Below, one piece after another: positions 1-64,000 of a stretch of 64,000 bases of DNA. The DNA is from Theocolax elegans (taxonomy: Eukaryota; Arthropoda; Insecta; Hymenoptera; Cerocephalidae), in NCBI GenBank assembly GCA_026168455.1, contig CM047426.1, positions 61,858,958 to 61,922,957 of the forward strand, written 5' to 3'. The notes beneath the pieces were generated by a model that was not told where the DNA came from, did not search any database, and saw only the letters and a program-made list of their open reading frames with translations. The translations under genes were made by a program, and so were the position numbers. Each line of letters opens with the position of its first letter. The first letter of the stretch is position 1.

Positions 1-38
1 TCATCAGTAGAGTCCAGGCATCTCGTCTCTAGATATAA
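1..38 (-). ncRNA. hammerhead ribozyme, cut by window edge
   Basis: This is the 5' half of the ribozyme on the minus strand: stem III strand, cleavage-site C (complement of 32), stem I and the CUGAUGA box (complement of 1-7). The rest lies outside the window. Confidence 0.8.
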
Positions 39-535
39 ATGACAGATATAAAAATTATTTGAAAAACCAGCTGTATTCTGACGAGGAAGACATGGGGTAT
101 ATATGCCCTACCGATAGCAAACTTTAATAAGTGCAACATATTAACAGGTAGCCCCCTAACGCACTTACATAGAACTAATGTCTTAATCGTCAGACTATTG
201 TTACATAAGGCATATTCGTGATCCAATGCCATATAATTTTTAAATTTGAATTTTCCAACTATTAGAAAAATTCGTGAATTGATTGCTTTCTTACACTTTA
301 AGTTTTAAGATATATGAATTTATCGATCTTTACAAGCCAAAGAAATATTCTTCACATCTCAAGTAAGGCGGACTGTATTAATACCAGCCACTTAATAAAC
401 CTCACAGGATGAGTGTTTGAAAAAAGACTAAGACAAGTTAGGTCAACAAAAATATAAAATTTAGTTGTTTGTAGTATGAAATTAATAAAACCTTAAAAAG
501 ACGGAAAAAAAAAAAAAAAAAAAAAAAAGAAAAAA

Positions 536-604
536 TTATATTTCGCCCTGAGTATGCCTGGTGGGCTCATCAGTAGAGTCCAGGCATCTCGTCTCTAGAT
601 ATAA
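536..604 (-). ncRNA. hammerhead ribozyme, minus copy
   Basis: Complete 69-nt core on the minus strand, with the same sequence as the plus-strand copies. The predicted cleavage site follows the C complementary to position 598. Confidence 0.88.
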
Positions 605-964
605 ATGACAGATATAAAAATTATTTGAAAAACCAGCTGTATTCTGACGAGGAAGACATGGGGTATATGCCCTACCGATAGCAAACTTTAATAAGTGCAA
701 CATATTAACAGGTAGCCCCCTAACGCACTTACATAGAACTAATGTCTTAATCGTCAGACTATTGTTACATAAGGCATATTCGTGATCCAATGCCATATAA
801 TTTTTAAATTTGAATTTTCCAACTATTAGAAAAATTCGTGAATTGATTGCTTTCTTACACTTTAAGTTTTAAGATATATGAATTTATCGATCTTTACAAG
901 CCAAAGAAATATTCTTCACATCTCAAGTAAGGCGGACTGTATTAATACCAGCCACTTAATAAAC

Positions 965-968
965 CTCA
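965..968. other. inversion junction of the satellite array
   Basis: The CTCA at 965-968 belongs equally to the minus-oriented copy (AAACCTCA, followed by CAGG in intact copies) and to the plus-oriented copy (TACTCAGGGCG). The array flips orientation here with 4 bp of microhomology. Confidence 0.85.
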
Positions 969-1471
969 GGGCGAAATATAATTTTTTCTTTTTTTTTTTT
1001 TTTTTCCGTCTTATTAAGGTTTTATTAATTTCATACTACAAACAACTAAATTTTATATTTTTGTTGACCTAACTTGTCTTAGTCTTTTTTCAAACACTCA
1101 TCCTGTGAGGTTTATTAAGTGGCTGGTATTAATACAGTCCGCCTTACTTGAGATGTGAAGAATATTTCTTTGGCTTGTAAAGATCGATAAATTCATATAT
1201 CTTAAAACTTAAAGTGTAAGAAAGCAATCAATTCACGAATTTTTCTAATAGTTGGAAAATTCAAATTTAAAAATTATATGGCATTGGATCACGAATATGC
1301 CTTATGTAACAATAGTCTGACGATTAAGACATTAGTTCTATGTAAGTGCGTTAGGGGGCTACCTGTTAATATGTTGCACTTATTAAAGTTTGCTATCGGT
1401 AGGGCATATATACCCCATGTCTTCCTCGTCAGAATACAGCTGGTTTTTCAAATAATTTTTATATCTGTCAT

Positions 1472-1540
1472 TTATATCTAGAGACGAGATGCCTGGACTC
1501 TACTGATGAGCCCACCAGGCATACTCAGGGCGAAATATAA
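1472..1540 (+). ncRNA. hammerhead self-cleaving ribozyme (reference copy)
   Basis: All parts of the hammerhead core are visible in order. Stem III 5' strand UUAUAU is 1472-1477 and the cleavage-site C is 1478. Stem I is UAGAG (1479-1483) with CUCUA (1498-1502). The CUGAUGA box is 1503-1509. Stem II is GCCC (1510-1513) with GGGC (1528-1531). GAAA is 1532-1535, and the stem III 3' strand AUAUAA is 1535-1540. All three stems pair perfectly. Stem III is the open stem, so the topology is type III; it is A-U only and probably weak. Loop I UGCCUGG (1490-1496) is perfectly complementary to loop II CCAGGCA (1515-1521), which fits the loop-loop contact natural hammerheads need. Self-cleavage in tandem transcripts would release monomer-length RNA. 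Motif seen directly; activity inferred. Confidence 0.9.
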
Positions 1541-2027
1541 TTTTTTCTTTTTTTTTTTTTTCCGTCTTATTAAGGTTTTATTAATTTCATACTACAAACA
1601 ACTAAATTTTATATTTTTGTTGACCTAACTTGTCTTAGTCTTTTTTCAAACACTCATCCTGTGAGGTTTATTAAGTGGCTGGTATTAATACAGTCCGCCT
1701 TACTTGAGATGTGAAGAATATTTCTTTGGCTTGTAAAGATCGATAAATTCATATATCTTAAAACTTAAAGTGTAAGAAAGCAATAAATTCACGAATTTTT
1801 CTAATAGTTGGAAAATTCAAATTTAAAAATTATATGGCATTGGATCACGAATATGCCTTATGTAACAATAGTCTGACGATTAAGACATTAGTTCTATGTA
1901 AGTGCGTTAGGGGGCTACCTGTTAATATGTTGCACTTATTAAAGTTTGCTATCGGTAGGGCATATATACCCCATGTCTTCCTCGTCAGAATACAGCTGGT
2001 TTTTCAAATAATTTTTATATCTGTCAT

Positions 2028-2096
2028 TTATATCTAGAGACGAGATGCCTGGACTCTACTGATGAGCCCACCAGGCATACTCAGGGCGAAATATAA
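2028..2096 (+). ncRNA. hammerhead ribozyme copy 2
   Basis: Sequence identical to the copy at 1472-1540; predicted cleavage after C2034. Confidence 0.9.
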
Positions 2097-2583
2097 TTTT
2101 TTCTTTTTTTTTTTTTTCCGTCTTATTAAGGTTTTATTAATTTCATACTACAAACAACTAAATTTTATATTTTTGTTGACCTAACTTGTCTTAGTCTTTT
2201 TTCAAACACTCATCCTGTGAGGTTTATTAAGTGGCTGGTATTAATACAGTCCGCCTTACTTGAGATGTGAAGAATATTTCTTTGGCTTGTAAAGATCGAT
2301 AAATTCATATATCTTAAAACTTAAAGTGTAAGAAAGCAATAAATTCACGAATTTTTCTAATAGTTGGAAAATTCAAATTTAAAAATTATATGGCATTGGA
2401 TCACGAATATGCCTTATGTAACAATAGTCTGACGATTAAGACATTAGTTCTATGTAAGTGCGTTAGGGGGCTACCTGTTAATATGTTGCACTTATTAAAG
2501 TTTGCTATCGGTAGGGCATATATACCCCATGTCTTCCTCGTCAGAATACAGCTGGTTTTTCAAATAATTTTTATATCTGTCAT

Positions 2584-2652
2584 TTATATCTAGAGACGAG
2601 ATGCCTGGACTCTACTGATGAGCCCACCAGGCATACTCAGGGCGAAATATAA
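2584..2652 (+). ncRNA. hammerhead ribozyme copy 3
   Basis: Core, stems and loops unchanged; predicted cleavage after C2590. Confidence 0.9.
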
Positions 2653-3138
2653 TTTTTTCTTTTTTTTTTTTTTCCGTCTTATTAAGGTTTTATTAATTTC
2701 ATACTACAAACAACTAAATTTTATATTTTGTTGACCTAACTTGTCTTAGTCTTTTTTCAAACACTCATCCTGTGAGGTTTATTAAGTGGCTGGTATTAAT
2801 ACAGTCCGCCTTACTTGAGATGTGAAGAATATTTCTTTGGCTTGTAAAGATCGATAAATTCATATATCTTAAAACTTAAAGTGTAAGAAAGCAATAAATT
2901 CACGAATTTTTCTAATAGTTGGAAAATTCAAATTTAAAAATTATATGGCATTGGATCACGAATATGCCTTATGTAACAATAGTCTGACGATTAAGACATT
3001 AGTTCTATGTAAGTGCGTTAGGGGGCTACCTGTTAATATGTTGCACTTATTAAAGTTTGCTATCGGTAGGGCATATATACCCCATGTCTTCCTCGTCAGA
3101 ATACAGCTGGTTTTTCAAATAATTTTTATATCTGTCAT

Positions 3139-3207
3139 TTATATCTAGAGACGAGATGCCTGGACTCTACTGATGAGCCCACCAGGCATACTCAGGGCGA
3201 AATATAA
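3139..3207 (+). ncRNA. hammerhead ribozyme copy 4
   Basis: Core unchanged; predicted cleavage after C3145. The preceding monomer has lost one T near 2727. Confidence 0.9.
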
Positions 3208-3695
3208 TTTTTTCTTTTTTTTTTTTTTTCCGTCTTATTAAGGTTTTATTAATTTCATACTACAAACAACTAAATTTTATATTTTTGTTGACCTAACTTG
3301 TCTTAGTCTTTTTTCAAACACTCATCCTGTGAGGTTTATTAAGTGGCTGGTATTAATACAGTCCGCCTTACTTGAGATGTGAAGAATATTTCTTTGGCTT
3401 GTAAAGATCGATAAATTCATATATCTTAAAACTTAAAGTGTAAGAAAGCAATAAATTCACGAATTTTTCTAATAGTTGGAAAATTCAAATTTAAAAATTA
3501 TATGGCATTGGATCACGAATATGCCTTATGTAACAATAGTCTGACGATTAAGACATTAGTTCTATGTAAGTGCGTTAGGGGGCTACCTGTTAATATGTTG
3601 CACTTATTAAAGTTTGCTATCGGTAGGGCATATATACCCCATGTCTTCCTCGTCAGAATACAGCTGGTTTTTCAAATAATTTTTATATCTGTCAT

Positions 3696-3764
3696 TTATA
3701 TCTAGAGACGAGATGCCTGGACTCTACTGATGAGCCCACCAGGCATACTCAGGGCGAAATATAA
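3696..3764 (+). ncRNA. hammerhead ribozyme copy 5
   Basis: Core unchanged; predicted cleavage after C3702. Confidence 0.9.
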
Positions 3765-4251
3765 TTTTTTCTTTTTTTTTTTTTTCCGTCTTATTAAGGT
3801 TTTATTAATTTCATACTACAAACAACTAAATTTTATATTTTTGTTGACCTAACTTGTCTTAGTCTTTTTTCAAACACTCATCCTGTGAGGTTTATTAAGT
3901 GGCTGGTATTAATACAGTCCGCCTTACTTGAGATGTGAAGAATATTTCTTTGGCTTGTAAAGATCGATAAATTCATATATCTTAAAACTTAAAGTGTAAG
4001 AAAGCAATAAATTCACGAATTTTTCTAATAGTTGGAAAATTCAAATTTAAAAATTATATGGCATTGGATCACGAATATGCCTTATGTAACAATAGTCTGA
4101 CGATTAAGACATTAGTTCTATGTAAGTGCGTTAGGGGGCTACCTGTTAATATGTTGCACTTATTAAAGTTTGCTATCGGTAGGGCATATATACCCCATGT
4201 CTTCCTCGTCAGAATACAGCTGGTTTTTCAAATAATTTTTATATCTGTCAT

Positions 4252-4320
4252 TTATATCTAGAGACGAGATGCCTGGACTCTACTGATGAGCCCACCAGGC
4301 ATACTCAGGGCGAAATATAA
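4252..4320 (+). ncRNA. hammerhead ribozyme copy 6
   Basis: Core unchanged; predicted cleavage after C4258. Confidence 0.9.
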
Positions 4321-4808
4321 TTTTTTCTTTTTTTTTTTTTTTCCGTCTTATTAAGGTTTTATTAATTTCATACTACAAACAACTAAATTTTATATTTTTG
4401 TTGACCTAACTTGTCTTAGTCTTTTTTCAAACACTCATCCTGTGAGGTTTATTAAGTGGCTGGTATTAATACAGTCCGCCTTACTTGAGATGTGAAGAAT
4501 ATTTCTTTGGCTTGTAAAGATCGATAAATTCATATATCTTAAAACTTAAAGTGTAAGAAAGCAATAAATTCACGAATTTTTCTAATAGTTGGAAAATTCA
4601 AATTTAAAAATTATATGGCATTGGATCACGAATATGCCTTATGTAACAATAGTCTGACGATTAAGACATTAGTTCTATGTAAGTGCGTTAGGGGGCTACC
4701 TGTTAATATGTTGCACTTATTAAAGTTTGCTATCGGTAGGGCATATATACCCCATGTCTTCCTCGTCAGAATACAGCTGGTTTTTCAAATAATTTTTATA
4801 TCTGTCAT

Positions 4809-4877
4809 TTATATCTAGAGACGAGATGCCTGGACTCTACTGATGAGCCCACCAGGCATACTCAGGGCGAAATATAA
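4809..4877 (+). ncRNA. hammerhead ribozyme copy 7
   Basis: Core unchanged; predicted cleavage after C4815. Confidence 0.9.
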
Positions 4878-5364
4878 TTTTTTCTTTTTTTTTTTTTTCC
4901 GTCTTATTAAGGTTTTATTAATTTCATACTACAAACAACTAAATTTTATATTTTTGTTGACCTAACTTGTCTTAGTCTTTTTTCAAACACTCATCCTGTG
5001 AGGTTTATTAAGTGGCTGGTATTAATACAGTCCGCCTTACTTGAGATGTGAAGAATATTTCTTTGGCTTGTAAAGATCGATAAATTCATATATCTTAAAA
5101 CTTAAAGTGTAAGAAAGCAATCAATTCACGAATTTTTCTAATAGTTGGAAAATTCAAATTTAAAAATTATATGGCATTGGATCACGAATATGCCTTATGT
5201 AACAATAGTCTGACGATTAAGACATTAGTTCTATGTAAGTGCGTTAGGGGGCTACCTGTTAATATGTTGCACTTATTAAAGTTTGCTATCGGTAGGGCAT
5301 ATATACCCCATGTCTTCCTCGTCAGAATACAGCTGGTTTTTCAAATAATTTTTATATCTGTCAT

Positions 5365-5433
5365 TTATATCTAGAGACGAGATGCCTGGACTCTACTGAT
5401 GAGCCCACCAGGCATACTCAGGGCGAAATATAA
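5365..5433 (+). ncRNA. hammerhead ribozyme copy 8
   Basis: Core unchanged; predicted cleavage after C5371. It follows the first C-type body after the run of A-type bodies. Confidence 0.9.
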
Positions 5434-5921
5434 TTTTTTCTTTTTTTTTTTTTTTCCGTCTTATTAAGGTTTTATTAATTTCATACTACAAACAACTAAA
5501 TTTTATATTTTTGTTGACCTAACTTGTCTTAGTCTTTTTTCAAACACTCATCCTGTGAGGTTTATTAAGTGGCTGGTATTAATACAGTCCGCCTTACTTG
5601 AGATGTGAAGAATATTTCTTTGGCTTGTAAAGATCGATAAATTCATATATCTTAAAACTTAAAGTGTAAGAAAGCAATCAATTCACGAATTTTTCTAATA
5701 GTTGGAAAATTCAAATTTAAAAATTATATGGCATTGGATCACGAATATGCCTTATGTAACAATAGTCTGACGATTAAGACATTAGTTCTATGTAAGTGCG
5801 TTAGGGGGCTACCTGTTAATATGTTGCACTTATTAAAGTTTGCTATCGGTAGGGCATATATACCCCATGTCTTCCTCGTCAGAATACAGCTGGTTTTTCA
5901 AATAATTTTTATATCTGTCAT

Positions 5922-5990
5922 TTATATCTAGAGACGAGATGCCTGGACTCTACTGATGAGCCCACCAGGCATACTCAGGGCGAAATATAA
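5922..5990 (+). ncRNA. hammerhead ribozyme copy 9
   Basis: Core unchanged; predicted cleavage after C5928. Confidence 0.9.
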
Positions 5991-6478
5991 TTTTTTCTTT
6001 TTTTTTTTTTTTCCGTCTTATTAAGGTTTTATTAATTTCATACTACAAACAACTAAATTTTATATTTTTGTTGACCTAACTTGTCTTAGTCTTTTTTCAA
6101 ACACTCATCCTGTGAGGTTTATTAAGTGGCTGGTATTAATACAGTCCGCCTTACTTGAGATGTGAAGAATATTTCTTTGGCTTGTAAAGATCGATAAATT
6201 CATATATCTTAAAACTTAAAGTGTAAGAAAGCAATCAATTCACGAATTTTTCTAATAGTTGGAAAATTCAAATTTAAAAATTATATGGCATTGGATCACG
6301 AATATGCCTTATGTAACAATAGTCTGACGATTAAGACATTAGTTCTATGTAAGTGCGTTAGGGGGCTACCTGTTAATATGTTGCACTTATTAAAGTTTGC
6401 TATCGGTAGGGCATATATACCCCATGTCTTCCTCGTCAGAATACAGCTGGTTTTTCAAATAATTTTTATATCTGTCAT

Positions 6479-6547
6479 TTATATCTAGAGACGAGATGCC
6501 TGGACTCTACTGATGAGCCCACCAGGCATACTCAGGGCGAAATATAA
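6479..6547 (+). ncRNA. hammerhead ribozyme copy 10
   Basis: Core unchanged; predicted cleavage after C6485. Confidence 0.9.
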
Positions 6548-7033
6548 TTTTTTCTTTTTTTTTTTTTCCGTCTTATTAAGGTTTTATTAATTTCATACTA
6601 CAAACAACTAAATTTTATATTTTTGTTGACCTAACTTGTCTTAGTCTTTTTTCAAACACTCATCCTGTGAGGTTTATTAAGTGGCTGGTATTAATACAGT
6701 CCGCCTTACTTGAGATGTGAAGAATATTTCTTTGGCTTGTAAAGATCGATAAATTCATATATCTTAAAACTTAAAGTGTAAGAAAGCAATCAATTCACGA
6801 ATTTTTCTAATAGTTGGAAAATTCAAATTTAAAAATTATATGGCATTGGATCACGAATATGCCTTATGTAACAATAGTCTGACGATTAAGACATTAGTTC
6901 TATGTAAGTGCGTTAGGGGGCTACCTGTTAATATGTTGCACTTATTAAAGTTTGCTATCGGTAGGGCATATATACCCCATGTCTTCCTCGTCAGAATACA
7001 GCTGGTTTTTCAAATAATTTTTATATCTGTCAT

Positions 7034-7102
7034 TTATATCTAGAGACGAGATGCCTGGACTCTACTGATGAGCCCACCAGGCATACTCAGGGCGAAATAT
7101 AA
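7034..7102 (+). ncRNA. hammerhead ribozyme copy 11
   Basis: Core unchanged; predicted cleavage after C7040. Confidence 0.9.
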
Positions 7103-7588
7103 TTTTTTCTTTTTTTTTTTTTCCGTCTTATTAAGGTTTTATTAATTTCATACTACAAACAACTAAATTTTATATTTTTGTTGACCTAACTTGTCTTAGT
7201 CTTTTTTCAAACACTCATCCTGTGAGGTTTATTAAGTGGCTGGTATTAATACAGTCCGCCTTACTTGAGATGTGAAGAATATTTCTTTGGCTTGTAAAGA
7301 TCGATAAATTCATATATCTTAAAACTTAAAGTGTAAGAAAGCAATCAATTCACGAATTTTTCTAATAGTTGGAAAATTCAAATTTAAAAATTATATGGCA
7401 TTGGATCACGAATATGCCTTATGTAACAATAGTCTGACGATTAAGACATTAGTTCTATGTAAGTGCGTTAGGGGGCTACCTGTTAATATGTTGCACTTAT
7501 TAAAGTTTGCTATCGGTAGGGCATATATACCCCATGTCTTCCTCGTCAGAATACAGCTGGTTTTTCAAATAATTTTTATATCTGTCAT

Positions 7589-7657
7589 TTATATCTAGAG
7601 ACGAGATGCCTGGACTCTACTGATGAGCCCACCAGGCATACTCAGGGCGAAATATAA
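7589..7657 (+). ncRNA. hammerhead ribozyme copy 12 (last)
   Basis: Core unchanged; predicted cleavage after C7595. The final partial monomer ends before another ribozyme would form. Confidence 0.9.
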
Positions 7658-8027
7658 TTTTTTCTTTTTTTTTTTTTTTTCCGTCTTATTAAGGTTTTAT
7701 TAATTTCATACTACAAACAACTAAATTTTATATTTTTGTTGACCTAACTTGTCTTAGTCTTTTTTCAAACACTCATCCTGTGAGGTTTATTAAGTGGCTG
7801 GTATTAATACAGTCCGCCTTACTTGAGATGTGAAGAATATTTCTTTGGCTTGTAAAGATCGATAAATTCATATATCTTAAAACTTAAAGTGTAAGAAAGC
7901 AATCAATTCACGAATTTTTCTAATAGTTGGAAAATTCAAATTTAAAAAAAGAATATATCTCCTCTCGCCCATTTTAGTGACTCAAAATATTTATGTTTTA
8001 CCGTAGAAAATATAATCGACACCGCTA

Positions 8028-8065
8028 GGCACGCTCCCGCGAATGAGCAAACGCGGGAGTGTGCC
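8028..8065. other. GC-rich hairpin, unit 1
   Basis: GGCACGCTCCCGCG (8028-8041) pairs with CGCGGGAGTGTGCC (8052-8065) with one wobble position around a 10-nt loop. It stands out strongly from the surrounding AT-rich DNA. Confidence 0.85.
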
Positions 8066-8243
8066 TCGTAGTGTTCTCTGGTCTTTGATTTCAGCTGAAT
8101 CGGAATTACAAACGAATTATAAATTTTTTCCTTGGCTTAAATGTACATTGTGACTAATGTCATTGTATACATATGTTTATTTGCCTAATTAAGTTATTAA
8201 ATATATTTTATTTTTACTACAGAAAATATATTGGACACTGCGC

Positions 8244-8281
8244 GGCACGCTCCCGCGAATAAGCAAACGCGGGAGCGTGCC
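8244..8281. other. GC-rich hairpin, unit 2
   Basis: A perfect 14-bp stem, GGCACGCTCCCGCG (8244-8257) with CGCGGGAGCGTGCC (8268-8281), and loop AATAAGCAAA. Outside it, CACT and AGTG also pair across a small internal loop, making a precursor-like stem of about 22 bp. It could be a small-RNA precursor, a cruciform or a transposon end. Confidence 0.85.
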
Positions 8282-8599
8282 TCGTAGTGTTCTGGTCTTC
8301 GATTTCAGGTAAATCATAATTATAAACGATTTATATATTTGTTCCTAGGCTTGGATGTAACATGTGACTAATGCCATCATATACACAAGTTTATTTGCCC
8401 ATTTTATTTATTATATGTATTTTATTTTACACATATTACACATGTGTTTATTTGCCCATTTTATTTTTAAAATGTATGTCATTTGTACTATTTGAATATA
8501 AATTAACTCCCTATACAATAACATGTGTATTATATTGCAATACTCATGGGTTCCCCCACTACACGCGTTCCGAATTCCCTATTCTCGATATACGCAATC

Positions 8600-8670
8600 A
8601 CCGTGCCGATACGAGCACGGACCGCGTGTATTCAGTATGCGCGCGCTTGAATCTAGTTAGATTCAAGATG
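8600..8670 (+). promoter_or_regulatory. promoter-like segment
   Basis: A GC-rich island in AT-rich DNA contains TTCAGT near 8631 (arthropod initiator-like). It also has a perfect 10-bp inverted repeat CTTGAATCTA/TAGATTCAAG with a 2-nt centre near 8645-8666, and the word AAGATGGCGGC at 8665-8675, which resembles a YY1/Pho-type site and is also a plausible start-codon context. Transcription is inferred only. Confidence 0.35.
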
Positions 8671-10060
8671 GCGGCAACTGAGCGCGGGCCAGCACGTAAA
8701 CAATGTGCTTCGAATAAGTTTCACCATGTGCGCGCGATCCTTACCATCGGGGACGTTACCCGAGCACTGACGCGGAGTGGTGTGTTTGTGAATGTGTTCA
8801 TATACGCAAGTAGACGGCCCCCCAGGTGACGCAGTCCACTATGTTCACAAGTCTTCGGCGCTGTCAACAACGCAGCTGATCCCGGTGAAATTTTAAACGT
8901 TCATCATTTTATAAAGTATGCAATATCTTAGAGTCAATTATCATTTCATTATTTCAATTATCAGTCAACAATCAATTATCCATCTTCCTCTTATTAAATT
9001 CTATTCACTATTTAATCCCTTTTGCTTCCTTATAGAGAAAGTTTTGTAATTGTACAATTTTTTGACTCTCTAAAAACATGTTATAAATATGTTTATTTAT
9101 TTTTTTTAATTATTTATCCCCCAAGTAGCTTTTTTTAAAGACATTTTTCGATTTTTGAATAATTCATTTTTGGGTTGACTAAGTATATCTATTAGTTTTT
9201 TAAAAAAAAAATTTGAATGATTTTGTTTTTTGGAAATTAATTAGCTAAATGAGCTAACAAAATGAATGTAAAGCAAAACTTTCTATGTCAGTTTTTATTT
9301 AGTCAATAACTTATACATATGCAAATATGAATAATTTGTTTTTATGTAAATCACATTTGAATATTGAACAAAATTATAGGAATATTCTTTATGTTTGTGA
9401 AAAGATGTAGTGTTTTTTAAAAAACATGCTAATACAGAGGTATTCGTTTAACATTTTAAATATACTTTTTAAACAAATATAAATAATTTTAGATATATCG
9501 TAAAATATTATTTATTTATAAGAAACGAAATATTTTTAGAAATATTATAAAATTTTGTTTTATATAATTAAATAATACTATATTTGAGTAATATATTACA
9601 TATAGGATCAACATTTTAATTTGAGGAAGTTATGTGCCAATTAATTGGCAGCTGTTTTTTTATTCTGTTGATAACTCTCTTTTGAATTTCATAAATTGAA
9701 TATCCAGTCTTCGATTACTTCTTCCAAAATACTTATTCACTTATACATTATTTTCCTTTTATATTCTATATTATATATTTTATTTACTTCCTACTTATTA
9801 CATATATGTCCCTACTAACCAAGAAATAATTACTATTACGCAATATTAACATATTTCTTATTACAGATGCAGCGTGCCAAGGAGTAGCTGACAACGGCAA
9901 ACCCCACGGACACGCTGACACCGTACAACGTTCTGGATGTTCACGTCATCACCTGTAAATACAGATAAGTATATTTACATGATATTACCTCTTAATATTG
10001 AATACTTATTGATTAATATATATTTTTTTTATTTTCAGGTATCGTTTAGTGATGTGACTA
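8633..10060 (+). other. candidate spliced transcript (short ORF or lncRNA)
   Basis: Possible exon 1 ends at 8825 (CCCCAG followed by GTGACG). Exon 2 would be 9867-9954, from TTATTACAG to CACCT followed by GTAAAT. Exon 3 would begin at 10039 after a T-rich tract and TTTTCAG. An ATG at 8668 gives 52 codons to the exon 1 end, then reads a few codons into exon 2 before TGA, so any protein is about 60 residues with no recognised domain. Unspliced, the frame runs only three bases further to a stop. The splice signals are good but short exons like this arise by chance. Codon choice in exon 1 is GC-rich, unlike its surroundings. A lncRNA is as likely as a peptide gene. Confidence 0.3.
8956..9860. other. 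AT-rich stretch, nothing recognised
   Basis: Strongly AT-rich. It would be the intron of the candidate transcript. I see no long frame, repeat family or structured element. Confidence 0.5.
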
Positions 10061-10068
10061 CATCACAG

Positions 10069-10575
10069 ATCAAAGTGTGATTTATTCTAGATTTTAAATT
10101 CGGTTGACATATATTTATATTATCTGTTTTAAAGATACTTATATTTTGAGAGATCAGCGTAGACGTATATCTATGTTTAACCAAAGATATTTTCCACAAT
10201 TTCAAAATTAATCTCAAGAGAACCTACCACATATGATGTGCATATGGACTTACTTCAAGGTTGGAACATGAAACCTATCTAGACACTCTTGAAAATTAGT
10301 TATTTCATCTACTGCTTGATGATCCATCTATGTTTACACCTTACGTATCTGCAAGCGTTTTGGCGATTCAGATATATACACACCAGGTCAGTAAAGTTAA
10401 AAGTATGATTTATACTAGATTTTGAAATACTGTTGCCGTATGTTTATTTTTCATGATTTACAGATACTTTTCTGTGTCCAGAGATCGGCGTAGATGTATA
10501 TTTAGTGTTCAACCACAGATAAAATATTCCATAATGTCAAAATTAATGTGAAGAGGATTTACCACATATTATATG
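10069..10575 (+). repeat. diverged tandem duplication, about 328-bp period
   Basis: 10069-10252 and 10397-10575 align over most of their length. Both share GTATGATTTATNCTAGATTTT-like starts, AGATACTT, AGAGATC(A/G)GCGTAGA(C/T)GTATAT and a closing ATATGCATATGGACTTA. Many substitutions indicate age. This is probably transposon-derived or a lncRNA exon repeat. Confidence 0.7.
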
Positions 10576-10759
10576 CATATGGACTTAATTGGACCTATAT
10601 ATTACATAGACAAATTCAGAAATATCGGGTCCCAGATGGTCTAAACAGGTGCATAGTGGAAAGCAAAAATTAAGAGTATCAAATGGTCTAATCCACTGAA
10701 TAGTGAAATGCAGAAGGTATGCGTACTAATTGGTACTATTCATAGCTTGTGTTCAAAGG

Positions 10760-11121
10760 TTGAAGCCAAATGAATACCACGAGTACTTGCATAACGAAAT
10801 GCAAGGAATTTATTTAGCAAAGATAAAAAGGTTGAACCAAAACGAATACAACGAGTACTTACATAGCGAAATGTAAGGAATGTATTCAGTAAAGGTAACA
10901 GGTTGAAGCAAAATGAATACGACGAGTACTTTCATAGCGAAATGCAAGGAATGTATTCAATAAAGATAAAAGGATAAAGCAAAACGAATACGACGAGTAC
11001 TTGTATAGCGAAATGCAAGGAATGTATTCAGTATCGGTAAAAAAAGGTTGAAGCAAAATAAATACGACGAGTACTTACATAGCGAAATGTAAGGAATGTA
11101 TTTAGTAAAGGTAAAAGGCTC
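10760..11121 (+). repeat. five 72-bp tandem repeats with a conserved hairpin
   Basis: Units start near 10760, 10832, 10903, 10974 and 11048. Each contains GAATAC(G/A)ACGAGTACTT, a small hairpin with loop A(G/A)CGAA, then GGAATGTATTCAGTAAAGGTAA. Hairpin arms are CTTGCAT/ATGCAAG in unit 1 (10786-10805) and CTTACAT/ATGTAAG in units 2 (10858-10877) and 5 (11074-11093). Units 3 and 4 each carry a change in one arm only. Relatives of the hairpin occur just outside, for example CTGCAT AGAGAA ATGCAG near 11151. Confidence 0.85.
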
Positions 11122-11789
11122 TTCTTGCGTTTTAGATGGTATAGTCCGCTGCATAGAGAAATGCAGAAATAAGTGTATTTACAGTATTGTTCACTGCAGT
11201 AAATAAATGAAGTGAACGGTACAAATCACTACATTGCATAAAAAAAGTAATATTTTAAATGTAACGCAATCTGTTGTATGCCTTTTTTGATTAATACATA
11301 CTGATTACAAATTGTTTCATAAATTAATATTTAAAATATATATTTAAAATATATATATTTAATTCTAATGTTTTAAGCAATCCGCTTAAAATTTTTCAGA
11401 TTTTTAATTTAATATTATAAATATCATTTTTATTTTGAAAGATGCAGATTCCTATGATTTGGGTCTGACATCCCGTCAAATAAATAAAATATACTAGTAT
11501 TATCATCTATTTTGAGGTTATATTACATTACCGATACAATTATCGATAATTGTTGAGTTTGCAACCCCAATGGTTTTTGTAAAATAATGCAATGCACAAA
11601 AAGATATTGGTAAATGAATACGATAGCTGGAATGTACGATTAGCGCCATCTACTGTAAGCTTATAGCGTAATATAATGTTACAACGGATAATGGCGCTGC
11701 TAGTACATTACAGCTTACTACATTACCTACGCTTCGTCGATAGTTTTTCGCTATGACACCCCCTTAACAGTCATTACAAATAGAGTTCA
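11122..11789. other. AT-rich spacer
   Basis: No gene seen. A short inverted repeat, AGCGCCAT near 11641 and ATGGCGCT near 11691, may be a remnant of a small element or part of the adjacent LINE's downstream flank. Confidence 0.4.
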
Positions 11790-11853
11790 CATCTTAATTT
11801 TTGTACATAAAGATATCGGTTAAATAAGACATATAATAATAAATATGTGGGCT

Positions 11854-14210
11854 TTACAAAAGTAGATTCAGCAAAGGTATACGGAAAGTACTTTTAAAAT
11901 AATTCACCTTGTATATAATAATACCATTCTTAATATTCACAGCATCGCCCCCGATACAAATTAAATTACACTTTTCCAGTAATTCCATTCTAATTTGCTC
12001 ATGGGCCGGACATTCAACTAGGAAATGCATGATACCTCCGGATGCAGGCCTATGACAACATGAACTGAAATTGGAAGCTTGAAAATTATGTATAAAGCTA
12101 TCAAACCATATTTTACCAAATTTTTCAGTAATTAGTCTGACTTGTGTGATGAGTCTCATAGTGCGTAAATGAATTTTAGAGGAATAAAAGCCTTCGTGTG
12201 TATTACTTGCTAAAGTATAATAAATTTGCAAACTCTGAGATTGCTCAAGTCTCCTCCAGTCCGCAAGTTCTATGCATTTCCTGTACTTATCCAGTATTCT
12301 ATCCTTATTACTAATCACATTCAGAACTTTATAGATACTTATTCGCTCGTGTAAATTGAATTTTGAAAAAACATCATTGATTTGCGTTATCTAATTGTAT
12401 TTACTCTTATGCAGATCATTTATATTTTTTAACAATAGTTTATTCAGACAAATTCTAGGCAGTCTATCTTTATTCATCTTATAAATTTTTCCTAACCAGT
12501 TAAGTATGTATTTTAATACTTGCCACGAAGAGGCGTTGCTGCCATTTCAATTCTAGTGGCATAATTTGGGCAGAATTTTGGTATGTTAAATATTTTTTTA
12601 TAAACCGATGTTTGAAAATTGTCAATTTCTTGAAAGTATCTAGGACCCTAATTTTCGATAGAATAAAAAAGTACACTAGTAATGAAGGATCTGAATAAAA
12701 CTTCGATAGATTGCCATGAATCAGCCTTTACTGAGCGTACAATGTTTAGCACTACATTAGCCGCTGTATTTGTTTTGAATATTATATTTTTCATGTTTGC
12801 GTTAAAAATACCTGAAGATGTAAAAATAACTCCTAGATAAATACATTCTTTGACTACCCCTATTGGATTATTTTCGTATAGGTACGTTGGTAATTTTTTA
12901 CATTTACCTTTATGAAAGACGACTATTTTCGATTTTTTCTCGTTCATTTTCAGACAATTTATTTTACAATATTCGCCTACCAATTTAATTGTTTTTTTAT
13001 TTCATACAGTTTATCGGACAACAGAGTTAGATCATCGGCATAAGCAATTGTACATATTTCGCAATCATTGTTTTTACAAGAATAAGCATCCATATGACTT
13101 ATAAATATAGCAAATAGTAAAGAGCTCAAGATTTCGCCCTGAAGAACTCCCTCTATAACTTCAACCTTATCAGAGATGCTTGTCCTTGTACGAACTGCCA
13201 TGTTTGCGTTATCATACAAGCTTTTACATAATCTTATAAATTTTGCGCTTACGCCGACATTAAATAGTTTTTTCCACAACAAATCGTGTTTTACCGAATC
13301 AAACGCTTTTACGAAATCTATAAAATGCAACGAGTTTTTGTTTGGGTTTGCTAAGTTTCATGTTAATCAAAGCACTCAAAACAAAAATATTATCAGCACA
13401 ACTTCGCCCTTTGCCAAACCCCGATTGTGATACAGGTAATATTTTCGCAGACTCGGTCCATCTCTCTAATCTATCATATAAGATTTGTGTGAATATTTTC
13501 GTTATGTTGTTTATTAGAGAAATTGATCTATAGTTATTGGGTTCTTTAACATCACCTTTCTTATGAAGCATAATAGTGTGTATATCTGACCATGAGGATG
13601 GTACCGACTCTTTATCTAAAACCTTGTTAAAAAGAGTGTGCAATACCTCAATATAATTGTCAGGTAGATGTTTATAAAATTCATTTTGTATTCCATCAGG
13701 ACCGCAAGCCTTACCAATTTTACATTTTTTTAAACTATCGCGAATTTTACTTTCAGTTATTGTAATATCAAGTAATGGATGTGCTACGTCATACATATTA
13801 AGGACATAGGACAACCTCACTGGATAAACTAGTTTTAAATGTTCGTACCAAGTTTTACTATCAATGTAACTATGATTTGTTTTCTTACACATATATTTAT
13901 TGACAGTGCGCCAAAATTGATTTCCATTACGACTTTTTGCAAATTGACATGTTATTTGATTTTCATATTCTGATTTTTTCTTTCGCAATGTGCTTTTTAA
14001 TTTTGATTTAGCATTTAAAAAATTATATACATCAGAATTATGGAACCCTGATTTCTTACATATTCTAACAGCCCTTCTTAATTTTCGCTTTAAATCTCTG
14101 CATTCATAATCTTCCCAAGGTTTTTTGCAATTTTGCACATGTGTCGCTTGTTCTCCAATCAACTTATTCACTTTCTCAATCATACCTAGCTTAATTGTTT
14201 GCAGTGCCAC
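11854..14210 (-). pseudogene. LINE ORF2 C-terminus: reverse transcriptase and Cys/His tail, broken
   Basis: Segment 14210-13299 holds the linker and RT motifs GKACGPDGIQNEFYKHL, LHKKGDVKEPNNYRSISL and VSQSGFGKGRSCADNI. After a frameshift near 13325, segment 13330-12977 has IDFVKAFDSVKHDLLW, VLQGEILSSLLFAIF and the catalytic YADD in CTIAYADDLTLLS. Another frameshift near 12985 leads to 12983-12648 with MNEKKSKIVVF and CIYLGVIF. A stop near 12648 and poorly readable sequence follow. Finally 12318-11854 contains CCHRPASGGIMHFLVECPAH, the C-terminal Cys/His motif of such LINEs. At least three frameshifts and one stop, so not functional. Confidence 0.85.
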
Positions 14211-15425
14211 TTATACAATCTTTGAAAAGTTTATCCATTGTATTAACATCCTCTACATCACTGAGACAAGGGCAGACAGAAACCAATTTATTCATCCGGT
14301 TTACGTCCCACTTTAAAGTAATAAAGTTTAAGTAATTAGAGTTATCAATATTTGTTATCGAATCAAATATGTACCTGATAGTCAAACAAATCGGCAGATG
14401 ATCAGATAGAGTGGGAATATCTAAAACTTCAAAGTCAGTGATCAAAAACAGATGATCTACTTCGCACGCAGCGAAATCAACTACGCTAAACCCTCGTCCG
14501 CCGTAATAGGTATATATATGAGTAATCCTCAAACTCCAAGCGTAGAGTAGGGGGAGAGCGAGTTAGGAAGCGATCGAGCTCGAAACACCTCGTGAGCGCG
14601 TCAGTCGCGCTTCGACCAGCAGCGCATGAGTCCGCTCAAGCGGGCGATAGACATCTTGTATAACGAAGTAATAAAATATTATACCTTACAGATCTTGCAG
14701 TGGTTTTTAATCTAACCGGAACCGCCGTAGATGTTGTGGGCTACGGCATCCTTCTGATATCCTGACTACACATATACATATAGACCCCACATATATACCC
14801 GGGCAATCGCCTTTAAACCTTCCATTCGTTATAATAAGACCATTACTATCAAGCCATTCAACAAGAATTTTGCCTCTACCATTAACCACCGAATCCACCG
14901 AATTTCTCAATTGTCTATTTGATATTTACTCAAAATATCTTCACTTATGCAATTTAAATTCCCTATTCTACAATTAAAATCTCCCCCTATAAATAATGGA
15001 GTATTCGGATAATCATTTTTCAGGTTGTTAAAAATAAGGTTTAAGTTTTCCAGAGAAAGTGCTAGGTTATTATTTCGATTAAAATAAACGGCACAAACAA
15101 TGCATTGAAATTTCGAGGTTGAGATATATACTATTAAAAATTCGTTAGTATTATGAATCACTTTATGTGAGTATATATTTTCATTAAGCGCTATCAAAAT
15201 ACCTCCCTTCGCTCTGCCCATATTCGTTTTTACTTCCTTGTTTGCCTCGTTATAAATTAAATTGTAATTATTGAGCCAACGCGGGCGTTTAAAGTTTACA
15301 TTACTTAGCCATGTTTCGACAAAATATCACTTAAATCGATAAAATATCACTTTCCGCTATTACATCGACAGAGTTCTTAAAACCATAGACGTTACAAAAA
15401 ATGATACGTAATCCCTGCTTCGAGA
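14210..15425 (-). pseudogene. LINE ORF2 N-terminus: APE-type endonuclease, interrupted
   Basis: It starts near 15425 with LRIIFCNVYGF, then ETWLSN, KGGILIALNENIY (from 15221) and FIGGDFNCRIGNL, the GDFN catalytic motif. Next come NGRGKILVEWLDSNGL and, after the insertion at 14519-14791, SVVDFAACEVD and LSDHLPI, the SDH motif that ends the fold. The endonuclease nicks target DNA for target-primed reverse transcription. Breaks are a small duplication of the word GATAAAATATCACTT near 15335, frameshifts near 14907, and the 273-bp LTR-like insertion. Removing that insertion and one TATATA copy re-joins the frame. Confidence 0.85.
14519..14791 (+). mobile_element. solo-LTR-like insertion with TATATA target duplication
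   Basis: A 273-bp segment begins TGAGTAATCC and ends ACCCCACA, so it has TG...CA ends. It is flanked by TATATA at 14513-14518 and 14792-14797, and it splits the LINE endonuclease at a point where the flanking protein frames meet cleanly once it is removed. An AATAAA lies at about 14669 in plus orientation. No coding capacity. It could be a solo LTR of a gypsy or BEL/Pao element; the family is not established. Confidence 0.7.
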
Positions 15426-15599
15426 TCCTTGGTTGCTACTTATTAATTATTGATCTAGAGTTTCTCACCGGCGTGATGTTTACGTAGTTGTCTAGAGAGC
15501 CTTTCGGCGAACTTGTAGAAATCTTTCGTGGTCGTCCCGAGGTTCTTTTGTTTACTTTCTTGGAGACTTTAGAAGCTTTTGTAGTATTTACTACTGTTT

Positions 15600-16332
15600 C
15601 ATCAAGAAAAGAATCATCATTGTTATCTTTCTGCCTCCTCGAATTCAGCTAAAATTTTATTTCCATCTATTTTATTTGCTTTACAAGAATGTTTGTTTTC
15701 ATTTAAAATTTTGTTTATTAGCTCATCAGTTGAAAGTGGAATATTATTATTAATAAGTTGATTTTCTTTAATATACGCCTGTATACCTTGGATTCTTAAT
15801 AAGTATCTTGCTTTCAATAGTCTTTTCTTAATTTCTCTTTCTTCCTTTGTTTTGTCACTATCAATGGTGTAATTTAATTTGTTAAAGTTACTTGTTTTAT
15901 CAAAAAAACTTTTTTTTTCAACGTGGTGCTATGAGTTTTATGATTATAGGTCGATTTCCGATATTTTTTCCAATTCGGTAAATACTTTTTATGCATAAGT
16001 CTTGTATAATAACATGCGCTTTTTTCAATATTGCTATACAATTATCGAATAAATTTTTATTAAAGTTGATATTATCTTCAACCTTGAATAACATGATGTT
16101 ACTAGCTCGATCATTGGAATCATTGGTCGACAATTTATTCATAACGAATTTGATGTTTGTTATCCATATCTTCATATTTTGTTTTATTGTCTTTAAGATC
16201 GTTTTTTAACTGTTCTAAATCACTTATTATGTTAGAGTTTTCTTCTTTTAGGGATTTTACGTCACTTTGTATACCCTTGAGAAGCTTCATTATTTGCATA
16301 TTATCACTTGCACTATTATTATTTTCACCCAT
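15600..16332 (-). pseudogene. LINE ORF1 (coiled coil plus RRM-like nucleic-acid binding), broken
   Basis: The first segment (16332-16135) begins MGENNNSASDN and is rich in heptad-like Lys/Glu/Leu (KSLKEENSNIISDLEQLKND), typical of the ORF1 coiled coil that trimerises. A frameshift near 16170 leads to 16175-15918. That segment contains SNIMLFKVEDNI and IKSIYRIGKNIGNRPIIIKL, matching the RRM-like middle domain of LINE ORF1 proteins. The last segment (15817-15623) is Lys/Asn-rich. Together they cover about 240 codons in three frames. The protein would coat LINE RNA. No zinc knuckles were seen. Confidence 0.75.
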
Positions 16333-16849
16333 AGTTAATTTTTATGCACCTAGTGTAAATAGAAAACTATTTTCAGTTAATTTATTAGCCAGATTTTGCA
16401 GGTATAAAACAACAACCACTGAATTCAAATCACTTATAATTTGTCTGTGTATTTATTCAGTCGTAAGTCGTCAGGAGCGACTGTAAACACGACCGTCTTC
16501 GTTGAGTGTTAGACATGAACTCCATTAAATCAATAAAAAAGTACTTTTCTTTAAAGTTGCTTTACTTAATTTTAACAACCTTGAAATTCGTTTTTTAGAG
16601 CAAGAATGAATCATTAAATATTTCTTTGACAAATAATAAAATAAGTTAAAATTATTTCCAAACAATAATTAGCTTCAGTACTTAAATAAAATATTATATT
16701 TAATATTTTATACATATCATAGTTCTTTCCACAAATAAAACTATTTCTTTACGGAGTGACCTTGACTTATTTACTTTAAAGAAATTTTTCTTAAAATCAT
16801 GAAAAGAGGTATACAAAAACAAATGAACCCTTCGAAATTTTCGTAGGGA

Positions 16850-17005
16850 TTTCTCAAAATTCGCGACGGTTATGCGTTTGGACTGATAGTGTCGCCGCGC
16901 CTTCTGCTCATCAGTTCTTACGACACGAGCCGGCGACATCACGTATTTAACAATTGTTACCGGATTACTTTTTGTTTCTTTCGAATGTGTGAATAAAGTA
17001 AAACG
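16850..17005 (+). promoter_or_regulatory. candidate promoter and 5' leader of the SAM-domain gene
   Basis: A GC-rich patch (GTCGCCGCGCC near 16891, CGAGCCGGCGAC near 16927) lies between AT-rich flanks. TCAGTT at 16911-16916 resembles the arthropod initiator and lies 95 bp upstream of the ATG. No clear TATA box. The leader would end at the AAACG just before the start codon. Confidence 0.4.
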
Positions 17006-19163
17006 ATGGCTGATGAACAATCAAAAGAGTTGCTGAACGATTGGGGCCTAGTGGAATATATACCAAATTTCGAGAGTAAGTAACTTTCAATACCTAATAA
17101 TTTAAAATTTTTGCGTTTGTTAATAGTAGTATGGTGTACAAGAAAAATATTTTTTTCGGTTTTTGAAATTAATTTAAATAAAACATTCTATGTCGTTTAT
17201 TAACACGAAATATAAATTATTTAATTTAGTTTAATAAGTAATATAATAAATTTATCTTTCTGTTTTTCTTAAGTAATATTTTACACAGAAAATTTAATTT
17301 AAAAAAATATTTTATTGTATTTGAATTAATTAAATAAACATTTTATTAAATGTTTTTGAAGAATTGTTTTTTAAAAACAATTAAATATTTTATTGCAGGT
17401 TATTAAATATGGACTATAAAAACTATTTTATCCAATTTAATAAACATTCTATTAAATTTAAGTTTCTGTTTTTTAAAGTGACTTTTGGAAAAGAAGTTGT
17501 TACATTTTGGAGGTATTAAATCTACCTTCCGGTTTCTTAAAGTAATGATTTTTAAGAAAAGTTTTCTTGTAGAAATCTTTGGTTATATTTTATTGTCGAC
17601 AAATAATATAAAATTACATTGACTTGAATTAACTTTTTTTTAATTCAAAATTTCTTTTCTGATGTAATGTTTTATAAATTCAAAAATATTTTTTGTTTAA
17701 TTAATGGGTTACGATCAGTATAAAAGACATCATGAATTTAATATAAGTTTCATTAAAAAAAAGTATTAAATTAGAGAAAAATTATACGGCATTTTATTAA
17801 TTATGAAATATAAACCGTTTTATTTAATTTAATAAACATTTTAACAAACTGAACTTTCTTTTTCTTATAGTAATGTTACAATAGTTTACATTTAATTAAA
17901 TATTTTATTGTAGTCTATTGACATGCACTGTAAATTAAATAATTTAATAAACATTTTAGTAAATCTAACTTTTTGCTCTTTAAAGTAATCTTTTCTACAC
18001 AACGTTTTAAAATTACATATTTTTGTAATTTAGTAACTAGAATCTGTAAATTATTTCTTTTAATTTAACAATAACAAATCAAACTTTCTAATTATCTGCT
18101 TTCAGAACAGTATTTTCCATTTCATTGTTATTGTTATTTTAATTACAAATTTTTTTTTATTTATTTTCTCAGATTACGCTTCTTTGATTCGAATATTGTT
18201 CTATAAAAAAAAATCATCAAAATTTAATTGAAGTATTTACTTATTTCAGAAAACAAAGTAACACACAAGGTTTTGCCTTATTTAAGCGAGGCCGTGCTAA
18301 CGGATTTGATACCTGCAATAGGCGATAGAATATACAATATGAATTTGAAAAACTATGAGATTGTTTGAAAAACTATGAAAAACTTTCAGATTGTTGAAAC
18401 ATTGAAAAAAAAGAAAATTATTAATATAGTTGAATAATAAATATAAAATTCTGTTCAAAATTAAACAAGACTCGTGTAAATTGTCATTTGTTCAGGTATC
18501 AATTTCTTCTAATTCTGCAGAGTGCGATAGTGATGATTCAGAACATTGTGAAAACGTATCTTTTATTGTAGAAAATTTCAAATGTGCTAATGCTATTCTT
18601 CGCAGATCGGATAAAGGAAAAAATAATATTTTTATTTACGAAAAGAAAAAGCTATTAACTCAAAAAGGCAGATCATTCATAGTTGACATATTGTTTACTC
18701 AATTGTATAAGTTAACGAAAAGGTAAAAGTCTAATAGATTCTTATTTTAATATTTACTTAATTCACAGTTTCATTTTAATACTCATGTTTCAGAGCTAAT
18801 AACAGTATAGTTGTAGAAGTATCGAAAAAAATTATTCTAGCCTTTCCAACGAAAAATCGATCACTCTATTACATACCACCAATAAAACGAAAAAATTCTG
18901 GTTCGCTGAATCGTTTGATTCCTAAGCGAGGAAAAATTGTCAACAAATGGCGGAATTTGGTAACATGTTTAAAACCAAGTGACGATAAAAATGAGAATAT
19001 TTTATTCTCGGCAGATAATCAGCAAGATGTTATATCTGGTAGGTGTAAAAAGCTTTAATTGATTCAACTTTTGTATAATACAAATCTGACTGTTATTTAA
19101 AATATAGATCCAGAAATTGAATCAAGTTGTGAGTGGTTAAAAAAAAATATTAATGCACCATTA
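17006..19163 (+). CDS. SAM-domain protein, five predicted exons
   Basis: Predicted exons are 17006-17075, 18250-18362, 18496-18722, 18794-19038 and 19108-19163, about 236 residues in all. Reading phases agree at every junction. Most splice sites are good (GTAAGT, TATTTCAG, GTAAAAG, TGTTTCAG, GTAGGT, ATATAG), but the donor at 18363 (GTTTGA) is weak. Exons 1-2 give a compact SAM-like domain (LLNDWGLVEYIPNFE ... LIPAIGDRI), a protein or RNA interaction fold. Exon 3 is acidic Ser-rich, then LLTQKGRSFIVDILFTQLY. Exon 4 has SIVVEVSKKIILAFPT and RSLYYIPP, resembling uncharacterised arthropod proteins that pair SAM with this region. The end is ambiguous: a run of A at 19139-19146 decides between a stop at 19161 and a frame to 19189. 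Repeat DNA starts just after, so the 3' end may be lost. Function unknown. Confidence 0.6.
17076..18249 (+). other. long first intron of the SAM-domain gene
   Basis: Very AT-rich 1.17-kb stretch starting GTAAGTAAC and ending TTATTTCAG. Short phrases (TTTAATAAACATTTTA-like, TCTTTTTCTT) recur loosely, but no element is recognised. Confidence 0.55.
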
Positions 19164-19210
19164 ATAGTTGGGAGCGTACTGTCGGTTTAAGGATCAAAGG
19201 TTTTACCCAC

Positions 19211-19310
19211 ACAGCATGAAAGGTTTCGGCAAAAGATTAAATGAAATGTTTCGAAAAAACGTTGCTGAGAATTTTCAATAAAATCTTACAAAAATGTTTC
19301 AAAATAGTAT
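19211..19310 (+). repeat. diverged repeat (GAAAtgTTTC family), left part
   Basis: Phrases such as GAAATGTTTCGAAAAAACGTTG and AATAAAATCTTACAAAAATG recur in altered form at 20330-20930, across the inserted inverted-repeat element. Confidence 0.5.
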
Positions 19311-19402
19311 ATTACGATACATGGCCAGAAAGTCGGCTTCGCCTCGGCCGTCATATCACGCAGGCCAGGGCATCTAAAATTCTGGCCGAGTGTCGTATAC
19401 TA

Positions 19403-20305
19403 TTTTTCTTCATCCCAGTCCGAAAGTACATCTAATAATTAATCTAATAATTAATAGAAAATGCCCGGTGCCGCAATATTTGTCTGTAGCTTCTTTTGTG
19501 GCCTGCTTCAGAGCCATCTAGCTGTAACCTCTCGTACCGCGACGTGACACGCGATATTCGATGTTTGTTATGTATTTGATACCCGCCCGACATTTGCAAA
19601 ACCGAGGCGAAGCCGAGGTTTTTGCTGGTCGGGGCGGGCATCAAAAATATAACATACATACATAAGCATGTATAAATTTATTGTAAAATCGTATTACTTT
19701 AGCAGCGGTTTTAATGCAAAGTTGCGATATACATGCGTGTATAGAAGAATTCGACTTTACATTAATAAAATTTACATTTGTAGTCAAATATCAATTGCAC
19801 TGTTAAAATTTGAACATAAAGAAATGAAACATATTTCTTTCACATGTATTTACATCACCGATATTAAATCAATATCAAATTGTTAGTGTGAAATTTGAAA
19901 ATGACACGAAATGGATAGAATGAACACAGTCAACATAAGTATTCTATATATACTCCCGCTCTCTCTTTCTATCTCTCATATATTTTTATTACACAAAACA
20001 ATTATACAAGATATTTTATAAGGCAACATTAAAACACATTTTAAATTTGAAAAACATAAGTGCTTGTTGTAAATCGATTAATAAATTTGAAATAGTTTAG
20101 CAATGTTTACGTGAGGGGTTAAGCAACGTACATGTTATATTGGGAACGTTGCAGCCGTTGCTACAGTCGTTGCTATGCATCGAGGCCGCGAAAATCTATG
20201 AGCCAATCAGAGCGCGCGAAACTCCGGCCGGCCGCAAAAGTCGCTCTTCCCGTATCCACATGTAGCCGGAAAACACGTACTTTCGGCGGGGGGATGAAGA
20301 AAAAA
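19403..20305. mobile_element. TA-flanked inverted-repeat element (MITE-like)
   Basis: The left end TTTTTCTTCATCCCAGTCCG (19403 on, through GAAAGTAC at 19429) is inverted at 20277-20305 (GTACTTTCGGCGGGGGGATG then AAGAAAAAA). The ends match except for a few bases in the C/G run. TA flanks both sides (19401-19402 and 20306-20307), as expected for Tc1/mariner-type target duplication. The interior of about 850 bp has no transposase, but holds GC-rich patches, CCGAGGCGAAGCC at 19603 and CGCGAAACTCCGGCCGG at 20214. The GAAAtgTTTC-type repeats lie on both sides, so this is an insertion into them. Confidence 0.55.
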
Positions 20306-20329
20306 TAAATTATGCAACTTTTCTAAAAT

Positions 20330-20930
20330 ATAGCAGACATACCAATACAGGTATATCAAACAATTCAATTTAATGAATAATTTCTATAAATATTGCAGGA
20401 AAGTCGTATGGAAAGTAGCTCGGAAATATTTCTGCTCGGTTGTGTCAGTATTACACAACAGATTAAAATTAATATAAAAACATTTCGAAGAAATCTTGCA
20501 GCGACCTTCTAGAAACATTTATATATTTCTCGTAACTTCGCATAAAACTTGTAGGAAATGTGGCATCGTAATATTTCTACAAGGTTGTGCCAATATTTTA
20601 GAAAAGATTGAAACTAATACAAAAATATTTCAGAGAAACCTTGCAGTAACCTTACAGAAGCATTTCATGAAATATTTCTCGAAATATTGCAGAAAAATCG
20701 TATGCTAATACACGGAAATGTTTCAGAAAAGATTAGAATACTAGCATTCAAATCTATCAGAGAAAACCTTTAGAAACCTTACAGAAATAGGTTCATGTAA
20801 CATTTCTCGGAACATTGTAGAAAAGTTGGACAAAATGTGGCACTGATATATTTACGCAATGTTGTGGTAATGGTTTAGGAAAGTTTGTAACCAGTATTTT
20901 ATTATAGGGAAAAAGTAAATAAATTTAGAC
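20330..20930 (+). repeat. diverged tandem repeats, about 130-150-bp period
   Basis: The phrase ATTTCTCG(T/G)AA(C/A)(T/A)T(T/C)G followed by G(C/T)AGAAAA(A/G)T recurs near 20390, 20540, 20680 and 20810. GAAACCTT(G/A)CAG(A/T)AA and AAAAATATTTCAG(A)GAAA phrases sit between. The irregular spacing indicates an old degraded array. Confidence 0.55.
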
Positions 20931-21061
20931 ACGGTTTTGAATTATCAACAACAATACTTTTCTTCATATTTTTATTTATTTTCGCTGAATGTACACAATT
21001 CTTGAAAAACTATATTATATTTATATAGATGAGCACACCCAAAATTGAATGTTTCATACAA

Positions 21062-21128
21062 ATCGGACCGATCGAGCTCTCTCAAGTCCGCTCGGGTCCA
21101 CTCAGCTCAGGTCTGCTCAGCTCTGCTT
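21062..21128 (+). repeat. short GCTC-rich tandem phrase
   Basis: Repeats of (C/G)TCCGCTC, GTCCACTCAGCTC, GTCTGCTCAGCTC form a small degenerate tandem. The open frame across it looks fortuitous. Confidence 0.4.
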
Positions 21129-21738
21129 GTACATACATTCTCCGACAATTATATTATCTTTTTATAATATTACTGATGTTTAGCTGTGACAATTTCAATT
21201 TGGGTGCAAACTTCTGTTGCATTTAAATTTCCTGCTTTCTTGAGTGTAATCGAGTGCAATCATGTGTAATTTTTTATCGATTTTTTACCGTTTCTTAGCG
21301 ACTGCCATTAGCTTTTTCCTCAGATTTTCCCACCTTTCGGTTTACTCGAATTCATTCCCAGATTGCATCGATAGTTTCTGAGGGCGGTATTTTGACTGTA
21401 TATGCACTTTAATTATTTTAAATTGTGAAAATTATAGACAACTAAGGAGCTGATATATTGATTATTGTAAGTATAGAAAATTGTTTTGTATTATAAATGT
21501 TGTATAAACTAGAATCTTTCTAATGTCGTACATACATAACTTTTATACACCAGTTTATGTAATTATGAAACGATAAATGTTAAAGAGCGCGATTTTAACT
21601 GAAAGTTACTTGCAATTAATCAGATGAATGTAATGTTTTTAATCGTTTAATCGAATCTAGAAAATTTATATTTTATATTATGTTTTTTTTCTGTTTCTAA
21701 ATAGGTTGTTTTGCTTTCAACAACTTTTCCCTGGCGAC

Positions 21739-21835
21739 TATCCTTATATAAAAATGTAATTACCGGATGTTGTAAAGCCAAGTGAAACGGCTATGTGATT
21801 GGTTTACGTTTTGCGCATGCGTCTAAAACATTGTA
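21739..21835 (-). repeat. dispersed module with TGCGCATGCG core (long form)
   Basis: On minus this runs from a 24-bp block identical to 36572-36595 (it includes GACGCATGCGCA) to TTTTTATATAAGGATA, which matches 36597-36612. Here 57 more bases lie between, including an inverted CCAAT-type box (ATTGG at 21799-21803). TGCGCATGCG is an NRF1/EWG-like palindrome. A transposon or promoter fragment is likely. Confidence 0.6.
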
Positions 21836-23766
21836 GGTTAGATTTGGCAACGCGGGAAAAACGTAATGTTTGAATTTTCTTAACAAAATCGAAGTATAAT
21901 AAATCATAAATAATTATATTATTAAATATTGTTTTTTAGTAAATAAGACAGCGTAATATTTAAAATTATCACTGTTAGAAAACGCAAGAGCGCGCGGAGC
22001 GCGCATGGTTAATTCTTATTATATTATAAAACTTGTACTGGGCTTAATAGATATAGGATGTAAAGATTTTGTACTTTAAAAACTCACATCATTTTGATCT
22101 TTGGAACCTTAATACTTTTGTAAGTATAAATTATATTTTTATTCTTTTAGTAGCATCTGGATAAATTATAAGTATTGTGTATAGAGATATAAAAACATCT
22201 ATCTTGCTCTGGTAACAAGATACTATTTTAATTGACAAATGAGTGAATTAAATTGAGATTAATTAATACCTTGAAAATGGAGATGCTAGATATTTACATT
22301 TTTAAAGTACTTGACTTGAGTGTCATTTCTAATTTTTTCTGATTTTTCTATTAAGAAGACAAGTCAATGTTTTTTTCCTAAATGAAAAATTTTTTATTCA
22401 AAATTGAAAAAGTTTTAAATTAGAAAAATAACATATTGAGAAATATGGATTTAATGTCAGCTTTTTATATTTATAATTGGATTCCAAAAATAATACTAAT
22501 CTTAATAATTTAGATACAATTACTTCTCACCTTACTTTGTAAATATACAACAACATAATATAAAACTCAATCAAAACTTTGGTAAAATTTATAAATCTAG
22601 TCAATAAATTTTTATATAAATAGAAACCGTTGTGACATCTAAAACTTATAAGTCTAGATAAGCACCTCAACATTTCTTTAAAAATTTCATTTTCTATTAG
22701 TTAAAAGTAAAAATAAATAAATAAATATATATTTGCACTAATTATTTATAAGTAAACGTAAACTTAAATGTATGCACAATCGGAATACAATAATTTATAG
22801 TTCATTTAATAAGTTATTTGTTCATTCTATATCAATTCAGAGCTTCAAATTCCATTTTCACGAAAAAAATATTATTACAAAGTAAAAATTGACACTTCTC
22901 TTATTGAGAATCGCTTGAGAAACTACTTGATGAATCTGTTGACATGATTTCCACATTCGGTTTCTTGTTTATGCGTATTGATATATATGTATATATATAT
23001 TACTCCTTGCTTTAGAATAATGCAATGTAATTCAATAATATTTCTACTCAAAGTAACAAAAATATCAATTTTAATTACTCGATATAAGAAAATGAAATTT
23101 GATTATACATAACTATACTTTTCTTTTAAAATGTACAAGAAGGTGAATTGAAAATAATTGTTCTTAAAGTATCTAGTAAATATTTTGCTAATTTGAAACT
23201 AAAAACTAATTAAAATTAATAATTGGCATTGGTGTTTAAAAATTTACGGGAAAACTATAAAATCAAATAATCCTTATTGAATTTCAGTCCTTGAATCCAC
23301 ATTTCACTATGGAAATGCAATTATTTTGTCACCTCACCATGAAAATAGAATTTTATCTTGTTATGCACCTGAATCAAATAAATATAAATTATTAAAACTT
23401 GTTAGAACTTATAAATCTAATCAGCAAAGCTGATCTTCATTATACTGACCCGCAGCTGTCAAACTTCCATGGGGAATCTAACCTCACCTCTCTCACATAG
23501 TAGCTATAGATACTTCTTACAATAAATATATGAAACAGAGATGCTTGGAATCTAAATATTGCAAAAAATTAGCTTATAACTTTTTTCAAAATATTTAATT
23601 TCTTCAGTCTAAAATAGAAGCAATATTCATTAATATTACTATATTTTTATGTATTTATCGAATGCTTTTTCCATTAATGGAACATACTCGTATAATAATT
23701 GTACCACAAAGAAATAAAATATAAATTTTAACTATTTTATGAAAAGCAGTGTATTATAATCATAAG
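21836..23766. other. AT-rich stretch, nothing recognised
   Basis: No gene, RNA or transposon is recognised. A small GC word, GAGCGCGCGGAGCGCGC, occurs near 21989. (TA)n runs near 22980-22999 and at 23767-23786. Confidence 0.5.
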
Positions 23767-23786
23767 TATATATATATATATATATA

Positions 23787-24201
23787 GACCGACACGGTGG
23801 CGAAGTGGCGGAGACGCACCTCCGCCGGTCACGGAAGTTAAGCAGCACTGAGTGCGGTTCGCACTTGGATGGGTTTGGCTTTCGTGGCGGGTTAGGTGTT
23901 TTTTCACACTTCACAACGTGAGCGGGAGGTGTGAAACATTCGGTTTCGGTGTCAAGGCCTACGCAATGTGACTTTGACACCCAAAAAGAATGTTTCGAAT
24001 ACACCGGCCATCTCGGGTGAGGTTTTCCCTGCTTCACAGGTTTCCCTCATCCACGGGCATAACCCCGGGCGAATGCGAGATGGTGGGGTTTTTAAGGAAG
24101 GGATAAAGCACCCACACATAGGTGGTAGGTGGACACCGTTAAAGTCCCCAGGGGGATAAACGGTAGGAAGTGCCAGGAAAAAGAGTGCACAAAATCAAGA
24201 A

Positions 24202-24211
<10 letters not shown>
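23787..24211 (+). mobile_element. 5S rRNA-derived SINE (SINE3-like)
   Basis: Right after a (TA)n run, the element opens GACCGACACGGTGGCG. 23827-23873 then closely resembles the 5S rRNA internal promoter: box A AAGTTAAGCA at 23835-23844 and box C (GGTTCGCACTTGGATGGG) at 23856-23873, correctly ordered and spaced. RNA polymerase III would start upstream of these boxes. The body is an unfamiliar 3' part with ACACCGGCCATCTCGGGTGAGG and a palindromic CCCCAGGGGG near 24148, ending in AAGAATAAAAAAAA and then (TA)n. TA repeats on both sides suggest insertion into a microsatellite. The open frames across it on both strands are shadows. Confidence 0.75.

Positions 24212-24248
<37 letters not shown>
24211..24248. 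repeat. (TA)n microsatellite after the SINE
   Basis: Nineteen or so TA units directly follow the A-rich SINE tail. Confidence 0.9.
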
Positions 24249-24253
<5 letters not shown>

Positions 24254-24327
24254 CGGTAAGCAAGTTACCGATCAGGTAACCAACGCGAAAGAGGATATAC
24301 AGCGCGGCGTGCGCACGAACGCGCGAG

Positions 24328-25767
24328 AATCGTGCGCGCCCAGCTGGCAGTACCGATATAGCCCGCGCACGATGTCAATACAGGCAGAGATAACGGTCTC
24401 TTTCATCGTGTTTTATCGGAGAAGTGTGGGTTGTGTGATACGGTGTGGGTGCGGACAGGCTTCCCCCACACGACCCAACACGCCGAGCAAAGCCGTACGC
24501 CTCCACCACTCCAGATTCCGTCCACGGAAAAGATGGAAGATCGGGACCAGTTCGCCCAAAGGAGTTAGAGAGAAAGAGAGATTGACGGGGAGATTTAGTG
24601 CGGTCGTTCCCGCCGTTTAAACGTATTTCGAGCGGTGTCTCGTGAATACAAAGGTGAGTGGTGCACCACGTTGGACCCGCGTGTCCCGTTGATAGTTTCC
24701 CGATTTACCTGGTACGGTCCAGGAGACGAAGCGTTCCTCATCTTTTTCCCCTCTCGTGATAAATCCCGCCTGGGTAGACAGGTCGGTGGTTGGCGGGAGT
24801 CACTTCACGAGAGAAGGCGCGCGTGACGTAGGCAGCTTCTACGTCAGAGCTCACTACGTCAGATATACATACGTCACACGGTGTGACGTATAGCCATCAG
24901 GTTAAGCAGCCGATCATTCCCGGATCGGATGCTTATTTCTCGTCCGTTAATAAGTGTTAACGAGTTGTTTTCGCGATGAGCTCGGGGGTAATTGTGATTG
25001 TTTATTTAATAAATTGACTCGGCGAGACGATCTTTCTCGCCGATTAACATAATATATCGATTGTTGATAACGTTTTTATCGGGCAATTTTGGGCATAGGG
25101 CCCAACACACAATATTAAAGTCAAACACCTCGTTTGACGTTGTTAACGGCACTGCACGGGAGTCAAAGTGATTCCCGGCCACATCGTGGGACTGTACACT
25201 TAAGGTTGGTAAGTTGGGACAGATTGGGCCTAACCGGGGGCCTTGTGTTCCCCAGTACCCACCCCGTGACGATATATATAACAGGGGGGCTTCGCGCACC
25301 AACCCCTATTTTAAGTTTCGAAATAGGTTTTTTGTAATTAATTTATTTAAAATAATGTTTTAAATAGTATTATGTTTTCACTACCATGGACACCTTAGAA
25401 ATTAAATAGATTCACACAACACCTTGGAGATACTATTCTAGTGCATTGGGTTTTATACCAAAAATTTAATTTTTTTTAAATACAATTATAATTTATAAAT
25501 AAAAGTTTTTACCTAAATTTAGTGTAATGAAATCAGAATAAAAATAATAAAAATAATAGAGACATATTAAGTGTTAACTGTAAATTTTAAACTATATGAA
25601 TTCTTATAAAGCTTAAATTTATATTTTAATAATTATAAATGTTAATGAAAAATTAACTTACCAAAAATAGTAAAGTGCATATACTTACTAAATTGTAGTA
25701 TTTAGTAACTACTTGTTAATATTTTGGATTATTTTAAACGGATCTAAATAGAACTTCACCTCCTAAA
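24328..25767 (+). repeat. module A, copy 1 (GC-rich leader/LTR-like)
   Basis: First copy of a module repeated at 27254-28695 (period 2926). GC-rich to about 25330, then AT-rich. It contains a donor-like AATACAAAG|GTGAGTGG near 24651 and five TGACGTA/TACGTCA sites at 24825-24892. It also has AATAAA near 25009, a hairpin CGGCGAGA...TCTCGCCG at about 25020-25044, and ACAGGGGGGCTTCGCGCACC near 25281. These fit LTR or retroelement leader DNA, but no gene is readable. The 109-163-codon frames in it look spurious. Confidence 0.6.
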
Positions 25768-27255
25768 ATTAATTTATTTAATGACGAAGGATCATCGCCA
25801 AAGGTTCTATGTCATTAATATTTTGTACTTTTAGAGTAATAAAACTTTCTTCTTAAATAAAGCAATTTTTGTATTAATTTTAAAGAACTATTTATAACAT
25901 TTTAGCGGCATATAAATAAAAACCTGTTTCTTCCATTTCTTCCGTAATTCGTAATTTGCACCCTCTTTCAAAATTTGCGTTATAATCCATAATTATATCA
26001 GTGTTGCCAGATAGAGGTGTTTTTTCTTTGTTGCACTCACAAAGTATGACCTCATTTACATTAGATAATGGAGGACAGAAAAACCCTGAATGGTAACTCT
26101 GAATTATATCCAATTTATTTTTTCCTTTAGTAACAGAGCCCATATATTTATTTTGATCATTATAAACAAATTCATTCCTTAAATAACCTTCTGTTTCTAA
26201 TAAATACATACTTGTTTATTTAAAATATTGTTTTCTATAAATATACATAATCTACTCACTTGTATATCCATACAATTTTGAAATATTAATTTAAAAAATA
26301 TTTAAATTAAATGCTCCTTAATTAATAATTTTTGAAAAACTTTTCAAATGTAATTCATATTTTATATTGCCACTGTTAATATTTGAATTTTCTTTTGCCA
26401 TTACTGTTTATAATAGTATTATCTTAAAAATGCAATAATTAATGTATTTAATTTTTAACCCATTGTATATATTATGACGAATTTAATAAATATTAAATAT
26501 TTGATAATTCGTCATGTTCTCTCTCTCTCTCTCTGTCTAGCCACACACTATCGCAGACCTTCGGTCAAGGTAAAAGTAGGGAAAGAGAGAGAGTTTTCGG
26601 TTCGTAAGTGCGAGAGCACTTAGACTAAACTCAATCGTCGAGAGATTAAACTCAACCGTCGAGAGACTAAACTCAACCGTGGAGAGACAATTCTCAGCCT
26701 TTTAGAGAGATAGACTTCAGCCGTTGCTTAGCCGTTACTTAACCGTAATACTGCATGGAGCCTCTCGGTTAATTTTTTATTGATTATTTTGGTGCTGTGA
26801 CTGGTTTTTATTTATTTGTTGGTGACCAGTGGTTTATTTATCTGGCGTCAACGCAGTCCAGGACATTCGAGGGTGCGTCTACGCAGATCTTCAAGTTCTC
26901 TTGTTTTCGTTCGTGAGCAACGCACTGTAAGTGTCAGTTCGACAGAGTCTCTCTCTCTCGCTTTCTCTCTTTATTCCTCGCGTATATATCGACCTGCGTT
27001 TCGCGCGCTGCGACGCGTCTGTATTACTTTTTCCGAATACATTTATTTTAGTTACTAATTAAATATTGCATTGCTGCTTATTTAGTTGTTTACCCCCTTT
27101 TCTCACGTTTCGCTAAGTAAAGATTACCGCCGCCTCCGCCTATACGGCTTATTATAGTCGTATTATTACTGAGCGGCCGATCGTGTAAATGAGACTATTG
27201 TTTTAACGGTTCTGAATTGTTATTATCTTATATATTTATTATTAAAAATAGCAAA
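25768..27255 (+). repeat. module B, copy 1 (retroelement LTR/leader-like)
   Basis: Copies also at 28696-30172 and 31279-32769. The left part, 26000-26110, is homologous to the LTR at 40640-41394 in opposite orientation (phrase GTTGCCAGATAGAGGTGTTT). The middle has a 10-bp palindrome pair at 26474-26483 and 26506-26515, CT-rich runs, and about three 21-bp GAGACTAAACTCAACCGTCGA repeats near 26621-26684. Then TTTTGGTGCTGTGACTGG at about 26789 resembles a primer-binding region of BEL/Pao-type elements. No long open frame survives. The minus frame 26209-25892 overlaps the LTR homology and is probably fortuitous. Confidence 0.6.
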
Positions 27256-28695
27256 TCGTGCGCGCCCAGCTGGCAGTACCGATATAGCCCGCGCACGATG
27301 TCAATACAGGCAGAGATAACGGTCTCTTTCATCGTGTTTTATCGGAGAAGTGTGGGTTGTGTGATACGGTGTGGGTGCGGACAGGCTTCCCCCACACGAC
27401 CCAACACGCCGAGCAAAGCCGTACGCCTCCACCACTCCAGATTCCGTCCACGGAAAAGATGGAAGATCGGGACCAGTTCGCCCAAAGGAGTTAGAGAGAA
27501 AGAGAGATTGACGGGGAGATTTAGTGCGGTCGTTCCCGCCGTTTAAACGTATTTCGAGCGGTGTCTCGTGAATACAAAGGTGAGTGGTGCACCACGTTGG
27601 ACCCGCGTGTCCCGTTGATAGTTTCCCGATTTACCTGGTACGGTCCAGGAGACGAAGCGTTCCTCATCTTTTTCCCCTCTCGTGATAAATCCCGCCTGGG
27701 TAGACAGGTCGGTGGTTGGCGGGAGTCACTTCACGAGAGAAGGCGCGCGTGACGTAGGCAGCTTCTACGTCAGAGCTCACTACGTCAGATATACATACGT
27801 CACACGGTGTGACGTATAGCCATCAGGTTAAGCAGCCGATCATTCCCGGATCGGATGCTTATTTCTCGTCCGTTAATAAGTGTTAACGAGTTGTTTTCGC
27901 GATGAGCTCGGGGGTAATTGTGATTGTTTATTTAATAAATTGACTCGGCGAGACGAATCTTTCTCGCCGATTAACATAATATATCGATTGTTGATAACGT
28001 TTTTATCGGGCACTTTTGGGCATAGGGCCCAACACACAATATTAAAGTCAAACACCTCGTTTGACGTTGTTAACGGCACTGCACGGGAGTCAAAGTGATT
28101 CCCGGCCACATCGTGGGACTGTACACTTAAGGTTGGTAAGTTGGGACAGATTGGGCCTAACCGGGGGCCTTGTGTTCCCCAGTACCCACCCCGTGACGAT
28201 ATATATAACAGGGGGGCTTTCGCGCACCAACCCCTATTTTAAGTTTCGAAATAGGTTTTTTTGTAATTAAATTTATTTAAAATAATGTTTTAAATAGTAT
28301 TATGTTTTCACTACCATGGACACCTTAGAAATTAAATAGATTCACACAACACCTTGGAGATACTATTCTAGTGCATTGGGTTTTATACCAAAAATTTAAT
28401 TTTTTTTAAATACAATATAATTTATAAATAAAAGTTTTTACCTAATTTAGTGTAATGAAATCAGAATAAAAATAATAAAACTAATAGAGACATATTAAGT
28501 GTTAACTGTAAATTTTAAACTATATGAATTCTTATAAAGCTTAAATTTATATTTTAATAATTATAAATGTTAATGAAAATTAACTTACCAAAAATAGTAA
28601 AGTGCATATACTTACTAAATTGTAGTATTTAGTAACTACTTGTTAATATTTTGGATTATTTTAAAACGGATCTAAATAGAACTTCACCTCCTAAA
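27254..28695 (+). repeat. module A, copy 2
   Basis: Matches 24328-25767. Near-identical in the GC-rich half, with one-base indels growing common from about 28400 onwards. Starts at the shared word AATCG that forms the duplication joint. Confidence 0.9.
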
Positions 28696-30172
28696 ATTAA
28701 TTTATTTAAGACGAAGGATCATCGCCCAAAGGTTCTATGTCATAATATTTTGTACTTTTAGAGTAATAAACTTTCTTCTTAAATAAAGCAATTTTTGTAT
28801 TAATTTTAAGAACTATTTATAACATTTTAGCGGCATATAAATAAAAACCTGTTTCTTCCATTTCTTCCGTAATTCGTAATTTGCACCCTCTTTCAAAATT
28901 TGCGTTATAATCCATAATTATATCAGTGTTGCCAGATAGAGGTGTTTTTTTCTTTGTTGCACTCACAAAGTATGACCTCAATTTACATTAGATAATGGAG
29001 GACAGAAAACCTGAATGGTAACTCGGAATATATCCAATTTATTTTTTCCTTAGTAACAGAGCCCATATATTTATTTTGATCATTACTAAACAAATTCATT
29101 CCTTAAATAACCTTCTGTTTCTAATAACATACATACTTGTTTATTTAAAATATGTTTCTATAAATATACATAATTAACTCACTTGTATATCCATACAATT
29201 TTTAGAAATATTAATTTAAAAATATTTAATTAAATGCTCCTTAATTAATAATTTTTGAAAAACTTTTCAAATGTAATTCATTTTTATATTGCCACTGTTA
29301 ATATTTGAATTTTCTTTTGCCATTACTGTTTATAATAGTATATCTTAAAAATGCAATAATTAATGGTATTTAATTTTTACACCATTGTATATATTATGAC
29401 GAATTTAATAAATATTAATATTGATAATTCGTATGTTCTCTCTCTCTCTCTCTGTTAGCCACACACTATCGCAGACCTTCGGTCAAGGTAAAAGTAGGGA
29501 AAGAGAGAGAGTTTTTCGGTTCGTAAGTGCGAGAGCACTTAGGAACTAAACTCAATCGTCGAGAGATTAAACTCAACCCGTCGAGAGAACTAAACTCAAC
29601 CGTGGAGAGACAATTCTCAGCCTTTTAGAGAGATAGACTTCAGCCGTTGCTAGCCGTTACTAACCGTAATACTGCATGGAGCCTCTCGGTTAATTTTTTT
29701 ATGATTATTTTGGTGCTGTGACTGGTTTTTATTTATTGTTGGTGACAGTGGTTTATTTATCTGGCGTCAACGCAGTCCAGGACATTCGAGGGTGCGTCTA
29801 CGCAGATCTTCAAGTTCTCTTGTTTTCGTTCGTGAGCAACGCACTGTAAGTGTCAGTTCGACAGAGTCTCTCTCTCTCGCTTTCTCTCTTTATTCCTCGC
29901 GTATATCGACCCTGCGTTTCGCGCGCTGCGACGCGTCTGTATTACTTTTTCCGAAATAAATTTATTTAGTTACTAATTAAATATGCATTGCTGCTTTTTA
30001 GTTGTTTACCCCCTTTTCTCACGTTTCGCCTAAGTAAAGATTACCGCGCCTCCGCCTATACGGCGTTATATAGTCGTATTATTACTGAGCGGCCGATCGT
30101 GTAAATGAGACTATTGTTTTTAACGGTTCTGAATTGTTATTATCTATTATATTTATTCTTAAAATAGCAAAT
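28696..30172 (+). repeat. module B, copy 2 (indel-rich)
   Basis: Same order as copy 1 but with dozens of single-base gains and losses, for example TAAGACGAAGG for TAATGACGAAGG near 28708, ATCGCCCAAAGG near 28725 and GGTGACAGTGG near 29741. Copies 1 and 3 agree with each other at these places. Confidence 0.9.
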
Positions 30173-31278
30173 CCGTTACAATATATCACATATGGATATT
30201 TGGATAAGTGTATGTATACTGATTAATATTCATTTTATCTTCGGAAAAGATTGCATCTGTACTTTAAAGCATTATATTAAATTTTAGGTCCGTTTTATTA
30301 TTGAGTAAACATTTAAAAATTTTATGAGTTTTATCAGGAATGAGTAAACTAATACACATTCTTTCAAGTTATATTTACAACTTTTTTTGCGCTCGGAAAA
30401 AATACATATATTATCTATTCTTGAAAAGACAATTTTAAAATATATATATATATATATATGGGTCGTTCTCTGTGACATCGAAGATGAAAAAAAATAAATA
30501 TTGCTATAACTGTGGGAATATGTTTTAGAGGTATCCAGTAGTTCTCCGAATTTTTCAGATTTTTTCTGGGCCATTATTTAACTTACAGAGAGTCAAAGTT
30601 GACATTTTAGCACTTTTTGCATTATATGCCCATTTTCATGAATTTTTAGCTCCCAGGGGATGCATTTTTCACTAAAAACATAAGTATGACTTTTTTTGTA
30701 AAATTTTCCGAACTTTTCATTAAAATACTTTTAAAGACATAAATGTATGCTGTCACACTCTTGGAAGCCATTTAAACCTCAATAGTGAAAATCAGCAATT
30801 CTGCTCCGGACTCTGGTAACCTAATACTGTCTAAAAGATGTCTTTTTATAGTCAGAAACTGCCTAAAAATTTCCAGAGTGGGTCTAAATCATTAAGATCA
30901 CTTATGGTCAAAATATCCGGGAAAAGTGCCCGAAATATTAATAGAAATGTATATTTTTGCCTTATAACGATGAATCTATTAGCATGATCATTGCAAAAAA
31001 ATTTGTGCACTTACCTTGGTGTGGTAGAAAAGTATCTTCACTTGTTTCAGTATCCATCTAATCCCCTGTAAGCTGCTAAAAATACAAATATTATTATATA
31101 AATGTAAAAAATTAATTTTTAAACATTTATAATGCTAAATTTTTAGTTTTACATCCCTTACAAGAATTATGATACTAATCTGAAGGATTACTATAAATAT
31201 ATAAACATCATTATTACAATAACTAAATATACGTATTTAATACAAAAGATATATAAATAAATCGGATATATAATTATA
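30173..31278 (+). repeat. module C, copy 1 (flank plus fold-back arm)
   Basis: 30173-30459 is a flank ending in (TA)n. 30460-31215 is one arm of the fold-back element that is complete at 33063-34713. 31216-31278 is part of its spacer. The opposite arm is missing: module B copy 3 begins directly, so this is a truncated copy made by tandem duplication. Confidence 0.85.
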
Positions 31279-32769
31279 ATTAATTTATTTAATGACGAAG
31301 GATCATCGCCAAAGGTTCTATGTCATTAATATTTTGTACTTTTAGAGTAATAAAACTTTCTTCTTAAATAAAGCAATTTTTGTATTAATTTTAAAGAACT
31401 ATTTATAACATTTTAGCGGCATATAAAATAAAAACCTGTTTCTTCCATTTCTTCCGTTAATTCGTAATTTGCACCTCTTTCAAAATTTGCGTTATAATCC
31501 ATAATTATATCAGTGTTGCCAGATAGAGGTGTTTTTTTCTTTGTTGGCACTCACAAAGTATGACCTCATTTACATTAGATAATGGAGGACAGAAAAACCC
31601 TGAATGGTAACTCTGAATTATATCCAATTTATTTTTTTCCTTTAGTAACAGAGCCCATATATTTATTTTGATCATTATAAACAAATTCATTCCTTAAATA
31701 ACCTTCTGTTTCTAATAAACATACTTGTTTATTTAAAATATTGTTTTCTATAAATATACATTAATCTACTCACTTGTATATCCATACAATTTTGAAATAT
31801 TAATTTAAAAAATATTTAAATTAAATGCTCCTTAATTAATAATTTTTGAAAAACTTTTCAAATGTAATTCATATTTTATATTGCCACTGTTATATTTGAA
31901 TTTCTTTTGCCATTACGTTTATAATAGTATTATCTTAAAAATGCAATAATTAATGTATTTAATTTTTAACCCATTGTATATATTATGACGAATTTAATAA
32001 ATATTAAATATTTGATAATTCGTCATGTTCTCTCTCTCTCTCTCTGTCTAGCCACACACTATCGCAGACCTTCGGTCAAGGTAAAAGTAGGGAAAGAGAG
32101 AGAGTTTTCGGTTCGTAAGTGCGAGAGCACTTAGACTAAACTCAATCGTCGAGAGATTAAACTCAACCGTCGAGAGACTAAACTCAACCGTGGAGAGACA
32201 ATTCTCAGCCTTTTAGAGAGATAGACTTCAGCCGTTGCTTAGCCGTTACTTAACCGTAATACTGCATGGAGCCTCTCGGTTAATTTTTTATTGATTATTT
32301 TGGTGCTGTGACTGGTTTTTATTTATTTGTTGGTGACCAGTGGTTTATTTATCTGGCGTCAACGCAGTCCAGGACATTCGAGGGTGCGTCTACGCAGATC
32401 TTCAAGTTCTCTTGTTTTCGTTCGCGAGCAACGCACTGTAAGTGTCAGTTCGACAGAGTCTCTCTCTCTCGCTTTCTCTCTTTATTCCTCGCGTATATAT
32501 CGACCTGCGTTTCGCGCGCTGCGACGCCGTCTGTATTACTTTTTCCGAATACATTTATTTTAGTTACTAATTAAATATTGCATTGCTGCTTATTTAGTTG
32601 TTTACCCCCTTTTCTCACGTTTCGCTAAGTAAAGATTACCGCCGCCTCCGCCTATACGGCTTATTATAGTCGTATTATTACTGAGCGGCCGATCGTGTAA
32701 ATGAGACTATTGTTTTAACGGTTCTGAATTGTTATTATCTTATTATATTTATTATTAAAAATAGCAAAT
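31279..32769 (+). repeat. module B, copy 3
   Basis: Nearly identical to copy 1 apart from scattered one-base changes, such as GTTCGCGAGC at 32420 and an extra C near 32527. It joins the fold-back spacer at a short ATAAT/ATTAAT microhomology. Confidence 0.9.
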
Positions 32770-33062
32770 CCGTTACAATATATCACATATGGATATTTGG
32801 ATAAGTGTATGTTATACTTGATTAATATTTATTTTATCTTCGGAAAAGATTGCATCTGTACTTAAAGCATTATATTAAATTTTAGGTCCGTTATTATTAT
32901 TGAGTAAACATTTAAAAATTTTATGAGTTTTATCAGGAATGAGTAAACTAATACACATTCTTTCAAGTTATATTTACAACTTTTTTTGCGCTCGGAAAAA
33001 ATACATATATTATCTATTCTTGAAAAGACAATTTTAAAATATATATATATATATATATATAT
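32770..33062 (+). repeat. module C, copy 2 flank with (TA)n
   Basis: Repeats 30173-30459, ending in a longer TA run at 33039-33062. Confidence 0.85.
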
Positions 33063-34713
33063 GGGTCGTTCTCTGTGACATCGAAGATGAAAAAAATAAA
33101 TATTGCTATAACTGTGGGAATATGTTTTAGAGGTATCCAGTAGTTCTCCTGAATTTTTCAGATTTTTTCTGGGCCATTATTTTAACTTACAGAGAGTCAA
33201 AGTTGACATTTTAGCACTTTTTGCATTATATGCCCATTTTCATGAATTTTAGCTCCCAGGGGATGCATTTTTCACTAAAAACATAAGTATGACTTTTTTT
33301 GTAAAATTTTCCGAACTTTTCATTAAAAATACTTTTAAAGACATAAATGTATGCTGTCACACTCTTGGAAGCCATTTAAACCTCAAATAGTGAAAATCAG
33401 CAATTCTGCTCCGGACTCTGGTAACCTAATACTGTCTAAAAGATGTCTTTTTATAGTCAGAAACTGCCTAAAAATTTCCAGAGTGGGTCTAAATCATTAA
33501 GATCACTTATGGTCAAAATATCCGGGAAAAGTGCCCGAAATATTAATAGAAATGTATATTTGTTGCCTTATAACGATGAATCTATTAGCATGATCATTGC
33601 AAAAAATTTGTGCACTTACCTTGGTGTGGTAGAAAAGTATCTTCACTTGTTTCAGTATCCATCTAATCCCCTGTAAGCTGCTAAAAATACAAATATTATT
33701 ATATAAATGTAAAAAATTAATTTTTTAAACATTTATAATGCTAAATTTTTAGTTTTACATCCCTTACAAGAATTATGATACTAATCTGAAGGATTACTAT
33801 AAATATATAAACATCATTATTACAATAACTAAATATACGTATTTAATACAAAAGATATATAAATAAATCGGATATATAATTATAATGAATAATATGATAA
33901 CGTGACAGTGACAAGTTTGTGAAATCTAAACAATGTATTGCTGAATAATAATAATAATAATGTTGATACATTTATAGTAATCCTTCAGATTAGTATTATA
34001 ATTCTTGTAAGGGATGTAAAACTAAAAATTCAGCATTATAAATGTTTAAAAATTAATTTTTTACATTTATATAATAATATTTGTATTTTTTAGCAGCTTA
34101 CAGGGAATTAGATGGATACTGAAACAAGTGGAGATACTTTTCTACCACTCCAAGGTAAGTGCACTAATTTTTTTGCAATGATCATGCTACTAGATTCATC
34201 GTTATAAGGAAACAAATATACATTTCTATTAATATTTCGGGCACTTTTCCCGGATATTTTGACCATAAGTGATCTTAATGATTTAGACCCACTCTGGAAA
34301 TTTTTAGGCAGTTTCTGACTATAAAAAGACATCTTTTAGACAGTATTAGGTTACCAGAGTCCGGAGCAGAATTGCTGATTTTCACTATTTAAGGTTTAAA
34401 TGGCTTACAAGAGTGTGACAGCATACATTTATGTCTTTAAAAGTATTTTTAATGAAAAGTTCGGAAAATTTTACAAAAAAAGTCATACTTATGTTTTTAG
34501 TGAAAAATGCATCCCCTGGGAGCTAAAAATTCCTGAAAATGGGCATATAATGCAAAAAAGTGCTAAAATGTCAACTTTGACTCTCTGTAACTTAAAATAA
34601 TGGCCCAGAAAAATCTGAAAAAATTCAGGAGAACTACTGGATACCTCTAAAACATATTCCCACAGTTATAGCAATATTTATTTTTTTCATCTTCGATGTC
34701 GCAGAGAACCACC
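33063..34713. mobile_element. fold-back element with about 755-bp inverted arms
   Basis: The arm at 33063-33822 (starting GGGTCGTTCTCTGTGACATC) is inverted at 33952-34713 (ending GATGTCGCAGAGAACCACC), with a spacer of about 130 bp. TA repeats flank the left side and ATATATA the right, so a TA target is plausible. Each arm has a 74-77-codon frame starting MSFYSQKLPKNFQSGSKSLR (33443-33676 plus; 34332-34108 minus), differing near its end. No transposase is seen. This is a non-autonomous DNA element, or the ends of a larger one that lost its interior. Confidence 0.7.
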
Positions 34714-34743
34714 ATATATATTTCAATAAATATTCCGCCGTAC

Positions 34744-34763
34744 GCACACACACACACACACAC
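34744..34763. repeat. (CA)n microsatellite
   Basis: About ten CA units between the fold-back element and the LINE. Confidence 0.9.
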
Positions 34764-34879
34764 TATTGGAGTTGGAGATTGCTAACACTGGAACGACTCT
34801 CACTTTTACTAAGGCGGGGAGGTCGTCTATGGTAGACCTAACCTTCATCGATCCCAGATTAATGAAAAGAGGGTTCAGA

Positions 34880-34985
34880 ACGACCAGTTGGTGATTTTTT
34901 TTCCTTTTCTCTCTTACGTATATTGATGTTTATGAAGCAAGAGCAACAAGGAGAAAAAATCGCCATCTGGCAACCCTGAGAGGGT
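34880..34985 (-). repeat. small inserted fragment with LTR-like word
   Basis: On minus it contains GGTTGCCAGATGGCGATTTT then TTTCTCCTTGTTGCTC. This matches the GTTGCCAGATAGAGGTNTTTTTTCTTTGTT block of module B and of the LTR at 40640-41394. It interrupts the LINE endonuclease. Confidence 0.45.
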
Positions 34986-35344
34986 TTACCTGGAAAGTTA
35001 GTTATCGCTACACGGGGAATGTCCATCAAGCACTCGTGTATCAGCTCCAATCGACGACTAACAGGGTAGCAGGTCCGAACAAAAGCTTCCAATACAAGAG
35101 ATGGGTACCGTCTACCTTCGACTGAGAAATGATCCTCATGCTCCATAGCAGCAGTCGCTGTCAAAGCAACACCGGAAGAACGAGCCGAGGAACTCACGCG
35201 TGCCATAATAGCGGCTTGCGATGTATCTCTATGGCCGGGATATCCATCCCTCATGGTCGTCCACCTATTTACTGGTGGAATGAGAACATCGCAAAAATAC
35301 GCCGTGAGTGTCTGCGGATTCGGCGACTGCACCAGAGAGCTCAG

Positions 35345-35412
35345 AACCAGCCGCGGTACCAAGAACTAACCGCGGCACCAAGAACTAACCGCGGCACCAA
35401 GAACTAACCGCG
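35345..35412 (+). repeat. 19-bp tandem repeat inside the LINE
   Basis: About 3.5 copies of GAACTAACCGCGGCACCAA. The unit is not a multiple of three, so the expansion itself shifts the reading frame. Confidence 0.85.
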
Positions 35413-36571
35413 GCCTACGAGGAAAAACGAAAAGAGCTCAAGGCTGGCATTAAAGCGGCTAAACCCAAGTACTGGCGCGAATTTTGCGAGGAAGTGGACC
35501 GCGATCCCTGGGGTAAGCCCTACAAAATGGTGATGAATAAGATCAAACCCAGGGGCGCCTCAATGCCATCGTGTCCAGATTTTCTTGACAGAGTGGTGCG
35601 CCATCTATTCCCACAACATCAGGAACGGGCAGCCGAGACAGGCCTAATGGTGACCGATAGTGCAGTCGCGCCGCCAGATATTAGTATAACCGAGCTGAAA
35701 ATGGCTGCAAGGAGAATATCCATCCGTAAAGCTCCAGGGCCGGATGGAATACCTGGTCTGGCCATTAAGACCGCTGCGCTGAATGTGCCACACATTTTTG
35801 CGGACACATTTAGTGCATGTTTTCAATTAGGATGCTTCCCCGCACGGCGGAAAGGTACAGAGGCTGATGCTTCTTCCAAAGTGGAGCCGACCACCGGAGA
35901 ACTCTTCCTCGTACCGGCCACACTGTTTGTTGGATATAGCTGGGAAGCTATTCGAGCAGGTCATTTTGCCACACTGCAAGCAGCGATTGCATAGGCAGGC
36001 GGTCTGTCCGACAATTAGTTCAGTTTTCGGAAAGGGCGCTCAACTATTGACGCTATAAGTCGAGTTGTCGAGCTTGCCACCAATGCCATCGGTGGTACTA
36101 GGAACTCTAGGCGCATGTGTGCTATCGTCGCACTGGATATCCGCAATGCCTTCAACTCGGCTCGGTGGGACAACATTACGTTGTCCTTGGAACAATTGAA
36201 GGTGCCGCTTTACCTAGGCAAAGTCATCTCGAGCTACTTCACAGAACGGATCCTCCTCTATGACACCGAGGTTAGTGCGCACTCCTATAACATCACCAGC
36301 ACTTCTATAACATCACCAGCATCGATGAGATAGAATATCTCGGAGATGTCTCTATCGCGGTAGTGGCTTCATGGTTGAGCACCCATGGCTTGTGTCTGGC
36401 GGCCGAAAAGACCGAGGCGGTACTTATCTCCAAAACGAAGCAAAGGAGGTACGCCACCTTTACAGTAAATGGTAAACGTAAAATAAGATCGGCGGACACG
36501 GTGAATTACCTCGGAGTCATCTTGGATGCGCGGCTAACATTCTAGGAACACCTACTGAGTGCAGAGTCGAG

Positions 36572-36612
36572 TACAATGTTTTAGACGCATGCGCACTTTT
36601 TTATATAAGGAT
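36572..36612 (+). repeat. dispersed module with TGCGCATGCG core (short form)
   Basis: A 41-bp piece whose ends match 21739-21835 (inverted) while the 57-bp middle is missing. It lies exactly between the two R1-type LINE fragments, before the second LINE's first readable residues. Confidence 0.6.
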
Positions 36613-36649
36613 AAACTCAAACTTATATGTAGTAATAACTGTTATAATT

Positions 36650-37110
36650 GCAGCGGAGCTGGATGCAAACATTGTCGTTATCAGCGAACAGTACCGGGAT
36701 TTAACACCGCCGAACTGGCTCGCTAGCAGCACGAGTACAGCGACATTATGGATGCGCAGTGAGTGGGCAACGCGGATCATTGCGCGGGGATCCGGGGAGA
36801 GCTGCGTTTGGGCAACGGTGGGCGATGTCACTTACGTCAGCGTCTACCTTAGCCCGAATTATAGCGCCCTCGAATATGCGGAGAAGCTGGATACTCTCGA
36901 AGATGCCGTGAGAGACATCCCCGGCAACAAAATTGTGGTGGGCGACTTTAACGCGTGCGCGGTCGAGTGGGGGATGCCCGAGAGCTGCTGTTGAAGATGA
37001 CCCGGCTTCGGTGATTCTGTACCCGACGTGACCCTTGATTTGGACAGGATGACACAAACACTGAGGGCATGGAGAGTGATCGAGAACACATCCAGCGATT
37101 ACCAGTACAT
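36650..37110 (+). pseudogene. R1-clade LINE 2, endonuclease part
   Basis: The frame from about 36653 reads AELDANIVVISEQYRDLTPP, then WATRIIARGSGESCVW, VTYVSVYLSPNYSALEYAEK and the catalytic VVGDFNACAVEWGM near 36940. PDVTLDLDRMTQTLRAWRVI and SSDYQYITF (37025-37110) close the domain; the last of these is where the SDH motif sits in relatives, here SSDYQ. It would nick the insertion target. Frameshifts near 36990. Confidence 0.8.
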
Positions 37111-37235
37111 CACCTTCGGTCTTATAGACAAATCACGAACGACAGGTATCCGGGTAGCCCCCTCGTTGGGACGTGAAACGTTTCGACTTAGACAAACTCG
37201 ACCGACAAATGACATGAGGGGAACCACTGTCACAG

Positions 37236-38485
37236 GTGGAACCTCGTAGAACGACTAATCGCGACAGGGCTGAAGCGCTTGTCGGGGAAACAACCCAGTT
37301 TCTTCTACAATTGTGTGAAGCCTCTATGCCGCGAAAACGTTACGCACGCAATAAACGAGAGACATACTGGTGGCCAGCCCAGATCGCGGACATCCGACGA
37401 AGTTGCCTAGCACTCAGACGGAAGGCCCAACGGGCTTATAATACAGAGTAGGAGGCGCTTGCGGTACGCCATAAACAACAGCAAAAAAGAGTGCTGGTAA
37501 AGACTGACGGACAAGGTGGACTCGGATCCCTGGGGCGCGGGTTACAATATCGTGACTCGTCAACTGGGGAGACGGGTTCCGCCGGTAACTAAGAACGCAG
37601 AGACAATGGACAAGATTGTCGACGGTCTCTTTCCTACTCATCCCGAGAGGAGGAAGGAAACCGTTGAACGTACAAACGGAGAATGTTCTCTTTTCATAAA
37701 TGCGGAGCTCGCCAGAGCTGCAAACTCGTTGAAACCTAACGAGGCACCGGGCCCTGACGGTGTGCCCTCGGAAATCTTACGTTTCGTCTTTTCGTGACGA
37801 CCGTCGGTGTTCCTCGACACATTCAACGGGTGCCTGGTGGAGGCCGTTTTTAGTAGGCATTGGAAGACGGCTCAACTGGTCCTCATTAGTAAAAATAAAG
37901 GAAACCCTGAGAACCCGTCATCCCACAGGTCCTTGAGCCTACTAAACACGACCGGAAAATGTATGAACTAATGCTTAGGCCAAGGCTTCTGCAGTCAATA
38001 AAAGACGCAGGGGACTTATCGGACCGAAGGTACGGTGGCCGAAAAGGGCGCTCTATAATAGGAGCGATAACCCTCGTTAGGAACAACTTTGACAAACGTA
38101 ACGCTAGGTGCCATGCGACCAGGCCATTAGTTTTACTAGCTACGCTGGACGTTAGGATTGCCTTCAATTCGGCGAGGGGGAAAGATCTTGGAAGCGCTGG
38201 AAACAACATTCCGGGTGCCCGACTACCTATTCTGGGTTCTGAGGGACTACTTGAGGGACCGACGTCTTACGAGACCACTGACGGATGAAAAGACCGACGA
38301 ATAACCGCAGGAGTCGCCCAGGGTTCCATTCTGGGGCCAGATTTCTGGAACATACTATATGACAGTCTTCTCTGAATGGAGATGCCGACGGACACATCCC
38401 TCGTCGCATACGCTGATGACGTTGCGGCCATTATCGTGGCCCGTGACACACACGTAATTCAGCTAAAGCTTGACGACTGCTTATG
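37236..38485 (+). pseudogene. R1-clade LINE 2, reverse transcriptase part
   Basis: The linker has YWWPAQIADIRRSCLALRRK (37236-37451), then VDSDPWGAGYNIVTRQLGRR and KPNEAPGPDGVPSEILRF (37516-37797). After a stop come SVFLDTFNGCLVEAVFSRHW, LVLISKNKGNP and RYGGRKGRSIIGAITLVR, then LATLDVRIAFNSARG (37959-38288). ITAGVAQGSILGPDFWNILY and the catalytic SLVAYADDVAAIIVARDTHV follow near 38300-38450. All RT blocks survive in order but with several stops and frame changes, so it is inactive. It is better preserved than fragment 1, which lacks the YADD block. Confidence 0.85.
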
Positions 38486-39240
38486 AGCGTTACCCACTCG
38501 ATCATGCTATATGGGGCAGAAATCTGGGCGGACGTATTACAAGTTTGAAGTTTCGACAAGCGTCCGAAAACGCCGTTCTTGTTATCGGGAGCGTAATTCC
38601 GATCAACCTACTCGCGATAAAAGAAAGCGCATATACGATCGAAGCGCGGACACGGGACAGGTCGACGCTGCAACAGACGAACGTACGAAAACCATGGAAC
38701 TCTTGCTAACCCGGTGGACAAATACCCAACAGACGCGATGGACAGGTAGTCTTATCCCTGCGGTTGCTCCGTAGAAGGGGAGAATGCACGGTGTGGTAGA
38801 TTTCTATCTCAACAATTTTTGTCTCTGGACACGGATACTTCCGCGGCTATCTACACAAGATGGGCAGAGTTACTTGACCTGAATGCAAGTGTTGCGGATG
38901 GATCTATGATGACGATGATCATACGTTTTCGCCTGCGGGCGATGGGCAGATCAACGTCGACAACTTGAAATGGACATAGAAGTGATCACACCGGAAAACG
39001 TGAGGAGACTTATGACGAAGAACGCGGACAACTGGCGCATGATTGCAAATTACGTTACGAATGTGTTGCGGAGCAAAAAAGCAGCTGGATGTCTGATAGA
39101 TTGAGCGAATGTAATTCGATAATGAAAGAGTAAAAGAATGAATGTGTTCTTTGGACACGCAAGAACAGCCGCCCATTCTGAAGTAATGTGAATAACAGTT
39201 CCGGGCTGGTGTCGGTGCGAACAGAGATATGCGGGTTTAA
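38486..39240 (+). pseudogene. R1-clade LINE 2, C-terminal region and 3' end
   Basis: THSIMLYGAEIWADVLQV (from about 38488), VIGSVIPINLLAIKE, KRKRIYDRSADTGQVDAATD and TRWTNTQQTRWTGSLIPAV follow the usual order of R1-type C-termini. Then SGHGYFRGYLHKMGRV and PECKCC, the Cys/His motif, and finally ITPENVRRLMTKNADNWRMI with a stop near 39100. A short 3' untranslated stretch with TTCCGGGCTGGTGTCGG ends near 39240. Several frameshifts. The last 340 bp are copied again at 41686-42025. Confidence 0.8.
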
Positions 39241-40639
39241 AGAAATACTTACTACAAAGAAATACTTGATAAATATTTAGTAAATTAACAGCTATTAACT
39301 ATTACTTACTGTTAGAAACTGGCAAAGGTTGTTAATAATTATTTATATTTTTTTTACATTTACAATTAATTATTACTTGTAATGACTAATTATAGTAATA
39401 AATATATTTTAAAAGTAGTATTCTAGCGATATTTCATCAAGCGATCAAATAATAATGGAACCAATTAATATCGAACGTAATTGTTCAGTATTGTTATGGT
39501 AATGGATAATTGGCCTTTGTATACTTTATATACTTGATCACAATTTCATTATTATGGATGGAGAAGGCAAATAAAACATAATTATTCGTTTTGATGATTT
39601 ACTTTTACCATAGGGAATATAAAAGATAATTTCACACGTAACAGTAAAGTATTTTTATGTTTGTTTATAATATTAATTAAATTTAAAACATGAAAGTTTA
39701 CGGTTTTTTTCAATACGGTCTTCCAGTACTCCATATTTTATTCGCAGCTTTTTATCCATAGTTAATTTATGAAGACGTTGAAAAGATACTTTTTATATAA
39801 TTCCTAATATTGATTATTTTGCTATAAAGTTAACAAGTCCTCATTTCTAATAATTTAATTATCTATTGGTAATAATATTAGTATTAAAATATATAAAAAA
39901 GTTTTTCATCAGCAGTAATTTACTTAACTTTACCAATTTAACTTAACATATAAATTTGAATCAAATATTAACAATAAAATGCTACTGAACTAACTCAAAC
40001 TAATATCTGAAGGTAGTATAATGTTGATAACTTGCATATCTGCATGGTACTGTAAAAAATAAAATCAAATAAAAAGTAGTACTTAAGTTTTAACAGTAAA
40101 TTAAGATTAATGTTAATATTATATGAGAATTTGATTGAAAACTAATAATAGAATCCAATAACCTTCTATTGCCAAAATAAAAAAATAGTTCTAAAATCCT
40201 GGTAGAAATCTTATCTAATTTAATGAATAAACAATCAAAGTCTTTGTGAAAAAATAGGTCTGCGAAAAAATTATATTGAACTATTTTAATTTCTGTAAAA
40301 TCTACGCATAATTATGTGATTATATTGGTACATAGCTCTTATGCCTATGCAAAAGAAATAGTACAGCATATATCTATATTAGATACAATTTATTATACAC
40401 AGAATATGTATATGAATGAACACCCAAAGCCTGTATATATTCTATGTATAAAAACAAATTTTTTATTTTTCATATTCAGAGTTGTATAAAGAATAAAAAA
40501 CAAATTATATTTGAATCTGCTAACTATATAAAATATCTTCCTATTTTAAGTATAAACTATATACAAAATTGTAAAGTTTTATTATTATTTTTCTTCCTTT
40601 AAAAAAAAAGAAACAATATATAAAAGGAGCTCGAATTGT
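39241..40639. other. AT-rich spacer in the duplication
   Basis: About 1.4 kb of AT-rich DNA between the LINE end and the LTR, repeated at 42026-43424. No gene or element is recognised. Confidence 0.5.
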
Positions 40640-41394
40640 CCGGTCTCGACATTCAATATTTTTTTATGCGAATAATTAATGGTTCCTTACCTTTTGGTGA
40701 TCAGCAAGTACAGCAATTTAGCAGGTTGATTTACGGATTTGATAAATGAATAACTCGATCCTTTTTCTTTGGTTAAACAGTAGTCTTTATTCGGAAAAAT
40801 CACGATTTGCAAAAACGTCGAAATTACAAATTATGAAGAAAATTGAATGATTTTGGCTATATAAGTAAGCCGAAAATAACAATGTTAAAATAAAGATCAG
40901 GTAATGTATTACGCGATCGAACTTGCACGTTAAAGTATCTATTAAGAAAAACGAGACAAAATTAGATGCGACTCCACTAATTGCTGGGCGGATATGAACT
41001 AAAAGTCAAATGGGCCGAGAGAGACTGACTCGGGGCAAGTGCAATGCAGGGTTACCATTTAGGGTTTTTCTGTCCTCTATTATCTAATCTAAATGAGATC
41101 GTACTGTGTGAGTGGAACAAAGAAAAAATACCTCTATCTGGCAACACTGGCACAATGTCGGGAAGGAACTAGGAGTGGACCTTCCCTACTCCTAATTACT
41201 TCCCCCCATTGACGACACGCAGCTGGTCTTCGCTCGTCAAAGTTGCACTGTTGTGCATTCATTGACGAGCGATAAGGAGCCTGCGCGACTTTTCCCGCCC
41301 CGAGTCGTTCTTACATTTATTTAATTCGTAGTCACTCAGATAAATTCGTCCTTAACTTAACTTTAATTATTTGATTTTAATTTGGCATGTAACA
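40640..41394 (-). repeat. LTR of the errantivirus-like element, extra copy
   Basis: On minus the LTR starts TGTTACATGCC at 41394, directly after a purine tract (AAGGGGGGAGGA at 41395-41406). An initiator-like GAGTCAGTCTCTCTCGG lies near 41020-41036 and AATAAA at 40786-40791, giving U3, R and U5 in order. The left border is uncertain (40637-40670). The block at 41050-41160 shares GTTGCCAGATAGAGGTATTT with module B. Confidence 0.7.
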
Positions 41395-41685
41395 TCCTCC
41401 CCCCTTAAAGGCGTTTGCCGTCCTCGTCAAAAGATGGCACATTTTATTCCGCAAGGTAAGAAAGAGGGCTAAGTATAAAAATATGAAAGAGGTATCTTTT
41501 GGTCGATTTGATCTTTGGTCAGTTTTTGGTCAATTTATTTTTGGTCAATTTATTTTAATTAAGTTATAAATCCTCTTTCTTCCTTTAACAATATAAGTAC
41601 TACTCTTACTCTTATACGAAGATTTGATCCTTATAACTAATTAACTGTGGCTTTTTCTAAAAATATGAAAAAAAAATATAAAAAG

Positions 41686-44470
41686 GATCTATGATGACGA
41701 TGATCATACGTTTTCGCCTGCGGGCGATGGGCAGATCAACGTCGACAACTTGAAATGGACATAGAAGTGATCACACCGGAAAACGTGAGGAGACTTATGA
41801 CGAAGAACGCGGACAACTGGCGCATGATTGCAAATTACGTTACGAATGTGTTGCGGAGCAAAAAAGCAGCTGGATGTCTGATAGATTGAGCGAATGTAAT
41901 TCGATAATGAAAGAGTAAAAGAATGAATGTGTTCTTTGGACACGCAAGAACAGCCGCCCATTCTGAAGTAATGTGAATAACAGTTCCGGGCTGGTGTCGG
42001 TGCGAACAGAGATATGCGGGTTTAGAGAAATACTTACTACAAAGAAATACTTGATAAATATTTAGTAAATTAACAGCTATTAACTATTACTTACTGTTAG
42101 AAACTGGCAAAGGTTGTTAATAATTATTTATATTTTTTTTACATTTACAATTAATTATTACTTGTAATGACTAATTATAGTAATAAATATATTTTAAAAG
42201 TAGTATTCTAGCGATATTTCATCAAGCGATCAAATAATAATGGAACCAATTAATATCGAACGTAATTGTTCAGTATTGTTATGGTAATGGATAATTGGCC
42301 TTTGTATACTTTATATACTTGATCACAATTTCATTATTATGGATGGAGAAGGCAAATAAAACATAATTATTCGTTTTGATGATTTACTTTTACCATAGGG
42401 AATATAAAAGATAATTTCACACGTAACAGTAAAGTATTTTTATGTTTGTTTATAATATTAATTAAATTTAAAACATGAAAGTTTACGGTTTTTTTCAATA
42501 CGGTCTTCCAGTACTCCATATTTTATTCGCAGCTTTTTATCCATAGTTAATTTATGAAGACGTTGAAAAGATACTTTTTATATAATTCCTAATATTGATT
42601 ATTTTGCTATAAAGTTAACAAGTCCTCATTTCTAATAATTTAATTATCTATTGGTAATAATATTAGTATTAAAATATATAAAAAAGTTTTTCATCAGCAG
42701 TAATTTACTTAACTTTACCAATTTAACTTAACATATAAATTTGAATCAAATATTAACAATAAAATGCTACTGAACTAACTCAAACTAATATCTGAAGGTA
42801 GTATAATGTTGATAACTTGCATATCTGCATGGTACTGTAAAAAATAAAATCAAATAAAAAGTAGTACTTAAGTTTTAACAGTAAATTAAGATTAATGTTA
42901 ATATTATATGAGAATTTGATTGAAAACTAATAATAGAATCCAATAACCTTCTATTGCCAAAATAAAAAAATAGTTCTAAAATCCTGGTAGAAATCTTATC
43001 TAATTTAATGAATAAACAATCAAAGTCTTTGTGAAAAAATAGGTCTGCGAAAAAATTATATTGAACTATTTTAATTTCTGTAAAATCTACGCATAATTAT
43101 GTGATTATATTGGTACATAGCTCTTATGCCTATGCAAAAGAAATAGTACAGCATATATCTATATTAGATACAATTTATTATACACAGAATATGTATATGA
43201 ATGAACACCCAAAGCCTGTATATATTCTATGTATAAAAACAAATTTTTTATTTTTCATATTCAGAGTTGTATAAAGAATAAAAAACAAATTATATTTGAA
43301 TCTGCTAACTATATAAAATATCTTCCTATTTTAAGTATAAACTATATACAAAATTGTAAAGTTTTATTATTATTTTTCTTCCTTTAAAAAAAAAGAAACA
43401 ATATATAAAAGGAGCTCGAATTGTCCGGTCTCGACATTCAATATTTTTTTATGCGAATAATTAATGGTTCCTTACCTTTTGGTGATCAGCAAGTACAGCA
43501 ATTTAGCAGGTTGATTTACGGATTTGATAAATGAATAACTCGATCCTTTTTCTTTGGTTAAACAGTAGTCTTTATTCGGAAAAATCACGATTTGCAAAAA
43601 CGTCGAAATTACAAATTATGAAGAAAATTGAATGATTTTGGCTATATAAGTAAGCCGAAAATAACAATGTTAAAATAAAGATCAGGTAATGTATTACGCG
43701 ATCGAACTTGCACGTTAAAGTATCTATTAAGAAAAACGAGACAAAATTAGATGCGACTCCACTAATTGCTGGGCGGATATGAACTAAAAGTCAAATGGGC
43801 CGAGAGAGACTGACTCGGGGCAAGTGCAATGCAGGGTTACCATTTAGGGTTTTTCTGTCCTCTATTATCTAATCTAAATGAGATCGTACTGTGTGAGTGG
43901 AACAAAGAAAAAATACCTCTATCTGGCAACACTGGCACAATGTCGGGAAGGAACTAGGAGTGGACCTTCCCTACTCCTAATTACTTCCCCCCATTGACGA
44001 CACGCAGCTGGTCTTCGCTCGTCAAAGTTGCACTGTTGTGCATTCATTGACGAGCGATAAGGAGCCTGCGCGACTTTTCCCGCCCCGAGTCGTTCTTACA
44101 TTTATTTAATTCGTAGTCACTCAGATAAATTCGTCCTTAACTTAACTTTAATTATTTGATTTTAATTTGGCATGTAACATCCTCCCCCCTTAAAGGCGTT
44201 TGCCGTCCTCGTCAAAAGATGGCACATTTTATTCCGCAAGGTAAGAAAGAGGGCTAAGTATAAAAATATGAAAGAGGTATCTTTTGGTCGATTTGATCTT
44301 TGGTCAGTTTTTGGTCAATTTATTTTTGGTCAATTTATTTTAATTAAGTTATAAATCCTCTTTCTTCCTTTAACAATATAAGTACTACTCTTACTCTTAT
44401 ACGAAGATTTGATCCTTATAACTAATTAACTGTGGCTTTTTCTAAAAATATGAAAAAAAAATATAAAAAG
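41686..44470 (+). repeat. 2785-bp tandem duplication, unit 2
   Basis: Second unit, continuing without break into the rest of the errantivirus-like element at 44471. The original order must have been LINE 3' end, spacer, LTR, retroelement. Confidence 0.95.
43425..44179 (-). repeat. 3' LTR of the errantivirus-like element
   Basis: Identical in layout to the LTR at 40640-41394. It begins TGTTACATGCC at 44179 on minus and is preceded by the purine tract at 44180-44191. No matching 5' LTR was found to the right of gag. Confidence 0.75.
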
Positions 44471-44561
44471 AAGTGAATTCAGTAATAAAAAGAAATAAAC
44501 GCGTTCGGCTAATTGCCCATAGATTAAGCGTACAGTTAATTTACAAAAAGTTAACTTATTA

Positions 44562-45693
44562 CTAATCTTGTTTGAAGTTCGGCTCCTTTTGTTGCATTTT
44601 CATTTGGCATGTACCACTTGTCTCGGGTCTTGATTCCCGTTTGACTACTTGATTTGGTCTGTTTTGATCCTGGCTGCTCTCTCTTACTTCTTTGCGAAAT
44701 TGGGTGTGTCCCAAAAAGTTTTTACCGCTAACTTGCCTTCCGGATTGATAGTGTATTTTATTCAAAGGCCTTTTATACCTTGTCAGTACCTGGGGTCCAA
44801 CATGTTTAGGCCTGAAACGCCTTTCCTGTTGAACGGCTTGGTCCGCAGCTTCGCTGGCAAAGAAGCAGATGAAGGCCATTCTTCCGGTTCTTGTCTGTTC
44901 CAAGAGGTGAAGGTACTCTATGCCTCCATATTTTGAAAAGATATCATACAAAGCTTGTCCTGATACATTGTCAGGTACTAATACATGAATCCGTCTTTCA
45001 GATTCGTTCACGACTTGTCGTACTTGGTTCTCTGGCTCCTCGAATTCTCGTCCTACCGATATCAACGACTCATCGGTCGATTGGGTTTCATTTTGTTGGT
45101 CGTTTCTTTCGATCCTAGTTTTGGTTGCTAACTTCAATTTCCCATATTCTTCAGCGTTCTTGGTACTTTCTTCCTTCTTAAAAGTTGTCTTTGCTTAAGT
45201 TACGAGTTTTTGATATAAAAGCTTCATATCTATGATGACTCCTCTCTAGCGCCTCTTCCGTGTCTTTCGGCTCCAAATATCTTACGTAGCCATAAAGACC
45301 TCATCCATTTTGGTCAGTGGTCGTATACAGGTAATCTAATAGTCCGAATTTTTCAAAATGCAAAAAGAAGATTTCTTCGCTGACTTCAGGAGGTATTTTA
45401 CAAAACAGTCTGGTATGATCTTGTTTCTCGGTGATGTATCCTCTGGTCTTGCTGTAGTGGTCGTTAATTCCTTCAATAATTTTGTCTTCTCATCCTCCTT
45501 CAGTTGCTCTAAATATTCGGTTTGGCCATCCCTGTTTTTTAACTTCGATTTTGTCTAATGGTCCATAATTTGAGTCTGCCCACGTGGCAGCTTCCACAAG
45601 TGGCGCTGGTTTTTCCAACGAGATTAATATATCACCGTCAGAAATTTGTAATTGGAAACCGAATCCGTACCTTGTATTTGGTCCGTTTGCCAT
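44562..45693 (-). pseudogene. tandem-RRM reading frame between env and 3' LTR
   Basis: It starts MANGPNTRYGFGFQLQ at 45693. A frame change near 45500 leads to a first RRM-like unit (IPPEVSEEIFFLHFEKFGLL ... GLYGYVRYLEP, about 45400-45230, with a stop inside). The last segment, 45137-44562, is open for 191 codons and holds a second RRM with RNP2-like RIHVLVPDN, FSKYGGIEYLHLL and RNP1-like TGRMAFICFF. A basic, Gln-rich tail follows. RRMs bind single-stranded RNA. About 375 residues if whole. It lies inside the element, before the purine tract, 160 bp after env. Errantivirus-type elements normally end with env, so this may be an accessory gene or a captured host gene. No named relative is recognised. 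Confidence 0.65.
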
Positions 45694-45852
45694 TGTTATT
45701 TTGGTCCCTTTTTTATTGTTTGTTTTGGTCGGTTATCTGTAATCATAAAACTCCCATTAAATTCTATATTTTGAGTGAGATGAGATGATATTGATAATGA
45801 CCAAAGATGTTATGATTTTCATGTTTCTTTTTGCAATAAGTGTTGGTGTTTT

Positions 45853-47790
45853 TTAGTCCAATTCTGCTGATTGTTTGGGTAATCTGTCAGATTGGGCGTG
45901 GTGTAGGTTAGTTGGAACAGAAGCGTAATGAGAATTTTCAGGAATAATAAATATAGTGTCTGTAGCGTGATTACGTCCTTGGTCGTCTGTCTGTGGTTGT
46001 ACTTTTGATGATGCTACATTGTTAGATTTAGTTGAAGTCTTTTTAGATTTATTCTTAAGGTTAACCCAATAATCAATTAATAATGCGAGGGTTAAAATTA
46101 GTAAAATGTGTAATGAAAAACTTCCAAATGACCAATAACTATATTGGTTTTGACTTCTCTCATGCTGCATAATTTAATCCAGCCTTGTAGATATGTCAAT
46201 GAACCTTTCCTCCTTATCTTTCCAGAGTGGGTGGTCAAAATTTAGTTAATTGATTACGTCCAGTTTATCAATTTGGTCGTCATGATGTTTAAAAATTGTG
46301 TATAGAGTTGCGATTTGTAAATTAATTTCCGGTTTGTAGGTGTATTTATTCGGGCTTCTCGATTTTCCAATAACAACTAATATAACTCGGTCTGTGTGTC
46401 CGGAACATTCTGGTGCAATTCTTAATATTCCGACTTCTTTTATGGTTATAATTACGTCTGGTTTTTCTGGACACGTGATTCTCAGCATTTCTGGTTTGGC
46501 TGCAGAGAATAGCCATGCCTCATCTTCTTGTAACTAATTCCATTTGATCTCGAGATTCTGATGATATATTATTTCCCAAGTTTTTAAGTTTTCAATGTTT
46601 GGTCTCATTAGCATGGATAATTCACAATCGTCTTGGATTGATGCTTCTTTAAGTGGTTCTTTTAGTGAACAAATATGTCCATAAAATGGATGTCGACATT
46701 CGTTAAGTATGTCGTAGTTCATCTTTAAGTATTGTTTATGGTCTTCTCTCACTATAATGTAGGTATGGCTTGTTTTAACATACGCGAATCCAGTAGTTTT
46801 ATTGTCTATTTCCTGGGGTACCGCTAGAGAATGTATTTTGTACAAGTTAAATGAGTTTTGGTCCACTAATGGTAAATGTAACGTAGCTAGTACTTGTCCA
46901 TTTTGATAACTTGTATTAATGTCAGCTATGTTGGAGATCTCTTCTGCTTGTATATGTTGGTAAGGAACAGGTAGTTTTAGGTAATTCATTTCTCGGTGTA
47001 TGTCATCAACTATTTGTCTTACTAAATCTGTTTTCAGCAATCTTGGATGTATTTCTTTTCGTCTCAAGAGTTGGAGAATTTCTAAAAATTCTTTATTACT
47101 ACTTATTAGGTGATCAAAAGTGGCTTCGACTTTCCTCGCGTAATTCATGAATTCTAAAACATAATCAATATATTCTTCTTTTGTGGCTAAACCACCCATT
47201 CTTTTTTCAATAATTTCTACTAAATTTTGTAGAGTTTTAGAATGCTGATTGGTAACATTGTATATATGGTCTAATGCAGTATTAATTATATGCGTCTTTT
47301 TATTACTTAAATTGATTATTTCCTTTTGGTCTTTATAAATTCGGTCTATGTTGTTATTAATTTCATCTATTTCATCCATAGTTGCTGTTCCAAAGAGGCT
47401 TTTGCTAACGCTTCCTATAATTCCTAATGGCGCTGATCGTCTTCTTCGGATGGTGTATGGTGTACCTTTGTCGTTCATTGGCGTGTATTTTAGGTCGGAG
47501 AACACGATATTTATTTCTTTTTGTAGTTCTCGCAAAGTGTTATTTTTTATGTTGATTAATTCTTGGTCCAGTGTCGCATTTCCAAGTAAAAATAGCATTT
47601 TTACATTATAGATAGACTCGATCGTCAATTTTGAGTTCGGAGTGGTTATTTAAACATTTTTCATCATCTATATAGATTGCTAATTGCCAATCTGCTTTCT
47701 TTATTCTTATATGTCCTATTCTTTCATAATATATTCCTGATATCGAATCTAATTTCTCTATATAATAGGGGTCATTTGTTGTGGTCACTG
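45853..47790 (-). pseudogene. env, baculovirus-F/errantivirus-type fusion glycoprotein, broken
   Basis: The N-terminal part is 47788-47606 (SGIYYERIGHIRIKKADWQL), then a frameshift near 47615. The main part, 47628-46534 (364 codons), has a furin-like RRRR followed by SAPLGIIGSVSKSLFG, the expected fusion-peptide position. It also has a long heptad-rich helix (DEIDEINNNIDRIYKDQKEI) and a Cys-bearing domain (NECRHPFYGHICSL). The same frame continues with in-frame stops at 46534, 46246 and about 46174. The final part (46170-45853) has the membrane anchor SLHILLILTLALLIDYWVNL and a basic cytoplasmic tail. It would mediate membrane fusion in an intact element. One frameshift and three stops make this copy dead. 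Confidence 0.85.
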
Positions 47791-47884
47791 TCCGTAAGAG
47801 TAAAGGTAGAAATAAGAATGTGTAAAGTGTAGACGTGTCATTGTAAGAGAAATAGCTGGAAAACTGGAAAAAAAAATAATAAAT

Positions 47885-49340
47885 TCATTTGGTCAGAGTT
47901 TCGCGTATGGGGGCGGGTTTTAATTTATTAATATGTTTTCGGATTTTTTTTCCGTTGGGTAATTCTAATATGACATTGCTGCGCCCTACTATTTCAATAA
48001 TTTTTAAGGGTTTCTTATGATATGAGTCGAATTTGGATGTTCGCGGTTCATTAAATATATATGCATAATCACCTATTTTCGCGTCAAACGTTCTCGTTTT
48101 CTCAGTATGCCTCTCTTTTGATTTGTATTTAGCTTTAATTTGATTTTCACCGGCTTTGATCCGTATTTCATTTAATCGTGTAATTAAATTGCATAAAAAC
48201 GAATTATACGTATGTAATTTTTCGTGGTTTGGTATATACATTGGGAATCGAGCTATTTTTCCGAATACTAATTCATATGGGGTGAAGTTGGTGGCGGAAT
48301 GCACGCTAGTGTTGTAAGTGAATACAGAAAATGGTGTCAACCTGTCACAATCATCAAATTTTTCTGAATAACATTTTACAAAGTCCATTAATGATACGTG
48401 ACTCCTTTCTAACAAGCCGTTAGTTTGGGATCGATATCCTAATGTGGTCAAATGATTGACTTTAAAGGTGTGTAACATTGTTTCTACTATTTCAGATAGA
48501 AAACTTGTTCCTCTATCTGATAAAATTGCTCTCGGAGCTCCAAATTGACAAATTAAATGTCTCGCTAGCGCGTCGGTAATAGTTGTGGCTCTTAAATTAG
48601 ATATAGGTACTGCAATTAGGTATTTCGTTAATATTGCATTGCATCGTTAGTATATGGCAATTTCCTTGAGGCGTTATTCTTAATTTTCTGACAGTGTCAA
48701 TAGATACTTTATCTCTCGTGTTTTTATCCGGTATAGTTTCTTTTACTGGCAATTCGGACAGATGCGAATATAATCCAATATATCGTTTCTCATTCGCGGC
48801 CAGTAAAATCTGTCTCTGATTGGATTGATTTACCCCTTAATGTCCTCCTACTAAACTGTCATGCAATGTTGATATGATATCTTGCCTTTCTTCGGTCGAT
48901 GGTAGTTCCACTTTTCCATAACACATGGTAATTTTTATTGGTGAATTTTCAAATATATTGTATAATATTTCGGTCAACAATCCGGGTTCAAGATCATCAG
49001 TGAAATCTCCTTTTCTAGCTATTCGAAAGCTACGTAGATATTTCTGAATTAAAATGGTTTTCAAATTTCGAATGGTTGTTTTTAACACGCTTATTTCTAA
49101 AGAATCATAGTGTTTATCTTTTATAACTAACGAAAAAAGGTTGTGATTTTCGTATGGTGAAACTTGAATTTGTCCTATCTTGGGTCGCTTATATTTAAGA
49201 GTCTTTAAGTCTATTCCTCCGATTTCACTTAATAACGTTATAGTTGGATTGCTTGCTTCGCAATCTCGAGAAATAAAATGTACTAAATTATCTCGCTTAT
49301 ACAGTAAGCATTGTCGAGTTGTAATCAAATTATTTTTCAT
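47885..49340 (-). pseudogene. retroviral-type integrase, broken
   Basis: The segment 49340-48837 precedes and enters the zinc-binding N-terminus (ends IISTLHDSLVGGH, then a stop). Between 48837 and 48479 the frame is broken, but a catalytic-Asp-like DKVSIDT and a core remnant are readable. 48478-47885 (197 codons) has TLGYRSQTNGLLERSH with the catalytic Glu, then FTPYELVFGKIARFPMY and a C-terminal part ending LPNGKKIRKHINKLKPAPI, typical of the gypsy-type integrase tail. The enzyme would insert element cDNA into the genome. Confidence 0.8.
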
Positions 49341-49364
49341 GATTATTAGTAGGTCTGATAATGG

Positions 49365-50564
49365 TTATGATTCGCTGATAACTATATCATTTTCACTAAG
49401 AGGTTTATATTGATTAATAGGTCCTTGTTGTGGGGGAATCGGATAAAATATTGGGAAATCGATTTTGGGTGGATCTGTGTAGTTTAATTTGATTGGGTCT
49501 ACAGATTTTTCTTCTTCTTGTATGCGATCTAAAGGGTTAAATTGGGGTATCCTGCTCGTGCTATTTTCAACAAGTGGTGTGCTTCGAGCTTTTGGGACTC
49601 CTGTTTTCACTATTGGGGTTACAGAAATTGCTCGTGGGATTGGTCTAATGTTAATTATTATATCACCCTGATTGGATTCAATGTCAACTTGATTATTTTC
49701 TTCTTCCTCACTTGGGTACTTTGTTCAGCTTTGCGAACGAGTTGTTCTATCCTGCTTTCCATGATAGAGTCGTCATTGTTGTCTGGATCATACGGATCCA
49801 TTTCTAGTAATTCATCTTGGATTTCTGGAGATATGTCGTCTCCATCAGAGAAATGTGTTACGGTCACTGTTTTTGTTGATTCCTCATCTTCTTCTATTGG
49901 CCCACAAAGTCTACACATAAGACTATTTTTAAATTTCTCAATTGATTGTTGAAGTTCGTAATAGTTAAGGGTTGAATCACCCTCTTCGGATTCATTAAAT
50001 ACGTCATCATAATCACTATGAGATTCTGTTGCCTTTTCAGTTTCGCTTGTAGGTACTGGGGTAACTAGAATTTTGACTGGATCTTCTTCTTGGTCAGTTG
50101 AAATGCTAGTGTCTGAATTGACGGTCGTTTCGTTTCTTAAACAACTTCGTCTGGGGTCTGGTATAGGTGGTCTTTCATGACTACTACTGGGTAATTCCGA
50201 ATCGTATATTTGATGAGGCATTCTCTGAGGTTGTAGGTTTGTCAGTATTTTTCATCGGAGCTGTTTTTAGGTTTATTCCTTTTAAACATGTTCTTTGTCC
50301 TATAGCACTATGGTCTAATGTCGGTGCCATTTTATTGGTTTTGGATCCAACTGGTTCTTGCTCTTTGCTTTTAAGTACGAGAACTTTTAGAGTTGGTAAC
50401 TTTTCGTTTATGTCTTGTTGTGTAGCTTCGATTTCAGGATTTCTAGACAGGGCGTCAGCGTTATCATTTAATCTATCTGGTTTATATTTGAAAACGTAAT
50501 TATAATCTGTAAATTTGAACATCCATCTCATTAGTCTTTGACCTGGATCGGTACGATTATGCAT
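49365..50564 (-). pseudogene. pol: RNase H end and long acidic linker
   Basis: 50564-50184 starts MHNRTDPGQRLMRWMFKF and has YKPDRLNDNADALSRNPEIE, the typical end of the gypsy-type RNase H. About 300 residues of low-complexity acidic and Ser/Thr-rich sequence follow in shifted frames (50221-49658, 49610-49365), with one CRLCG word near 49910. This lies between RNase H and integrase, where such elements have only a short linker. Function unknown. Confidence 0.65.
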
Positions 50565-50588
50565 CCAATTTAAGGGCTCGTGATCGGC

Positions 50589-51200
50589 TCATAGTATATA
50601 TTTATTACATAACAAATAGGGTTGGAACTGATGCATTGTGTAGAGTGCTGCTAGACAGTTTTTTTCGGTCGTGGTATAATTTCGTTCAGCTTTGTTTAAA
50701 GTTCTAGAAAGGTACGCGACAGGGTGATCAAATCCCTTAATATCTTGGCTAAGCACTGCTCCAATAGCGTAATCGGAAGCATCGGTCGTCAAGGTGAAAG
50801 TTTTACTAAAATCGGGGAATTGTAAAGTCGGGGATTTTAATAGGTGTCCTTTTAAAATATCAAAAGCTTGCTGTTGTTCAGATTTCCATTCAAAAATATT
50901 TTCTTTCTTTAGAAGGTCATTAAGGGGTTTGGCTAATTTTGAAAAATCTTTTATAAATCAGCGATAATAACCGAATAAACCTAAAAATTGTCTAACATTT
51001 TTCTGATTGCGTGGGATTGGAAAATTTTCTACAGCAGATATCTTTTTGGGGTCTGGTTCTATGCCTTTTTCGCCTATCGTATGACCTAAGAATGAAACTT
51101 CTTTCCTTAGAAATTCAACTTTATCAGGTTGAATAACTAACTTTGCATCTCTTAAACGTTTTAATAATGCTGTGATATTCAGTGGTCTCATGAGGGTATT
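50589..51200 (-). pseudogene. pol: RT thumb and RNase H remnant
   Basis: It begins abruptly inside RT at LLKRLRDAKLVIQPDKVEFL, then VSFLGHTIGEKGIEPDPKKI and NVRQFLGLFGYYR (to 50958). A stop follows, then FSKLAKPLNDLLKKE and TTDASDYAIGAVLSQD, with YLSRTLNKAERNYTTTEKNC (50792-50589). The RT palm with YIDD-type motif and the whole protease are missing: the gag-like frame passes straight into the thumb near 51195. Confidence 0.8.
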
Positions 51201-51662
51201 TATGTCCTGGGCACCTTCAATTTCTTTTCTTAGAGCATTACAGGCTCCGCTTACTAAAATGTTTAAATGATCATAAAGGTCTCCTACAATGTCTCCTTGT
51301 CTCATGCGCAAATTATTTATTTTTCCTGCGTAATAGGAATAATTCTTCCCTGGAGCGAATCTGGTCTTTAAGTGCTTAATCAACTCTTCAACAGTGTTAA
51401 ATTGCTATCTATAAGTGCAGTCTCGAGCAGTTCCTTGCAGTCGTCCTAATACAGCCTTTACGTAGTGTCCTTGCTAGTCCTGTGCAACGTGTATAAGTCC
51501 ATTTCGAATGTCTTATATACGATCTTTTAATGGCATATTACGCCCATCGAAAAATCTTATGCCTGATAGGGCATTTTGCAATGCGAAACTACTCGCCATC
51601 GTGGTCATCATGGCCGCGGTTGTGTTCCACGGGTCATTCCGATTTTGCTCTTGATTTGCCAT
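51196..51662 (-). pseudogene. gag remnant of the errantivirus-like element
   Basis: The start is ATG at 51662 (MANQEQNRNDPWNTTAAMM), followed by ALSGIRFFDGRNMPLKDRI and three in-frame stops before TVEELIKHLKTRFAPGKNYS and MRQGDIVGDLYDHLNILVSG. The last segment (from 51383) runs without break into RT. The layout matches the capsid part of gypsy-type gag. The nucleocapsid end is gone. Confidence 0.7.
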
Positions 51663-54426
51663 TTCCGAATTTATAATAAAATCCGATACTTTTGGGTTGA
51701 ATTTTAAATAGTAATTTATTAGATAATAATACGAAAAATGCTACTCGTACTATAATTTATGAAATAATCTTTTGTATAATGATAAACGTATCTAATAATT
51801 GGCGCTTAAAGCTGCCTATGTAAATTTTAAGGTTACTTATATATGTATATATTTATGTATATTTATATATAAATTTTTAAATGTGGAATGAAGTTTAAAA
51901 TCCAAATCAAATAGTCAAAATAATTTTCAAATTATTGCATATGGCAAAATTGGTAAAGAAGTTAAAATTTTATTTAAATTCTAGTAAATAATAAATAGTA
52001 GTTTGTAGCTTAATTATACAAGATAATAATATTACGATAATAATAATAACAAATTCAAATAATTTATGCAAAAAGATGGAGGGGTGTTATTTGGTCTTGG
52101 ATAAAAGTCTATTTATATAATGAACCTATATGCGCAATTAATTTAAACAATCGTGAAAGTAAAAAAAATTTATTGACTTGAATGAATTACTGTATCATTC
52201 TTTAGTTAGACAGGAGTTTGACATATGGCAACTAGAACCAAGAGTTATTACTAAAATACAAGTAATATAAGTTTAAATTAAAATAATAATTTTGGATAGT
52301 TATTTAAATTAAATAATTTTTATTAATTATATTTAAATTGCAACGGTTTTATGTCACTTTAGTCTTCAATGTTGTACAATGTTATAGTATATTTCAATAA
52401 GTTATATATTCATTATATTTAAATTGTTCTCATTGATAAATAAAATAATTTACAGAATTAAGTTACATGCTAAATTTTAAATGACTACCAGTCAGTAAGG
52501 TAAAGATATATATAGAGAACAATTATTTTCTTATCAATATTTATCAAAACTATACCTAGTTGAACTAATATTATGTTAGTGAATGATTGTATTAGCTTGT
52601 GTCGGCAAAACAGATATCTACTGACACTGGATTAATTCTATGTTTATTGGTCTTATTTAATTTATTTGGTTAACTTAATTACTTAATTCGCGTTTCGTTT
52701 TACGTTTTAATACCTAAGGATTAGAAGTAAAACAGAATATTAATAAGAATTGAATTTTGAAGATCAATTTACGTTGAACTTTGTAAATAATTCTCAACAT
52801 CATTTTTAATATTTATTTTAATTTGTTTATTCTATTGTCAGTGTTTACCAAAAATAGAAAAGTTTTTCATTAATATAAGATCTCAATTTAATAATCAGTT
52901 TTTCGAATAATAATCTATACATTTATCCAGATTGAATTTATTAATTTATTTGCTTGTTCAATAAAATAAAAAAAAATAATAATAGCAAAACGTAATTTGT
53001 ATTTTATGTGTTTTTGCAGTGAAAATTTATTTTAAATTAGCGTTTATTTATTTATCATTTAAAGTCCTTTGTTTATTATTTTTAGTTTGTTGTTGGCGTT
53101 TATTTATTATTACATAAATAATGCAAAAAATTAAAACTAGTTAAATGAACATATACTCATGAATTATCCCAAATTTGTAAGTACGAGAAACACCTGAATT
53201 GAATTTAAACTATAACAATGTTTACAATATTTATAAAAATAAGTGCTTGAAATAATAGTCAAATTAGATCAAATATTTACTTTTGTTTAGATTAAAAAAA
53301 AATTATTCTTTGGACACAAAGATGCTGAATTCTCCTTTTCCATCTAATCGTTATAACTTGGAATATTTATTTAAATCAACTAAATTCACTTTAACTATCC
53401 GATATTATAATTAGTTTAAGTGTAACGAATATATGACGAAATATTTCAATGCAATCAAAAGTCATACAATTAATTTATTTTATAATATTCAACGAGTCTT
53501 CACACGTGCTGATAAAGCAGATTTATGAGTAGTAAGTCGAACCTATGTCTAGTAATCTGATAAATGTTATATCTATAATATTAAATTTGCTTGGTTAACC
53601 TATCTAATAAATCAAAATGTCCTAATTTCGAAAAAGAAAAAAACAGAGGCTAGACCTATTATATTTAATATAAAGTAGCGTTAAAATATTCCTAAGTTTA
53701 AGGAATAAAAATTCCCAAATGATACGTTGTTACTCTAATTATTAGTAACAATGCTTTAAATAACAATAATTAACTCTAATTGTCTGTAAATTAAATAAAC
53801 AAATGCGTGGGCATAATTTTTCTTATGGTAGGTCAATATGGTAATTCCGTTGTGTAAATAAATAAAAGAAGGTGTTTTCGGAAGGTCGAGCGCTTAAAGC
53901 TGCTCTGTCGCGAATTATCAGTAAATAGCTTAATTTTCAGTAAATCGAAATTTTATGACCAATGGTACATAGAGACTGTAGGTAATAATGTTATAAACTA
54001 ATTTAGGGGTAAACTGGGCGTAAGGTACTGGGTCTATTAGACAAGATTTTTCTATAATGAATTGAACTTTAACAATAATTGTCCAAAAGAAATTTTTAGA
54101 TTTGAACCTCAAGAGAAATAAACAATAAAATTGTAGGTAAAAGGAGAGAGGAGGAAAAAAATGTCTAATGTTAAACGATAATTTGACCGACTACAATTAT
54201 TTATTAGAACAATTTCTGGATGATTGTTAATTTTACACAAGTCAATTAAAAAAACGTAAGGATAGATATTATTTACTTAATTAAAAAGAAATAAATTGAA
54301 TAATAATAAATTGAATTCACAAGAAATTAAAACTTGAATAATTTTTGATCCCGAAAATTAATAACGATACGGTAAAATTTCATTTAATGTTTAAAAGTAA
54401 CATTAAATGTCACTAAAAAGGGAAGT
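51663..54426. other. AT-rich stretch, nothing recognised
   Basis: About 2.75 kb between the errantivirus-like gag and the copia LTR. A 5' LTR was expected here but not found. A 14-bp word GCGCTTAAAGCTGC occurs twice in the same orientation, at 51802-51815 and 53890-53903. A purine-rich AAAAGGAGAGAGGAGGAAAA lies at 54138. Confidence 0.5.
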
Positions 54427-54675
54427 TGTCAGCATTCTCATTTTTCGTTAGGATTAATGATCTAATCTATCCTCTACTCATTATACCGTTGCGACACACG
54501 GTGTTAGTCGGAGGACTTACTCTCTGCTCGGCTACCGATCCGTACAGATCTTACACACGGTGCACCCGCGAATTGCTTATTTACAGTTTATATTTTATAT
54601 ATCAATAAAATAACTAAGAAGTGAAGTGTAAACCAGAGACGAGTTTTATTGCTGCCACCACCCAATAATCCATCA
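54427..54675 (+). repeat. copia 5' LTR
   Basis: 54471-54675 matches the 3' LTR at 61137-61341 almost perfectly and ends ...CCAATAATCCATCA. The outer 45 bp (TGTCAGCATTCTC...) do not match the 3' LTR start (TGATGGAATTGCG...). AATAAA lies at about 54604. Confidence 0.8.
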
Positions 54676-54692
54676 GGTTATCGGCCCACCAC
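54676..54692 (+). other. copia primer-binding site
   Basis: GGTTATCGGCCCACCAC lies directly after the 5' LTR. The GGTTATCGGCCC word resembles the initiator-Met-tRNA-derived primer sites of copia elements. Confidence 0.6.
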
Positions 54693-55860
54693 CGCTTCCA
54701 TTTGCGCGGGAAATTTTGAGAAGGATCTGATTTTGGTAAGAGGCGCGAATAGCCAGGATGTCGGAAAAAGGAGAGAAGACTACGAGCAGCATCACCAAGG
54801 GTAGGTGGAAATATTAATTAAGTGAAGCGAAAATCGATTTGATAGCGACGCGGTGATTTGTGTTTAAAACGATATTGTTGTGCGATGCAATCTTAGACTA
54901 ACATGTTATGCAAATTCACCGGCCGGTATTCATGGTTTATTAATTTTATTAATTTATTTATTAATCTATTATTAATCTTGTGTGGATGCGATGAGAAAAG
55001 CCTAGATGCGAAAAATTGTGAGTGTGATGAGAAAAAATGTTCATAGACACGTTTGTCTTTTGTTCGAAAAATTCGTGGAACAGGACCTTGGAAAGGTCAG
55101 AGCGCGGCATTTGTTTGTACCGGGTATTGCATGCGGCGGGAACACGTGAGCGACGAAATAGGAATAGCAGAGCTAGAGTGCGAGTGAGAAGGAGAGCGCG
55201 AGGCGGGAGCGGCCGAACGAGCTCGGGATTACTCGAGAAAGAGAGAGAAGGGCGTGTACGGGAGAAGCGCGAGTTCGGGCGCGCGCGAAGTGGGAAAGAG
55301 AGCGGACACGCGTACTTACGTAGTAGGGAAACGAGCGAGACTAGGTGAGCGCGGAGCGGGGCGTTTTCGATGCAAAGAAGCGCGAATTATGGTAGACGAA
55401 AAGCTAGATAGGCAGGATCTTGCGCGCTAATTTCGGATCAGCTGATCTTCCTTTTCTTTTTTTTTTCTTTTTCCTCTTTCTCGTACCGCATGCGATACAA
55501 TATCGGTCCAACAAATGTCTAAGCAACTTTAAAAGGATATTAAGTAAAAGTTAACGTTAACGTTAAGAAGGTTGGTCTAGACCTTCTTGAAAAGCAAATA
55601 ATTTTCACAACAGAATCCGGATTCACATGTACCCTGTGTACATAATAAATAATAATTATTAAAGTGTTTTAAAAGTTGCATTCATCGGCACAGCTGGTCT
55701 GCTGATGTGCTGCAGGCGTCGTACGTTCTCGCAGTGCATTAGTGGGGATGTGGTTGGCTACACTTTGTGTTCAAGTGTTAGTTGGCTACATTCGTTGATG
55801 GTTTAACAGCTTTGTGTTCGAGAGGTTGAACCATCAGCTGATTGCGATACATGTTTTTCA
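54693..55860 (+). other. copia leader with possible intron
   Basis: A short frame opens at ATG 54758 (MSEKGEKTTSSITKG) and meets a donor-like AAGGGTAGGT at about 54800. TGTTTTTCAG just before 55862 would be the acceptor. A GC- and purine-rich region at 55090-55345 has a 103-codon Arg-rich frame that looks fortuitous. Confidence 0.4.
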
Positions 55861-55863
55861 GAT

Positions 55864-57759
55864 ATGGATCACCTATCAGGAGATCAGATTTGAGTGGTAT
55901 CTGAAGCAATCAAGGCTAGGCGCAAAAAAAGGGAAGTACTTACCATTGCGGTCAAAAACCAGCTAATTACTTACCCCTCTACCGAATTAGGCAATTTAGT
56001 AAAATCTGAAATGATTGAATGGGATTTGAATGATGCGAAAGAGATGGGTATTACAAGCGATGAGTTGAACGATGATGCGTTTGAGGTCGACCTGAGAGAC
56101 GTGGACGTGAAGGGTGAAGAGATGGGCAGAGATATTGAATGCGAAACGGACTCTGAGATGAGCGATAAACGAGATTCGATAATAAACGAGAAGCGAAATT
56201 TCAGAGAAGCGAATGTGTTAAATAAAAATGCGCCGTTGATTATTGCTGATGAAAAATGCAACATAAGCATGCGAATTAAAAACAAAACTAAATTGCCTAA
56301 TATTAAAAGAGATGATTTTTCAGATGAGATGGATGAGACGAGAAATATGATGGAAAGAGTCACTCAAGTTATTGAGGAGAAAATGCAACCTGTTGCGAAT
56401 TTGAGGATCCGGGTAGACATGGTGGTCACGGATATAAACAATTTCTTTGATTCAATGACGGAACGCGACATATCACAACAAAACAACTTGAGAGAAAATA
56501 TTGATGAGAAGCGCAACCTCAACGATGAGATGAGACGAATGTGTTCGGAGATGAGAGGATGCATTCGTGAAGGACGAGAGGTGTTAAGGGAAATGAAAGA
56601 GGTAAGAGATGAGTTTTATGATAAGAATGAAAATGATTTTAAACATATTGCACATAATTCGACGGAAAATTCGGGGCATGACGTTATATCGAAAGCTGAT
56701 ATAATAAAATTAATTAGATCAGAAGTAGAGAAAGAAAATAATTCGGAAACTAAAAATTTTAACAAATCGAATGACATGAGTGAGTTTAAAGACGCGATTA
56801 AATTACTGAATATGAGAGATTCGAGTACAAAGAGAGATTATAAATTATCGGTGCAAATGAAATACGAACTGTTTATTGATTACTTTACTTCGGAATTAAT
56901 TGCCTTGGATTTAATGTACATTATTGATGAAGACTCTGAAAAACGAGACGCGACGGAAAGAGAAATGTTAACGCGAGATCAGTTTAAAGTCAGAGACATT
57001 TTAATAAATCATATCGATCAAAATTATCATGCCAAATTAATTGATATTACAGACCCGAAAGAGATGCTGGAAAAAATTAAGGAAATTAAGAGATGTGAAT
57101 GTAGTTTATCGTCTGTTAACTTAAGGAAACAGTTGTATTCTTTGGTGTTCAAACGTAAAGAGAAAGTGTCAGTTTTCGTTGACAAATTTGATGAGATAAT
57201 AAGAACACATAATAATATTCCTCATACTCAGCCGTTTGCTGAATCTGAGATTCGTGATGCCATTTATAATGCAATAGTACGAGAAGTGCCACAGATTCAC
57301 GAACTTAATTTTGTGAACAAAAACGCGACGGGTAAGGATCTAAACTATAATCAAATAAAAACATTTCTTTTACAGCATGAAGCGATGAGGAAGGGAAGCG
57401 GAGGTGCGACAGTGAGCACTAGTGTGGAGCTTAGAGTAGCTCTGGCTGCCGCACAAATAGAAGGGATGCGTTGCTACGAGTGTCACGCATATGGGCATAT
57501 TAGTCGTGACTGTCCCAGGAAAAACTCGGGAGAAAAATTGTGCTACAATTGTAGGCAATTTACACGGGACCATAAGGCTGAGAATTGCCCAAATCCCAGC
57601 ACAAGAGATGCGAGCAACGTGAGACGTGGAAGAGGACGCGGTATTATAAGGTATGCGAGATTTAACCAAAAGAATCGAACTCTTAGTTACAAAAGACGAT
57701 TTGGAAGTGATGAGAGAAATGTGAGAGATGCGCAAACAAAATTCCAGAGGCAAGCTTAA
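55864..57759 (+). pseudogene. copia gag (long N-terminal extension, zinc knuckle), one stop
   Basis: The natural start is ATG at 55864 (MDHLSGDQI); a TGA at 55891 interrupts it. The frame then stays open for 621 codons (VVSEAIKARRKKREVLTIAV on). The first 290 residues are acidic and coiled-coil-like with Met/Arg/Glu repeats. The retrotransposon gag capsid region follows (RDQFKVRDILINHIDQNYHA, LRKQLYSLVFKRKEKVSVFV, LNYNQIKTFLLQHE). Near the end is a CCHC knuckle (CYECHAYGHISRDC) and a variant second one (CYNC, six residues, H, four residues, C). Gag packages element RNA. It is well preserved compared with pol, which may reflect age or use in trans. Confidence 0.8.
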
Positions 57760-58553
57760 AATCGGAGGGAGCGGGATGCGTAGATATTAAAACGGGAAAT
57801 AATAGAATTTTAACCTTAAATAATGTGATTTGCGCGGAATCATTGTCGGAAAATTTGCTATCCTTAGGAAAATTTGTAGACAAGGGACTAGGCATTTATT
57901 TGGATAATAAGAGAGTAGAGATATTTGATCCTATTTCGAATAAAACCTATCTAACTGGAATATACGAGAAACCATACTGGTTGATTGAAGTCGAAATAGA
58001 AAAGCGAAGCGATACTTTAAAATCAAGTTCTGAAAAATTCAATTGCACACCAATTGCCTACCTTCTGACCAGAAGTAAAATTAAACAAACTCCCAATGTA
58101 AAATTAAATGAAATCCATGAAATCGAATTCCAGTCAGAAATTAAGAATGAAAGGGACGTGTTGAAAGTCGGTCCAAACTTTGAAACAACAATGACAGATA
58201 GAAAACTGCATAACCCTAACGAAATAACTGTAAACACTGATGAAAAAAAAAATGAGATGTGAAAAGGAAATTAATTACGACACAGATTTAGCTGCCCAAT
58301 CAAATAAGTCAATGTTATGACATGTGAGGATGGGTCATGCCTCTTTAAATTATCTGAGAAACCTGCAGAAGAGATTTCCTGATTTTAAGGAATTGAGTGA
58401 TGTGAAATTTGATAATTCCGTGCTTGAATGCGAAGTATGTAAAATGACTAAAATGAACAGACTGCCTTTCAATAAGACGAGGATGAGAGCATCTGCTCAA
58501 TTACAAATAATTCATTCGGACATAATGGGCCCGATAAGTCCGAAATGACACCC
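57760..58553 (+). pseudogene. copia pol: protease remnant and integrase zinc domain
   Basis: 57825-58262 reads ICAESLSENLLSLGKFVDKG and YLDNKRVEIFD, the C-terminal half of copia protease. The upstream half with the DSGA catalytic motif is absent, as gag ends only about 50 bp before. 58324-58548 has RMGHASLNYLRNLQKRFP and CEVCKMTKMNRLPF, the integrase zinc-binding region, and ends IIHSDIMGPISPK with the first catalytic Asp. A stop follows. Confidence 0.8.
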
Positions 58554-59130
58554 AAAGGGATATCGCTTAATTTCCATATTTGTAGATTATTATTCCTGAT
58601 TAGCTCAGGCATATCCCATGAAATTTAAAAATAATACAGGATCGTGTCTTGATTACTTTGTTAAAACTTCGAGAAATTTACTTGGACGAGACGCGAAAGT
58701 CTGTTATTTAAGATCAGATCAGGGCACAGATTTTACGGGAGGCGATACAATTAAAACACTCGAAAAAAAAAAAAAACTCGGAGCTGAACTGTAGTTGGCT
58801 TGTCCTGATACTCCTCAGCACAATGGATTGGCTGAGAGATTCAATCAGACTATTCAGAAGAAAGTAAGAGCGCTGATGTTTGATTCTAAATTTCCAGAAA
58901 ATATGAGGGACTTGTCTTTGGGTGCTGCTGTTTATGCTAATAATAGAACTCCGCACAAGTCAAATGAGATGGTTTCTCCTTTGGAAAAATTCAACCCAAA
59001 CTATACCGTGAATTTAAAAACAATTTAGGTGTTTTGGTTGCATGGCTTATGTAAAGATTCAGAGAAAAATAGGTCCTAAGTTTAGACAGATTGCAATTCT
59101 AAGTTTTCTTGTTGGATACAAAGCCACCGG
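58554..59130 (+). pseudogene. copia integrase core, broken
   Basis: Readable pieces are GYRLISIFVDYYS, LLGRDAKVCYLRSDQGTDFT (second catalytic Asp) and, from 58795, [20 protein letters not shown] (catalytic Glu), then [16 protein letters not shown]. An A-run at 58762-58775 and several stops break the frame. Confidence 0.8.
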
Positions 59131-59626
59131 TAATGTCTTGTTCAAACCAGATAAGAATAGATTTTATAAAAGTCGAGATGTGAGATTCAACGAAAAACAA
59201 ATTGTTTTTGGTGACAGATTCACAAATAATCAAATACAAGACTGGGACAATAATTTTGAAAAGGTAAACAACGAGAAGTGGTTCTTGAATTATGAGAAAG
59301 ATGCGTCGAGAGAATTTGAGGAAATAATAAGAAAGGAGGGAGTAGAAAAGAGCAAGAGAGGTCGCCCGAGGAAATTACAAGCGAAAGAAAGCGAAATAGA
59401 AAAAGAACAAATATTAAGTAATCCAAAATATCATGCACTGCTAGCAAAAATTAACTGTGACCCACAATCATATAGAGAGGCGATGAGTTCAAAAGACAAA
59501 GAAAATTGGTTGTCTGCAATTCAGAGTGAATTGGACTCAATGAACAAAAATGAAGTATGGGAACTGGTAGAACGATCTGAAATTGTGAGAGGCGAAAATA
59601 AACCGAATATAATAGATTCTAGGTAG
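59042..59626 (+). pseudogene. copia pol: integrase C-terminal / pre-RT region
   Basis: Open for 194 codons. It begins MAYVKIQRKIGPKFRQIAIL and has FLVGYKATGNVLFKPDKNRF and KSRDVRFNE, the usual copia motif after integrase. A basic GRPRKLQ AT-hook-like word follows near residue 106, and then SYREAMSSKDKENWLSAIQS, which leads into RT. A stop follows IIDSR. Confidence 0.75.
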
Positions 59627-60400
59627 ATCTTGAAGAAAAGGATAGAAAAAGAAGGGACGTGTAAATATAAAGCGAGACTTGTTATAAGAGGTTTCAAGGA
59701 TAGAAATGAATATGATTTGGTTGAAACATACGCACCTGTTTCGAGATTAACCTTGATAAGATCAGTTCTAGCCATCATTAATAAATATGATTTGAACGTA
59801 TATCAAATGGACGTGAAAACCGCTTTCTTGAACGGAACTATAAGCGAAGAGATATATACATGGAATTGCCAGATGGCATGAATGTGACGAGCAAAGAGAA
59901 GCGAGAGGTCTGTAAATTGAAGAAAGCGTTGTATGGGTTAAAAATCAGTCCGAAACGTTGGAATGAAAGGTTTACGGAAGCCGCTAATAAAATAGGTTTA
60001 CATACTCATGATAGTGAACAATGTTTATTTACTTGGCAAGAGGCGAATAAAATTTTGTTTTAAGTTTTTGTATGTTGATGACATGTTAATTGCTAGCAAC
60101 GATAAAGTCCGATTAAGCGAGGTGAAAACTAAATTGAAATCAGAATTTGAAATGACTGATTTTACGGGATAGAGTGAATAAAACTTTGACACTGTCACAA
60201 GAAAGCTATATATTAAAGATGTTGCAGAGATTTGGGTTTGGTGACTTGCATCCGCAGAGGACTCCGATGATTACAAACCAAGTAGCAAATCATAAGAGAC
60301 GCGATCGCGAAGAGAATGAGACAGAATCGGAATGCAAAAGTGACGAATTCAAACTGAATGTTCCATATAGAGAAGCCGTGGGTTCATTATTGTAGTTAGC
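59627..60400 (+). pseudogene. copia reverse transcriptase, broken
   Basis: 59630-59881 has CKYKARLVIRGFKDRNEYDL, ETYAPVSRLTLIRSVLAI and VYQMDVKTAFLNGTISEEIY. A one-frame jump near 59865 leads to MELPDGMNVTSKEKREVCKL and KKALYGLKISPKRWNERF (59860-60063). A stop follows, then the catalytic FVYVDDMLIASNDK near 60064-60105. Further pieces (TLTLSQESYILKMLQRFG, NVPYREAVGSLL) belong to the RT-RNase H connection. Confidence 0.85.
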
Positions 60401-61013
60401 AAATGTGACGCGTCCTGATATCACTTATGCAGTAAATATTGTCGGTAAGCATCGAATAAATCCGAATGAGGACGATTGGGAAATCATAAAAGGATTTTTG
60501 GTATCTAAAGGGAAGTGTGTCCTTGGGTCTAAAATATACTGGTAATACTGATGATATTCAGACTTATTCTGATGCAAGTTTTGCCGATTGTAAAATAGTT
60601 TGACAACTAGTGGTTTTGTAATTAAATTGTTTGGAGATGCAATGTCTTAAAAGACACACAAGCAATTATATGTCACATTATCTAACTATCAAGCTGAGTA
60701 TATAGCAATGAGCGAGGCGTGTCAATATAAAACTTCGATGTTAAATTCTTTCAAATTGATTCTAATTGATGACTTTAAACCTATGATTCTGTGGTGCGAC
60801 AATAAGGCGGCTGGTGCAGCCACCCAAATGACAGGTAGCAATAAGTTACTACATATGATTGAAATTAAAGAACATTATGTAAGAGAAAGAGTTAAAATGG
60901 GTTTTGTTAAAGTGATGTGGGTTAAGTCAAAAGAACAGCTTGCTGATATATTTACGAAGCCATTGGCTTTTGGTTTACATAATAAACTAACCTTCAAGAT
61001 AATGAATGGATAA
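60400..61013 (+). pseudogene. copia RNase H, broken
   Basis: TYSDASFADC near 60563 is the first catalytic region, followed by stops. 60708-61013 is open for 101 codons (MSEACQYKTSMLNSFKLILI) with WCDNKAAGAA, HYVRERVKMGFVKVMWVKSK and QLADIFTKPLAFGLHNKL, the standard copia pol C-terminus. Confidence 0.8.
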
Positions 61014-61084
61014 AGAGATGCGTATATATTATGCTTAATATGTGTGATTTGTATTTCTTTTAGGAAACAGTAGGTGATTGCAGG

Positions 61085-61100
61085 TCCGATCGGGAGGGAG
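61085..61100 (+). other. copia polypurine tract
   Basis: TCCGATCGGGAGGGAG immediately before the 3' LTR; the GGGAGGGAG part would prime plus-strand synthesis. Confidence 0.65.
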
Positions 61101-61341
61101 TGATGGAATTGCGATCGGCCCTTAGGTCGAGTTCCCCCTCTACTCATTATACCGTTCCGACACACGGTGTTAGTCGGAGGACTTACTCTCTGCTCGGCTA
61201 CCGATCCGTACAGATCTTACACACGGTGCACCCGCGAATTGCTTATTTACAGTTTATATTTTATAGATCAATAAAATAACTAAGAAGTGAAGTGTAAACC
61301 AGACACGAGTTTTATTGCTGCCATCACCCAATAATCCATCA
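61101..61341 (+). repeat. copia 3' LTR
   Basis: 241 bp from TGATGGAATTGC to AATAATCCATCA, with TG...CA ends. AATAAA lies at about 61270. Confidence 0.85.
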
Positions 61342-62560
61342 ATTAACAAAGTAAAAAAAAAATTTATGTGTAAACGAGAAATATCTAAAAAAAATTACGC
61401 TATTTGAGTACCGAAGAATGAAACTATATAGTTTAAAATAATAAAAATGCTTACTTTTGATTTGTCTGCAGTAAGCGGAAATCGGATATTTTTTCAACTG
61501 GCTTAATTTTTACGATTGCGTTATTTGAAATCGGAAAAAAACGAAATTAAGCACCTTAGTGTTCGAAACTTGCTTAGCTTTTAATTCAGCTAAAATAAGC
61601 AATAACTAAATATTTTATTTCTGGTATAAAATTCAAACTTTTATATGTCAGCACAAGTATCGTAAGAGAGGGTAAAATTTCAATAATTAATTTTAGGCGA
61701 CACGTGTGGGAAAAAGGTAAATATGGTCCGCGTTATTAATATTAATATCCCTATCTAGATATACAATTAACATAATTGGTAAACGATTAATTTTTTTGGT
61801 GATTTGTATCTGTGGTCGATCGCGCGAGTTAAAAAAAACGTACACTCCCGTTCGCGGTCCTCTTCACTCCCACGACAAGCAGTACAGACCCTTTTTCGGT
61901 AGATTCGACGATCGATCCTGATCGATCCATAGGATTAGTGCACATATATAAGAACATGTATATATTATATTATTGAATTATCAAATTTTGGCGGAAAATT
62001 ATTTGAGAAAACGGTAATTAGGGCAATGTCAAAAATGGGCAGAAAAGGGTCGCGGTACCTGGGCCAACAGAAAAATAAAATTATTGCACAGGCAATAAAT
62101 TCAACACAAAAAAAAAGTTGGGGAATCATCCTCGAGTTTCCTCAAATTTTAAGATTTATGGTCAGTCCTAAATCGAGTTGATCCTGTTAAAGATTTTCTT
62201 TTTGTAAATAATTTTGAAAACTCAGTCCTTGGCCATAACAAATCATAAATTTTAACAGAATTTGAACATCGGATCGAACCGTTTGGTTGAAATTTCCTAA
62301 TGTAGGCAAAACGAGGATAATAATAAATCCTCTAATTAAACAAAACAATTTAATGCTATTTAATGTTAATGGTCAAATGCAAAAAGATCGTCTATAAGCA
62401 GAAGTTAGACTTTTAATTGATAAAGAGAGTTATATATTATTCCTACTTTAACTAACTTATTCAAGCAGTAAATAGATATGACAAGTAAAATATCAAATAT
62501 CTATATCTATATCTATATTCTATATATTCTATTAAAATTCATCCGTTCTCCGGTGTCCAA
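61342..62560. other. AT-rich stretch, nothing recognised
   Basis: No gene is seen. A GC-rich patch near 61817-61935 (GATCGCGCGAG, CACTCCCGTTCGCGG, GATCGATCCTGATCGATCC) and (ATATCT)n-like text at 62499-62520 are the only notable words. Confidence 0.45.
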
Positions 62561-62600
62561 CGGGGTTGTCCAGTGTCCCGCGGCGGTGTCCAGTCTCCTG
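62545..62600 (+). repeat. short GGTGTCC(A)-type tandem
   Basis: CCGGTGTCCAACGGGG, TTGTCCAGTGTCCCGCGG and CGGTGTCCAGTCTCC form three degenerate copies just ahead of the 59-bp array. Confidence 0.55.
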
Positions 62601-62639
62601 TTGTAAGAATTAAGAGTATGTGTGGAGTGGAAGGGTTAA

Positions 62640-64000
62640 CGCTGATATTTCGGGAATTTCTGAATTATTTCGGGATAATTTCACTAAATACGGGATTTAC
62701 TGGATATTTCGAGAATTTTTGAGGTATTCCGGAATAACTCCATAAATTTCGGGATTTTCTAAATAATTCGGTAATTTCTTAGATATGCCGGGAAAACTTC
62801 ACTAATTTAGGGTTTTCCTGGATGTTTCGGGATTTTCTTAAGTATTCCGAGATAACTCCACCAATTTAGGGGTTTCCTGCAACTCTCGGGTTTTTCTGTG
62901 GTATTTCGGGATAACTCCACCAATCTCGGGATTTCCTGGATGTTTCGGGATTTTCTGTGGTATTCCGGGATAACTCCACCAATTTCGGGGTTTCCTGCAA
63001 CTCTCGGGTTTTTCTGTGGTATTTCGGGATAAATTCCCTAATTTCGGGATTTTCTGGTTGTTTCAAGATTTTCTATGGTATTTCGGGATTTTCTGTGGTA
63101 TTTCGGGATTTTCTGAAGTTTTCCGGGAACACCACTAATTTTGTGATTTCCTGGATGTTTCGGGATTTTCTGAGGTATTCCGTAATAAATCCACCAATTT
63201 CGGAATTTCCTGGATGTTTCGGGATATTCTGCGGTATTCCGGAATAAATCCACACATTTCGGAATTTCCTGGATCTTTCGGGATTTTCTGTGATATTTCG
63301 ATAAAAATTCCCTAATTAAGGGATTTCCTGGATGTTTCGGAATTTCTGTTGTATTTCGCGATAAATTCACTAATTACGGGATTTCCTGGATGTTTCAAGA
63401 TTTTCTATGGTATTTCGGGATTTGCTGTAGTATTTCGGGAAAAATCCACCAATTTCGGCATTTCCTGGATGTTTCGGGAGTTTCTACGTATTCCGGGATA
63501 AATTCCCTAATTTCTAAATTTCCTGGATGTTTCGAAATTTCCTGTGGTCTTTCGGAATAAAACCACCAATTTCGGGATTTTCTGGATGTTTCAAGATGTT
63601 CTATGGTATTTCGTTATTTTCTGTGGTATTCCGGGAGAACTCAACTAATTTCGTGATTTTCTGGGTATTCGGGATTTTCTGTGGTTTTTCGGGATAAATT
63701 TACTAATCTTGGGATTTAGGGGATACTTCGGGAATTTCTGAGTTATTTCGGGATAACTTTACTAATAACGGGATTTCCTGGATATTTCGGGAATTTTTGA
63801 TGTACTCCGGGATAACTCCATCAATCCGGAGATTTTCTTAATACTTCGGTCATTTTCGATGCATGCCGGGATACTTTACTAATTTTGGGATTTCCTGGAT
63901 ATGTCAGGATATCTTCACTAACTACGGGATTTCCTCGACGTTTCGGGAATTTCTGAGGTATGCCTGGATAACTTCACTAATTATGGAATTTCCTCGATAT
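62640..64000 (+). repeat. 59-bp minisatellite, runs off the window
   Basis: The unit is approximately TTTCGGGATTTCCTGGATG, TTTCGGGATTTTCTGAGGT, ATTCCGGGATAACTCCAC, TAA. Equivalent points fall at 62821, 62880, 62939, 62998 and 63057. About 23 diverged copies reach the window edge. AACTCTCGGG occurs at 62880 and 62998, a local two-unit period. Frames on both strands (Pro/Arg/Asn-rich on minus) reflect the repeat and are not genes. Confidence 0.9.

What the first reader, a model, noticed from the sequence alone, without database searches (positions are those of the whole stretch)
969..7948. Satellite DNA in which every complete monomer encodes a hammerhead ribozyme
Each complete 556-bp monomer has a perfect hammerhead: CUGAUGA, GAAA, a cleavage-site C in UAUC, and three correctly placed, fully paired stems. 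The 69-nt motif looks unchanged in all 12 plus copies and in the complete minus copy at 536-604. Hammerheads in satellite DNA are established for schistosomes, newts and cave crickets, and as retrozymes in plants and animals. This 556-bp family, with a type III topology and a T tract directly after the ribozyme, may be new. Tandem transcripts would process themselves to monomer RNA that could be circularised. Stem III is only six A-U pairs, so cleavage may depend on neighbouring monomers forming a double hammerhead.
Basis: partly seen in the sequence, partly recalled or inferred. Interest (0 to 1): 0.92.

Follow-up and report, generated by a model that had tools for sequence, protein, structure and literature searches.

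The report
Satellite DNA encoding self-cutting hammerhead RNAs
A stretch of what is probably insect DNA repeats the same 556-letter unit head to tail, and each junction of full units encodes a complete hammerhead ribozyme (an RNA expected to cut itself) of a type better known from plants than from animal repeats, with two RNA loops that match each other over eight letters.

Summary
The plus array (969-7948; 11 complete monomers of 555-557 bp plus two partial ones) carries 12 identical 69-nt hammerheads, with a 13th on the minus strand at 536-604. The core is complete, with stems I/II/III of 5/4/6 pairs in type III order. No equal match arose in 172 Mb of Markov-random sequence. Rfam's best family is Hammerhead_3 at 24.5 bits, below its gathering score of 48.5.

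Two things change the interpretation. First, the plus monomers are almost identical (one substitution, otherwise T-run length), so the "unchanged" ribozyme is not evidence of selection. These pairs could form a kissing pseudoknot that aids cleavage, or a competing hairpin that blocks it.

Closest known: pseudoknotted type III hammerheads of termite/toad delta-like RNAs and dipteran genomes, and animal type I retrozyme repeats. I call it a new variant of a known kind. Host, expression and catalysis are untested; the genome search did not complete.

The parts
969..7948 (+). Plus-orientation satellite array: partial monomer 969-1478, 11 complete monomers 1479-7595, partial monomer 7596-7948
1479..2034 (+). 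Reference monomer, cut at the predicted hammerhead cleavage sites (556 nt, 31.8% GC, longest stop-free frame 91 codons)
1472..1540 (+). Hammerhead 1 (type III): stem III UUAUAU/AUAUAA, stem I UAGAG/CUCUA, CUGAUGA, stem II GCCC/GGGC, GAAA; predicted cleavage after C1478
1489..1496 (+). Loop 1 segment AUGCCUGG of hammerhead 1, complementary to loop 2
   Evidence: sequence
1515..1522 (+). Loop 2 segment CCAGGCAU of hammerhead 1, complementary to loop 1 over 8 bp
   Evidence: sequence
2028..2096 (+). Hammerhead 2, predicted cleavage after C2034
2584..2652 (+). Hammerhead 3, predicted cleavage after C2590
3139..3207 (+). Hammerhead 4, predicted cleavage after C3145
3696..3764 (+). Hammerhead 5, predicted cleavage after C3702
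4252..4320 (+). Hammerhead 6, predicted cleavage after C4258
4809..4877 (+). Hammerhead 7, predicted cleavage after C4815
5365..5433 (+). Hammerhead 8, predicted cleavage after C5371
5922..5990 (+). Hammerhead 9, predicted cleavage after C5928
6479..6547 (+). Hammerhead 10, predicted cleavage after C6485
7034..7102 (+). Hammerhead 11, predicted cleavage after C7040
7589..7657 (+). Hammerhead 12, predicted cleavage after C7595
1..968 (-). Minus-orientation part of the same satellite, head to head with the plus array; runs off the left edge of the window
536..604 (-). Complete hammerhead on the minus strand, predicted cleavage after C at 598
1..38 (-). Hammerhead cut by the left edge of the window (stem III 5' strand, stem I and CUGAUGA present)
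965..968 (.). Inversion junction; CTCA is shared by both orientations (4-nt microhomology)
1541..1561 (+). T tract directly after ribozyme 1 (T6 C T14). In the 13 plus tracts the second run is T13 to T17, in the complete minus copy T24

Best explanation
[quoted passage not shown] Loops 1 and 2 are expected to dock by an 8-bp Watson-Crick kissing pseudoknot that holds stems I and II in parallel. Host RNA ligase could then close the monomers into circles, as reported for animal and plant retrozymes. Shown here: the sequence, architecture, tandem arrangement, loop complementarity and its improbability by chance. Inferred from the hammerhead family: catalysis and cleavage site. Inferred by analogy only: transcription, circularisation and any retrotransposition. 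The present array looks shaped by DNA-level amplification and rearrangement rather than by fresh RNA insertion, because its right end and the inversion lie away from the cleavage site (the left end is outside the window).
For: Complete core and stems of 5/4/6 pairs in 13 of 13 complete copies; 0 matches of that quality in 172 Mb of random sequence; Hammerhead_3 the only Rfam family listed at E<=10 in 1-8100; AUC cleavage triplet and GAAAU fit the RUH and GAAAY rules quoted in PMC7936874 (passages). Loop complementarity of 8 bp: 74 of 200,000 composition-preserving loop shuffles reach 8 or more. About 40% of hammerheads are predicted to use such pseudoknots, with examples of all three types, and shortening one from six to four pairs cut the rate about 20-fold, further shortening over 100-fold (PMC3088659, passages). 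No long reading frame (91 codons at most). Junction at monomer position about 46-50/184 and right end at about 351, not at the cleavage site.
Against: No expression, cleavage or circular RNA data. The Rfam score is only half the gathering score. Nested folding puts the loop-loop pairs into a hairpin that excludes stems I and II: 69-nt MFE -19.4 against -7.1 kcal/mol for the hammerhead without pseudoknot; in the circular 556-mer those eight pairs have probability 0.947-1.0 and stems I-III 0.0. The model cannot score pseudoknots. The unit RNA is not strongly structured: linear 556-mer z = -1.75, 5 of 100 shuffles fold as well; circle -117.1 against -106.3 +/- 6.6 for 20 mononucleotide shuffles; 59% of bases paired, below the 70% and more that PMC4918200 gives for retrozyme RNAs. 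No related sequence could be compared, so there is no covariation support. The T tract would stop RNA polymerase III after each ribozyme, so monomer release needs another polymerase (inference).
Confidence: 0.66

Rival explanations
1. The loop 1/loop 2 complementarity is a brake: most nascent or circular RNA folds into the blocked hairpin, single hammerheads cleave poorly, and efficient cutting needs two neighbouring copies (double hammerhead) or a co-transcriptional window. The satellite would then yield mostly multimers or protected circles.
For: The blocked hairpin is in the predicted minimum of the 69-mer, 101-mer, linear 556-mer and circular 556-mer and appears once loop 2 is transcribed. 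satRPV, one of two earlier type III examples with a stable loop 1-loop 2 pseudoknot named in PMC7936874 (passages), is classed as a bad catalyst as a single hammerhead (PMC6466107 section 7), and a paper title in the reference list of PMC3185516 says it needs a double hammerhead and an alternative structure. Plant retrozyme circles are predicted to hold the hammerhead blocked (PMC4918200 section 10).
Against: The same 8 pairs can coexist with stems I and II as a kissing complex; -7.1 for the stems plus -12.8 for the 8-bp duplex roughly equals the blocked fold before any docking penalty, so the two states cannot be ranked by these tools. Stem I forms before loop 2 is made. PMC6466107 attributes the bad catalysts to a very short stem III, which is not the case here. 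Most metazoan retrozyme circles are predicted to leave the hammerhead free (PMC7229834 Discussion).
Confidence: 0.3
2. The ribozyme is real but incidental: an inert satellite amplified at DNA level from a copy of a hammerhead-bearing retroelement, no longer transcribed.
For: Near-identity of the plus monomers points to recent DNA amplification or homogenisation, and one A/C variant splits the array into a block of six and the rest; right end and inversion are unrelated to the cleavage site, with 4-nt microhomology at the inversion; no dispersed monomers seen in the rest of the window.
Against: An intact ribozyme in 13 of 13 copies needs only a recent intact founder, so the data neither favour nor exclude it; the animal hammerhead repeats examined in PMC7229834 are abundantly transcribed.
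Confidence: 0.3
3. Chance resemblance to a hammerhead, multiplied by satellite amplification.
For: Only one independent sequence, since copies are identical; Rfam score below gathering.
Against: 0 of 172 Mb random at stems 5/4/6; fully canonical core; additional 8-bp loop pairing.
Confidence: 0.03
4. The array is the DNA trace of an infectious or delta-like circular RNA.
For: The closest described ribozyme architecture includes hammerheads of termite and toad delta-like RNAs (PMC7936874, passages).
Against: No hammerhead on the opposite strand of the monomer by the descriptors used (type III; types I and II), longest stop-free frame 91 codons, ~556 nt instead of ~1,500-1,700, long homopolymer tract.
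Confidence: 0.04

Closest known systems
Atypical type III hammerheads of termite and toad delta-like RNAs and of termite and dipteran genomes (PMC7936874, passages)
   Same: Type III; first stem of helix I is 5 bp; Watson-Crick pairing between the helix I loop (GCC element) and the helix II loop (GGC element); found in insect genomes
   Different: Theirs carry an extra ~20-nt hairpin on helix I, a 6-bp helix II and a 4-nt pairing consensus (GCCR/YGGC), and those of termite genomes were isolated motifs; ours has a 14-nt open loop, a 4-bp helix II, 8 loop pairs and a tandem 556-bp satellite. Their structure-based searches found no further ones in hymenopterans, hemipterans and a cockroach.
Metazoan non-LTR retrozymes with type I hammerheads (PMC7229834)
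   Same: Non-coding, AT-rich tandem repeats with one hammerhead per unit, expected to release unit-length RNA
   Different: Type III instead of type I; 555-557 bp instead of ~170-400; T tract; ribozyme blocked rather than free in the predicted circle; no expression data here
[quoted passage not shown]
   Same: Type III hammerhead; unit of several hundred nt; predicted blocked ribozyme in the circle
   Different: No primer-binding site found (5 recalled motifs, best 4 mismatches); long tandem array rather than one to four copies; 59% of bases paired instead of over 70%; transposons around it look animal (inference)
pDo500 satellite of Dolichopoda cave crickets (PMC2837043)
   Same: ~500-bp satellite monomer, insect, hammerhead in each repeat, in vitro self-cleavage reported for pDo500
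[quoted passage not shown]
   Same: Type III hammerhead with loop 1-loop 2 pseudoknot
   Different: Plant virus satellite RNA, not genomic satellite DNA

Membership tests
Hammerhead ribozyme, type III (RF00008) | Conserved core CUGANGA...GAAA with cleavage-site NUH | tested here: met
   13 of 13 complete copies
Hammerhead ribozyme, type III (RF00008) | Three stems, helix III open-ended | tested here: met
   5/4/6 pairs, order III-I-II-III
Hammerhead ribozyme, type III (RF00008) | Covariance-model score at or above gathering | tested here: not met
   24.5 of 48.5 bits, E=0.11; 0 matches at gathering. This is a curated threshold rather than a chemical requirement, but by Rfam's own rule it is not listed; its 14-nt loops are long for this 54-position model
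Hammerhead ribozyme, type III (RF00008) | Self-cleavage | not testable with these tools
   needs in vitro transcription
Loop 1-loop 2 pseudoknot hammerhead | Complementary segments in loops 1 and 2 | tested here: met
   8 contiguous Watson-Crick pairs, 74 of 200,000 shuffles reach 8 or more
Loop 1-loop 2 pseudoknot hammerhead | Pairing supported by covariation or mutation | not tested
   all copies identical, no relatives found
Metazoan non-LTR retrozyme | Short non-coding tandem repeat, low GC, one hammerhead per unit, no LTR/PBS | tested here: met
   31.8% GC, no frame over 91 codons, no PBS-like site among 5 motifs
Metazoan non-LTR retrozyme | Type I hammerhead, unit ~170-400 nt | tested here: not met
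   type III, 555-557 nt
Metazoan non-LTR retrozyme | Highly self-paired unit RNA (over 70% of bases, PMC4918200) | tested here: not met
   59% paired linear and circular; z = -1.75, 5 of 100 shuffles fold as well
Metazoan non-LTR retrozyme | Linear and circular unit RNA; target-site duplications | not testable with these tools
   no RNA data; left end of array outside the window
Plant LTR retrozyme | Type III hammerhead in LTRs flanking a core with PBS and PPT | tested here: not met
Delta-like circular RNA | Ribozymes on both polarities and delta-antigen frame | tested here: not met
   no hammerhead on the other strand of the monomer; no frame over 91 codons
Dolichopoda pDo500 satellite | Sequence homology to pDo500 | not tested
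   pDo500 sequence not held here

The most novel reading that the evidence does not exclude
An animal counterpart of the plant type III retrozymes: a satellite whose units are cut out as ~556-nt circular RNAs by a type III hammerhead that uses one 8-bp loop-loop helix both as the docking pseudoknot of the active ribozyme and as the core of the inactive hairpin, so the same pairs act as an on/off switch that lets circles escape re-cutting. It would link genomic insect repeats with the type III, pseudoknotted hammerheads of delta-like animal RNAs.
Probability: 0.2. Interest if true: 0.78.

Novelty: new variant of a known kind. Interest (0 to 1): 0.5.

Why it matters
A review states that type I hammerheads are typical of metazoan genomes and type III mostly of plants and the circular RNAs that infect them (PMC7761336, passages), and PMC3088659 says the vast majority of repeat-associated hammerheads in eukaryotes are type I (passages). 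A long tandem satellite with a type III ribozyme and pairing loops in a probable insect would go against that division. It offers a possible genomic source for the type III ribozymes of delta-like RNAs, and a simple test of whether a perfect loop-loop helix helps or blocks a hammerhead.

Tried and rejected
Rejected: chance; a type I or II hammerhead anywhere in the window (none at stem minima 3/3/2 and 3/3/3 for stems I/II/III); a hammerhead on the opposite strand of the monomer (none); other Rfam families in 1-8100 (only Hammerhead_3 at E<=10); Pol III promoter (no B box within 3 mismatches on either strand; A-box-like sites with 2 mismatches, three on plus and two on minus); LTR-retrozyme PBS; dispersed monomers in the rest of the window (only matches of 27 bp or less with E>=0.017; the list was cut at 30 rows and E<=1).

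A 35-base monomer pattern in viral contigs: 0. A 16-base core pattern: 1 locus, judged by eye on 130 printed bases as not a hammerhead and not run through the descriptor. Distant blastn of the monomer in phages and plasmids: no match. None of these is an animal genome collection, so this says little about insects.

Literature: the searches listed no paper that, by title and start of abstract, describes a tandem animal satellite with a type III hammerhead. Lists were capped (15 of 140, 20 of 45, 15 of 21, 15 of 29), and papers outside the open-access library would be missed. PMC7761336 does mention elements with type III hammerheads in insects, citing older work I could not read.

Full report
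WHAT IS THERE. The left 7.9 kb of the window is a satellite array in two orientations. Bases 1-968 hold minus-oriented copies that run off the window; 969-7948 hold plus-oriented copies: a partial unit, 11 complete units of 555-557 bp counted between predicted cleavage sites, and a partial unit. Every complete junction between plus units carries the same 69-nt motif, 12 in all, and a 13th is complete on the minus strand at 536-604; another on the minus strand is cut by the window edge.

THE RIBOZYME. In 5'-3' order: stem III strand UUAUAU, cleavage-site C, stem I UAGAG, loop 1 ACGAGAUGCCUGGA, stem I CUCUA, CUGAUGA, stem II GCCC, loop 2 ACCAGGCAUACUCA, stem II GGGC, GAA, stem III strand AUAUAA. 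This is the type III order, with an AUC cleavage triplet and GAAAU, matching the RUH and GAAAY rules given in PMC7936874 (passages). A descriptor with these stem lengths had 0 matches in 172 Mb of first-order Markov sequence made from the window's base steps; 9 matches reached 4/4/4 and 165 reached 3/3/3. Rfam gives Hammerhead_3 alone among families at E<=10 in 1-8100, but at 24.5 bits against a gathering score of 48.5, and nothing at gathering in the whole window. So this is a hammerhead by architecture that Rfam's curated threshold would not list; the long loops are a likely reason (inference).

Loop 1 contains AUGCCUGG and loop 2 contains CCAGGCAU, eight contiguous Watson-Crick pairs; with a one-base bulge three more pairs (GAG/CUC) can follow. 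In 200,000 composition-preserving shuffles of both loops, 74 reached eight or more. Perreault et al. 2011 (PMC3088659, abstract and passages) predict loop 1-loop 2 pseudoknots in about 40% of hammerheads, with examples of all three types, and report that shortening one in a type II ribozyme lowers the rate about 20 to over 100 fold. De la Pena et al. 2021 (PMC7936874, passages) describe pseudoknotted, atypical type III hammerheads in termite and toad delta-like RNAs and in termite and dipteran genomes, and report that structure-based searches found no more in hymenopterans, hemipterans and a cockroach. The loop pairs here are more than the four-letter consensus given there, and the layout is symmetric: five unpaired bases on the 5' side and one on the 3' side in loop 1, the reverse in loop 2 (sequence).

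HELP OR BRAKE. Nested folding cannot show a kissing complex. It places the same loop pairs in a hairpin that excludes stems I and II: 69-nt MFE -19.4 kcal/mol against -7.1 for the hammerhead without pseudoknot. In the circular 556-mer the eight loop pairs have probability 0.947-1.0 and stems I, II and III 0.0. Adding the 8-bp duplex (-12.8) to the hammerhead stems gives about -19.9 before any docking penalty, so the two states are close and these tools cannot rank them (inference). Prefix folding shows stem I first, then the blocked hairpin once loop 2 is out. satRPV, a plant satellite RNA with a loop 1-loop 2 pseudoknot, is classed as a bad catalyst as a single hammerhead, though that source blames a very short stem III (PMC6466107 section 7); a cited paper title says it needs a double hammerhead and an alternative structure (reference list of PMC3185516). 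I also recall, from no call, older work on an attenuating tertiary structure in that RNA. Both roles remain open; I favour pseudoknot-assisted cleavage, with the brake as the main rival. Stem III of six pairs is not by itself a reason to expect a double hammerhead: PLMVd, with a long enough stem III, is said not to need one, and type III motifs are said to cleave well as monomers (PMC6155905 passages).

INVARIANCE IS NOT SELECTION. In the alignment of the 11 complete and the partial copies, plus units differ by one A/C substitution, one single-T indel and T-tract length. With the whole unit this uniform, an unchanged 69-nt motif says nothing about constraint. The A variant occupies six successive units and the C variant the rest, which suggests block-wise DNA duplication (inference). 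The minus units carry their own differences (T run of 24 against 13-17 in the plus units; one substitution, and a 2-bp deletion in one unit), which argues that the inversion is not a mirrored assembly copy of the adjacent plus units, though only reads can settle this. The inversion joins monomer position about 184 (minus) to about 46-50 (plus) with CTCA shared; compared directly, the 968-bp left arm matches 1106-2065 at 98.6%, leaving a spacer of 137 bp. The right end is at about position 351. None of these is the cleavage site, so the array's known borders look like DNA rearrangement, not RNA insertion (inference).

TRANSCRIPTION AND FOLD OF THE UNIT. Nothing here shows transcription. The T tract (T6 C T13-17 in 13 plus tracts) directly after the ribozyme would end an RNA polymerase III transcript (established knowledge; inference for this site), giving RNAs with one ribozyme near the 3' end and no unit release; release of ~556-nt RNA thus implies another polymerase reading through. 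No B box was found within 3 mismatches. The unit RNA is only moderately structured: linear z = -1.75 with 5 of 100 shuffles folding as well, circle -117.1 against -106.3 +/- 6.6 for 20 mononucleotide shuffles, and 59% of bases paired, below the over 70% reported for retrozyme RNAs in PMC4918200. This counts against a selected retrozyme-like circle.

CONTEXT AND HOST. Of ten frames scanned against Pfam, seven matched: reverse transcriptase in two adjacent frames near 13-14.2 kb (one below the curated cut-off), an integrase core fragment (below the cut-off), an RNase H domain and a Baculo_F-type envelope-like frame between 46.5 and 51 kb, and a copia-type gag plus an SH3-like polymerase domain at 55.9-59.6 kb; three gave nothing. 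A Baculo_F-type envelope in an LTR element suggests an insect (inference); the host was not identified because the protein search was off and the genome search did not complete.

WHERE IT FITS. Animal tandem repeats with hammerheads are known, expressed as linear and circular RNA of ~170-400 nt, and of type I, with most circles predicted to leave the ribozyme free (PMC7229834: abstract, first third of Results, Discussion). Plant LTR retrozymes have mostly type III (PMC4918200: passages and one section). Perreault et al. state that the vast majority of repeat-associated hammerheads in eukaryotes are type I. The cricket satellite pDo500 is nearest in size and, if the host is an insect, in host group (PMC2837043, parts 1-2 of 5), but PMC7761336 cites it under type I (passages). 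This array therefore departs from animal retrozymes in type, length and predicted fold, and from plant retrozymes in layout; it works like both if transcribed and active. I rate it a new variant of a known kind.

Noticed in passing
1-2065: Head-to-head satellite copies form a long inverted repeat (arms of about 968 bp, 98.6% alike, spacer 137 bp); transcripts across it would fold into long double-stranded RNA.
   Followed up: partly
38900-44470: Direct tandem duplication of 2,786 bp at 99.96% identity: a very recent duplication or an assembly effect.
   Followed up: no
24328-33890: Tandem copies of a unit of roughly 2.6-2.9 kb at about 96-98% identity, containing short 21-22-bp repeats.
   Followed up: no
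62644-64000: Diverged short tandem array with 59-bp and 118-bp periods, running to the end of the window.
   Followed up: no
10755-11118: 71-bp tandem repeat, about 5 copies.
   Followed up: no
7967-8428: Two 81%-identical copies (~247 bp) of a short element just right of the array, each containing a GC-rich palindrome-like stretch.
   Followed up: no
54471-61341: Copia-type element (gag and SH3-like domains) bounded by two 205-bp direct repeats at 98% identity.
   Followed up: no
46537-50957: LTR-retroelement pieces on the minus strand: Baculo_F-type envelope-like frame, integrase core fragment (below the curated cut-off), RNase H domain.
   Followed up: partly
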